Below are positions 1 to 64,000 of a DNA stretch of 64,000 nucleotides, piece by piece. The notes under the pieces were generated by a model. That model ran no database searches. It had not been told where the DNA came from and saw nothing but the letters and a program-made list of their open reading frames with translations. Made by a program: the position numbers and the translations under genes. The stretch's first letter is position 1. Every line of letters starts with the position of its first letter. Source of the DNA: Procambarus clarkii (lineage: Eukaryota > Arthropoda > Malacostraca > Decapoda > Cambaridae); contig NC_091193.1 of the NCBI RefSeq assembly GCF_040958095.1, positions 21,771,047 to 21,835,046 on the forward strand, read 5' to 3'.

Positions 1-1240
1 GGGAGGGAGGGAGGATGTCAGGGAGCCTCTGGGACTCGCCCAGAAAACCAGCGTTGAATGTAATAAAACGCCATTTTCTGGGTGAGCCCTGGAGGTTCCC
101 TGGAGGTTCCCTGGAGCTATCGGGCTAATGTGTGATATATTAGTAGTGATATATTAATATTAGTAATATGCACAGTAGTGCAAAATAGCTGCCAAAACAT
201 AAACAACTTTACTGCTGCAAAACATCCAAACCCAAGATGGATGCGCCCGATGTGAAGGTGCATAATTCATGCCGGCAAATATGGTAAAACCAATGCAGGA
301 GGAGGTGATGAAATCCCCCTCTCCCACCGCAACAACCCCAGCCCAGAAGGTACAGAGACCTAAGCTGGGGCAAACAGAGCCAAAGCGTTCCTAACAGACT
401 CCCCCGAGCCCTGGGAACCCCCCGATAGAGGCCCCTCTTCCATGCCCACCACTCCTGAAGAAAAGGCAGTGTCCAGAGAAAAAGCTTCAAAGAAGGGAGT
501 CTGCTGGGTCGACCCAGAAGCTTTGGCGGAAAAGTCGGACTCGACCACCTCCGCGCCCGAATCGGAAGAGGCAGTCCCTGAAGCTACCCGAGCCTCATCT
601 CAAGCTAAACCCCGCCCCAACTCCAAAATCCTCAGATGTTTGGGAGCCGGAAGCAGGGAGCAAGGATCAGGGCGAACCATGCCCACTAGGGAAGGAAGTA
701 AGGGCACGAATGGAACCAAGGTTGAAGCAACCAACGCCCTCAAATCCTGGTCCCTAAAACCCACGCAGGGCATCTCCAGGGCTTCAAACTAAGCGACCAA
801 CCTGGCTTATTGCAACAAAGAAAATCTAGCATGCAACCCAAAACCAGAGCATCCTCCCCATAAACATGGGGAAGGAGGTTGAGCAAAGTAGCTCTTATCA
901 GGCTCAGGTTATCATATGTTTACATTGTTGGTGTAGTTCTTTAGGCTCTTTTGAGGCTGCGAAATGGTTTTTAACTAAGCAGTGGTCATTTTGTTTCGCT
1001 GATATTCTGGATGCCTTCCCTTGGTGGTGGCAGACATGAATAAATTTACATTACATTTTTCATTGTATCACTGTTCCTTGCACCTCTCTGAGGGGGGCGG
1101 CAGGTTCTGGCTCATGGTCCCCGGTAGGCCAATAAGAACTCTGCAACTGATGGCACATAGTAGTTTAGTACTAAATCAGTATACAGTAGTAACTTCAGGG
1201 AGCTACAAGGGGGGTTCCCTCCCACATAGAAAATATAGAA
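1..1240 (-). mobile_element. DIRS1-like retroelement relic, reverse orientation, with gag-region segment
   Basis: The left side (about 1-130) has the joined terminal motif CCAGCGTTGAATGTAAT followed by ATTTTCTGGGTGAGCCC, which is the right end of the DIRS element at 48438-54799 read in reverse. The right side (about 1066-1236) matches the other terminal repeat (CTCTGAGGGG, TGGTCCCCGGTAGGCC). Between them, about 310-790, an open frame on the plus strand resembles the antisense reading of the gag-like region of the 48 kb element (shared patterns such as GAGSR and P-E-A-R-S spacing), so the true sense is minus. It is an old, broken copy. It lies downstream of the last visible GCC2 exon and so probably sits in the next GCC2 intron. 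Confidence 0.7.
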
Positions 1241-1430
1241 AAATGAACTAGTCAAAACCATAAGGTATTTATACGAATGATACCTAATAGGAACAACTTT
1301 TAATATATATACTCCCAATAAATACATACACTTCCTTTACATACAGTTTAAAGAAAAACATTGCTAGATTAGAAAAAGACAATCACTTTTTTGAAAGAGA
1401 ACATGAAGTTGGCAAAAGATTCCTCTTTAA

Positions 1431-1669
1431 CCACTGTGCTGCGCCAACCGAGAAATCTCGTTCTGAGAGTTGTACTATCTTTTTTTAATTAGGCTATATT
1501 TTAATGTTTTTTAATGTTTTCATCACTCTTTGTGTTTTGAAATGAAAATGGTTGAGTTTGGAAACATTTTGACATTAACTTTACCTGAATATTTATAAAA
1601 ACAACAAAAATATGTCCTTAACAATTGCACTATGAAGTTTTTGCCAAAAACAGGTGCGCAATGCAGGGG
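1431..1669 (-). mobile_element. TTAA-flanked MITE, copy B (inverted relative to 15158-15385)
   Basis: The element is bounded by TTAA at 1427-1430 and 1670-1673, with diverged terminal inverted repeats (CCACTGTGCTGCGC at the left, GCGCAATGCAGGGG at the right). Its interior is the reverse complement of the MITE at 15158-15385: the same AAAACACAAAGAG / CTCTTTGTGTTTT stretch, the same TTGACATTAACTTTACCTGAA stretch and the same GTTGTTTTTATAAA stretch. TTAA target sites are typical of piggyBac-type DNA transposons, so this is probably a non-autonomous piggyBac-type element. Confidence 0.75.
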
Positions 1670-1828
1670 TTAAGAATCAGCAATTGCATATGTAGTATAG
1701 AAAATTTTTAAAATCATAGTTTTAACTCACGCTAACTTCAAGAACTATGAAAGATATCTAATTCAAAGTTGTGCACAAAACCAAGCAAGCCACAAAACAA
1801 ATATCTTAATCATCAACAAGATGCTCAC

Positions 1829-4800
1829 CTTTGCCTCAAGCCTAGCCATCTCCTTCCCAGTAGCATCTGTGTTGATGCTGGCAATGCTGACATTGTCATC
1901 CTGGGATGTAAGAGGGGAATTTATAAGTTGCTCTAGGGGCGGAGGGCTATAACCCCTTTGTTTACCCGGGGAACGATGAACAGGTTCCACCCACTCTGAG
2001 CCCTACGGTTATGTGAAAGACATTCAGTTAATGAAGAAATTTTAAAGTATGCTGTTTTTGTTATAAGTACCTCTGAATTTTGCTTATATAGACAGGCTCT
2101 TTAATATGTCAATTAATAATTCTAAACAATTTCACAATACAGCATACTGGAACCAACATTTCTGACAACGGTGATGTGGAGAACATGAGCGTTTTCAAGA
2201 ATGTGATTTAACCAATATACTGTAGGCTTACTGGAAATGATTTACACAAATAATTAAGCTAAACATGCGTTATCATAGACACTACTATGAAAGAAACCCA
2301 TTAACCACTTACAACCATAATTAAATTCTAGAGTTAGAAAAATGTTGATTACCTCTAGATGATCAGTCCTTTTATGATTGTAATTTGCCCTTCAAAACAT
2401 TCATCTGTGGTACCTGCAATATTTCCCTAATCTGCTCATAATGGGTTAAAAAATGTTAAAGTCTTGTACAATGAATTTGATTGAATGATAAATAATTTCT
2501 CAGTTGCTGCAAAAGAACACACTATATTTACATATAGTGTGCACAGCTGTCTGTTCTACAATCCCTTTTGAATGGATTTTTATAAACCCTAAAAGTTTGG
2601 AGTTATAATTTATTTTGTCTAAATTTGGCGCCTATTTTCAAATGATATACAATATTGACGATTTTTTTTTACAGTAAACCATACTAAAAACCTATATTCT
2701 AAATCTTTGAAAATAAAGATCCACCTGCCTGCCCACTAGCCAGCCAGTCCAGCTGCCTGCCCACTAGCCAGCCAGTCTACCTGCCCGCCCACTAGCCAGC
2801 CAGTCTACCTGCCTGCCCATTAGCCAGCCAATCCATCTGCCTGCCCCCCCCCCACTCCTGCCTGTCTACCAGCCAGCCAGTTACCCATTCACCTATCCAT
2901 CATACCTGGAGAGGGTTTAGTAGGACAGTATTAGTAACAGTGTTAATAACACAATTTACTGTACTTGAATAATTTGGCTTGTTTTCAATATTTTATTATT
3001 AACAAAAACTTTTGTGCCTAGTGAAACTACCCAGTACACTCGTCCGGCTCCCTAGCCTACGGCACTCGGTCTCACATCCGTAATACTACAACCGCATTTG
3101 ACGCAGGGCAATTTTTGGACACATTTAAAAATAAAATAAGCGTGTCTTATACACCAGCAAATACGGTACATTAAATGTAAAGTCCTCATAGGCCATTGCT
3201 CCCTGCTCCTCTCTGAGGGGACCAGGTTCTGGCTCATGGTTCCTGGTAGGCATAAGAACTCCTGTGACTGATGACCCCCAAACAAACATAGCTCATATAA
3301 ATTCTGATAGCTTCAGGGAGCCGACAGGGCTCCCCACAGAAAGTAGTCTTCCATGAATGTTAATGGTAACAATATGCTCTCTGAATCTGCTTTGGAATGA
3401 TCCTCATTCTTCTGGTGTACCTCTAACCCCCACTTCCATCATTCATATAATCAATCAGGGACCTGACCTTCACTAATTGTCCTTGGTGTAAATCACAAGA
3501 TACCTCTCTGATGAATATTCTGAAGAGAAGAACAAAGTTGTTTCACACTATCATAGTATTTCTGACGTTTGAATTTGTAAGCACTATAAGCATGACCATG
3601 AAAATTTTTCTGTGTATTTAAAGGATTTGAGCAAGTCAAAATATTTGTACAGTATTCTCAAATTTTTAAATACAGCTAAAACAAAAACAAAAACTACTGT
3701 AATTACTGTACAAAGCAGTACTAATATGTATCAAGTCACAAAATACACAAAGAAATTTAAATATGTATTAATAAAACTGCAATAACCTGCTTGCAACTGA
3801 TATTCTCTTACCAACAGCATCATATTTAATATATTTACAGTTATTTAACACCTTACGACTCTAAGAAGAATCAAAGTAAATAGCTTTCAATAAAAACTAA
3901 ATCATGCTCATGTAGTTTACAAATTTCAAGCTTATAAATATTAATACAGTACTCTAAAACTAAAAAGATATGAATATATACAAAAACTTAATCATACATT
4001 CAAAAGCAATGCATCCATCTTAAGAAAACAATTAAGCATTTCAATTACAGTATACTGTACAGTAGAAGGAAAATATAGAGAAACTCCAAAGAAACAGTGA
4101 ATGGTTAACTATTATCCACATGGAAGAAAAATGAAATGAATGCATTGGATAAGATGGAAAAGTCGGGTCATGGTCAAACCACTTAAAAATATTAATTATT
4201 CCTACACATTCTTATACAAAGTAGATTGCACATATTTGGCATGAGGGATATTGATATTTTTAAGCATGCACTAAGTATTTGTGTTTTCCAAACTTCTTTG
4301 TACTGTATAATATTTCAACAGGATTGAAAAGACATGAGTATCCAATTGATATTGGTTATTATATTCTAATATCCTAAGTTAAGCTTACATAAGTACATAT
4401 GCTTATTCATAACAAAGTGACAGTCCTATCTAGTGATTTGTTAACTTTTTTCTGGTTTTCAATTACTCTCTCACTGCAATACATGTACTGGTGGGACGTC
4501 GGGACGTGGGACGTCCTCCGACGCTAACTATGGGATAGTAATATTTGTGTTTATAAAAGCTGACAATAAATGAGTTTGAAAAAAGACAAATAATAATTAG
4601 TGAAAGAAGGTTAATTATGAATAAATCATTCACACCATAACACTAACCTCTCCCTCCTCTCTGACCATGTTCGTGACATCAATCCTGGGCTCGTCGCCAT
4701 GGCTGAGCTGGCGACGATGCTGCTGAGCATTGCTGTGGCTCATTCCTGGCATGCTGTGGTCACTCTCCGAGCGCACCAGGTTAGGAGCACTAGAAGTAGT

Positions 4801-7800
4801 GGCCAGAGTAGTGCTAACATTGGAGGGCGTTGCAGGAACTGAATTGCTAATAGTATTCTTTAGCTGCCATAACTTGTCCTCAGATTCTTCAAGTTTAGTT
4901 GCTAGTTGCTCCACTTCTCGGGAGTGAGTTTGCTTCAAAGTATCCAACTGTTTCTGTTGATTAAAAAGGAATTAATTACCAAAGGAAATGTATTTCTTTC
5001 TAACCTTTACTAATTTATAATAAGCTTTTAACAGTTAATTTGTTATTAACATCAAAGTTAATGAAAACCACTAGCATTGATAATGCAAATGTTATACCAT
5101 GATAAAATTACACTGATAAAACAATCAAGATGGATGAAAAATATGAAACACATCAGAGGAGTGGACATTATTTTTAATTATTTGTTTATGCCAATCAATA
5201 ACCAAGTTTGTTTATCTTGTGATTTTATAAGTTACTTATTAACCCATCAAACTTGTATGATTTTACTAGCTGTGTCATTATGTTTCTTGTGCTTTGTAAA
5301 CCTGAGTTCCAGCTTCCCAGACAAGACTTCTCAAGACCACAAGAGAATAAAAATATTTAATTTGTGTAAAAGATAAATGAAAAAAATCAAACTTTAAAAT
5401 GATTAATTTTGGTTTCATTACTAGAAATCTATTTAAATATTTAAATACTTTTCTGCTGTCTTTCCATTTATTTAATTACAACTTTATTTTGTGAAGACTC
5501 TTCTCTTAGAAAGCTTGCTTGAACTTAATTTCAATGAATAACATGCACATTCAATATCTGGCAAATTCACAGCAAGATAAAATAATAAGTATTCCAAACA
5601 CACATCAATATTTATACATATTGTAAACTGTTGCCAGGATTTCACTTTAAAAAATGCATAAACAAATATTTACAACCCCCTTTTTCCTAATAACAATACA
5701 AAGTCAACAAAACTATCACATGAGCATTACCCACTAAGAAGAGGATTTGACTCTTAATTACCTTGAACCTACAAAAGATATTGTCACTAACCTTAAAGTT
5801 ATTACTCATTGCTTCATTTTGATTAGACATGCTGGCAATTATCCTTTGGTATTCAGTAATTTTACCTTCCATCTTACTTTCGAGGATAGCAATTTTTTCA
5901 TGGTGTGAACTCTCCCTCCTGTTTAGCTCCTCAGAAAGTGACGATACTTGTCTTGCATTTCCATCTTTCTCAGATTGTATATAAGTGTATTCTGCTCGGA
6001 GGGCAGACAATTCTGATCTATGAATAGCAGTAACAGCAAAATTAAATGTTATACAGCATATTAAGAATATAAATATAAACAATTCCAAAAGACCTCATTT
6101 ATGTGAAATCTACAGACAAGTGAAAAACTACAGACAAGTGAAAAACTACAGACAAGTGATAAAACATAAGGAAAAACAAGTGTCTACAGACAGAGTCTTA
6201 GTAAGACAAGCAAGCAGTGAGCCACAAATAGGTTCTAGTGGTATGCCTGCAAAACTTGAGAGCGCACCCCAGAAATGTCATCACTGCTGTTATTATGGAA
6301 AGGGACTCCCCTTGCAAACACTAACACCTCTCCTTCTTCCCCCTTCATCACTGTCTTCTATACCCCAACAAGAGTCCTCAATAAAGGTAAGATATACTTA
6401 TACTGTACATACTGTAGTACAAAATATAAGTACAGTAGTAGTGTGTATAAAATATATTTCTAAGTTAATATTTTTGGGGGTGTGGAACGGATTAACTCAA
6501 TTTACATTATTTCTTATGGGAAAATTTGTTTCGGTTTTCCAATTTTCGGTTTTTGAACCGTCTCTAGGAACGGATTAAATTTGAAAATGGAGGTACCACT
6601 GTATTTATAGAAATGCCAAAATTGTTTTTCTTACTAGAAAAAATTTACTACAAAAAATTAAAATAGACAGTACATGGAATTTATGTAACAAATCATGTTA
6701 TTATCTGTATTGTTTTTCCAGTGCCCCAAGGAACCCCTATTATTTTAGGCATAAGTAACAAATTGAGAATACATGTCCACAGAGATTACACAATAATAAC
6801 AAGTATGTCTCTACATGGAAAATACTCAAAAGGCTCAGTCCTTAATCTGCACAATAAAACCAGCGTTGAATGTAAAGAAACTCCATTTTCTGGGACAGCC
6901 CCGGAGACTTCCTTGGAGCTATAGAACTAATATGCAATTCATTAGTCTAGGGCATTAGTCAAAGGAGTTCAGCCTTCTGGGGACTATGAGCCAGAACCTG
7001 ACCCCCCCTCAGAGAGGTTCAGGGAGCAATGGCCCTGGAAACCCCCCTATGATCGGAGATTTCCTTATCTGCCATCGACTGGGGTTAAGCACCCAGAAAT
7101 GTAGGCATAACAAAACAAACCCCACATGGTAAGAAAATTGCAAAGACTGAAGAGAGAGGCAGAACTCCCTCCAATCCCAAAGAAACAAGCGAACGTCGCA
7201 CATCACCACTGTACCGCTTGTCCGTGCAGCCTCCTCCCCCCCCCCTCACCAAGGAGGGGAGAGCCCTGTACCCCCTCTGGCGTTGACCCAGCCATTCCAG
7301 TTCAGAGGGAAGGCTGCCCTAAGTGCATGCAACCCCGATACACTTCAGGTGCACCTGGCCACCACACCACGAACAGCAGAGAACACCACGAAGGCAAAAC
7401 ACTACGTAGGAAATCTAGGAATCTAGAGAAGATTGTATTAGCCAATTGTATTAGCCAACGAACTGGAATGGCTGGGTCGCCAGTGTGGGGAGGGTCCTTT
7501 GCTCCCCCCTTCCCCTCCCAGGGGTGAAAGGGGGCTATGCATACGAAAAGCTCGGCAGTGGGGTGTAACGTTTGCTTGATTGCTTCTTTCCTTGGGATTG
7601 GAAGGGAGTAGGGAGTTCTGCCACTCTGTTCGGTTTTAGGTTGCAATTTTCTTACCATGTAAGGTCTGTTTTGTTATGCCTACCTTTCTGGGTGTCTAAC
7701 CCCAGTCGATGCGGATAAGGAAAACCCCCAACACTGGGGGGGGGAGGGGGGGTTTCCAGTGCCATTGCTTGCTCCCTGTGACTCTCTGAGGTGGGGGGGG

Positions 7801-10800
7801 AGGCAGGTTCTGGCCCGTGGTCCACGGTACGCTGAACTCCTTCGACTAATGCCCAGGTCTAATGAATTGCATATTAGCCAGATACCTCCAGGAAGTCGAA
7901 GGGGCTCCCCACAGAAAATAGCTTATTGGAGTGAACGATGCAGTGAAAAAAAACAAAAAAAAACTACGACCAGCAACAGCATCATTAATTAAACACTGCT
8001 TACTGTAATTGCTGCACTTTTAGCTGAGCTGCTTCACAATCAGTCTGAAGTTGATCCTTTTCCGACTGCAATTCACTAACGTTGATTTCCGGTGGACGAT
8101 TCTTTTGCCGTAAGACACTAGTAGCTCGAACTTTATACCCTATACAAAATTTTAACAAATTCAGTAATAATTTTATTGCTTAAAAATGTTTACAAAATAA
8201 TCTTATTAACACATGGAGGTTCAGATTTTTGAGGAAGCATGATAAATTTTTGATGTTATGAAGCTAATATAGTCAAACTTCACCTTCAAATTCATTTTGG
8301 ATGGTATCCCGCTCAGCCACCAGTTGTTGAACTTCAATTTTGTGCTTCATGAGTTGGTCCTCTAAGACTTCAATCTGTATAAGATAAATATAATAAAGTA
8401 TATGCCAAGTTATTTAATAAGATGAATTCTACTTATATACAAAATCTCATCCATCCTACCTTACATTTCTCCACCCTTCTTTACTTTTGTTTTATTCATT
8501 TTATTAAATATACAAGAGTTCTTACATTCTTGTAAAGCCAGTAGCACGCATTGAATTTCAGATAGGTCCTTAATCCTAATTTTTTCAGGAATATGACCTG
8601 CCAAATCTTTTAACAACCGGGTACCCATTCACTGCTGGTGAACAGAGGCATACAGTTAAGGATTGGTGCCTAGTCAATCTTCCCTGGCCAGGATACGAAC
8701 CCAGGCCAAATTGCTCGCAAAGCACGGGGCAAGTGTTTTACCACTGCGCCAGAGGGACTGCTAATTCTGTTATGCAAATTACTAGTTCTCTTCTCTAACT
8801 CTCATACCAGGCCCAATGTCCTTCATTCTCCATAAAAAAAAATAATCATGATGATGCTGTACCATATATGTCCTTGTTCATTTTCTCATTCACTAATGAG
8901 AATGTTTTGTTACAACACATGAGTTACTTACATTAGTCAATATTTCTATCAAATAATGTCACATATTTTGGACACATGCTTAGAACTCCATCTAAATTCC
9001 TTTCACATCTTCATTTTCTGGGTTTATTTTTAATAACAAATAAATTTTAAATAAATCAACTCACCTGTCGTTCAGCAGACAACTTGCTACGCTTTCCAGT
9101 CTCTTCTAATTTCACTTTTTCACAGGTGAGTTCTGCTATTGCCAACTTAAGCTTCTCAACCTCCTGGGAACAATAATTCCAGCTACACGTTTATGGTTAC
9201 TTATTCATTAAGACATTTGAAATATGAACCATATTTAATCACATATCATATATTTCAGTGGTTATTTGTATCACTCTACAGCAGAATTATATTAGGCTTT
9301 CTTTAGAATAAAGTCACACTATTACAAATTCATAATGAACTCACAGTATAAAACAGAAGAAAGACTAATTAAAAATATAATTTCAAATGGAGTGAAACCG
9401 GCAGCCCCAAACCAAAGATTGGAATTCATTATTTACAATAAACAAAAAACCGGCATTGAATTACACACAGAAATCACAATAGTGTTATGTATCAAATGAA
9501 CAAATCCACAAGGGCCGTGATGAGGGTTCAAATCTATGTCCGAGAGGATCCCAGATGTGCCTTAATCGACTGTGCCACGACATGGTAAACGAATTGTAAC
9601 CGGGAGTTCTTCTAACCTCACACGGATCCTGCAGCCTCTCCGAGACACAAACCAGGGTTTTACACAATTTCCCCATGCACCCGGGCCCCCGGATATTATT
9701 ACCTAATTATTTCAATGTTTCTGATTTACTTTTTCTCTATTTTTTGTGCAGTAATATTATACAGTAAGAAACAGCAAGAAAACCTACCCTGTTCCTCAGG
9801 CCAATTTTTCAGCCAGTTCCTGTACTCTTCCAATCACTTATCCACTACACAATAAATTTATGTTTTTTTAATTCTTATACTCACTATGTTCTCCTTTATT
9901 TGTAAACAGTTCTACAATCACAGCTCTTTCCAATTCTCTGGCACATTATTCACATTCACTCTCTTCCCTTTTCTACACTACATCTACTTATTTCTGTATC
10001 AATATATACCAATAGATAATGAACTTACTTATCTATAAACAGAAGCTCACTAACAATGATTTTAGCCAATGCTTGTTTTTCATAACACTAAGTGACAAAC
10101 AAGCATACAACTCATTCGGGTTCGAAAAAGTTTCTAAACAATATAACCTAAAAGAAATTTGACGTATTAACTATTTAAAAACATAAAAATAATTATCCAA
10201 CCTGTGTCAGTTGTTCAATTGTTACTCGGTCCATCTCCTTTGTAGCTGACTGAGCTTCTTGGGCAAGATGTAGTTCAGCCAACTGTGTTTTGTGCTCCAG
10301 TAAAAGTTTCTGGGTTAACAAAGAAGCAAGACAATAGATCATTAAGCAAAGAAACAAAGGAGGAGTAACTAATTAATTCCAAACGTTAGTAATTTAAGTT
10401 TACAAAAGCATTACTTAATGTTGGTGAAAAACTAAGTATTGTCAAAGAAGTCTATTAAGTACTAAGTATAAAAAGCAAGTTCATCAGAAACCACAATAAG
10501 CTCCTTGCCTCTGAAAGAGGGCAGGATTCTGGTTCATGCTCTTGGTAGACCATGAGATGGTCACAGACACCTGGTGTAATGGTATTCACCTTGGGGATCC
10601 AATGCATAAGCGCTGGTGCGCCACATAAAGTGGCCACCATAAAAAACTGCAACCTACTGGGGACCACGAGCTAAAGCTCGTGGTCCCCGGTAGGCTGAAC
10701 TCCAACTGACTGATGCCCCAGACTAATATTGCATATATCAGTCAGATAGCTCCAGGTAGCCTCCAGGGCTCCTCACAGAAAAATTCTTCCCACTAAATGC

Positions 10801-13800
10801 AAAATAGGCTTCCTTTTTTTTCTATATATATATTAAGCTTTTTTCACTAGAGAGTATTATTATTTTGTTTCACTTAAGCTGGAATGAATGTATTGAAGCA
10901 GTATTTGAGTATTTGCTGCCATATACAGTACATATGAACAATGACAACTGAAACAATTTATGAGATTTAGAAAATATTTAATTAAACTCAAACTGTACCT
11001 TCATTTTATCAGCTCGTTCTCTTTCAGTGGTCTCCTGAGTGGTGAGATGAGTCAGTTGGTCTTGAAGACTGCTAGACCGTCCCTTTTCTCTCTCAACTGC
11101 TGCTTGTAGATCAGCTAAGCAGGAATCTTTATCTCTTAACTGCCCATTCAGTTCTTCTAATGTAAGCTCATAATCTCGCATTTCAAGATCTAACAGGCTT
11201 CTTGTTTTAGAATCCTGTAAAATAAAGGGCTTTAGCTATACAGTACCTATATGGTAGACAAAACTTCTTAAAAGGAAGTTTAAGGTTATCTAAGTGGATA
11301 ATTATTTTTACAGGTATATATTTCCATTCCATATTAATTTATCATAAACATGAGAAGTGTGTTCTACATCTACAAACAATAAACAAAATTTAAATACTTA
11401 AATGCACCTGCTTAGCTTCCTCCAATTCCTTGACAAATTGGGCTGCTCGCTGTCTTTCTTCTTCCATTCTCTCTTCTGCTTTTTTTCTTCGGTCCTCCAG
11501 TGCCTGCTGTTTTTGTAATTCTGCTCCTAATCTTTTTTCTAAGGATATAATTTGTCCCCTCAGGCTTCCTGCTGCATCTTCTTGGCTTGAGATGGTTTCC
11601 TCTAAGTTCTAAACAAAATATATAATACACTGTATAGTATACTGTATAGCTTAGGTCATGGCTACACAATATTTAATTACATTACCCTCACATTTATATC
11701 AAAATTGCATATTTAAATTTGTTATTTTTAAAACTAATAAAAAAACCAGTGTTGAATATAATGAAACTCCATTTTCTGGGTGAGCCCCGAAGACTCCCTG
11801 GAGCTATTGGGCTAGTATGTGATACATTGGACTGGGGCATTAGTCTATGGAGTTCAGCCTACCGGGGACCACGAACCTAGCCCCCCTTCAGAGAGGCACA
11901 GGGAGCAATGGTTCTGGAACCTCCCCCCTATGGTTGGGGGTTTTCCTTATCCTAATAGGTACCCTGAAAGAGAACTTTATCAACATAAGAGGCCCGAGAC
12001 AACTCAACACACTTCCAATACACATAAGGGGTATAACTGGCTGACCCCTTGCAGTGTTCAAGAAAGAACTCTATAAACACCTTCAAAGGATACCTGATTA
12101 ACCAGGCTGCAAGCAGCCACGTCCAACAGCCTGGTTGACCAGTCCAGCAACAAGGAGACCTAGGCAATGACCGAGCTGGGGTAAATGCCGAGCAGCAAAA
12201 ACACCCGACGGAAATGAGTCCCGAACGCACCAGGGAAGAGAACCCTGATATGCAAGGGCAGTACTCACAGGACGCCTAGGGAAGGATGCCCCCTAAGCGC
12301 ATGCAGCCCTGGTACCCTTGAGGACACCTGGCCACCACGCACAACACTGCAGAGGTCACCATGAAGACAAAACACCGCCTTGGAAATTGAGGCCAAAGAA
12401 GACGTCCGACCCGGACCACATTAGCGAACTGGAATGCTAGGTACGCGGCGCAGGGAGGGGAGGTCTGCACAGACGAGCGACACGGCGGTGGAGAATGATG
12501 TTTCCTTGTTTCCTTGGGATTGGAGGGAGTTCTGCCTCTCTTTTTGGTTTTTAGTTGTAATTTTCTTACCATATGGGGTTTGTTTTGTTATGCCTACCTT
12601 TCTGGGTCCCTAACCCTTGTCGATGGCAAATAAGAAAAAAACCCAACCACAGGGGGGGATTTTCCAAGGCCATTGGTCCCTGCACCTCTCTGAGGGGGAT
12701 ACAGGTTCTGGCTTGTGGTCCCCGGTAGGCTGAACTCCATAGACTAATGCCACGATCTAATATATTACATATTAGCCCGATAGCTCCAGGTACTCGTAGG
12801 GGCTCCCCACAGAAATTACTGTACTGTTCTGTAAATGAAATATATATCATACCTAATAGGTAGTTGAATAAGAAGCCAAATTTTCTTCAATATTAAATTT
12901 CTTGCAAATATTCTTTTATATATACTGTATAGATTGATATTAATACTTTCTTTAAATTTGACCCAAAACTAGTTTAACTGCCTGATTAAACATATAGTAA
13001 ATCTGTTATTTCAAAATCTTGTCTAACACTGGTTAAACTTGGCCTAAAAAGTTATTAATTAGTGGTATAAAGATATTCTGGTCATGTCATTTACAAAAAT
13101 TGCATAGATACAAGAAAATAACAAGAACACTGCCATGTAGACAAACCGGTCCTTGCCAGTAGGCATAGTAGTGTGATTGTAATGATTAAGTATGAGGTAG
13201 ACGCGACAAACACATACACACACACACAGACAAAACACAGTGATGAATGTAATGAAATACTGTACCGTTTTCTGGGGGGCCACTTAATAGTTCAGGGCGC
13301 TAGTAAGTGGATCCCAGGACATGGTGAAGATTCTATTAAGTGTGACTCTTCTATGGTGACAATCATGTGTAGTGAAGATCTCTATTCCAGATAATCTTCA
13401 CTTGGGTGAAGGTCAGGTTAAGATCATTTGTATAGTAAAGATCTCCACCCAAGCATGTTCAGATAGATTATGTACTGAGGATCATGGATAGCGAAGCTAA
13501 TATTTTAGCGAAGTTCATGTGTAGTGAAAATGTACACTGATGATGGCCATGTATGTATTAAGACGTAATTCACAGAATTTTTAATTTGGAGCGAGTATCA
13601 GTTTCTGGAGCATCGGATCCAGGTCTTCCACTCAGCCATTGTTGGGTACCTGTGTACATACAAAAACTTACTTTAACAGTTCTGTGCAGAATCCCATTTT
13701 CATCCTGTGCTACGGCAAGATCGGACTTAGCAGATGCCAATTGCTCTGCTGCTGAATTCAGCTGTTTACCCTGTTCCTTCAGCTCTTTTGTCTTACTGTC

Positions 13801-16800
13801 AACTTCATCTTGCAGCCTGTCAATTTCACCTTGCAGTACCTATAATTGTCAAACAATTATATCTACACTGAAGATTATATCTATCACAGAGCAATGATTG
13901 TCTATCAATCTGGCTGTAAGTAATAGTGGTGTAATCTAAGTTGAATAGTACTCTCTCAAGTAACATAGTCATATTTTTAGCACTGCATTTTATCTACTAA
14001 CTAAATATCTTAAAATGTTCCTCACCAGTAAACAAACCTTATCTGAAGAGCTGAAACCAAAATACAACTACAGTATGTAAAACGGAGTTGAACCAACCTC
14101 AAGACAATGCTCCTTCAGTACAAATTACTCTATACTTTTGCTACACTGACCAGGAGTTATGGCTGGATTTGACCAACAGGCATCGATTCACAGTCCAACA
14201 ATCAGTTATTCAAGAATGTCAGCATTTGAGTGTCGAACCTCCTTTCCTGTCTTTCAGTAGCAAGAGGCCGTGCTTCCCTGGCCAGCCATCTAAAGCTCCA
14301 CAAGAGTGCTTTAGTTTTGCAATGTGTATAGACATTGAAGGTTATTCTCCACTCACATTCATTGACATTCTTTTGAAAATACTAAGCAGCCTACCACCAG
14401 GTTAGCCCAAAATATGAAATATGCCAATGAAGTTCTCTATTTGGAGAAAACAGTTTTTGGTTTTGTCTGCCTGGGTACCTTTCTATGCCACATTACTCCA
14501 TCACCTTCATTTTGATCTTTGGTTTAGATTCAAAACAAAAAATAAAAAACTATCATGCTCACTTTATATTCAGTGCAAATAAGACTTCCAAAAATTCTCG
14601 GGGTGGTCAGCGGCTGGACTGAGAGTTCATGGTGCCTGTATACCTGTACACTATATTTTACACAGTCTCACCAATTTCTTCATGAGTAGCACCGTAGTTA
14701 ATGAGTGTTGTTTGAGAGGAAGTAATACTGGCCGTTGCTGCTAACTGAATTTTGGAGGCTCCAATAGAAGTAAAACTCACATTTAAAACAACAATTTAAA
14801 AATAGTTTCAGAACAGAGGAAACAATGTTTAGCAAAAGTAAAACAAAGAAAAACTCTAACCTGAATATTTTTGGATGCAGCCTTTATACTATCTTTAACT
14901 CCAACATCCACCTTCTTCTTAAGATCTTCCTTCTCTGTTGCCAGCTTACTGCGTGTTTCTTCTGATGAATTCAGCTGTGCAGTTAATTCTGCTACACGCT
15001 TCTTTAGCTTAATAGCTACACTTTTCAGCTAAAAGAAAAACTTTATGTATAAATTCTATCATAGGACATTTTAAAGGACAAAAACAATCTTTCTACCATA
15101 TTTAGAAACTTATCTGACAATTTTTAAAGTAAAATTCCATATACATAATGTTCTTAACCACTGCACTGTGCACCTGTTTTTGGCAAAAACTTCTTAGTGC
15201 AATTGTCAAGGACCTATTTTTGTTGTTTTTATAAATGTTCAGGTAAAGTTAATGTCAAAATGTATCCAAACTCAACTTTTTCCATTTCAAAACACAAAGA
15301 GTAATAAAAAATTAAAATATAGCCCAATTAAAAAAAAATAGCACAACTTTCAAAGCGCCTAAAGGCACTTTGCACAGTGCAGTGGTTAAACTACTATGCA
15401 GATTGCATATTACAGTCATTAAAAAATAATAAATGACAAATCACTGTTCACTTCCTTTCTTTCAACATCATGTGAATTAAACAAGGGTGTTTCTTACCCT
15501 TAACCCCTTAACTGCGTTGCCTCCAAATGTGACACCCCCGCAGTGCGCAGGAAATAAATTCTCTGGAAAAAATTCTTTTTTCTTTTTAAAGTGTCAAAAA
15601 CCCTTCCCTCAGTATGGGTATGTAAAAAAAAAGGCGAAATTGTACTTACTTTGGCTGCTATGGGGTCCGGAAGTTGGGGCGTGACGTCATCATTCCCCGT
15701 GCGCCCGTGCCGTAAGCTCTCAGGGGCGGTGGGGCGCTCGGGGCGGGGCGCGCGAGTTGCCGCGAATATATTTTCGTTCATTTTTTGCGCACCTTTCCAA
15801 ATACATTTTCATTGTTTTTATGTGCCAATCCAATGTATAATGAACACATACACTATAATATCGCAGTACAACATCCGTACTGTCCGTAGACACTGTGTTA
15901 CGTGCATGAAACTTGTGTACACATATGCAGCACATATTTACTATGTATCATGCTAATTTGTGTATATATACAATCTACTTACACACTATATACATTCACC
16001 ATCAACACATTCAGAACACCGCGTAGCAGCTGCTTCGTATGGGCCAACAGCAGCTGCCTCGTATGGGCCAACAGCAGCTGCCTCGTATGGGCCAACAGCA
16101 GCTGCCTCGTATGGGCCAACAGCAGCTGCCTCGTATGGGCCAACAGCAGCTGCCTCGTATGGGCCAATAGCAGCTGCCCCGTATGGGCCAATAGCAGCTG
16201 CCGCATATGGGCCAATAGCAGCTGCCGCATATGGGTCAATAGCAGCTGCCGCGTATGGGCCAATAGCAGCTGCCGCGTATGGGCCAATAGCAGCTGCCGC
16301 GTATGGGCCAATAGCAGCTGCCGCGTATGGGCCAACAGCAGCTGCCTCGTATCGGCCAACAGCAGCTGCCTCGTATGGGCCAACAGCAGCTGCCTCGTAT
16401 GGGCCAACAGCAGCTGCCTCGTATGGGCCAACAGCAGCTGCCTCGTATGGGCCAACAGCAGCTGCCTCGTATGGGCCAACAGCAGCTGCCTCGTATGGGC
16501 CAACAGCAGCTGCCTCGTATGGGCCAACAGCAGCTGCCTCGTATGGGCCAACAGCAGCTGCCTCGTATGGGCCAACAGCAGCTGCCTCGTATGGGCCAAC
16601 AGCAGCTGCCTCGTATGGGCCAATAGCAGCTGCCCCGTATGGGCCAATAGCAGCTGCCGCATATGGGCCAATAGCAGCTGCCGCATATGGGTCAATAGCA
16701 GCTGCCGCGTATGGGCCAATAGCAGCTGCCGCGTATGGGCCAATAGCAGCTGCCGCGTATGGGCCAATAGCAGCTGCCGCGTATGGGCCAACAGCAGCTG

Positions 16801-19800
16801 CCTCGTATCGGCCAACAGCAGCTGCCTCGTATGGGCCAACAGCAGCTGCCTCGTATGGGCCAACAGCAGCTGCCTCGTATGGGCCAACAGCAGCTGCCTC
16901 GTATGGGCCAACAGCAGCTGCCTCGTATGGGCCAACAGCAGCTGCCTCGTATGGGCCAACAGCAGCTGCCTCGTATGGGCCAACAGCAGCTGCCTCGTAT
17001 GGGCCAACAGCAGCTGCCTCGTATGGGCCAATAGCAGCTGCCTCGTATGGGCCAACAAGAGCATTTGGCCATCAACACATTCAGAACACCTCGAGTGAGA
17101 GCAGCCACACCCAGCCTGTCTCCCTCACTCCAACATCTTACTCGCCAACATTGCTCCTCCCCCCATATTGTTATAGTTCTTATTACACATGTTCTATATA
17201 CCTATCTACATGTTTTATTTACCAGAACTATGTAAGTAAGCCGGTATTGTGTCCAAACAGTACAGTGGCCACCATACACTGCATGAAAAATCACACAGCA
17301 GACGACGCTACGATTACGTCACCTCCCTCACCAAAATAGCTCCTCTCAACATTCTCCTGTTGCTGTTCTTACACTATATATACCCATGTACATATGTGTT
17401 GCCCATAGCGAACCACTAAGCTAGTATGGTGAGCAAAACAAGAGTGGCAGCCACACACACAATGAGGCTTCCTCAATTCTCGCCCTCCCTCCCTCATCAA
17501 AATTCCTCCTTCCACAATACTACGCACAACGCTAATTATAACCACATTCCTGCTATTATCACAATCCTGGTCACTAATTCCTGTAAATGAATAATTGACC
17601 ACACGTTTATTTTGAAAAGGAACCTAAGAAATCATTTGAAGATTCCTAGATGAACGAAATAATGCTGTGGTGCTGTGGCTAGCGCTGTGAACATCGTGAA
17701 CAGCATTGAATCACTGATATTTGAACATTGTACCCAGTCATTATCACACTCAGGCTCTAATATAACACTATCATAGCTAAATAATACAAGTTATATATAT
17801 ATTTTGACATTATTAGGCGATGCTGTGGTCACATGCTGAACAGCAGTGCTGTGCGCTCATGCTGCGAGCGCCAGCCTTGGTTGCTCACACACTACTGAGG
17901 CTCCCACACCCGGGAATGTGGACCACGATTTTTTTTTAAGATGGCGTCTGTTTACAAGAGCCCTGAGGAAGCTGATGTGAACCCCATGTAGCCGCGGGAG
18001 TTTTGAATGGAACGTGAAAAATACAAATACCCGGAGGCGCGTTGCGCAAACCAGACGTGAGCCTGCAGGCGCGTTGCGCAGTTTAAGGGTTAAATCTCAC
18101 TCTTTTAGTCACTTCTTAACACTTTTGATTGTTAACAATGCAGTATGGCGTCAAAAATTTAGTAGACGAACGTTTGGTAACGACTCAGTATGGGGTCAAA
18201 AATTTTAAAATTTGGCCTGCTTTCGGCTTGGCTGTGGGAAGGGCGAGCCACAGTTTTGGACATTATATGCATATATTCCAGTAGGGAATTTCATTGCGAA
18301 TACATTTATACCAAAATGAAAGACCTAGGACGAGAATGAGGTGACCAAATTGAAAAAGTGTGTACACATTTTATTGCTCTTGCAATATTATTATGGATGA
18401 GTCATTCCAGCACACAACATAAAACTATTCTTTGCTAAAGTTAAAAATAAATCTAATATTACCAAGATGCTAAACTAAGCATTTACTGGCCTAAAAAAAT
18501 AAAGTAGTATGAAGCCTTGTAATATAGACGAAGATGGGCATGGTTAACTGAACAAATCTATAATATAATAAATATTACCGTCAACATCACTGCACTTCAG
18601 ATATACTGTACTGTAATACAATAAGCCAATTATAATTTACCTTCATGTATCTCTCCTCAAACGTGTCTTCCAGCTCTTTCATTCGTTGTGTGTCTTCTGC
18701 TCGACCGATTGTGCTGGTGCTCATAACCTCACTCTGAGCATCGTGGCCATTACCAGCATTCTCACGACTACTCGACAGCTCATTCTCCAGTGACTGAATA
18801 ATCTGAAATTTTAAAGTGATTGAACTCGTATTTAATTTGGTAGAAAAAATAACTTCACTGCCTTTAGCACTTGAGAGCATAATAGAGTACAGGTACTACC
18901 AATATATGGTACAGTAGTAATGTATAGGCAGCACATAATGAAGGACTATGGCAAATGATCAGTAGAGATGGCACTTAGGCCACCAACTAGAGTAGGTATG
19001 TATTATTCATCGAGATTAATTTAGGGATAAAGCAATGGTATTTGCATTGAGGTAGAAGATTTTAAGGGATATTAAGACCGTTATTTCAAAGAAAAATTTG
19101 TTATACCTATGTATCTTTGAAGACTTGCTCTTTTTGCAATACCTATGAACTAAACATGAACAATACAACAAAGCAAGTATTGAATATAATATAAAGTCCT
19201 AATATGGTGGGCACCCAGTGGCTTCTTGAGCTTGAATCTGGTACAACCACACCCATCCATTATCTACCGAGAGCCAGGACCAAAGTCTGGCTCACTCTAC
19301 AAGGCAACAGTACCAAGGCCAGGAGGAATACCTACCAGAAAGCACAGGCCCTTTCTCTTCAATTAATTGGACTTTTGCTTTACTAAACTACTGGTGAAAC
19401 TGATTAATCTGGTAAATTTGGGTTACACCTAATCATAATTTGAACATTTGGTAAATTTAAATTTTTCAGATACGTACAGTGAAACCTCGATTTGGTGAAT
19501 CTCCAGTTGGAACGTACACATTTCAGGCTGGATTAACTTGCCCATTTTGACCAACTATGGTTCGCTAATGCAGGGAATGTGCAGATTTGCTTAGGATGTT
19601 GGGATGGTTCCCAGTTTGGTGGAAATATTTCCCATCATGTCACAGGATAAAATGTTAAATTCCCTTCACATGACAGATTGAAATTATAAATTTTCCTGTG
19701 ACTTCTTCCTCCTCCCACCCTCCCCAGCTCAACCTCCCTTACTGTCTCTCACTGCCACTCTCCCACCCTCCCTCATTGCTACTCTCCCTCAGTGCCTTCC

Positions 19801-22800
19801 CTTCCTACCGCCCTGCCTCCCCTCTCTCTCTCAGGTTGGTATCCAGCATGGCGGGGATAGCAATATTTGTTTACAGTTACTGACATCCTTTTTAACCGTC
19901 ACACACAAGGTGTTTATAATTACAAATGGAGACTAGAGAAGATTTAAGCAAAATTCTTTATACTGTACAGTATACCTGTACAATATACAGTATGCCTTTT
20001 TTAAGTTATATAAAGATAGAGTATGATTTATTATTATACAGTTTAGTAGTACCGTATATATAACAATGAAATATTCTTGATCTATATTACTAAAAAAATA
20101 CATTACATAAATGCCTCCTGAAGGCATCACCTGTTGCAATGAATCCATCACCATAACGAACTGGGGGTTGGTCCCAAATAGTTTGCCGAATTGAGGTTGC
20201 ACTGTACTGTACTGCTAGGATATTTATTGTAAATATCCAGTGGAACTGGGTTTTTAATAAGTTTTACTTCCTGAATTAAAATTTTTGCCAGTACTTAATA
20301 ACATGCCATATACAAGTACAACTAAATTTTCTCACATGGCTTCTACACTTTGTCTTAAAAGAAAATGTGATCCATGCAACCTTTATAGAACCCATGTTGT
20401 TCACCAATGATCAATTTCACAGTTATTTTCTGTATATCCTGCCAAACACTTTTTGGTCCAATTACAATGTGTTCCATTCAGTAAATTTTTCCTCCATCAT
20501 TCACTGATGCTGGTTCTAATTATCAGAATTAAGCATAACTTTCACACAAATATTTATCATACAGGTATTTACTTTCATTCTCTGCCCAATGAAATTAACA
20601 TAGCACCTTAAATAATTAACTTGTTGATACCTTCTTTAAGTTAGTCTTCTCTTGCTCCAGGTCCTTGACTTTCTCTTCTAATTCACGAAACTGTTGGTTA
20701 TTTGTTACCGGCGAAGTGACTGTAGGATCACTACTAAATGTCTGCAGCTTCTCAGTGATAGTCTGTAGCTGTTCTTGTTTAGAAGCTAATTCAGCTTCCC
20801 TATTGGACATCTGCCGAGAAAACAATAACAAATTGCTACAAAAGCTTCATGTTGGAATAAGAGGCTATATCTTTACTGCTCAGATAGCAGTTCTTACATA
20901 AATAATGTTGCTAGGTAAAACATTCTCAAAAGGATGCAAGGAGAGCAGTATACCAAATGTATGGACAAATGAATGAGAGACTGGTGAAGGCAAACATTAG
21001 TACAGTACAGCTGAGAATGGGAGGTGTATACTACATGCATACACTACATGATAGAGAAATGAAACTAATACCGAGGTTAATCAACCCACAGTACGTAATT
21101 TAAATTATGTCAATATTTCATCATAAAATAAAATACAGTAGCTTACTTTTGTCTGTAGTTCCTTTAACTGAAGAGTAGTTCTCTCTAGTTCTTGCGACTT
21201 TTCCTTGTTACTATCCTCCAGTCGTGATATTCTCTCTCCCCTCTCGCGCAAAACCTTATTCATATCATTCAGTTCGGCCAGAAGCTCCTCACACCTACCG
21301 GCTGATGCTTCAATGGAAGAGGTGAGCTGGAGCTTGTGATTGTCTGCATCTTTAAGCTTCTTCTCTAAGTCTTCTTTTTCACTAATTAATGACTGAAATA
21401 TATTGTTGTTTGAGTACTAATATCATATAGTAATTATAACAAGCAATTACAGATTTAAAGACTGACTTTCTTACTGAATGGAATAACCAAGTAAAAAGTC
21501 TAAACCAGTAAATATTAACTCATGACAGTAATGGTAGTTACTGTTATGGTGTAATAGTTAGTTTTCCTTTCACCACAGCTGCAGTCATAATAGTAAAAAC
21601 AACCAGCGTTGAATGTAATGAAATGCCAATTTCAGGGCGAGCCCCGGAGGCTCCATGGAGCTATCAGCCTCATATACGCTATATTAGTCTTGGGCATAGG
21701 TTAATGGAGTTCAGCCTACCAGAGACCACGAGACAGAACCTGGCCCCCCTCCCCCCTCACTCTGAGAGGCACAGGGAGCAATGGCCTATGGAAACCCCAT
21801 GTGTTTGGGAGCATTCCATGTCTGCCATCGACCGAGGTTGGGCACCCAGAAAGGTAAGCATAACAAAACAGACTTCACTTGTAAGAAACTGCAACCAAAG
21901 ACCAAACAGAGAGGCAGAACTCCCCAACTTAAAGAAACAAACAAGCAAACAAGCTTCAACCGACAGCCTTGGGCCATCAGTTGAAGGCCCCCCCCACCCA
22001 GAAGGCACAAAGCCCAAAGCCTGTTTACAACCCCCCTGTTTCAGCAGGACAGGAAGTTGGAGAAAAAACTCAAACTCACCCTCCAGAAGCTATATGCCCA
22101 GAAATTAGAGTAGGACAGTACCAAGATGAATACAATGAGAATCTCGAGCAGATTGTGGGGCCAAAGATAAGCATGTGACTTAACTTGAGCACTTACTGCA
22201 AAAAGTCAAGTCTCGAAGAATAACCAGCCAGCCTAACTGAGCTGACCTCAGTAGAGCTGAGTGCAAAGTGGATGGACACCAAAGTGAGGGGTTGTCAGCT
22301 CTCCCAACCCTGCTGTGTTGCTAATGTTGCCACCTGATGGCTGCTGGTGAAATGAAAAGTTGAAAGGTAAGTTATTAACTGAGCCATAACTGGCTATCCT
22401 TGCAATCCCAATGATCACTTGAAGGGGGTGTTGAGTAGTTTATGTTCTAAAAGCAGCTGTTTCTTGCTAGTGGACTGAGATAAATTCTTCATTATCTCCC
22501 TGCCCATAAACTACTTTGCAAGACCACTTGCAAAGATCCTTGTACAAGATGAGTTTAAATTCAGCTAGAGCTGGTGTAAGGAGCAGTTACCTAGGTGAAC
22601 CCAGGCTCTACCTAGGGTTGTTACTGAAATGGATTACAAATTAAGACCATACTTAAAATATCAAATAAAAAAATTATAACACAAAATTGATTCTCTAACC
22701 TGTATTTTGTCCTCTGCAACCTTCAAGTAGTTCTGGAAGTTGTTAACTTCTTCAATAAGATCCTCTTTTTTCAACTGAAGCTCTTGAATGTTCTTATTAA

Positions 22801-25800
22801 GAAGAACATTTTCAGCCCTAATATCTCCAGCTTCTTGCAGCTGCATTTCCAGATCTTTAATGATAGAATTCAGTTTTTCTTCTAACGCTGTTTTTTCTCG
22901 AGATGCATTTTCTTCACCTAATATAATACTTTCATTCAGGGAAGAGTATTCCTTTTCAAGCATAATCTTCTCCTGGGAAATCATTGCAAGTTTCTTTTCC
23001 AAGTCCTGTTTTTCATCCAACCACTTTATCTCATTAGCAGCATTCTTTCCTTCAACATCTTCCACAGTACTCTTTAAGAAATCATTCTCTTGTTTAATAA
23101 CAATCTTCTCAGATAGTAAAACCTCCTTCTCTGTAGACAAGCTCAGAAGATCTTTATCTTGCTTTTCAAGTAATTCTTGCAAGTTCTTAATTTGAACAGC
23201 AGATTCGTCATGTTCTTTCGACATCGCTTTACATTCTTCTTTGACAAAAATTAACTGCTGTCTTAAGTCATTAATAATTTCTTCATTTTGATTATTCCCA
23301 GATGCTAATAGACCCTCTAATTCAGCTCTTACTGTGTCTCTAGACAGAACCATTTCTTCTAAATTTGATATTTTCTCATTTAATGTAATCTTTTCTGCCT
23401 CGAAAAATTCCTTTAATTGTTTTTGAGATTTCTCATATTCAGCAATTATATTATTGTGATTTTCCAATTGCTCATTTTTTTCTGTAATAATAATGGCATT
23501 TTGATTCAAGGAATCCATCAGTTTTTGAGAAAGCATTTCCCTTTCTTTTACTGCTTCAGTAGCTACATTTTCAAAATGGTTCACCTCTTTTCTTAATTCT
23601 TCAACTGTGTTTGTTGCATTATTTAATTTTAGCATTTCTTCTTTTACAATTTCACACAGCTTGGCAAATAGTGATGATATAATCTTCCACATTTCTTCCA
23701 CAGATGTACTCTTCTCAATATCAAGCAACCCAACTGCATGAATGTAGAACGTCATCAAGCTTTTGTTAATACTGTCAAAGCTCGAGGAAAGTGAGTCACA
23801 AACTGTAGAGTCTCTTGACATTATCAACCTTTTACTCTGTTCTTGAACTTGTTCAAGAGCTTCAACTATATTCAGTATATCTCCCTCAGGTGTAAAATTT
23901 TCCCTCTTGGTTAGTGCTGCTGCAAGTACTTCCTTAATACTTTGCATATTTACCAAAACATCTTCCTGATCCACTGGAAGCAGAGTCTTGCTTAAGGAAG
24001 GGTACACATTTTTGCAAAGTGATGTAAGGGACATTCCAGTATTTTGTAATTCACCCAAAAAAAGCTTCGCATTTTCAGCCTCCTTCTGAAGTTGTTCAAC
24101 TCTGGCAATCAACTCTGAATTCTGTGATTTTAGTTCTTTAATATCCATTGTTAAGTGGTCAGCTCTGTTCCGTTCTTCCTCAACAGATTTTTTACCCTGT
24201 TCTACTTCACTAGCAATTTTACAAAGTTCAGTGTCAAAAGAGGATTTCTCCTTCTGTGCATCCTCCAAGTTTTTCCTAAGACAAGATATTTCATTTTCTA
24301 CATCAGCAGAGTTTTTCAAATATTTAATTTTTTCTTCAGTGAGTTGTTCAACTTCAAACTTTAGTTTATTTACCTGAGCAGCCAAATAATCAAATTCTGT
24401 TTTGTTTTCAGTAAAGTCAACATGTTCATTATCTTTCTGTTTCAAATGTTCAATTAATTTCCTGTTCTCTTCTTCTTGAGCTTTCAATTTTTCAATTAAA
24501 TCAGTTTTCTCTTTTTCAGCAATATTAGAGCTTTCTGTCATGGCACTGAGTTCCATCTTTAAATTCTCTATATCAACACAGAACTGCTTCACTCTGACTT
24601 CATCGTGAATTTTTTCTTGTACTAATTCTTCTAGTTTTGATTTCAAGTGCCCGATTTCTTCTTGCATAGACCTTTCAGTGTCATTTCTTTCTTCTATTAT
24701 TTTTTGTAATTCTATATTTTTTTGCTGATAATTTTTTTCAATTTCCAAAATTTTTTCTTTTGAGCATTCAATTTCTGCTATGTGTTGAGTTTTCTGTGTT
24801 TCAAATTCTTCTACAAGCTGTTCCAAATGTCGGCTCTTGTCTAACTCTACCTTTAATTCCTCCTGCAGTGTGTTTACCCTCGAGATTGCTGCCTCACATT
24901 CTGTTCGTAATTTTGTGTTAGTATTTTCAAGGACTTTTTCCACCAGTTGAACTTTCATGTTTTGTTCCTGTAATTCTTTGACATAATTCTCCGAATCCAA
25001 AACTGAACTTTCATTTTCTTTCAGTTTTGTTTCCAGTTCTTTGATACTATCTTGATTTGACTTGAGAATTGCATCTTTTTCTTCCTGCAGTTTCTTTAAG
25101 CTCTGAACCTGACTCTCAAAACTTTTAACTTTGTCCTCAAGTGCCTTCTTGTCATTCCTAGAACTTTCTAAAATAATGTCTGATGCCTTTTTTTCTTCTT
25201 TCAAGCAATTCAGCTCTCCCTGTATCTTGAGGCCTTTTGCAGCAAGTTTCTGTTGCTTCTCAAGTTCCTTTTCAATTGCTGACTTTTCCTGAAGAAATTT
25301 CTTACATTTCATCTTCAGGATATCCACTTGTCCAATCTGTGCTTGTAGATTTTCCACTTTTTCCTATAAATATATAAATACTGAGCTTTAAAGAAATACA
25401 ATGCAGAAAAAGTACAGAACAGTTATAGCAAGATAGAACTCATTATCATTCATCATAATAATTACCCTGTTACCCACTTTCAGGGGACTGGAAAACATCA
25501 GCCTAGACAAGATAAATGAACTACAAAGAAAGAGAAAACCAAAGACACAATTGCACCCATTCATTCACCATAGTTAACACAACATAGCGCCACACAATGC
25601 CAGCAAAACATTACAGCAACACTCCTCAAGCTGTCAGACACAAACATGTCCACATTTACCACAATTTATAAAAGAATAAGTTGATTGAGAGTGAATTTTT
25701 GCAAAACTGTACTCTTATGTATTTTTTTGAAGGACAAATCATAGGAACCAATTTACATCTGGTTATTGGTGCTGCCATGAATGTTTTTTTTAATTATACA

Positions 25801-28800
25801 AAGAGTGCTGATTGGATATGTTGCTCTTTAGTGTGGAAGACCTGATGCATTGTATTCATTGGAATATTTTTAACTGCTTTCATCACATATTTCTTCCTGG
25901 CTGATGGCTCCTCACTCCATGAAAGTGAACAACATGAAAATAATAATAATTATATAATTAGAAAATAATAAACTGGGTTTATTAACCTATTTACATAGTT
26001 TAAGCCATATCAGCCAATCCACAGTCAAGTCTATGGTTACACATGATTTTAAAAGAATAATCAGCTACTAGAAACAATTCTTGATTCACTTCATTCATGT
26101 AATGCTTCCAGAAGTTCATGTAAAGTAGTTGGCCATCATCTCATACCATTCTTCTTTCCTTAGAAGGCCAAATTCCTCCTTTATCAACTCATTCTCTTAC
26201 TCCTGTTCTCTCCATTTTATCCAATTTCACTATTCTTATTTCCTCTAAATGTTGTATTGCATTAACCTGACACAAACATTCCTGCCTTCAAATCTTTAAA
26301 ACATCTATAATCTTTCATTTATTTACCTTCAATTTCACACAGCAATACATGCCGGCCATTGTTTTCTAGCCAATCAGCAGGAAAGAGCTGACAAAGACTG
26401 GTCTAATGCCCAATCTTTCCAAGGATATGGTGTTATTTGTACCTTAATGTGGTGGGCAATGGTGTTGACACATAGGCAACTTACTTCGAGGATCATTAGC
26501 AAGGTAATTAACCAAACAACTACTTTTGTATCGCAAACCCATAATCTGCCTACAGAAAAGACTGCCATGGCATTTTCATTGAATCAAAATTTTGTATACT
26601 GTACTGGGTAATTAAAAAAAATTGTTAATATGTAGCCCAAGCATATTTACAATTATTAATATTCATAAAGGCTACAAATTAATTAATAAATAATCTATTA
26701 CCCATTAGTTACCATTCTTATCATTACCTTCATGGTTAGACCATCATTCCTAATCAGTATGAACATTTCAAACTACTGTAGTATGAACCCAAAATTTTAT
26801 TTTAGTCTCTACAAAATGCCTAGTACTGGTTTTAAAAACAACTCAACCACCATGCGATAATTACATGAATCTCCCTTATAACCAACAAATTTCAGACAGA
26901 ACTGACTCAAATTTATGTTCAAAGTTAAAATAAATATTAATTCTAGCTCTACCCTATTAAAATACAATATTCTGTAGTTTACAGACCTGAAATGCCATCT
27001 TCTCTGTTTCCCAAGCTTTTTCTAGGAGTTCTGATTTCATGGCAGAGGAATCTTGAAATTCTTGTAACTTATCAAGATTCTTTTTGTTTTCCCTTTTCAA
27101 CTGAATATTTTCAGCCTCAAGAGTGTTTCTTTCAAGCAGTAATTTTTGTTCCAGTTCTTGAAGACAGTCCACCTCACTAGACGCAACTTTCAACTGTCTC
27201 TGAAGACTCTCGATCTGTTTGTGGTGAATGTTAGTTACTTGTGTTATAAATACAAAATAGATCATTTAATATGTATACATGTTTGCAACAGAATTCTTTA
27301 CAAAATAAAATAAACTTAGTAGCTAACACATTAGGACATTCAATTATGAAAATAATAATTAACATCAAATTGTTCTAAATTTTAATTGTACTGAATTACA
27401 AATTGCAAACAAAAGATCATAAAGCCTTATAAAGGATTACAAAGGAATTTAATCAGCAATAGAAAAGTACAGTACATTCAGGTAAGGCTTCTTGTTAATG
27501 AAAAACATATGATGGTACAAACAATAAGAGGGGCAGATCTAGGGCACAGTACAGTTCTCGTGTAAGCCAATGTTTCATGTACAACATACAAACTATTACT
27601 CTGAATCATATCACTTGACAACTGGTTCCATATATTTACTAATAAATTAAAGAGAACATATTCTGCTTCGTTGAAGTTAAACCGTTTGCCTAATCAGTAA
27701 TTTTGAAGTTACTGAATAAACCTAAAAGTTGTAAGCTTAACCTCTTGACAAATCACTAAAGCAAATCCCCCTGGAGAGCAGCTCATGTATATGAGCAGGA
27801 GAACCACCGAAGAGTACACTCAGAACTGTAACCCAACCTAAACATGTGAAAGCTTAATTTATGGTTGAAACACCAAAACAAACACCTTCAGAAAGCAGGA
27901 CATGCTGGATGTGTATAAAAGACATCAAAGCAATATATATTAAATTAAAATGAGAAAACAAAGAATACTCACCTTAGTAGTAAGAGCCACTTTCCCTTCA
28001 GTCAGATTAGCCACCATCTCCCGCAAAGCACTGGATTCTTCCTCCACTTTCTGGGGTATCGCTGCTGACTCTGCATTTTTTGCAGCAATCTTTACTTGTT
28101 TTAATTCCAAAGCAATTTCTGTATCATAAAGAACATTTGATTCAGGTCTTAAATTGTTTAGCAAAAATTCCTACCAATATTGAATTGCATAATTTTTTAT
28201 ATAAAAATGAACATTGTTAAAAAACTTCCCCAGAGTTATTCAGGCTGATATGAATATATTAGACTTTGGCATCAATGTGCATGGAGTTCTAGGCCTACCG
28301 GGGACCACAAGCCAGAACCTGGTCCCTTTAGAAAGGCACAAGGAGCAATGGCTTATAGAAACCCCAGTGTGGTTGGAAGTATTCTGTCTGCCATCGACCG
28401 GGTCAGGCACCCAGAAAGGTAAGCCGCCTCAAAACAAACCCTTATTCTGGTTAACATTGCTACTGAAATCCGAACTAGTGGACAGATCTCCCCAAATGAA
28501 AAGAGCAAACGAGCATGATGTCACCACGTCACCGCGCCACTGTCTGTGCAACCCCCCTCTTCCCGGGAAGGGGGAAAGGGGGGGGACTATTCACAATCAG
28601 CTGTGAATAGCTAATTGACTGTGAATGCCTGATTGACTGTGAATGCCTGACTGACTGTGAATGCCTGACTGACTGTGAATGCCTGATTGACTGTGAATGG
28701 CTATTCACAGCCATTTCCCCATGTACTGTGGGGTTAACATAGTCTTCAAGACTTGTGCTTGAGAACAGGCTATTACTCAAGCACTGTTTCTCAATAACAT

Positions 28801-31334
28801 TGTGGATATAGTCTGACCATAGTAATTTCCCTACTGTAGTTTGATATATGATAGTCTTCATAGAATCCTGTGAGTGCAGTCAAGGTCTGCAGTTTAACAT
28901 CTGCATATTACTGCATTCAGAGAGAACAGGCTTCACAAAAAGACAAAGAAAATACATGAGCATAGAGTAATGGTCTTTAATGTATCATATGCCATGAATA
29001 GTAATGAAGTTTTGGATAAGTGCAACAAGGCCACATTGAGTAAAAAAAAATGAGAAAAGACTAAAGAATTCAATTAGAGAGATTTTGGGTGATCCGTTAC
29101 AGCAAACTGTCACAAGTGGATCACCTCAAAAGCATAGCCAGAGGGAGTTATATTACACCAGCCAAATTCACAATAACGTTCAAATACATTTAGAAATGTT
29201 TAAAAAATTTAAGAATTAGAATATGCCTCAATTATTTGGTGCCCATGTTTCAAAAAACACAAACATAATGGAGAAGGCATTAAACATGTTACTAAATGGC
29301 TAATAAATTAAAAAATAACAATTATGCAGAAAGATAGGAGGCACTAAATATACCAAAATTAGAAAACAAAGAGGTGATATGATCACGTACAAAATCATGA
29401 TGGGAACTCACAACCTTTATAAGAAAGATATCTTGAAATATGCAGCATTAAAGATATAAGATACAGATTCAAATGATGAAAACACAGTTGTAAAACAAAC
29501 AAAATGCTCATGTGCAAACAGTGGTAGACAGATGGAGCATATCACTAGTGGGAGTAGTGTGTACCATCACCATTTGAGGCTTCAAAACAATATATGATAA
29601 AGAAAATAAGGAACCCAAAACACCAGAAGCTTAGCTCTCTTTCTGTAGTAAACTTTGGTAATTGTATCTTCTGAAAATCTATAGCCCCAATGCCTTACTT
29701 TATGCCATGAGATCCACACACACACACACAAAGCCACCGAGCTTGAAGTTGGTGTCAACCGAGCTCTTCAAGTTGTGGTCAAGAGATCTTACCTAACGGC
29801 GCAGGTGCAGGTATCTGGGAGTATGTTAACGGTGTTCCTACAACAGTAAAATAAATCAAGGAGATAAAATTTGTAAAAAAAAAAGCAACAAATTAGCACA
29901 GGAGCTGAAACAGTTGGGCAAACCTTAAAGTTATTGGCCACCTTTGTCAACGATAGAACATCCAACTGACTTAATCTCACTGAACACCAATCAAAAGAAG
30001 AACCGGATGAAACACATGTATAATTTAAAAATTATGAGTTAATCAAGAGTCAATGAGCACAATTATAGAAGGGAAAAATGGGGCTTAAGCAATTAGTAAC
30101 AGTAATTTAGGTACAATTAGAGGAAATACTGAATGGTAAGCTAGGCTGGTAGTAGCTGCAAAGTAAGAAGAGGCAAAGATTAATGGTAGAAGTAACAGTA
30201 GTTAGAAAACGTAAAACAGAGATAAAACATAGCTATGTCAAGTTACCAAACATAAGAACATAAAGAAGAAAGCACAAGAGACCAAGGATATCAATGCACA
30301 AGTGATCATGAGGGAGGGTGAGAAAATAAAATACAGAAGCAAAATGGAAAATATCCTTATCATAAACAAAGACACTATATTTTGCTGCAACTGGACAAAT
30401 AGACAGAGAGGAGCCTAAATATGAATATATAGGATATGAAGTTGACATTGACAATTTTTATATACACTTTATTGTAGGATTTTGGCATGATTTAATTAAT
30501 AGCATGATTCCATCACCAGTTTTATTTTTGTTGTCACTAATGAAAAAAAAAAAAAAAGAGTGTAAGCTGGAAGTGCATAATTGGCCTATAGTTTTTATTT
30601 TCTGTACCTAACTAGGATTTTATTATGCCTGTATAAAACTTTCATCTATGACTAGAGCCTCAAGGTCTGAGAATTTGTCGTGTATGCATTTTCTCCACTT
30701 CAACATTTTTCTGCTTTTGCACAATATTCACCATGTTTACTACCCCATTCATTTTATTCAGGAACTATATAAATAAATAAAAACTAATGCAGCCTTCAAT
30801 TATTATTATTAATCATATCATTTTATGGGAATTTAATGAAAACTTACCATCTTTTGCAGTCTTAGCCTTCTGAGCTAGAATTAACAGGCTTCGACATTTA
30901 GTAATGAGCTCTTCGCGTGACAGCTTCTCAAGACTTCCTCCTCCACCTCCAGTAGTTCGGCCAGATGCCTTTCCCTCCCCTTGATCCCCAGGGGGAGCGC
31001 TGATATCACCATTGCTCTCCTATATGCAAAGAATGTAAATAAATAAATAAATATTACAATGTACATTACATGTCTAAAACGTGACAAGTGTGTGTGTATG
31101 ATCACCATGGTTGTGAGTGACGACTACACAGTCAAGCATGCCACAAAACGCCAGACTCTCGACTGGTCAGGTAAACCACGTATAATGTCACAATGAAGCT
31201 TAACACAAGGCAGTTACAGTAAGATTTCACTATAGACACTTATTCATTTATAACAATGAGCCTAAACTATTAAAATCGTGGATTCTGAAGAAAAAACATA
31301 TAAATTACAAGATAAATGTAATAATTATTACCAT
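1829..31334 (-). CDS. GCC2: GRIP and coiled-coil domain-containing protein 2 (golgin GCC185), 3' end outside the window
   Basis: Trans-Golgi golgin; the family tethers endosome-derived vesicles and binds Arl/Rab GTPases through a C-terminal GRIP domain. Coding exons in transcript order: 31332-31334 (ATG), 30848-31019, 27973-28118, 26987-27214, 22700-25363, 21147-21392, 20631-20810, 18641-18802, 14861-15028, 13672-13839, 11408-11608, 10999-11214, 10202-10309, 9065-9163, 8284-8374, 8004-8139, 5792-6017, 4648-4953, 1829-2002. All junctions are AG/GT and all phases agree, giving about 1,898 residues (human protein about 1,680 in full). Residues 31-55 (SLEKLSREELITKC... AQKAK) match the conserved GCC2 N-terminus (LPKEDLIKFAKKQ... 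IQKAK). Near the C-terminus DKLWQLKN, VREEGE and LEQLINSP match human QLFQLKN, TREEGE and LEQLLNSP. The middle is almost all heptad coiled coil. The GRIP domain is not in the window. I am confident of the identity; the 5' UTR and exon 1 are inferred from splice phase. Confidence 0.93.
2721..2883. repeat. 28-bp minisatellite, 4-5 units
   Basis: Units of the form CTGCCTGCCCACTAGCCAGC plus CAGTC with two linking bases repeat at 28-bp spacing. The last unit decays into a C run. It lies in the GCC2 intron between 2003 and 4647. Confidence 0.85.
3175..3345 (-). repeat. DIRS terminal-repeat fragment
   Basis: TAGGCCATTGCTCCCTGC, CTCTCTGAGGGG, GGTTCTGGCTCATGGT and GGGCTCCCCACAGAAA occur in the order seen in the reverse-oriented DIRS terminal repeats elsewhere in the window. 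Only this end is present. Confidence 0.75.
3346..4647. other. Remaining GCC2 intron sequence, nothing recognised
   Basis: AT-rich intron DNA. I see no coding exon, RNA gene or clear element here. The segment around 4491-4521 contains a short GGGACGTCGGGACGTGGGAC repetition. Confidence 0.5.
6109..6160. repeat. 18-bp direct repeat, 3 units
   Basis: CTACAGACAAGTGAAAAA occurs about three times in tandem within about 100 bp of the acceptor of the GCC2 exon at 5792-6017. Confidence 0.8.
6477..6601. mobile_element. End fragment of a pogo/mariner-like DNA element
   Basis: The segment contains GGAACGGATTAA twice, TTTCTTATGGGAAAATTTG and the terminal GAGGTACCACTG followed by TA. This is the GGTACCACTGTA type of end seen on Tc/mariner-superfamily elements. 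No matching opposite terminus with a TA duplication was found, so it is treated as a solo or truncated end. Confidence 0.5.
6856..7918 (-). mobile_element. DIRS-derived non-autonomous inverted-repeat element
   Basis: It begins with AAAACCAGCGTTGAATGTAA and ends with GGGGCTCCCCACAGAAAA, the two joined-end motifs of the DIRS element at 48438-54799 in reverse. Its arms pair over a long distance: AGCCAGAACCTG, GGAGCAATGGCC, TGCCATCGAC, CACCCAGAAA and TAACAAAACAAACC on the left recur as reverse complements at 7640-7860. The centre (about 7290-7480) corresponds to the subterminal region near 48960-49020 of the full element, but no coding domain remains. It is an old, internally deleted relative. 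Confidence 0.8.
8613..8761 (-). mobile_element. tRNA-derived SINE
   Basis: Read on the minus strand, the head is GTCCCTCTGGCGCAGTGGTA (A box TGGCGCAGTGG). The B box GGTTCGTATCC lies at 8691-8701, followed by a non-tRNA body ending ATGGGTACCCGGTTG. No CCA-ready acceptor stem is seen, so it is not a functional tRNA gene. Confidence 0.75.
9496..9693 (-). mobile_element. tRNA-derived SINE, same family as 44698-44876
   Basis: On the minus strand the sequence reads CCATGTCGTGGCACAGTCGA (A box region) and then CTCTCGGACATAGATTTGAA plus CCCTC (B box). It is preceded by a conserved non-tRNA head with GGTTTGTGTCTCGGAGAGGC and ends CCTTGTGGATTTGTTCA. The plus-strand copy at 44698-44876 has the same architecture. 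Confidence 0.75.
10497..10782 (-). repeat. DIRS terminal-repeat fragments (two pieces)
   Basis: Piece one has CTGAAAGAGGGCAGGATTCTGG and TGGTAGACCATG. Piece two has CGTGGTCCCCGGTAGGCTGA, GATAGCTCCAGGTAGCCTCC and GGGCTCCTCACAGAAAA. A short inverted junction (ACGAGCTAAAGCTCGT) at about 10665-10680 suggests rearrangement between the two pieces. Confidence 0.65.
11742..12816 (-). mobile_element. DIRS-derived inverted-repeat element with a nested LINE piece
   Basis: The left end AAAACCAGTGTTGAATATAA and the right end GTAGGGGCTCCCCACAGAAA match the reverse-oriented DIRS termini. The stretch at 12250-12310 (CCTAGGGAAGGATGCC, GCGCATGCAGCCC) is the reverse complement of 48985-49020 in the full element. 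The left arm is interrupted at about 11955 by LINE sequence. It is an old copy without intact coding regions. Confidence 0.78.
11960..12185 (+). mobile_element. LINE 3' coding remnant nested in a DIRS relic
   Basis: Conceptual pieces such as NIRGPRQLNTLPIHIRGITG and a downstream PTAWLTSPATRRP segment match the C-terminal tail that I recognise from non-LTR reverse transcriptases common in decapods. The nucleotide motif CCAACAGCCTGGTTGACCAG is part of the same family tail. It interrupts the left arm of the surrounding DIRS-derived element, so it is the later insertion. Confidence 0.6.
13232..13283 (-). repeat. Short DIRS right-end fragment
   Basis: CAAAACACAGTGATGAATGT, AATGAAATAC and GTTTTCTGGGGGGCCAC align with the reverse-oriented end motif AAAACCAGCGTTGAATGTAA, TGAAACGCC, ATTTTCTGGGTGAGCCC. 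Confidence 0.45.
15158..15385 (+). mobile_element. TTAA-flanked MITE, copy A (228 bp)
   Basis: Perfect terminal inverted repeats CCACTGCACTGTGCA / TGCACAGTGCAGTGG are flanked by TTAA at 15154-15157 and 15386-15389. The interior has no open frame. The same terminal repeat bounds the 1.17-kb element at 60953-62122, and an inverted, more diverged copy lies at 1431-1669. The TTAA site suggests mobilisation by a piggyBac-type transposase. Confidence 0.85.
15504..18089 (+). mobile_element. TTAA-flanked non-autonomous DNA element carrying a minisatellite
   Basis: The ends are CCCCTTAACTGCG at the left and CGCAGTTTAAGGG at the right, with TTAA at 15500-15503 and 18090-18093. The first 280 bp (GAAATAAATTCTCTGG, CTTTGGCTGCTATGG, GTTGCCGCGAATATA) and the part from about 17100 to 17900 (GTGCTGTGGCTAGCGCTGTGAA, AGGCGATGCTGTGGTCAC) match the element at 60953-62122 in reverse complement. 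About 1 kb of the centre is a 24-bp tandem array absent from that copy. No transposase frame was recognised. Confidence 0.75.
16023..17056 (+). repeat. 24-bp minisatellite, about 43 units, with 456-bp higher-order period
   Basis: The unit is GGGCCAACAGCAGCTGCC followed by TCGTAT, with variants (CAATAG, CCGCAT, GGGTCA, ATCGG). The variant pattern repeats exactly 456 bp apart (19 units): the CCCCGTAT variant ends at 16180 and 16636 and the ATCGG variant lies at 16351 and 16807. A 22-bp direct repeat containing CATCAACACATTCAGAACAC flanks the array at 15999-16020 and 17069-17090. The unit length is a multiple of three and lacks stops, so several frames on both strands stay open; these are not genes. 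Confidence 0.95.
18094..18420 (+). repeat. Fragment related to the TTAA element at 55879-56768
   Basis: ACCAAAATGAAAGACCTAGG, GACGAGAATGAGGTGACCAA and TTGCGAATACA also occur, with small differences, at about 56430-56680 inside the larger TTAA-site element. It directly abuts the right end of the element at 15504-18089. Confidence 0.55.
19200..19370 (+). repeat. Unclassified interspersed repeat, copy 1
   Basis: The segment with CTACCGAGAGCCAGGACCAA followed by GTCTGGCTCACTC is shared in reverse complement with 47640-47830 (GAGCCGGATTTTGGTCCTGG, TTCTCAGTAGG). Neither copy has visible terminal repeats. Confidence 0.5.
19477..20204. mobile_element. Non-autonomous pogo/Tigger-like DNA element
   Basis: Terminal inverted repeats CAGTGAAACCTCGATTTGG at the left and CCGAATTGAGGTTGCACTG at the right are flanked by TA (19475-19476 and 20205-20206). 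CAGTG-AACCTCGATTT ends are characteristic of the pogo/Tigger branch of Tc1/mariner. At 728 bp it is too short for a transposase and I see no such frame. It contains a pyrimidine-rich stretch of CTCCC and CTCTCTC tracts at 19700-19835. Confidence 0.78.
21599..22330 (-). mobile_element. DIRS relic, one terminal repeat plus internal sequence
   Basis: It starts with AACCAGCGTTGAATGTAATG and continues through GAGCCCCGGAGGCTCC, GGCACAGGGAGCAATGGCC, TGCCATCGACCGAGG and CACCCAGAAAGGTAAGC, the order of the reverse-oriented DIRS right terminal repeat. The opposite terminal repeat is missing, and the right border (about 22330) is a guess. Old and broken. Confidence 0.65.
22700..25363 (-). CDS. GCC2: GCC2 giant exon 5 (888 codons of coiled coil)
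   Basis: A single 2,664-bp phase 0-0 exon, flanked by TTTATAG before GAAAAAG and by ATACAG followed by GTTAGAG, encodes about residues 184-1071. It is rich in E, K, L and Q with continuous heptads, as expected of a golgin rod. About residues 616-757 (minus strand, roughly 24065-23640) form a less charged, leucine/serine-rich island containing MSLTSLCKNVYPSLSK and DILNIVEALEQV. This resembles the human GCC2 segment around LYGFLKEMGSEV and DVVNVLQAVGESL, so it looks like a conserved folded break in the rod rather than an insertion. Confidence 0.93.
25364..26986. other. GCC2 intron 4, no element recognised
   Basis: AT-rich intron of 1.6 kb. I found no coding exon, tRNA-like head, terminal repeat or tandem array in it. 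Confidence 0.5.
28226..28585. mobile_element. Solo DIRS terminal repeat
   Basis: TTCAGGCTGATATG, GACTTTGGCATCA, GGCCTACCGGGGACCAC, GGAGCAATGGC, CTGCCATCGACCGG, CACCCAGAAAGGTAAGC and CGCGCCACTGTCTGTGCA occur in the same order as in the left terminal repeat at 48438-48872. This is the relic closest in sequence to the whole element. No second terminal repeat or coding part is nearby. Confidence 0.78.
28590..28712. repeat. 18-bp tandem repeat with palindromic ends
   Basis: TGATTGACTGTGAATGCC repeats about five times. The array opens with CTATTCACAATCAGCTGTGAATAG and closes with GAATGGCTATTCACAGCCATT, so each border can fold back on itself. It starts at the G-rich inner edge of the solo DIRS repeat. 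Confidence 0.8.
28950..29590 (+). mobile_element. LINE reverse-transcriptase C-terminal remnant
   Basis: The degraded plus-strand reading contains EYASIIWCPCFKKHKHNGEG (compare the LINE RT tail LEYAVQAWSPHLKKDIDKLE) and, further on, RGDMI-like and VVDRWS-like pieces, the order expected for the RT thumb and C-terminus of CR1/RTE-like elements. Many frame changes; clearly dead. Confidence 0.5.
29793..29837 (-). other. Candidate 45-nt cassette exon in GCC2 intron 2
   Basis: The minus strand has a pyrimidine-rich acceptor (TTTTACTGTTGTAG) and a consensus-like donor (GTAAGATC) exactly 45 nt apart. The enclosed sequence is open in phase 1-1, the phase of this intron, so inclusion would add 15 residues (TPLTYSQIPAPAPL plus one) without a frameshift between KTAKD and IALELKQ. 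Neither neighbour needs it, because exon 2 and exon 3 already join in phase. No homologous segment is known to me in other GCC2 proteins. Confidence 0.35.
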
Positions 31335-31440
31335 GAAGTGAGAAAATTCTAAGTTTTCCTCTTGGCTGACATATCTGTTTACGTGGGACTGGGGCGGTTG
31401 TGGTCCCACGTCGCTCACCCTCAATACTCATAGAAAACGA
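31332..31440 (-). promoter_or_regulatory. GCC2: Inferred GCC2 exon 1 / 5' leader ending in the start codon
   Basis: Exon 2 opens in phase 0 (GAG AGC AAT) without its own usable ATG. The first upstream donor that supplies an in-phase ATG is at 31332, where the minus strand reads CTTCATG directly followed by GTAATAATT. Joining them gives MESNGDISAPPGDQG, very like the human start MEDLVQDGVASPATPG. The start codon would therefore be the last three bases of exon 1. The transcription start is not visible; 31440 is only a nominal upper bound. Confidence 0.6.
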
Positions 31441-31654
31441 AAAGGATTCTTTTTTTTTGTACAGTATAGATTAATAATAATTTACATAATTGCTGCTTAT
31501 GATTGTTTATGAATTATTAAGATTGTTCATAAATTATTAAGTTGCTTAAATTAGAGACTGCACTTGTTGTCGATCTAGAGTCCATTGATGACGTTCATTG
31601 TATTTTCTAACTAGCGCATTAAAACTGTAACTTGTTTAGCTTACCTAATAAGTA

Positions 31655-34600
31655 CCTAATTTCCTCCTCGCCGTTTTCAGTAATTGGCATTTTCTGTACA
31701 AAAAGCCGTAATTTGAAAATGAAAATAGGTGCAGAGAGTCAGAATTCGGCTCAAAATCACGCTCAGGAGTCAAATTTCGGATATTTCAGATATTTTGAAA
31801 ACTGCAGGGGGGTTTGGGCAAAATATGACCCCTCTCCGTTTTCAGTAATTAGCATATTTTCAGTATAAAAAGTCGTAATTTGAAAATGAAAAAAGGTGCA
31901 GAGAGTCAAAATTCGGCTCAAAAACCACACTCAGGAGTCAAATTCCCGACATTTCAGATATTTTAAAAACTGCAGGGGGGTTTGGGCAAAATATGACCCA
32001 TCGCCGTTTTCAGTAATTGGCATATTTTCGGTATAAAAAGTCGTAATTTGAAAATGAAAATAGGTGCAGAGAGTCAGAATTCGGCTCAAAAATCACACTC
32101 AGGAGTCAAATTTAAGACATTTCAGATATTTTGAAAACTGCAGGGGGGTTTGGGCAAAATATGACCCATCGCCGTTTTCAGTAATTGGCATATTTTCGGT
32201 ATAAAAAGTCGTAATTTGAAAATGAAAATAGGTGCAGGGAGTCAGAATCCGGCTCAAAAATCACACTCAGGAGTCAAATTTCCGACACTTCAGATATTTT
32301 GAAAACTGCAGGGGGGTTTGGGCAAAATATGACCCATCGCCGTTTTCAGTAATTGGCATATTTTCGGTACAAAAAGTCGTAATTTAAAAATGAAAATAGG
32401 TGCAGAGAGTCAGAATTCGGCTCAAAAATCACACTCAGGAGTCAAATTTCGGACATTTCAGATATTTTGCAAACTGCAGGGGGGTTTGGGCAAAATATGA
32501 CCATTTCGCCGTTTTCAGTAATTGGCATATTTTCGGTACAAAAAGTCGTAATTTGAAAATGAAAATGGGTGCAGAGAGTCAGAATTCGGCTCAAAAATCA
32601 CGCTCAGGAATCAAATTTCGGACATTTCAGATATTTTGAAAACTGCAGGGGGGTTTGGGCAAAATATGACCCATCGCCGTTTTCAGTAATTGGCATATTT
32701 TCGGTGTAAAAAGTAGTAATTTGAAAATGAAAATAGGTGCAGAGAGTCAGAATTCGGCTCAAAAATCACCCTCAGGAGTCAAATTTCGGACATTTCAGAT
32801 ATTTTGAAAACTGCAGGGGGGTTTGGGCAAAATATGACCCATCGCCGTTTTCAGTAATTGGCATATTTTCGGTGTAAAAAGTAGTAATTTGAAAATGATA
32901 ATAGGTGCAGAGAGTCAGAATTCGGCTCAAAAATCACGCTCAGGAGTCAAATTTCCGACATTTCAAATATTTTGAAAACTGTAGGGGGGTTTGGGCAAAA
33001 TATGACCCCTCTCCGTTTTCAGTAATTGGCATATTTTCGGTACAAAAAGTCGTAATTTGAATTTGAAAATAGGTGCAGAGAGTCAGAATTTGGCTCAAAA
33101 ATCACGCTCAGGAGTCAAATTTCCGACATTTTAGATATTTTGAAAACCGCAGGGGGGTTTGGGCAAAATATGACCCATCGCCGTTTTCAGTAATTGGCAT
33201 ATTTTCGGTGTAAAAAGTAGTAATTTGAAAATGAAAATAGGTGCAGAGAGTCAGAATTCGGCTCAAAAATTACACTCAGGAGTAAAATTTCCGACATTCC
33301 AGATATTTTGAAAACTGCAGGGGGGTTTGGGCAAAATATGACCCCTCTCCGTTTTCAGTAATTGGCATATTTTCGGTATAAAAAGTCGTAATTTGAAAAT
33401 GAAAATAGGGGCAGAGAGTCAGAATTCGGCTCAAAAACCACACTCAGGAGTCAAATTTCCGATACTTCAGATATTTTGAAAACTGCAGGGGGGTTTGGGC
33501 AAAATATGACCCCATCGCCGTTTTCAGTAATTGGCATATTTTCGGTACAAAAAGTCGTAATTTGAAAATGAAAATAGGTGCAGAGAGTCAGAATTCGGCT
33601 CAAAATTCACGCTCAGGAGTCAAATTTCCGACATTTCAGATATTTTGAAAACCGCAGGGGGGTTTGGGCAAAATATGACCCATCGCCGTTTTCAGTAATT
33701 GGCATATTTTCGGTGTAAAAAGTAGTAATTTAAAAATGAAAATAGGTGCAGAGAGTCAGAATTCGGCTCAAAAATCACCCTCAGGAGTCAAATTTCGGAC
33801 ATTTCAGATATTTTGAAAACTGCAGGGGGGTTTGGGCAAAATATGACCCATCGTCGTTTTCAGTAATTGGCATATTTTTGGTACAAAAAGTCGTAATTTG
33901 AAAATGAAAATAGGTGCAGAGAGTCAGAATTCGGCTCAAAAATCACACTCAGGAGTAAAATTTCCGACATTTCAGATATTTTGAAAACTGCAGGGGGGTT
34001 TGGGCAAAATATGACCCCATCGCCGTTTTCAGTAATTGGCATATTTTCGGTACAAAAAGTCGTAATTTGAAAATGAAAATAGGTGCAAAGAGTCAGAATT
34101 CGGCTCAAAAACCATACTCAGGAGTCAAATTTCCGACATTTCAGATATTTTGAAAACTGCAGGGGGGTTTGGGCAAAATATGACCCATCGCCGTTTTCAG
34201 TAATTGGCATATTTTCGGTGTAAAAAGTAGTAATTTGAAAATGATAATAGGTGCAGAGAGTCAGAATTCGGCTCAAAAATCACACTCAGGAGTCAAATTT
34301 CAGACATTTCAGATATTTTGAAAACTGCAGGGGGGTTTGGGCAAAATATGACCCCATCGCCGTTTTCAGTAATTGGCATATTTTCGGTACAAAAAGTCGT
34401 AATTTGAAAATGAAAATAGGTGCAGAGAGTCAGAATTCGGCTCAAAAATCACGCTCAGGAGTCAAATTTCCGACATTTCAAATATTTTGAAAACTGTAGG
34501 GGGGTTTGGGCAAAATATGACCCCTCTCCGTTTTCAGTTATTTGCATATTTTCGGTGTAAAAAGTCGTAATTTGAAAATTAAAATAGGTGCAGAGAGTCA

Positions 34601-36130
34601 GAATTCGGCTCAAAAATCACGCTCAGGAGTCAAATTTCCGACATTTTAGATATTTTGAAAACCACAGGGGGGGTTTGGGCAAAATATGACCCATCGCCGT
34701 TTTCAGTAATTGGCATATTTTCGGTGTAAAAAGTAGTAATTTGAAAATGAAAATAGGTGCAGAGAGTCAGAATTCGGCTCAAAAATCACACTCAGGAGTC
34801 AAATTTCGGACATTTCAGATATTTTGAAAACTGCAGGGGGGTTTGGGCAAAATATGACCCCTCTCCGTTTTCAGTAATTGGCATATTTTCGGTGTAAAAA
34901 GTCGTAATTTGAAAATGAAAATAGGTGCAGAGAGTCAGAATTCAGCTCAAAAATCACACTCAGGAGTCAAATTTCGGACATTTCAGATATTTTGAAAACT
35001 GCAGGGGGGTTTGGGCAAAATATGACCCTATCGCCGTTTTCAGTAATTGGCATATTTTCGGTATAAAAAGTCGTAATTTGAAAATGAAAATAGGTGCAGA
35101 GTCAGAATTCGGCTCAAAAACCACACTCAGGTGTAAAATTTCCGACATTTTGAAAACTGCAGGGGGGTTTGGGCAAAATATGACCCCTCTCCGTTTTCAG
35201 TAATTGGCATATTTTCGGTGTAAAAAGTCGTAATTTGAAAATGAAAATAGGTGCAGAGAGTCAGAATTCGGCTCAAAAATCACACTCAGGAGTCAAATTT
35301 CCGATATTTCAGATATTTTGAAAACTGCAGGGGGGTTTGGGCAAAATATGACCCTTCGCCGTTTTCAGCAATTGGCATATTTTCGGTATAAAAAGTCGTA
35401 ATTTGAAAATGAAAATAGGTGCAGAGTCAGAATTCGGCTCAAAAACCACACTCAGGTGTAAAATTTCCGACATTTTGAAAACTGCAGGGGGGTTTGGGCA
35501 AAATATGACCCCTCTCCGTTTTCAGTAATTGGCATATTTTCGGTGTAAAAAGTCGTAATTTGAAAATGAAAATAGGTGCAGAGAGTCAGAATTCAGCTCA
35601 AAAATCACACTCAGGAGTCAAATTTCGGACATTTCAGATATTTTGAAAACTGCAGGGGGGTTTGGGCAAAATATGACCCTATCGCCGTTTTCAGTAATTG
35701 GCATATTTTCGGTATAAAAAGTCGTAATTTGAAAATGAAAATAGGTGCAGAGTCAGAATTCGGCTCAAAAACCACACTCAGGTGTAAAATTTCCGACATT
35801 TTGAAAACTGCAGGGGGGTTTGGGCAAAATATGACCCCTCTCCGTTTTCAGTAATTGGCATATTTTCGGTGTAAAAAGTCGTAATTTGAAAATGAAAATA
35901 GGTGCAGAGAGTCAGAATTCGGCTCAAAAATCACACTCAGGAGTCAAATTTCCGATATTTCAGATATTTTGAAAACTGCAGGGGGGTTTGGGCAAAATAT
36001 GACCCTTCGCCGTTTTCAGCAATTGGCATATTTTCGGTATAAAAAGTCGTAATTTGAAAATGAAAATAAGCGCAGAGTCAAAATTCGGCTCAAAAATCAC
36101 ACTCACGAGTCAAATTTCGGACATTTGACA
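31655..36130. repeat. Satellite array of about 168-bp monomers (about 27 units)
   Basis: CCGTTTTCAGTAATTGGCAT recurs every 165-170 bp (for example 31671, 31836, 32003, 32172, 32340). Other monomer landmarks are AAAAAGTCGTAATTTGAAAA, GTGCAGAGAGTCAGAATTCG and GCAGGGGGGTTTGGGCAAAA. Monomers differ by a few per cent. A 651-bp block of four monomers, including shortened ones, is duplicated near the right end (34865-35515 and from 35516). Short open frames in it are by-products. It fills most of the space between GCC2 and BLOC1S4. Confidence 0.95.
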
Positions 36131-36501
36131 TGCTCGTCGTTTGAACCACTCATGTCAATGCTTAAATATGAGTCTGGAATATACAAGAACGAGGTTGTGG
36201 ATGCAGATCAAGATCTTGGTAATCTTCAACTGTAAAGACGTGGAAGGACTCCACAACCATTAAGCTTCAAACAGTAAATATTGGTAAGTTATCCTATTAT
36301 CATATTGGTTAAATATATATATATGCAGAGATAATGTTAATAAAATAATTAAAAATCGTTTAATGTACTCTACATATCATAACAGATTACTTTGAAACCC
36401 GTATCGGTCACTAAACAAAAAATTGGGCTACTCTTATTACAAATTCGCTACTTTTAGACCGTCAGCCCGCTACTTTTAGCAATTTGAATCTGGCAACCCT
36501 G

Positions 36502-36572
36502 GTTGATTGACAGTCGAGAGGCAAGACCAAAGAGTCAAAGCTCAACCCCCGCAAGCACAACTAGGTGAGAAC
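36502..36572 (+). mobile_element. SINE-like interspersed repeat fragment
   Basis: GGTTGATTGACAGTCGAGAG, GACCAAAGAGTCAAAGCTCA and CCCCCGCAAGCACAACTAGG form a block that I recognise as highly repeated in decapod genomes. No clear A and B boxes remain, so the class is tentative. Confidence 0.4.
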
Positions 36573-36639
36573 GGATGGACAGGGGAGAGACCTCTTTCCC
36601 CCCAGACCCGACCCGAGCTTTTTCTCTACATGAATTTTA

Positions 36640-37045
36640 TTGATCTCCTGATGTAAGCACAAGGTCAAGAACGTTACCTTGAGTGGGCTCCATCACATGT
36701 TGTATGAGAGAGGAGTTATGCACCAGGTCAAGAAATTGTTCTTCTGCTTGCGATGATAGACTTACCGAATCTTTTGTCTCATGGGTAGAGTCTCCCATTA
36801 TAATAGTTTGGTTTTATGATGCTGCATTGATCACATTATGCAGAATCAGTAACTTCTGCTGTTGCTGGTTCTGACCTGTAGGATACTTCCACTGTCAGTT
36901 TCTTTCCATCTTGAGCTAGTATATTGCACCATACAGACTGAGGATCCCCCATGGAGTTCAATTCCTCATTGGTGGTAACATTCAGGTCCTCTTTCACAGA
37001 TAGCATTACCCCACTTGCTCTGTTGCTTTGTCCTCTCTGACTAGT
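36640..37045 (-). mobile_element. LINE endonuclease-domain remnant
   Basis: On the minus strand, pieces read GVMLSVKEDLNVTTNEELNS, QSVWCNIL, IIMGDSTHE, EEQFLDLVHNSSLIQHVMEP and GNVLDLVLTSGD. These match the APE-type endonuclease of non-LTR retrotransposons (pattern GGVLLYVK, ESVWC, GDFNH, LIQHV-EPTRG-NILDLVLTS). The reading is interrupted by stops, and only this domain is present. Confidence 0.7.
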
Positions 37046-37639
37046 GGATGGTACCCTGGGAGGTGGAAATATTCAGCTCAGCAAAATTTTATATGATACA
37101 ATTTGATGTTAAAATACTGCACATTTATTTTTGCTTTTTCACTCAAGGGGACACTAATTTGTATAATCTGTTACCAGCTAAAAGCTTCATGTTAAATAGT
37201 GTTACATACCTTCAAAAAGGCACTTTTTCCTCGCCATTAAAATTCTTAATTTGTGATTTTCTTTATAATGTATTTCATAAATATTGCATCATTATTGAAC
37301 ATATCACTGGGTTTGTTACTCATACCTAGATCTCTGAAGCCTTACTCAAACACTATCTGATGCTTCAGATTACATAGGCATAGCAATACAGTATAATGTA
37401 CTGTTCAGGGAAAATGAGTTGAGTAGTTTGTTTAATAACATTTATGTACATATTGCTAACATAAGATACCATTCAGTTCCTTAACTAGTGTTATAAAAGC
37501 TCTGAAAAATTTGATTAATATCATAATAAATGACAGAACAGTAAGTGTAAAACTTGTACAATATAAGGAAAGGTAACAAATAACAATAAAATTAAGGCAA
37601 TACTAACAACCAACAATTACATAAGTAAATGTAGGTTTG

Positions 37640-40600
37640 CTATTGTGGCAGTTTTAAACCTAAAGTGTTAGTAGTGCCCACAGCACTTGCAAAATAATCT
37701 TCAGCATGAAAAATTGTAGGACGGTTGAATGACAGCTGTGATGATGTTGGGGTTCTGATTGGATACTGTTCTTTCTTCTGAAAAATATAATAGATGTAAA
37801 ATAACAACACTAACATAAATGCTTTGTATTGGTAAATAAATGCTCAAACTTATTTCCACAGGAATCTACATTATCTTTAAGATATTTTATCATTACTGGA
37901 TGTCACTGAATTGTAAAGACAAACATGCATTTTCTACTCACAAAGAAAAGTGGCCTAATAACTGTTGTAAAACTATGACTTGAGCCTATGTCTGCCTCAG
38001 CTTGATTTACAGACGTCTCCATCTTAACCAAGTCATCTTTGACATGTACTACTAATCTTTCCAAATGATCAATACTTTGGAAGGTACGCTGAAGAGCCTA
38101 AAGTACAAACATTAAAACTTTTTCAGAAAGAACCATCTATGTACAGTACTGTATATCATAAGAGCAACTAAATACAGGTAATTTGTTAGGTATTATTAAA
38201 CAATATTTTCAATAAATGAACATACTACACCTTTAAATATTTTTTACCTGGTAATTTGAATAAACCTGTGGAACCAGCACATCCATGGTGTGTCGACTCT
38301 CGCTGCGAGTCTAGATAAAATAAAAATTATAACACTATTATACTAAAGGAAGAGAAACAGGTTCATTAAAACCCTCTAAAATTCAAGACAACAGATCATC
38401 AAACAATATACAATATAATTAGTATTTAAATAAGTATAGAATACAGGTACATTCAAAAATGATAATGTTACCATCTAATGTCATATTGTTTGTGTTTCAA
38501 GATAAAAAATAAATAATTTATAATGTAGTAATGAAGTTCAAAGTTGATTCAAAATATACTATTCTTTCTAAACTTAAGTAGCTTGAATGCCTCACTAACC
38601 AGCCTGTCCTCTCCAGTATTCACAATGTCACTTAAATTATGTACTAAACTGCCCGGACCTAGTCTAACCAAGGACCCACAAATAGAAAACGTGGACATCA
38701 AGTCAATTTTCCAAGCAGCTAAGATTTATAGTACAGTACATAATTTTTTGGCCATAGCAGATTTGTGTCAAAATGTGATGTACTATTTAAGAGGATTGGT
38801 TACATTAACACTACCAGGCTACAGAACAAGGTCCTGTTACATCTAGACTCATGTCGAGGAGGAGGCCTGCTCGAGGACCGGGCCGCAAGGATGTTGAGCC
38901 CCGAAATCATCGCAATGCAAGGTGCAATGCATACTGCCTAGGCCAGTTCTGAAAATTTTCCAGGTATTTCATCCTACTCACCAAGGACCTAGATGCAAAA
39001 TAGGTTCAACAAGAGCTTTCACTAGGATGCAAAATAAGGTCAACATAAGTGACTTGGGTAAGTCACTAGTTCCTTTGACACAGACCACAGAACAAAAGAT
39101 GGAGTTCTTGGTTACCTCTACATAACTATGCCCACTAGATGATAAGTTAAAGTGAAATTACCTGTAACCTATAAACACAAAAGCCAAATACACCTATGAG
39201 CAACTCTACTACTTGAAGGTTGGCATTCAATTCCCAACCATGTAAGTGGTTCGGCACTATTCTTTTCCTCCATCCTATCCTAAATCCTTCCCTTCCAAGT
39301 GCTATACAGTCATAATGGCTTAGCATTTTCTCCTGATAATTACCTTGCCAAACGACTACAGTACAGTATTTAGCACTTGAAAAGAATGACTATAAGTATT
39401 TGGGATAGGACAGAGGTAAAGAATACAGTAGTGCCAAACTACTAGGAAGGTTGCGGGATTGAACGCTGACCTGCACGAAGTAAGACCTTCGCTCTACAAT
39501 CCAGTCCAAGTAGCTAAAGTATGTTATGTTTCAAGCCAATATGTTTAAGCATATTGAACAAAACACCCTGAGAAAAAATGAGAAGAAACAAAACAAATAT
39601 AACTGTACACAAGAAACCTCTAATGAAGCCCTATCAAGATACCAAATCTATAGTGATTTGTTTCTTTGATTTTTCACCTCTTCCAGATAAAATTTCTTGC
39701 CACTAACCACTAACCATTACACAGCTGAGTGTTCAACAATATTAAAGGTTTTAGAGGCATAAAGAAATACTTATACTGTACAATAATATAAATATATCAT
39801 CCAAAATGCTATGCATACTAGTGGCTTTAGGTATTGTATGTACTATCTCTATCTTTAAATCCAACATTATGTATGTAATTCAATGTATGTACCTTTACAT
39901 GAATAAAAAATCTATATCTAAATCATATCACTGTCCCATCATGTAAAATGTTGACTCAAATCGAAGGACAATTGTTTCTGTGTTAGCAATTAGCAACTAT
40001 TTCACTTATGGGATAGTCAAATCAGTGCCCCGTGGAATTCTTCAAATAGGCAAGCTAAAACCATACCTCACAAAGTTAGCATTTTCTAATAACTATTTGT
40101 TAATTCAATAAAAGAAGAAATCAAGGAAAACAAAGACACAGGCCTTTAATTTGTTAATGTTATTTTATGGATGATAGCAAATATTCCCTAAAATTTTATG
40201 CGTACCCTTTCAAGAAGACTGCCATATTCTTCTAATCTCGTCAACATTGATTCCAGCTCACGATCAAGAGCGGATCTCTGTACAATGGATAAACAAATTC
40301 TATGTAGAATATTTGCACTTTCTTAGATTTTTTAATAATAATTAATGATAATTATAATAATAATAAATGATAATTACTGTATAATAATAATTGTAACAAT
40401 AATGATAATTGTAATAATAATGATAATTGTAATAATGATAATTATATTATAATAATAATAATAATAATAATAAATGATAATTGTAATAATAACTATAATT
40501 ATAATAATGATAATTATAAGTGATAATTATTATAATAATAGTAATAATTATAATTATAATAATGATAATTATAATAGTGATAATTATAATAAATGATAAT

Positions 40601-41413
40601 TATAATAATAATAATTATTAATAATTAGTAATTTATACAGGGTATAAACAATATGAAACATAAACCAATTTCTAGCTATTAAGGCCAATATGAGGATGAA
40701 GTACTTGGCCAGTATGACTATATGTACAGCATAGCACCAGCAAGTGGCAGAGGACAGACTAACAACATGGATATTAAGTCAAATCTAAACAAAATTTTAT
40801 ATTTTACTGTGAATGATCTCATACTAAAATCATTTATGATCTTACTGGTGCACTTACAACTATCCAAATAATGCAATACTGTATATTTTTTTAAACTAGT
40901 TCAAATTAGTAAATCATTATTGTCGTAAACTTAAATCAGCTTCAAAGTTTATACTGGAATTCCTATTTGATTACAATACATAATGAGGGTAGATATATTT
41001 CATCTAGAATTAGTTTAAATCTTAAGAGGTTCTAGATAAAATATGTCTACAATATGTGTTTGCAATCCATTACATATTTATAGGCCTTTAAAGAAAAGTG
41101 GAATGTTAACAATCTTTATATTTTCTACCACCACCTTATCATTGCAAAACCACCTTGATGTCGGTCATCAACAAAGATCAAAATGCAGCCATAAATTCTT
41201 TTTTAATTTGCTATTTTTATTATAATTTTTAGTAAGACCAGTTTTCCCAGCTGTACCAAACAAAACTAAATAAAATTAAAGCATAACTTATAATAATGGC
41301 TACAGCGAGAAACTAACCTCCGAGGTTGCATCCACTTCAAAATATGCAGCATAATCTTTAGCTGTCTGTCTCAAGATCTCGTCTCGCTTCTCAGCATCAA
41401 ACTCGCCAGCCAT
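37640..41413 (-). CDS. BLOC1S4: Biogenesis of lysosome-related organelles complex 1 subunit 4 (cappuccino)
   Basis: Small coiled-coil subunit of BLOC-1, the cytosolic complex that forms endosomal tubules feeding lysosome-related organelles. Exons in transcript order: 41318-41413, 40206-40277, 38248-38310, 37942-38097, 37640-37777. All are phase 0, with AG/GT borders and a TAG stop, giving 174 residues (human 217; the difference is mainly the low-complexity human N-terminus). Matches to human: RELESMLTRLEEYGSLLE against ASLEDLLTRVDEFVGMLD; IDHLERLVVHVKDDLVKMET against IDRLEAFVRMVGGRVARMEE; NQAEADIG against TKAEAELG; and the tail PTIFHAEDYF against PVLFRTEDYF. The start MAGEFDAEKRDE was chosen because it leads into the conserved AKDYAAYF helix. 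An in-frame ATG at 41596 would add 61 basic residues unlike the family. Intron 1 holds an AT microsatellite. Confidence 0.92.
38848..38925 (+). repeat. Fragment of a decapod LINE tail
   Basis: CGAGGAGGAGGCCTGCTCGA, GGACCGGGCCGC and GAGCCCCGAAATCAT form the downstream part of the same LINE tail seen at 11960-12185. It lies in a BLOC1S4 intron. Confidence 0.45.
40325..40640. repeat. AT microsatellite (TAA/TGATAATTATAA type)
   Basis: Interleaved runs of AATAAT and TGATAATTATAA fill about 300 bp of BLOC1S4 intron 1, beginning about 50 bp from the 3' side of exon 2. Confidence 0.85.
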
Positions 41414-42625
41414 TATAACTTGTGCTCTGACTTCCGGTTCTCTAAGTTCCTTCCTCTCATTAATGATATGACAAATCTGCAATAAAGTTTTCTCCTCACG
41501 GTAACTGCCTGAGCGGCGGTGCTTGGTCACACATCTCTCAAAGGTGCACGAGTGAGGTTTGTGTAAGACACTGTTAATAAAGGTAATTTGTGGCACGAAA
41601 CTTCAATATTTCTACGGTGGCTGGAGAATATGATGATGGTATCACTCAGTAGCTCCGGCTGCAATATTTATATGTTATTTGATTTCTTTTTGAGATTACT
41701 CTGATATGGCCTAACTTGGAGGCATTTAACATTTGCTGTGGCCACTTGTTTCACGCGAAGTGGAAGGTCTCCTCCTCCTCCTAGTGTGCGCTAGACGCTG
41801 AGGAGTATTTTGAGAGAGCTGCGTCTTGCTTGAAGTTGGTTTTTAGAGTGTGTTGTGACTGAAGCTCTGGTAAAGGTTTGTTTACTCTGGCGCTCCTTCA
41901 CTCGTCCACCTGACTGATCAGTAGTGTCAATCAGCTGATCTTCCAACTACGTTTTCTTTGTTCGTTAGTCAGCATCAGAGAAAACGGCCACACTTCACAC
42001 TGACAGGGGAAAGCACCGACTTACTTATATTGAGTCCCTACCCCCCCTTCCCCCCCGGTGAAGATCAACTGCATGTTCAATTCAATTTCTTTCTTTATTA
42101 TGCACCCCATACCCATCCCGTGGGCGGTGGTGTAAAGGATTACAGAGGCACAGAATCGGTTCAGGAACTGAACCCTCTAGTTCGTTTAGCTAAGCAAATA
42201 ACATTCTTTTGACGCTAGTTACACAATTATTAATGTTATATATACATGTACACACTCTCATACATACATGTACATATATATACGCATACATATATACATA
42301 CACATACATATTTAATCACCTACACAAATACACACATCAATAATCTTTTGTGTCACAAGTGATCATCAAGAGGCTCACAACAGTCACTATACAAGTCACT
42401 TTATATCTATGGTGAGTCACACAGTTACTAGTCTTGCTGCACACCCACCCAACTGGGCGGCAGCTTTACAGTCATGTGCATGCTGCACCTACAGTCAGCA
42501 AATGTTGGATACTTCGCTAAGATTTCGGAACATTTAACACAAAGATCTAATAATTATAATGATTATTTTCACTGCGACCCAACTAGAATGAACCCCAACT
42601 AGAGATTCACATGGATGATGGGACA
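41414..42625. promoter_or_regulatory. Divergent spacer between BLOC1S4 and TMEM17
   Basis: This stretch should contain the BLOC1S4 promoter (41414 to about 41650), but no TATA box or initiator could be fixed. The middle (42083-42540) is an interspersed repeat with microsatellite-like TACATATA runs. The TMEM17-proximal side begins with the X-box, listed separately. Confidence 0.5.
42083..42540 (+). repeat. Unclassified interspersed repeat, copy 1
   Basis: Shares CCCCATACCCATCCCGTGGG, GGATTACAGAGGCACA, TTAGCTAAGCAA, TATATCTATGGTGAGTCA and CAGCTTTACAGTCATGTGCA, in order, with 43490-43838. Both copies are in the same orientation, 1.4 kb apart, on either side of TMEM17 exon 1. Confidence 0.7.
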
Positions 42626-42639
42626 GTTGCCATGGCAAC
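42626..42639. promoter_or_regulatory. Palindromic X-box (RFX binding site) upstream of TMEM17
   Basis: GTTGCCATGGCAAC is a perfect 14-bp palindrome identical to the optimal RFX-family site (half site GTTGCC). RFX factors switch on ciliary genes, and TMEM17 encodes a transition-zone protein. It is 419 bp upstream of the ATG. An E-box CACGTG follows at 42681-42686. Confidence 0.75.
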
Positions 42640-43057
42640 ACCTCCGGCGGGTTACGTTGTTTGTAAACATTAGTCTCCTCCACGTGTTGTAGTGCAGTGC
42701 TCCAGGAAGAAATCCATTACCTCAGTCTTAGCTGTTAAAGGAGTTTCTGTCGTAATTTAAAGAACTGTATACACAAGATTAAAATAAAATAAAAAACTGC
42801 CGAGTTGAAGCTATTAACATTAACTATTCGTCTATAGTAGACCACAACTATATGTTGACGGCTGCAATTGGTAAACAATCTAGACTATAGACCACAGACC
42901 ATTCACAGTTACTGACCGTCCTTTGCACAGACCACAGATCTTTATCAGCTGCTATTCATCCATAAAAAGAGACCAAAGACCATTCACAGCTACTGTTCGT
43001 TCATAATAAAAAGCACAGACCATTCTCAGCTGCACTTTGGGCAGCTTACCAATCAAC
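42640..43057 (+). promoter_or_regulatory. TMEM17 proximal promoter / 5' leader with degenerate repeats
   Basis: Between the X-box and the start codon lie an E-box and a leader in which CACAGACCATTCACAG-like units (42887-43030) recur about four times with variation. No TATA box is evident and the transcription start is not fixed. Confidence 0.45.
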
Positions 43058-46000
43058 ATGTCCAGAATTCAAGGAAATGCAAGACGACTTGTATCAAACA
43101 CAGTTGAGACTTTAACTGGAACATTTTTCCCTGGTGTTTCATTTAGTCAACTTGGTGAAAATTCATACGGTATGTGTCATAATGGCTTTTAATGTTGACT
43201 AGATTATGAGATACTGTATAACTAATAATCTTTTATGAGATATTTTATGAGCATCTTTATTTGTAAAGAAAATGAATGCTTTTTCTTATGAGTGTACTGT
43301 ATAAAGTAAAATTAATATTTGAAATGTTTTTTACCACCATCACCATTTAATTTCACTTAACGGTGAATTAAGAACTTTTTAAATACTTTTTGAATAGGTT
43401 ATCTATGGAAAGAAGCCTCAAAGTCTAATATTGGTTCTGGGCCTGGTGTTCCCATGCACCACCACTGAACCAGTCATTAAATTAATTTTGTTTCTTTATC
43501 TATCCCGTACCCCATACCCACCCCATTGGCAGTAGTGGAAAAGGTTACAGAGGCACATAATGGGCTCAAGAATTGAACCCCAAACTTATTTAGCTAAGCA
43601 AGATTCTAAACATTTTAATGTATACCCAATATATCTATAGTAATTTTAACATAATTCGTTCAATTACTGAAACACAACAGTCTCTAAACCAAGAAGTTTA
43701 TATCTGTGGTGAGCCAGCTACATAGTCACGAATCATGCACTCGACACCCTTCCAACTGGTGACAGTGGAAAGTTTACAATCATGTGCGTGGGCTAACAAC
43801 AGTAAGCAAACTTTGGATATTTGGTTAAGATTTCTGGTAATACTAAGTACCTCATTTTTTATGTAAGCTATGTGAACAGTTCTACAGGTCTACTTCAGCA
43901 GGTGTGCAAATCTCCAGGCATACTTGTAGCCAAGCCTAAGCCTAGCTGTAGTAATGTCGAGAAGTCTGCTGACTTCATTGGATGACAAATAGAGATGTGG
44001 CTCTTCCTGCATAGTGGTATGATGATGGATGGAATAATTAGTGTAAATTTCACTTTGTCTCAAATCTACTAAATTATGTTGAAGTTCTTGGTATATTTCT
44101 ACCCTCTGTTGGCCCAAAGGCAATCCAAAATGGTAATCAGTTGCCTCTTTAAGAGCTCATGCTTTGGCTAACTCACCAGTTCTATCATGCATTTGGAGGC
44201 CAATATGGGATTGGACCCACAGGAGACACTCCTGACTATCAATGATTATTTTATTATATCTTGTCTTCTTTTTAGACACAATTATATCCCAGTTATGTCT
44301 TAAGATTTGAGTACAATCAAAGATGGCAACATCACTTACAATTAATGTGTCAACTTTTGATACATATACAGCACTTGTTTGAGTGTGATTCCTGTGGGAA
44401 ATATTTCTGTCTGAAGAATGGAGGCCTAGTCATTTATACAAGCTCCCCTACTCAGAATAGGAGCCATCTCTCATTGTCAGAGCAACTGTACATCCAGCAG
44501 TTCCAGTGGATTGATGTAGGGAACCATTAGTGTAAATAGTTTGGTAGAGGGAGTGCACTTTGACCAGAGCGTCAATCTACCTAAAGGTATTGTATGTTGC
44601 TTCAAAAATTCATGTTTGTTCATTTGAGGCATCAGGCTATTGTGATTTGTGTGTGTAATGAAGTAAGGGCAAAGAGGTATAACAGCTTATTGATAGAGCT
44701 CGGGTGCATGGGGGAATTGTGTAAAATCCTGGTTTGTGTCTCGGAGAGGCTGCAGGATCCGAGTAAGGTCAGTAGAACTTCTTTTACCATGTCGTAGCTC
44801 AGTCGATTAAGGCAGCGTCTGGGATCCTCTCGGACATAGGTTCGAACCCTCGTCACGGCCCTTGTGGATTTGTTCAAGAGATTCTGTTCCATAAAATGAT
44901 AACAGAATGGACACTGTACATGCAGTAACCATGTTCCTGAACTCCGGGTGTTTTTATCCAGATGGCAAGACACAATCATCCATTTGCAAGGAAATATTGG
45001 CAAATATAACCATGTATATTATGGTCAAAATTACACAGTACAATAGTTCTTTTTATTTATATATTTATTTATTTATATTCAAGAAGGTACAATGGGTTGT
45101 GAGAGTACATAACATTGGTGTTTGAGTATTTGAATGCTCAAACACTTGAACACTTGACTGCAAGCCAGAGGGCATGTGTGAAACCCTGATTTTTCCTTCG
45201 GTGAAGCCTCAGGAACCCTAGAGGATTCACTTGCTTTTCAGGTTGCGATGCTTTTGACCATTTTGTAGTGTAGTTGTCTATGGCATTAGCTTGGGAGTAC
45301 CCAGACCATAAGTTCAAAACCTTCACATGGCTCCTACTGAATTTCTCATTACTGTAATACATTACATTCATGTGATTTCTTTCTGTAGTATTATTATTAT
45401 TATGAGTAGTAGTAATAGTAGTAGTAGTATCTGGAGAATAGCAGTTTGTCTTTTGTTTAGTCCAAAAATGAAAAAAACATATTGTATACAAATAACATTA
45501 ACATGAATTTGTGCATACTGTACTACGATACAATTACATGCATATACAGTATGTTTTAATATAATAAAAATCCTTGTTGATTTTACATTTATCAATATAG
45601 TAATGCAGGTTTAAATAAATATAACTTTTGTGTGTATTTAGTGCTTCTTTCTCCATTATTTTCCAGGAAATGAGGTGGTATCAAGTCTTCCATTGCAAAT
45701 GGTTATATACTTCTCTGCACTTTTTTTTCCCTGTTGGTGTGCAACCTCAGTTGTCATGATGACTTTAAAGGTTGGTCTGATTTGCAATACTTGTTCCTTA
45801 AAAGCATTTCTTGCTTTAATATCTTTAAGGAAACCTCATATAGAAACTATGCACAAAAAACTTGAAAGAAATTAACCATTTATTACATGTGTTGCAGTTT
45901 GCCAGTAAAACTGTACCGTGCATGCATATTATCTTCAGTTACTGTACTTTATTTCTCACATTCATTTATTTAAACCATATTCACATCTGAAAATGTACAG

Positions 46001-49000
46001 ATCATTTTCTCAGTTCTATTTTCATTATTACTCAATTCTCTATTTTTATTCCCCCCCCCCCCCCCCCCATCCCATCCTCAACCCTTATCCTGACCCCTTC
46101 CAAGTGCTATATAGTCGTAATGGCTTGGCACTTTCCCTTGATAGTTCCTTCCTTCCTTCTCTCTTTTTATTGTCAGGCTTCATAATTGCTTTAAAATTAA
46201 CTCATATAAATGGTGAATTTTACATTGTAAAATTACTCATACACAATTAAATGAAAATATTATCAATAATATTAATTTGTGTAGTTTCAGTATGTGACCA
46301 ATCTCTACCAGTTTATTCTGGTTGCTATTTACATCGCTTTGCCCCTGATTGAAGTTATTCGTCTCTACATAGGATACATTGGAAATCTGGAAGAAAAGGT
46401 TAGTACAGTACTGTACAGTGCTTTAATTGAAAACATTGAAGAAATTGTTTAGTTTAATTTTTGTATACTGTATTACTGAATGGATCTGGCCATTCATCTT
46501 TTTTCAAGAGATTCTACAAGCCATCTTTAGCTTACCTTATGTAGTACTGTACTTGCAAATTCTTTATGCCAATGAATTTTGTAATTGCACTTACAGTGCC
46601 TCCTTTTCCCTATTCAAAATATTTTTCTAGTAAGTGCATTGCACTTTACAGGGTTTAGAATTACCGTAAAAAATATAAAATTTGTAGCAGAGTGGTGCTA
46701 GGCAAGATTTGTTCTGTTAAGTGTAGTATTTTGTTAATAAAGTGAAAGGCATTATATTGATATAATCTCAAAAAGCAGTTCTTGTTTTTTCTTATTATAT
46801 GCAACATTTCCTGCTGACTTTCTGTCCTTGTTGAAGCCACTAGTGTTAGTGGCCCTCAGATAAATTCAGGTCAATTTCTCATTTCCTCTAGTGATGGTTC
46901 TTATCTTTGTCAACATTTACACTAATGCCAATTGGGAGTCTGTTCTATTTTCTTCACATTGCTGTTTAATATTTTTCTTCACAATGTTTCTTCCTTTCTT
47001 ATTTGTATGTAATTACCTAAGTGTAATTACAGGATGAGAGCTATGCTCATGGTGTCCCGTCTTCCCAGGACTCTTTGTCGAATAATGCTTTGAAATTACT
47101 GGCAGTTTTGGCCTCCACCACCTTCTCACCTATCCTGTTCCAACTGTCTACCACTCTCTTTACAAAAAAAAGTGAATGTGCAAGCTGATGGCTGTTTCAT
47201 TCTTTTCACATCCCCTATTAATCTATGTACAGTAGGTGGTGATCCCACCACTGTGTGGTGTAATGAGCTTTGCATCTTCTTCCCACTAAACAAATGAAAT
47301 GAGGAAAACAATACAAAGCATGGTTGAAAATGGGTGAAAATTCCTATCTCCAATTTGCATTGCAGCCAATAGATGGCACCCCAATCTACATAAGGTAAAA
47401 CTCTACTCCCACTCCTGGTACTGTTGTGAGGGCTGTATGCCATTTTGATTCCCTTAGACCTCTGGGCTGTCATTCCCAGCCCATGAGTTGAGGTGGGTGA
47501 AGGATAAGGACCCTGGGTTGCCATTTAGGGTGGCCATGAAAGTTGGGGCTTCAGGTGTTTATGCATCTTAACCATCATTGCACCATTTTGTTTCTGGACT
47601 TTCAGGTCAGTTTTCTTAATTTTTAGATAGATCTCTCATCGCCATTTTCCCTTCACCTTGTTGAGCGAGCCGGATTTTGGTCCTGGTTCTCAGTAGGTTT
47701 GCGTAAATCTCAGAGGCCTGGTACAACCTGAAGGCTTAGCAGTACCAGTGCTTAAAGTACTTGAAACTACAGACGGGCCAACCAGGAAGGTCACGACATT
47801 ACATTCACTGTATGATTTGCACCCTCAGTGAGAATAAATGGGTGACTGGGCTGATATTAATGTAGGAGATAAGAATATTAATAAGGTAAGAATATTAATA
47901 ATTATAATAATTACTGTAATAATAATTAAATAAGTAGAAATTTATTGTATAGTTCTTATATGAGTAATTGGAGCATAATATGTATGTGAAATGTTATGTA
48001 GGTAGATGGAAATGTTATTGCATTTGATATAATAATTACCTATGAGTTTGAACCAAAATACTGTATAGTTATGGTCAAGAAAGAAAGGAAGAACAATTAT
48101 TTGTGTAAAACAAACACAAATGATAAAGTACTGGAAGTGGTCAATCAGTTAAGTACCTGGGATGTACAGCTTGAGTAATAAAAAGTGAAAATTTGTGCAT
48201 TCAAAGTTGAGAGTAGGCTCAATTAGTAATAGAAAGTAACTGGTGCAATGAAAGCATTGAAAAGCATGAAAAACAAGATAGGAATAAATGTAATGTAAAT
48301 GTGCCTAATACTGTATATGGTTGTGCCAGTTAACTTGACTGCCATGAATTTTAAGTTTTTAACCCCCCCCCCCTTTTTGTTGGGGGGGGGGGAGGGTTCC
48401 TTTCTAAATGTTCATAAAAAATTCTAAACAAAACTTCTTTTCTGGGGGGAGCCCCGTCGGCTCCCCGGAGCTATCCCAGGCTGATATGCTAATGTCAGAC
48501 TTTGGCATCAGTCATGTGTATGGAGTTCTTAGGCCTACCGGGGACCACGGCCAGAACCGGGCCCCCTCAGAGAGGCAAGGGGAGCAATGGCCTATAGAAG
48601 CCCCCGTGTAGTTGGAAGCATTCTATGTCTGCCATCGACCGGAACAGGCACCCAGAAAGGTAAGCGCCCCAAAACAAACCCCTATTCTGGTTAAAATTGC
48701 TACCTAAAACCGAACTAGTGGATAGAACTCCCCAACCGAAAACAAGCAAACTAGTGTGACGTCACACACTGCCGCGCCGCTGTCTGCGCAGCTCCCCCCT
48801 CCCTGGGAGGGGGAAGGGGGAGCCCCAGACCCCCCGCGCCGGCTACCCACACCTCAGTTCTTGAGGCTGATGCTATAGGCGATGGTCGTGTGCTCTGGCT
48901 CCGGTGTCGCTACTGCACTGTGCTTTGAGTGTGGTGTTAGTTTTGTGGGTGCGAGAGCCAGGAGTTATCTTCAGTACTCGGGCTGCATGCGCCTAGGGCT

Positions 49001-52000
49001 GCCTTCCCTAGGTGCCCTGTAAGTACTGCCCTTGGGGCTTGGGGCCACCTTCCACAGGCTCCTCGGGGTCTGCCTCTGCTGGTCCGTTTTACCTTTCGGT
49101 TTTTCGGCCGCCTGTTGGGCTCTTGGGTGTTCTGTTCTCCCTTGTTACCGGCAGGTAAGAGGCAGTTTGCACTGGTAGGGGCGCAGGGTGCTGCTCAGCT
49201 TGTAATTCCCGACATCGCGGCCGGCTCTGTTCCTTGGGGTTCGCTGTCCTCTTGCGGGGTTTTGTTTTTCTTTTTGTTTTTGCCTGGTGGGGGGTTCTGT
49301 CATTTTATTCAGTTTGTTTTTGCCCTTCCACTGTTCTCCTCGGTGGCGCCCCCTGCTAGGTCCCCGTGAGTGTACACGTCCCTGGGGTTCAGCTTTAGAA
49401 GTTTGCTTGGTAGTTTTGGGCGCCGGTTTGCAGCACCCTGCCTGGGACTACCTGAGCGCGAGTCCTCTTAAAGTAAACGCTCAGGACCCTGGGAATCCCC
49501 TAGGGGGCGCGTGGGTCCGATGGATGTGACCCCGGAGTCCCCACTCGCTGTGTGCGAGTTTGAGGGTTGCTCGGTCCCCTTGTCTCAGGGTGACCCTCAT
49601 TGTTTTTGCCTCTGCCACGCTGCCTGTTGGGTCGGTGATACTTTCGACCCTGAGTCCTGTGAGTGTTGCTGCTTGCTTGTGACTCAATTTACCCAATCCT
49701 CTGATGATTCTATTCGGGTACAGGCGGCACGTGCGTTGCAGTCTAGGTTTCGTCTGTTGCAACGCGCTCGGTTGGTTGCTTCCCCGGATGCCCCGGGGCT
49801 GCCCCGCTTTGCTTTTAGAGACCCGGACTTGGGGGTGGGGGTCGCTTCGATCCTGGTTCAGTCCGCACCTCCTCGTCCTTCCCCTTCTGTTCGTTCTGGT
49901 CCCCCGCCCCTGCTTCCGGCCCCGAAGCGTCTGAGGGTTTCGGGGTCGGAGCAGGGGTTACTTGATCTCGAGACTCGGGCAGCTTCGGGGGTTGCCCCTT
50001 CCGGGGGGGTGGCAGAGGCATTCGAGTCTTGTCTCCCGGCCGAAGCTTCAGGGTCTGACCAGTGGGCCCCCCTTCCTCCAGCTTTTCCGGCTGCTCCGTC
50101 CTTGTCTTGTGGGGTCGGGGCTTGGGGAGAGGACTCGGCCTCGGGTCCTGTGGTGACGGACCTCGAGGCTGGGGAGGGGCTGACTTGGGGGCCTTGGGCC
50201 CCGCTGGACCCCGCCTGGGTTTTTCTTCCCACTGAGCGGGGCTTATTGTTACAAGGAGTGGGGTTTTCTTTCCCCCCCTCTGCGTACGAGTTGGATTTGG
50301 TGTCGGCCCCTCCCCGGGTACGGTTCCGTGTTCCCCCGGGTACGTCGGTTCCGTCCTTCCGGAGGTTTTCGGCTTATCGCATCCAACCTGGTGTGGTGCG
50401 AGCGGCCTTTGCAGCTTACCTCCTGCGTGACCCTGATTATGCCTCGGAAATGGATCCGTCCACGTTCAGGTTTGGGACTTCGTTCCCTTTCTGGCTCCGT
50501 TACGAGGTTCCGGAGTCGTCCTGGCTAGCAGACTGCCCCTTGTTTGGTCTGGATTCCTGGCATTCTTTGTCGTTCCCGCACGCTGGAGTGGCGGGAAGCT
50601 TCCACGGTGCTTCAGGTTTTCCTGGGGGGTGAACTTGAGTACCTGAATGAGTGCTTGTTTGCCCCTGCCCTTCCCCGCGATGTGGGCGTTATTCAGCTCC
50701 ATGTGCAGGTTCCCTCCCTTTCGGCGGCGCTCGTGGCGGAGGACTTGCGCGCTCGGGGCCTTTTTGTGTTCGGCCTTGCGGTTCTTTTCCCTCCTGGAGC
50801 TGTCTTCGGATTGGCTCGTGGAGGATGTGGGGACGCTTGGGTCAGTCCCGGGGTCCGGCACCTTGTCCTCGGCTGCGCGTTCGTCGGCTGCCTTGTTGAA
50901 GCTGTTCACGCCGATTTTGCGGGATGCGGTTTCCCTGTTCTACGCTTCCCGTCTCGCGTGTCGGCAGGCGGTGCTGGGTTCCTCCGTGGAACCTGCTTGG
51001 GCTCTGGCTCTTAGGCGTTCTTCACCTTTTTGTCCTCTCCTGTTTGGGGAGTCGGCTGTGGCGCAGTTTATTCAGGCTGCGTCGGCGGCTTGTCGTCTGA
51101 TGTCGGACTTGTTGGTTTTCCGGGGGTCCCGGGGTGGGTCTTCCCGGAAAGGTCGTGCCAGGGCTCGGGGTTCCTCTCGTCGTGGTAGGCCTCTGGTGTC
51201 AGGTTTGGGGTTGGCTCCTCCTGCGGACCCTCCCTCGTCTGGTCGGCGCGGTGTTCGCGCTGTGCGGGGTTCTGGGTCTCGTAAGGGTCGCCGGCCCTTT
51301 CGCGGTTTGCCCCTTTGACGGGGCGATGGGGGGGCGGCTTGCGCTGTTCGCCCGCGCCTGGTCCCACGATTCGTGGGCCTTTCGGGTCGTGTCTCGCGGC
51401 CTGCGGTGGCGTTGGGTGGCCCCTCCCCCCTTTGGGGGGTCGGGGCTGGCAGGGCAGGCTTCTTCCCCTGCGCTCTGTCGAGTCGTCTTGGAGTGGGTAC
51501 GCTTGGGCGTCGTCGAAACGACGTCGTCCCTCAGATGGGTTTCCCGTTCCGAAACGGGACTGCGCGGACCTGCGGTTCATTCTGGACTTGTCCCGTCTGA
51601 ACCCCTGGGTTCATTGCCCCTCCTTTCGGATGACTACGCTGTCTCAGGTTCGGCTCCTCTTGGAGCCGGGAGCTTGGATGGTGTCCCTGGACCTCCGGGA
51701 CGCTTATTGGCATGTCCCGATTCATCCGCGGTTCAGGGACTGGCTCGGTTTTGTAGTGGGGCGTCTGAGTTACCGCTTTCGTTGTCTCCCGTTCGGGTTG
51801 AACCTGGCACCTCGCGTGTTCACACGCCTTACACGGGTTGTGGTGGCTCGTTTGCATCTCCTAGGTGTTCGGGTGTTGGCCTACCTCGACGACTGGCTGG
51901 TTTGGGCTCCCAGCCAGTCAGCTTGCTTGCTAGCCAGGGATTTGGTTCTTTCCCAGCTCGCCGGGTTCGGGTTCTTGGTGAACTGGAGGAAGTCCCATCT

Positions 52001-55000
52001 GGTTCCCTCTCAGGTTCGGACTTGGCTGGGTCTCGTGTGGGACTCTCGAACCGCCTCCTTGTCTCTCCCTCCGGAGTCTCTCCTGCGGCTGCGGTCCCGC
52101 CTTCGTCTGTTTCTGGAGGGCCCTCGGGTCACCCGGCGGTTGCTCGAGGGGCTGTGCGGGAGCCTGAACTTCGCGATGGTGGTCTACCCGCCGGGTCGGG
52201 TTTGGCTTCGACGGCTGTTCTGGTTCCTTCGGGGTTCCCCCTTCCGCCTCTCTCGCGATCGCAGAGTTCGACCCCCGGGGGACTTGCGTCGGTTGCTGCG
52301 TCACCGGCTTCCTCTTCGGGTTTTTCGGGGTTCAGTGCCTTGGCGCCTACCAGAGCCCTCGCTCGATGTGTACACGGATGCGTCGTCTCTCGGCTGGGGT
52401 TTTGTGACCAGTGCTCACCAGGCCGGCCAGGGGCGTTGGGATCCGTCCTTCCGTCGAGCTCACAGTACGGTGCGGGAGTTCGCGGCAGTGTGGTTTGCTC
52501 TGGGGAGGATTCGGGTGGCCCGCGGATCGACGATTCGGCTCCATTCGGACTGCTCTCCGGTGGTTCATTGCCTGAACCGCGGGGGTTCGATGCGGTCCTT
52601 GTCTCTTTGGGGTTGGTCGCTTCGGGTGACTCGTCTGCTGAGTTCTCGGGGTTTGGCTCTCCTGGCGGTTCACGTACGGGGCGTGTCCAACGTCTTGGCC
52701 GACGCCCTGTCTCGCTTCGTTCCCCTCTCCACGGAGTGGACGGTCGACAACGAGTCCTTCCGTTGGCTTTGCCAGACGTTCGGGCGCCCCGAGGTGGACC
52801 TCTTCGCGTCGGCGTGGTCGAGGCGTCTTCCAGTTTATACGGCGCCCTTCCCCGATTGCGAGGCCGTCGGGGTCGATGCCTTTCGGCTCGACTGGTCGAG
52901 GTGGGGGTTCCTGTACCTCTTTCCCCCGGTTCGGCTGTTGCTCCAGGTCCTGACTCGCTTAGACTTACCGGGGGAGAGTTGTCCTTCTGGCCCCTTGGTG
53001 ACCGGCCCAGCCTTGGTTTCAGGCGCTGGTTGCTCGGTGTCCGAACCCGAGGGTTTTCCCGCGGCTCCGCCTCTTTCAGCAGATGGGCCGGTACGTCACG
53101 TAGCTGGTTCGATCTTCTCCTCGAGTCTTCGCGTATGGTTTTTTTGACTCGAGTCTATCATCATCTCTATGGTGATCAGGTGGCCTCCTTGTTGGTGTCC
53201 CACCTGAGGGCTTCTTCTCGGTGGCAGTATGAAGTTTCCTGGCGGTCCTTCCGTTTCTTTTTGCGTCTTCGTCGTCTTAGCTCCTTGTCTGTTCGGGTGG
53301 TCTTGTCCTTCCTCTCGTGGTTGTTTCAGGACCGTCATCTTATGCCTAACACTGTCGCTTCGTATCGTGCGGCGCTGGCGGAGCCGCTTCAGCTTGCTTT
53401 CGGTATCGATGTTACGTCTGCGCCGTTTCGCAAGCTGTCTCGTGCATTGTTTCACCTCCGGCCTGCTCATGTGTCGCCTGAGCCGTCCTGGTCTTTGGAC
53501 AGAGTGCTCGCTTTCCTTTCATCTCCTCGTTTCGTTGTGGCCCCTTCGGTCCAGGATTGTTTTTCCAAGGCACTTTTCTTGTTGGCTTTGGCCTCTGGGG
53601 GTCGGGTAGGGGAGCTTCATGCTCTCCTCCGGCGCAGGGGTTTCTGCTCTTTTGGTCGTGGTGATAGTTTTGTTCGTTTGCAGCCGTCTCCTTCTTTTCT
53701 GGCGAAGAATGAGACTGCTGCGTTCCGGAGGGGTCCATGGGTGGTTGATGCTTGGTTGGTCAGGCCGGGGGTGCATCATGTTTTGTGTCCGGTTGCGGCG
53801 CTTCGCCGTTATTTGCGCGCCACAGCTTCTGTGTCCGGGGACGCGCTGTGGGTTGATCCGGTTTCCCTTCTTCCCTGTTCGCGGGTTCGGGTCTCTCAGG
53901 TCGTCCGCAGGGTTATTAGGTCCAGCCAGCCTGCGGTCTATCCCCGTGCCCATGACGTTCGTAAGTTCGCGGCTCTTGCTGCCGTCTTTGGGAATATGTC
54001 TTGGTCTGATATTGGGGCGCGGGGGATTTTGGCGGTCGAACAGGGTCCTGGCTGCTCGTTACCTTGTGAATGTCCCTGGGCCTCGTCGGGCCTGTGTTGC
54101 TTTGGGTCGGCGGTTGCAGCCAGTTGTCTCGGCTTCGAGTTGAGGGGTGAGCGACGACCGCCTCCCGGGTAAGTCCCTCTTTTTCTGTCTGTGGGTAGTT
54201 AGCTCCGGGGAGCCGACGGGGCTCCCCCCAGAAAACCAGCGTTGAATGTAATGAAACGCCATTTTCTGGGTGAGTCCCGGAGGCTCCCCGGCATCCCTCC
54301 CTCCCTCCGGTCGGCGGTTTTTTGCGTTTTTGACATCCAGCCTCAAGAACTGAGGTGTGGGTAGCCGGCGCGGGGGGGTCTGGGGCTCCCCCTTCCCCCT
54401 CCCGGGGAGGGGGGGAGCTGCGCAGACAGCGGCGCGGCAGTGTGTGACGTCACACTAGTTTGCTTGTTTTCGGTTGGGGAGTTCTATCCACTAGTTCGGT
54501 TTTAGGTAGCAATTTTAACCAGAATAGGGGTTTGTTTTGGGGCGCTTACCTTTCTGGGTGCCTGTTCCGGTCGATGGCAGACATAGAATGCTTCCAACTA
54601 CACGGGGGCTTCTATAGGCCATTGCTCCCCTTGCCTCTCTGAGGGGGCCCGGTTCTGGCCGTGGTCCCCGGTAGGCCTAAGAACTCCATACACATGACTG
54701 ATGCCAAAGTCTGACATTAGCATATCAGCCTGGGATAGCTCCAGGGAGCTTCCGGGACTCACCCAGAAAATGGCGTTTCATTACATTCAACGCTGGTTTT
54801 TTATATCAAAGCATTAATTTTTGAAGTTGGGCGAAATGAAAAATCTATTATAATTATTTTAGTTTGGTCATAGTGAGGTGAAGAAATGTTGACGACATTC
54901 TGAAAATAAATTTTCAACTACTGTATTTTAATAGATTTCTCATCACAAATATCTTCCTGGCCCATAAAAGTTCCTGAAAATTTGCAGTATCAGTATTTCC

Positions 55001-55682
55001 AAGGACAGGCATCAGTAAATGGATGGTGATGCACCTAAAATGGTAAGCCAGGAACGTTGCTTAAGTTTTCAGGATTACCCCCTCCCCCACAATACAGCAG
55101 ACGATTGCCAAAGGTCTCTAGTGTACAATGACAACCACATATGCAGACAAGGAGTCACAATAATGTGGCTGAAATATGTTGACTAAACCACACACTAGAA
55201 AGTGAAGGGATGATGTTTCGATCCGTCGTCCTGGATCATTCTCAAGTCGATTGACAATCTACTTGAAAATGGTTCAGGACGGACCGAAACGTCGTTGTCC
55301 CTTCACTTTCTAGTGTGGTTTGGTCAACACAACCACATAGAATATTTAGGAACTTTGTTTCCTGGATTTTTAATAGCTTTTGGCTTAAAACTGAAATCAA
55401 TTAATTGATGTTGTTGTATTTATATTTTTCTTGTTGCAGGTCCCCGAGTTAGCTGGAAGTTGGTTATTAAGTCTTCTGTTGCAGCTGCCACTGCTTCTTT
55501 TCTTAATCTTAGTTCCAGGCACTTGGTCATTGCCAATGGATTATGCTGTCAATTCCATTTTTCTTATTTTTGTAATTTTTCATCTCATTTTTGGATACCA
55601 AGCAATAAATATAACAGCAGCACATCAGACACGATTATATCACATGTACTTGGTAATGAGACAAGCTCAAGATGAAGAATGA
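43058..55682 (+). CDS. TMEM17: Transmembrane protein 17, ciliary transition-zone (MKS module) protein
   Basis: Four-pass membrane protein of the transition zone at the base of cilia, where the family works with the MKS/B9 complex to gate membrane proteins. Exons: 43058-43169, 45667-45770, 46291-46398, 55440-55682. Borders are AG/GT, phases agree, and the TGA at 55680-55682 ends 188 residues (human 198). Matches to human: NEVVSSLPLQMVIYFSALFF against NEMVSSLALQMSLYFNTYYF; LIEVIRLYIGYIGNLEEK against LIEAIRLYLGYVGNLQEK; VPELAGSWLLSLLLQLPLLL against VPELAGFWLLSLLLQLPLIL. Four hydrophobic stretches are visible: exon 2, exon 3, and two in exon 4. The start MSRIQGNARR replaces human MELPDPVRQR and is the only suitable upstream ATG. 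Intron 3 (9 kb) contains a DIRS element in the same orientation. AATAAA at 55745 can serve for polyadenylation. Confidence 0.94.
43490..43838 (+). repeat. Unclassified interspersed repeat, copy 2
   Basis: Second copy of the repeat at 42083-42540, in TMEM17 intron 1 (CCCCATACCCACCCCATTGG, GGTTACAGAGGCACATAATG, TATATCTGTGGTGAGCCAGC). Confidence 0.7.
43890..44590 (-). mobile_element. LINE RNase H domain remnant
   Basis: Minus-strand pieces IYTNGSLHQSTGTAGCTVA (first catalytic strand of RNase H), WVPSHIGLQMHDRTGELAKA (RNase H helix region with a conserved histidine) and SRLLDITTARLRLGYKYAW (tail after RNase H) occur in the correct order. RNase H plus this tail is typical of I-clade/Jockey-type non-LTR elements. 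Stops interrupt the reading. Confidence 0.68.
44698..44876 (+). mobile_element. tRNA-derived SINE
   Basis: A box TAGCTCAGTCGATTAAGG at 44795-44812 and B box GGTTCGAACCC at 44839-44849, followed by TCGTCACGGCCCTTGTGGAT. A conserved non-tRNA head (GGTTTGTGTCTCGGAGAGGC) precedes the A box. Same family as 9496-9693 on the other strand. Confidence 0.78.
45150..45345 (+). mobile_element. Diverged tRNA-derived SINE
   Basis: The region GTGTAGTTGTCTATGGCATT (A-box-like) and AAGTTCAAAACC (B-box-like) follows the head TGTGTGAAACCCTGATTTTT. It resembles the SINE at 44698-44876 in layout but is much decayed. A separate TATTTATTTATATTCAAGAA block precedes it at about 45055-45085. Confidence 0.4.
46990..47220 (-). 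mobile_element. LINE reverse-transcriptase C-terminal remnant
   Basis: On the minus strand the readable piece contains RVVDSW, NRIGEKVVEAKTASNFKAL and FDKESWEDGT, the extreme C-terminus of a non-LTR RT family with many decapod copies (pattern FFANRVVDRWN, EKVVEAKT, FK). Stops follow. It lies in TMEM17 intron 3, antisense to the gene. Confidence 0.65.
47640..47830 (-). repeat. Unclassified interspersed repeat, copy 2
   Basis: Reverse-complement match to 19200-19370 around GAGCCGGATTTTGGTCCTGG. Neighbouring sequence at 47420-47580 (CTGGGCTGTCATTCCCAGCC) also looks repetitive. Confidence 0.45.
48438..48872 (+). repeat. DIRS left inverted terminal repeat
   Basis: Begins TTTTCTGGGGGGAGCCCCGT and ends near CAGTTCTTGAGGCTGATG. 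Reverse complement of 54337-54799 apart from the outermost roughly 60 bp and indels in the C/G-rich tract. Contains CCCAGAAAGGTAAGCGCC, a good splice-donor match, at about 48651-48668. Confidence 0.9.
49511..50632 (+). CDS. DIRS gag-like region
   Basis: Open region of about 370 codons at the 5' side of the element, the position of gag in the family. The N-terminus is cysteine- and histidine-rich (CEFEGC, HCFCLCHAACW, CECCC), followed by a proline/serine/glycine-rich middle. A shorter open region (50647-51318) follows it in another frame. Assignment is by position and composition, not a recognised fold. Confidence 0.6.
   Translation: MGPMDVTPESPLAVCEFEGCSVPLSQGDPHCFCLCHAACWVGDTFDPESCECCCLLVTQFTQSSDDSIRVQAARALQSRFRLLQRARLVASPDAPGLPRFAFRDPDLGVGVASILVQSAPPRPSPSVRSGPPPLLPAPKRLRVSGSEQGLLDLETRAASGVAPSGGVAEAFESCLPAEASGSDQWAPLPPAFPAAPSLSCGVGAWGEDSASGPVVTDLEAGEGLTWGPWAPLDPAWVFLPTERGLLLQGVGFSFPPSAYELDLVSAPPRVRFRVPPGTSVPSFRRFSAYRIQPGVVRAAFAAYLLRDPDYASEMDPSTFRFGTSFPFWLRYEVPESSWLADCPLFGLDSWHSLSFPHAGVAGSFHGASGFPGG
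51315..53147 (+). CDS. DIRS reverse transcriptase / RNase H
   Basis: About 610 codons. RT motifs include SLDLRDAYWHVPIH, FRCLPFGLNLAPRVFTR and the catalytic box AYLDDW. RNase H follows with DVYTDASSLGWG, REFAAVWFAL, LHSDCSPVVHCLNRGG and NVLADALSR. A downstream segment with VDLFASAWSRRLPVY is of a type conserved after RNase H in YR retroelements. The RT is of the Ty3-related kind that DIRS elements carry. Confidence 0.9.
   Translation: MTGRWGGGLRCSPAPGPTIRGPFGSCLAACGGVGWPLPPLGGRGWQGRLLPLRSVESSWSGYAWASSKRRRPSDGFPVPKRDCADLRFILDLSRLNPWVHCPSFRMTTLSQVRLLLEPGAWMVSLDLRDAYWHVPIHPRFRDWLGFVVGRLSYRFRCLPFGLNLAPRVFTRLTRVVVARLHLLGVRVLAYLDDWLVWAPSQSACLLARDLVLSQLAGFGFLVNWRKSHLVPSQVRTWLGLVWDSRTASLSLPPESLLRLRSRLRLFLEGPRVTRRLLEGLCGSLNFAMVVYPPGRVWLRRLFWFLRGSPFRLSRDRRVRPPGDLRRLLRHRLPLRVFRGSVPWRLPEPSLDVYTDASSLGWGFVTSAHQAGQGRWDPSFRRAHSTVREFAAVWFALGRIRVARGSTIRLHSDCSPVVHCLNRGGSMRSLSLWGWSLRVTRLLSSRGLALLAVHVRGVSNVLADALSRFVPLSTEWTVDNESFRWLCQTFGRPEVDLFASAWSRRLPVYTAPFPDCEAVGVDAFRLDWSRWGFLYLFPPVRLLLQVLTRLDLPGESCPSGPLVTGPALVSGAGCSVSEPEGFPAAPPLSADGPVRHVAGSIFSSSLRVWFF
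53090..54172 (+). CDS. DIRS tyrosine recombinase
   Basis: 3' part of a long open region whose recognisable domain starts near the helix MVFLTRVYHHLYGDQVASLL. Core-binding part: RWQYEVSWRSF and NTVASYRAALAEPL. Catalytic part: the first arginine in SGGRVGELHAL and the H-x-x-R box in AHDVRKFA. This places it in the lambda-integrase-like family used by DIRS elements instead of a DDE integrase. It overlaps the end of the RT/RNase H region, as is usual for the family. Confidence 0.87.
   Translation, partial: GTSRSWFDLLLESSRMVFLTRVYHHLYGDQVASLLVSHLRASSRWQYEVSWRSFRFFLRLRRLSSLSVRVVLSFLSWLFQDRHLMPNTVASYRAALAEPLQLAFGIDVTSAPFRKLSRALFHLRPAHVSPEPSWSLDRVLAFLSSPRFVVAPSVQDCFSKALFLLALASGGRVGELHALLRRRGFCSFGRGDSFVRLQPSPSFLAKNETAAFRRGPWVVDAWLVRPGVHHVLCPVAALRRYLRATASVSGDALWVDPVSLLPCSRVRVSQVVRRVIRSSQPAVYPRAHDVRKFAALAAVFGNMSWSDIGARGILAVEQGPGCSLPCECPWASSGLCCFGSAVAASCLGFELRGERRPPPG
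54200..54291 (+). repeat. DIRS internal complementary region
   Basis: AGCTCCGGGGAGCCGACGGG through CCCCCCAGAAAA is the reverse complement of the left outer end. The immediately following CCAGCGTTGAATGTAATGAA through CCCGGAGGCTCCC is the reverse complement of the right outer end. The two ends joined head to head inside the element are the hallmark of DIRS1-like structure. Confidence 0.9.
54337..54799 (-). repeat. DIRS right inverted terminal repeat
   Basis: Runs from CCAGCCTCAAGAACTGAGGT to ATTCAACGCTGG plus a T run. Inverted copy of 48438-48872; the 60-codon stretch at 48567-48749 (minus) and 54460-54642 (plus) is the same in both. Confidence 0.9.
55178..55329. mobile_element. Foldback (hairpin) element
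   Basis: The left arm with CCACACACTAGAAAGTGAAG and GATCCGTCGTCCTGGATCAT pairs with the right arm GTTCAGGACGGACCGAAACG and CTTCACTTTCTAGTGTGG. Arms are roughly 68 nt with a short loop around CGATTGACAATCTACTT. The outer bases are GTTGAC / GTCAAC. It sits about 110 bp upstream of the TMEM17 exon 4 acceptor. Confidence 0.8.
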
Positions 55683-55744
55683 ATTAACCCATTGCAAAAC
55701 TCGAGATAAAAAATACAATGGCATACTGTTTCTCCCTTCCCCCA

Positions 55745-55750
55745 AATAAA
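55745..55750 (+). terminator. TMEM17 polyadenylation signal
   Basis: AATAAA 63 bp after the TGA stop codon, in a short AT-rich 3' UTR. It is the first canonical hexamer downstream of the stop. Confidence 0.6.
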
Positions 55751-55878
55751 AATTTGACCACGAATAGAAGCAATTTACATTAAACTCCCACATATCCTCA
55801 GGAATCTATGGTTTCATAAATGCCTTCAAACACAGTTCATTTGAAAAATATAAAAATATTAATAAGTTCCATACTTAA

Positions 55879-56768
55879 CACTTTCGCCCGGGCATGACGC
55901 AGCATTGCGTCATCCGTTTACTGGCGGTAATTCCGGGGATGACGCAGCATTGCGTCATCCACTTTAAATAATCGCCAAAAATCAGGTTTTTATCCGATTT
56001 TTTTAGGACTGGTTTTAAAATGCACGCCGATGTCTTCCCATTTTCTTTGTTGAGCCTCGTGGCCCTCAGGCGGCTTGGCACATGCCGTGGGCCCATTGTT
56101 TTCGCTCCACTGTTGTGACCAATGTCGCCTCCCCTCGCATCTCAAACGTGTGAACATTTCGGCTATTTTCCGTGGCTATATTTCTTACTGCGGCTTTAGA
56201 AACTATCTACGCTTACTCCACGATGGATAGTGATCATGAACAAGGCCCTTCCAGGAAGAAAATTGCGAAAAAAAGGCTTGAAAAGGGCGGGAATTGGGAG
56301 TGTAGCTGGAAGGCGGCTGAGCACTCACTCGCGGCTAACGCGTGGCCCGTCTTCAACTCGTCGGCGGTTGGAGCGTGACCAGGTTTTTTATTTTATATGC
56401 TAATGTTCCTCTAGATAATTCTATTGTGAACCCATTGAGACCAAAATGAAAGACCTAGGATAAAAATTGAGGTGACCAGAGTAAAAATAGTGAAAACATT
56501 TTATCGCGTTTGCGCGCTCCTGGGTAACTCGTTCGCACTTTCTCTGTTTGCTGTGGATAATTAGCCGGGCTTTTGGAGTTTATATGCATTTAGTGCTGTA
56601 GAGAATTCTATTGCGAACACAATGATACCAAATTTAATCTCGTAGGACGAGAATTAAGGTGACAAAGTTGAAGAGAGTATACACTTTTCAAAATTTACGC
56701 GCACTCCCGTGACACCCTGGGTCCCATATCGCACAGTTGAGGGGTGGCGAGCGGGGTGCGCCAAAGTG
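55879..56768. mobile_element. TTAA-flanked DNA element (piggyBac-type site)
   Basis: Ends CACTTTCGCCCGGGC and GGTGCGCCAAAGTG, with TTAA at 55875-55878 and 56769-56772. The left subterminal part has a direct repeat GATGACGCAGCATTGCGTCA (also a hairpin). A small open frame at 56223-56378 (MDSDHEQGPSRKK...) has the acidic-then-basic look of a transposase N-terminus, but nothing beyond it is coding. Part of its right half recurs at 18094-18420. Confidence 0.75.
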
Positions 56769-56772
56769 TTAA

Positions 56773-58976
56773 AATAAGTGAAATTTTTATTTTATCTTAA
56801 ATTCAACAGAACTATTATTACTTGGTCTTCAATACACAGAAATCACAATAATGTGATATATCAAATCACATTATACTGTATTTATATAATGTGACATGAA
56901 GTGTGTGAAACCCCGGTTAGGCTTCAGCGGAAGCCTCGGGATAGTCGTGGGGGCAGGATCCTGCCCCCAATCCTTAAGATGTGATTTCTTAAATATAAGG
57001 ATTCACATAAGTATTCTTGCCTGTGGTTCTTTAGTAAGTTAAAGCCCTTGCCTTCCATAAGGAATAACATTACTCAATGTGATTTAGTCTTGCTAGCAAG
57101 ATCCAGTTTATCCTGGTTGCCATATCACACACTGACACATTACGTATAACCAGCTGGCTAGAGTAATCCTGGAGAAAGTTTAAATTGATAAAAAGTCTTT
57201 CAACCAATGCTTTTTTTTTTTTTTTTTTGCTACGCTCACATTCAACCAATCCTCATGAAATGATGAATTTGTAGTACTGTGTGATATTTTATGTATTAAA
57301 TACAATTGTGTAAACAAAATTGTCATATAATTTTACAACACCTATTATTAATCTGTACATATAGTTTAAAGAATATTTGTTAAAATATAGCCCAAGGTTA
57401 GATGGTTAGGTCAGCTTTTAATGTACACAAAAATGTACTTAAAATACATGTTCAATATCAGCCACAAAATGTTTATGTTTATATAAAAATTTACTTTAAC
57501 GCCAAGCGCAATATGATGCACACCACCATTTTCTTTGTACCGTGTGAAGACGCGTAGTCACTGCACCACATTACCTCGCTCATCAATACTGTTTTCCAGC
57601 TCACTATAATCACCTACCTCATTCCTAACTTTTGAAGCCAGACTAACTTAGGCTTCTAAAAGAAACTATCCCTAACTATAATCATGCTAACACAGACATA
57701 TTTATAGTTATCATGAAGAAAAATGCACCTAATCAAATAAGGTAAATAAATAATGCATAATTTCAGAAGATTCATTCCCTTCAGCACTCCAATGAGCCTC
57801 CTAACATTGTCAAAAAATCTTAATATTAATTTAAAAACATGCATACAACTTATATATTTTCTGATATACAATTACATAAATATTATAAGTAATACATGTT
57901 ATAGGTAATCATAATCAAATTAACTCAGCTAAAATAAAGGGGTCTACAGAAGTGCAAAAGCTGGAGGATGTTAAGTCAATTCAAGGTCAGAATCACAAAA
58001 TATTGGTCAGAATTCTGACAAGAATCATAAAGCTTAAAAAGTTGTAATACTTTATACTTTTTATCATAAAAAAGTAATTAATACATTTATTCTAGAGGCA
58101 ACTTTTGCATTAGCCAAAATTCCTGAGCCCCTTACTATACTATACTCTAGTAAGATTGATTGTCATGGAAACCATGAATCTCAATGAAAATGAATAAATT
58201 TTGACCAGCAAGCATATGAGGTGAATGCATGAATAAAAATATAATCAGATCACTGGATAGATTGATAGTACAGGGCTCAAACTGGCAGTTCAAGCAATTT
58301 TTTTTAATACTGTAAATCTAAAAAGTGTATGTATGGCATAGATGTATGTAAATCTTTACTTATTACAGTATGTGTAAGTGCTATAATATCTTTTATTATT
58401 ATAAATATATTCAGCATGCCATGACCTCTAAGATAATTTTACCCGACTTCCAAGACTAGATACACAGCTACGCACAATTTATTAAATTTGTCTCATGTTA
58501 ACTTTAGTAACTACATTAATACACTGTATAGATTTTTTCAGGTATAGGTTTTAGGTTGGATGAACTTACATAATTCAGGTGTTCAAATTCCTCTGAGATT
58601 CCTTGCATCCCGTATTTTTTATGTATGTATTTCTTTATTTTTTTATGTATGTATTAAGATTTTCTTTTAAACTTTTACTTAACAGATAATGTGATATAAA
58701 AGATACACACAAATTATGTAAACAAAATAAAATGGAAACATTTCGTTTAGCTGCAAAAATATAAAACGTAACAATTACTATCTTCTTAACGAAAATTCAA
58801 ATATACTTGTAATCTAAAAATATATATACGAAGTTGTCTTACTAGTTACCACAAATTATAAAAGCTGCTGAAAATGTTTTAAACATATAAGTATATAAAT
58901 AAATATTATTAAAAACAAAACAAATTAACAAGGTATATAAGTATGTGAAAAACAAAATTTAAACTTTTGTAATGTT
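56773..58976. other. Intergenic, mostly unassigned
   Basis: A SINE-like head (TGTGTGAAACCCCGGTTAGG) lies at about 56900-56970 and includes the perfect 20-bp palindrome at 56949-56968. A T run lies at 57210-57229. The rest is AT-rich, with no gene or element that I can support. Confidence 0.5.
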
Positions 58977-60410
58977 AATATTGCATCCCATATCATGACA
59001 CTAATGCATCACACAAGATATAACTGCATGACCAACAACATATTGTATCCCACGTCATGACACTAATGCATCACACAAGATATAACTGCATGACCAACAA
59101 CATATTGTATCCCACGTCATGACACTAATGCATCAGACAAGATATAACTGCATGACCAACAACATATTGTATCCCACGTCATGACACTAATGCATCACAC
59201 AAGATATAACTGCATGACCAACAACATATTGTATCCCACGTCATGACACTAATGCATCACACAAGATATAACTGCATGACCAACAACATATTGTATCCCA
59301 CGTCATGACACTAATGCATCACACAAGATATAACTGCATGACCAACAACATATTGTATCCCACGTCATGACACTAATGCATCAGACAAGATATAACTGCA
59401 TGACCAACAACTTATTGTATCCCACGTCATGACACTAATGCATCACACAAGATATAACTGCATGACCAACAACATATTGTATCCCACGTCATGACACTAA
59501 TGCATCACACAAGATATAACTGCATGACCAACAACATATTGTATCCCACGTCATGATACTAATGCATCACACAAGATATAACTGCATGACCAACAACATA
59601 TTGTATCCCACGTCATGACACTAATGCATCACACAAGATATAACTGCATGACCAACAACATATTGTATCCCACGTCATGACACTAATGCATCACACAAGA
59701 TATAACTGCATGACCATCAACATATTGTATCCCACGTCATGACACTAATGCATCACACAAGATATAACTGCATGACCATCAACATATTGTATCCCACGTC
59801 ATGACACTAATGCATCACACAAGATATAACTGCATGACCAACAACATATTGTATCCCACATCATGACACTAATGCATCACACAAGATATAACTGCATGAC
59901 CATCAACATATTGTATCCCACGTCATGACACTAATGCATCACACAAGATATAACTGCATAACCAACAACATATTGTATCCCACGTCATGACACTAATGCA
60001 TCACACAAGATATAACTGCATGACCAACAACATATTGTATCCCACGTCATGACACTAATGCATCACACAAGATATAACTGCATGACCAACAACATATTGT
60101 ATCCCACGTCATGACACTAATGCATCACACAAGATATAACTGCATGACCATCAACATATTGTATCCCACGTCATGACACTAATGCATCACACAAGATATA
60201 ACTGCATGACCATCAACATATTGTATCCCACGTCATGACACTAATGCATCACACAAGATATAACTGCATGACCATCAACATATTGTATCCCACGTCATGA
60301 CACTAATGCATCACACAAGATATAACTGCATGACCATCAACATATTGTATCCCACGTCATGACACTAATGCATCACACAAGATATAACTGCATGACCATC
60401 AACATATTGT
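58977..60410. repeat. 62-bp minisatellite, about 23 units
   Basis: Unit landmarks: CATATTGTATCCCACGTCAT, GACACTAATGCATCACACAA, GATATAACTGCATGACCAAC. The period is 62 bp throughout. Units differ only at a few positions (ACCAACAA or ACCATCAA, CACA or CAGA), with ACCATCAA variants concentrated toward the right end. There is no coding and no unique spacer between units. Confidence 0.95.
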
Positions 60411-60952
60411 GAAGACTAGCCAGGCACCTGTAAAGCAAACATAATATGTAATACACAAAAATGTAACCCTACAAACATAACACTACAAATCACAAAATCC
60501 TAAAAAGGGAACAGAAGTAATTGAATCATAAAACTGTAGCTGTCAATACAAAAAAAAAAAATGCATGCCTAATGATAATGTTGCATATCCTTATATCTAA
60601 CACACATGAAGCAAACTTCCAAACTAATACTTAAATGTACAGCCACTGGAATGTTTACAATTTGGATATACATAATGTTAATAATTAAACCAGTCCTCCA
60701 AAAATTATTGTAATGTTCATTTTTGGACATTCCTGGTGAGAAATACAGAAAAGTTGAACGTTCGACTAACTCAAATGGGGGGTGGGTCTCCACATGATTC
60801 TGATTACTAAGCATAGACAGTACCTATAACTACTAAGCATAGAATGTACAAAATGTGGACTGTAGTATCCTCGAGCCCCAATTGTGGTCTGTGGCTACTG
60901 AGTGCTATTGAGTCACTGGAGGGAAATAGCTTTGGCTACCGATGACTTTTAA
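60411..60952. other. Intergenic, nothing recognised
   Basis: AT-rich sequence between the minisatellite and the TTAA element; no supported feature. Confidence 0.5.
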
Positions 60953-61642
60953 CCACTGCACTGTGCAACACACCTTGAGGCTCTCGATGTTCAGCTTGTG
61001 ACTGCAGCATCGCCTAAAAATGTCCAAATATACAGTATATGTATCTGGTATTATTTAGCCATGATAGTATTACAGAAGAGCCAGACTGTGTTCAATGTTC
61101 AGATATCAGTGAATAAATGATGTTTATGATGTTCACAGCGCTAGCCACAGCACACTGCCATTATTTAATCCATCTAAAATTCTTCAAACGACTTCTTGTG
61201 TTCCTTTACAAAATAAACATGTGGAAAGTTATTCATTTACCTGATTTAGTGACCAGGATTCTGATAATAGCAGGATTGTAGTGAGAATTAGCAATGTGTG
61301 TAGTATGATTGGAGGAGTAATCTTGGTGAAGGAGGGAGGGTCAAGATAGCATTGTCTGCTTGCTGGTGTGTGGCAACATGTTATTGTCTGGAATCACCAT
61401 ACCACCTTAGTGGTTTGCTATGGTGAACAAAACATGTAGATACTTATATATAACATGTGTAGTGTAATAAAAATGATAACAGTATGGTGGGAGGCGGAAT
61501 TTTGGTGAGTGGGTGTTGAAGGAGGGAGGGGAGTCAGCCAGGAGTCTGCTAGCTGCTGTGTCGCAGCCACTCTTGTTATGGGCTCACCAAACCAACTTAG
61601 TGGTTCGTTATGGTGAACACATATGTAGATAGGTATATACAA

Positions 61643-61678
<36 letters not shown>

Positions 61679-62122
61679 GTGTAATAACAGCAAAATGACT
61701 GTTTGATTGATCATAGAATATAATATACTGTACATGTCACATATACGAGCCCCATAATTTAAGAGCATAGCGATGTTCCACACATTGAACTATATAAATT
61801 CCACAAATTACACACTTTTGGATAATATTACAGCAAAAACCAAAGAAGAAACGAATGAGAAACATCAGAATAATTTTGGAAGATTATATTTGCGGCAACT
61901 GCCGCCCCACGGGGAGGCGGGGCCTAGTGACCTTGAGCGCTCATAATATGCTCAACTTCCCAGCTCCATCGCGGCTAAAGTATGTCACATGCAATATTTT
62001 TTTTAGTTTCCCATGATCAGAGACTGTATTTTAACAATATAAAAAGAAAATAATTTTTTGGAAAGAATTTATTTTCGGCGCACCACGGGTTTGTCATATT
62101 TTAATGCAGAGCAGTGCAGTGG
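60953..62122 (-). mobile_element. TTAA-flanked non-autonomous element, minisatellite-free relative of 15504-18089
   Basis: Terminal repeats CCACTGCACTGTGC and GCAGTGCAGTGG, with TTAA at 60949-60952 and 62123-62126. In reverse complement it matches the outer parts of 15504-18089 (GCATCGCC, TTCACAGCGCTAGCCACAGC, GAATTTATTTTCGGCGCACC). Where that copy has its 24-bp array, this one has only GT and AT dinucleotide runs (61640-61680). The short end motif equals that of the MITE at 15158-15385. Confidence 0.75.
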
Positions 62123-62126
62123 TTAA

Positions 62127-64000
62127 TAGTCTGGTAGCCATTTGGTCAGAGTACTTGACTTGTCAAGGTGTTCATTACCCGTTAGTCTAAAGTTTAACCC
62201 ATTCACAGCAGGAGCTCTTTCTGATTTTTACATACATACATACATACATATATATATATATATAAATAATACTAGGCCTAGGAAAAGTTAGGCTTTGATA
62301 TTGCCTTCTTAAGCCCCCCTTCAAAATCAATACCACAAAAACATGGATTTTGTGTACATTCTATCCCTAACAACTATAGGTACTATCATTTTTGGAGGCT
62401 AGATTGCAATAATTACATACATTATTTTCAAAATGTACATTTACAGTACAATATACATACCCAAAATTAGTCGAGCTGAAAAGTAATGTCTCACATCTAC
62501 AATATGTTGTAAATTGTTACAAAATTACTGCAATATCAGAAAAAATATAATTGCACCTATTACTGAAAATGTAAACACTGTTTAATAGTGAGAACACAAG
62601 CACTATTCCATATGAGACTGGTTACTGAACATAGCCAAAGTCTGTTGCATTCCGCATATTAATGGCACGCTACATTAACATGGAACAAATTGACTATGTA
62701 AGACCTACATAGCAATGAGAGATGGTCTTAGTTGCAACCACACCAATACTTATACACATTTTGATACAAAGTGGTATATGTAATTTTTGTATTTGAAATG
62801 TTTTAGGGAATCATAAATTTGCCTAATGAAAAATACCTTAAATTTTTTATAAATGAATTACAGAGAATATATAGTTAATCTCGGCTTTTGCTCGAAAGAA
62901 CCTTTTGAAAACTCGGGTTCTACTGATATACTGTACACAATATTTTGAGGATTCCACTGCAAATGGCCGTCCTTCAGTTCTGAGGGCAACACTTCCCACA
63001 AAACACTAAAACGTTGAGACATATGGAAGGAGAACAACACTCAAGAGTTTGAGTCGTGTTGATCTTGGAAACTACAATATAATCAACTGTATCCACAAGT
63101 AAAAAAATAATATCAATAAAATAAAAGCTGTGCTTTCCACATCACACAACTTGATATTTGAACTTAAAACAAACTTTTAAGTTAATAGGTATAATAGCTG
63201 ACAGAAACCACAATATTCTACACTTAGGAAAGCAAACAAAGATATTTGCAGATTTGTGACAAAATAATTTGGAACGAGAAGGAATCCTAATGTTGAAATG
63301 TTTATGAAGAACAGTAACTATACTGGTACATGTTTAAGCCCCACTGGGCAAAAAAATGTATTTCTTAATAAAATGTATTGTGTGCAAAGTGACAAATAAT
63401 TAAAATTTTACATACCTATTCACATCCACCCACTTTATTTTACTTTATATATTTATATTCTTCAAAGTTTATTGCCAATTGATAAACTATTTTCATTTCT
63501 GTTTTAATGCTTGACATAAAATTATCCATATATGTCTTCCATTACCTGAACAGAAATTAGATGTGACAAAGATATGCAAATTTACAGTCGTGATTTAATT
63601 TACTACCTAAGATTTGCTCGTTTGTATATTTTAAGAAAAAACTGACCTACATATGAAAATACAAGTATCTTATTAAATAGTGATATTTTACAAATAATCC
63701 TCACATACCACAGAATATCAATTATGAGATAAGTTTTTTGTTTCAATATATAATAAATTATGATTTGGTAAATTTTTTTAGAGTTTTTTGATAAAGTTTT
63801 TGGCGCTAGATCCACCGTGTCGGGTAATAACACTGAGTATTTTTTATAATATTTTCTGACTCTCACTCCACTGCTTCTTCTGACATTAGTTACATCACCA
63901 GATCTTCGATTTCTTTGGTATCTACGAAGCATTTTCAACAAAATGATACAATTACTGACATCAATACAGTAACTAGGTAACACTAACAAACAACACTGAA
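62127..64000. other. Intergenic right edge, no gene supported
   Basis: Contains a TACA/TATA microsatellite (62229-62265) and AT-rich DNA. A minus-strand open frame at 63603-63989 has a basic N-terminal part (MLRRYQRNRRSGDV) and then loses codon-like composition. I do not recognise it and see no convincing splice partners. Confidence 0.4.

Follow-up and report, generated by a model that had tools for sequence, protein, structure and literature searches.

The locus described here raises the question of whether the RFX–cilium circuit reaches TMEM17 in the crayfish Procambarus clarkii, a member of a lineage whose cilia are thought to be mainly confined to sensory neurons. A 14-base palindrome resembling the RFX-binding X-box was located before a TMEM17 gene in the window, which denotes the whole 64-kb stretch of DNA that was analyzed. 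An X-box at this place is an expected instance of a long-known circuit, as existing knowledge predicts. Available excerpts of published work describe RFX control of ciliary genes in nematodes, flies, and choanoflagellates (PMC2873420, PMC3414849, PMC10530576), and an apparently conserved role of Rfx in primary cilia of Drosophila and other ecdysozoans (PMC9269926).

The palindrome and its expected frequency

The palindrome GTTGCCATGGCAAC occupies positions 42626–42639 and is composed of two GTTGCC half-sites separated by a 2-bp AT spacer, so that it has no direction of its own. The exact RFX palindrome that the original prediction placed here is indeed present, and it is the single exact copy in the 64-kb window. 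One other site lies within three mismatches of it (58159–58172, with 3 mismatches), which makes an up-to-three-mismatch count of 2 against a mean of 2.68 in shuffled sequences, 70 of the 100 shuffles reaching 2. Because this count does not exceed chance, it is the exactness of GTTGCCATGGCAAC that matters. A first-order Markov model predicts 3.6e-4 exact copies of the 14-mer per 64 kb, which confirms the earlier claim that chance would supply it far less than once per window. A search of both strands of the 64 kb for GTNRCCN{0-3}RGYAAC, the published RFX consensus given in PMC3414849 and PMC10530576, likewise found its sole match at 42626–42639. Chance matches to this consensus averaged 0.40 with a maximum of 2 in 60 simulated first-order Markov windows, from which approximately 0.003 matches per given 500 bp were obtained by arithmetic. 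Since the motif was picked after the window had been read, the value of 3.6e-4 overstates the surprise, and a fairer chance figure is the approximately 0.003 for a consensus match in the 500 bp that precede a ciliary gene. A looser 14-mer, RYYNYYATRRNRAC, which we take to be a relaxed form of the X-box, was dropped as evidence, as its 4 matches against 2.4 expected represent no excess. The palindrome further contains a Kozak-like ATG (GCCATGG), which its symmetry repeats as an ATG on the minus strand.

TMEM17, its divergent neighbor, and the spacer

Judged from its sequence, the downstream gene is a real TMEM17. The model consists of four coding exons on the plus strand, 43058–43169 (with the ATG at 43058), 45667–45770, 46291–46398, and 55440–55682 (with the stop codon), which together span 43058–55682 with GT/AG junctions and encode 188 amino acids. 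This 188-residue product matches Pfam Transmemb_17 (PF09799) with an E-value of 1.3e-24. As the family presumably also takes in relatives such as TMEM216, the product was compared with provisional human sequences, which gave 51% identity over 125 positions with human TMEM17 and only 20 aligned positions with human TMEM216. The Pfam match and the identity to the human protein bear out the name TMEM17 given in the original prediction. A PDB search with the model returned weak matches only (best E 0.0012), which were set aside. Searches of viral and prokaryote contigs confirmed no relative of TMEM17, which is what one would expect of a gene from an animal. TMEM17 is the one gene recognized as ciliary in the window, and its C. 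elegans counterpart TMEM-17 is described, in excerpts of PMC4794247, as an MKS-module protein of the transition zone. The end of the X-box is separated from the ATG by 419 bp (43058 − 42639), the very distance that had been claimed. The third intron (~9 kb) holds a reverse-transcriptase element at 51285–53144 on the plus strand (RVT_1, E 3.2e-17), which also shows an RNase H-like match under its Pfam cut-off.

On the other side of the spacer, a BLOC1S4-like gene runs divergently on the minus strand (37640–41413; ATG at 41413), for which a hand model of five coding exons and 174 amino acids was built with the start of exon 2 fixed by the frame and an AG. Its product aligned with a provisional human BLOC1S4 sequence at 33% over 163 positions, which supports the earlier description of this interval as a BLOC1S4/TMEM17 spacer; it matched no Pfam family at its cut-off, and the PDB gave weak matches only (best E 0.024), which were likewise set aside. 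The spacer measures approximately 1.64 kb from ATG to ATG and contains a copy of a dispersed repeat (42076–42526, no strand assigned), of which the pieces 42076–42197 and 42376–42526 can be aligned with 43477–43601 and 43673–43834 in intron 1 of TMEM17. The X-box is located ~100 bp past the end of this repeat, and its surroundings have no second copy in the window. That the X-box is part of the repeat was ruled out, as the similarity stops at 42526.

Candidate promoter elements

A forkhead-type octamer, TGTAAACA, is located on the plus strand at 42662–42669, 22 bp after the X-box, and includes a match to the loose forkhead motif RYMAAYA. The octamer occurs 11 times in the window and lies within 50 bp of approximately 2.1% of sampled positions. 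RYMAAYA itself was dropped as evidence, since it occurs 336 times in the window and 39% of positions have a copy no more than 50 bp away. An E-box (CACGTG, 42681–42686, no strand assigned), one of two in the window, follows the X-box by 41 bp. The plus-strand Inr-like sequence TCAGTC (42722–42727), 82 bp after the X-box, is a candidate TMEM17 start; it agrees with TCAKTY, which we take to be the arthropod-type initiator motif, and is the only plus-strand match to it in 42560–43060, a weak indication with ~0.5 matches expected per 500 bp. No plus-strand TATAWA was found in the same interval. A start near 42724, which is a guess from the sequence, would set the X-box roughly between −98 and −85 and leave TMEM17 with a 5′ UTR of approximately 335 bases, and the proximal position of the X-box depends on this unproven 5′ UTR. 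An imperfect tandem repeat (42889–43033, plus strand) lies in the presumed 5′ UTR as two copies 81 bp apart, for which TRF gave a period of 40–41. A bacterial promoter scan of 42500–43100 yielded 4 promoter-like sites against 1.7 expected, and was set aside as irrelevant to an animal promoter.

Probable RFX control of TMEM17 and the alternatives

The X-box before TMEM17 is probably real and functional, and we consider it likely that the 14-mer is a proximal-promoter element that is bound by RFX and activates TMEM17 in ciliated cells. The sequence, its uniqueness in the window, its place before a real TMEM17, and its position outside the repeat are observed directly; RFX binding, a start near 42.7 kb, activation, the cell type, and forkhead help are inferred. 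An RFX-family protein would bind the X-box, most likely in the form of a dimer whose two DNA-binding domains each contact one GTTGCC half-site, and this binding would activate TMEM17 in cilium-building cells. The transition-zone membrane protein TMEM17 would thereby be produced along with other ciliary proteins, and a forkhead factor may assist by binding the adjacent TGTAAACA.

This proposal agrees with the binding of RFX2 in mouse testis to Tmem17 and most transition-zone genes, as stated in excerpts of PMC4498915, though in those excerpts Tmem17 is absent from the listed transition-zone genes reported to change in Rfx2 mutants. The same gene is thus RFX2-bound in mouse, there in testis, a different cell type; the RFX site here is a predicted one. 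Of the original proposal that an RFX site drives TMEM17, the motif, its position, the gene, and the improbability of the match stand together with this agreement, and the driving itself stays at the level of probability. The further claim, that the motif would prove that the RFX–cilium link holds in this lineage, goes too far, as one motif is insufficient by itself. As far as the excerpted literature describes them, RFX X-boxes of ciliary promoters are likewise made of two inverted half-sites with a 2-bp spacer before a ciliary gene, and GTTGCCATGGCAAC is identical to the palindrome used for Drosophila Rfx targets (PMC3414849). The distance of 419 bp to the ATG is greater than the 100–250 bp before the coding sequence at which, according to excerpts of PMC2873420, X-boxes of C. 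elegans ciliary genes often lie.

It is rather doubtful, on the motifs found, that a composite RFX-plus-forkhead promoter drives TMEM17 here. Excerpts of PMC3414849 describe X-boxes and Fox motifs paired near the start of Drosophila fd3F/Rfx targets, with which the TMEM17 locus would share a candidate forkhead motif near the X-box by the presumed start. The octamer 22 bp away was counted on this ground in favor of a functional X-box. The fd3F targets in these excerpts relate to specialized chordotonal cilia, and their X-boxes are often imperfect, whereas TMEM17 is a transition-zone gene with a perfect one. C. elegans FKH-8, according to excerpts on this factor, binds near X-boxes, and its peaks show a forkhead-like motif (FHL) in place of the canonical one, so that the octamer fits this precedent poorly. 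If the composite promoter were true, RFX–forkhead cooperation would serve core, non-motile cilium genes in this lineage, as reported for C. elegans FKH-8 and beyond the specialized chordotonal genes of flies.

That the 14-mer is a chance sequence without a regulatory role appears unlikely. The consensus itself is expected ~0.4 times per 64 kb, the motif was chosen after reading, and its RFX function is predicted, which together leave room for coincidence; the figures of 3.6e-4 per window for the exact palindrome and ~0.003 per given 500 bp for the consensus argue against it, as does the position in front of TMEM17, a ciliary gene to whose mouse orthologue RFX2 binds according to PMC4498915. 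An RFX site could instead serve the BLOC1S4-like gene, alone or together with TMEM17, or a gene farther away, for which the divergent arrangement, the spacer of ~1.64 kb, and the palindromic motif would allow. This reading is quite improbable, considering that the ATG of the BLOC1S4-like gene lies ~1.2 kb from the X-box with the repeat copy in between, compared with 419 bp for TMEM17, and that BLOC1S4 is not known as a ciliary gene. Least probable of all, and very much so, is that GCCATGGC is the Kozak-type start of a short upstream ORF with an incidental resemblance to an RFX site. The bases of this ORF are read directly (42632–42673, plus strand; MATPPAGYVVCKH, 13 codons), but exon 1 at 43058 already accounts for the N-terminus of TMEM17, and a start codon leaves the second half-site and the full 14-base match unexplained.

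If real, the X-box acting on TMEM17 adds one crustacean instance to the conserved RFX–cilium circuit and points to a promoter that can be tested. Among the open-licence PMC papers searched, some of them judged by title, no paper was found on RFX or the X-box and cilia in crustaceans, decapods, or Daphnia, and none on tmem-17 with an X-box and DAF-19; the arthropod literature on X-boxes and RFX ciliary genes found there comprised RFX evolution and Drosophila work. Direct data on the RFX–cilium link may thus be scarce for the crustacean group.

In the rest of the window, tRNA and Rfam scans gave nothing. The minus strand carries scattered exons of coiled-coil-like type (1766–28170), including a 900-residue open stretch at 22664–25363; they are perhaps parts of one large coiled-coil gene and may include a second ciliary gene. 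Ten coiled-coil-like stretches gave sub-cut-off or no matches in Pfam, and the 900-residue stretch had no match in the PDB. A long repeat array at 15957–17336 translates as repeated GPTAAASY, i.e., a 24-bp unit, and a satellite-like tandem array at about 31.6–36.1 kb shows up both in the sequence itself and as a series of repeated ORFs.
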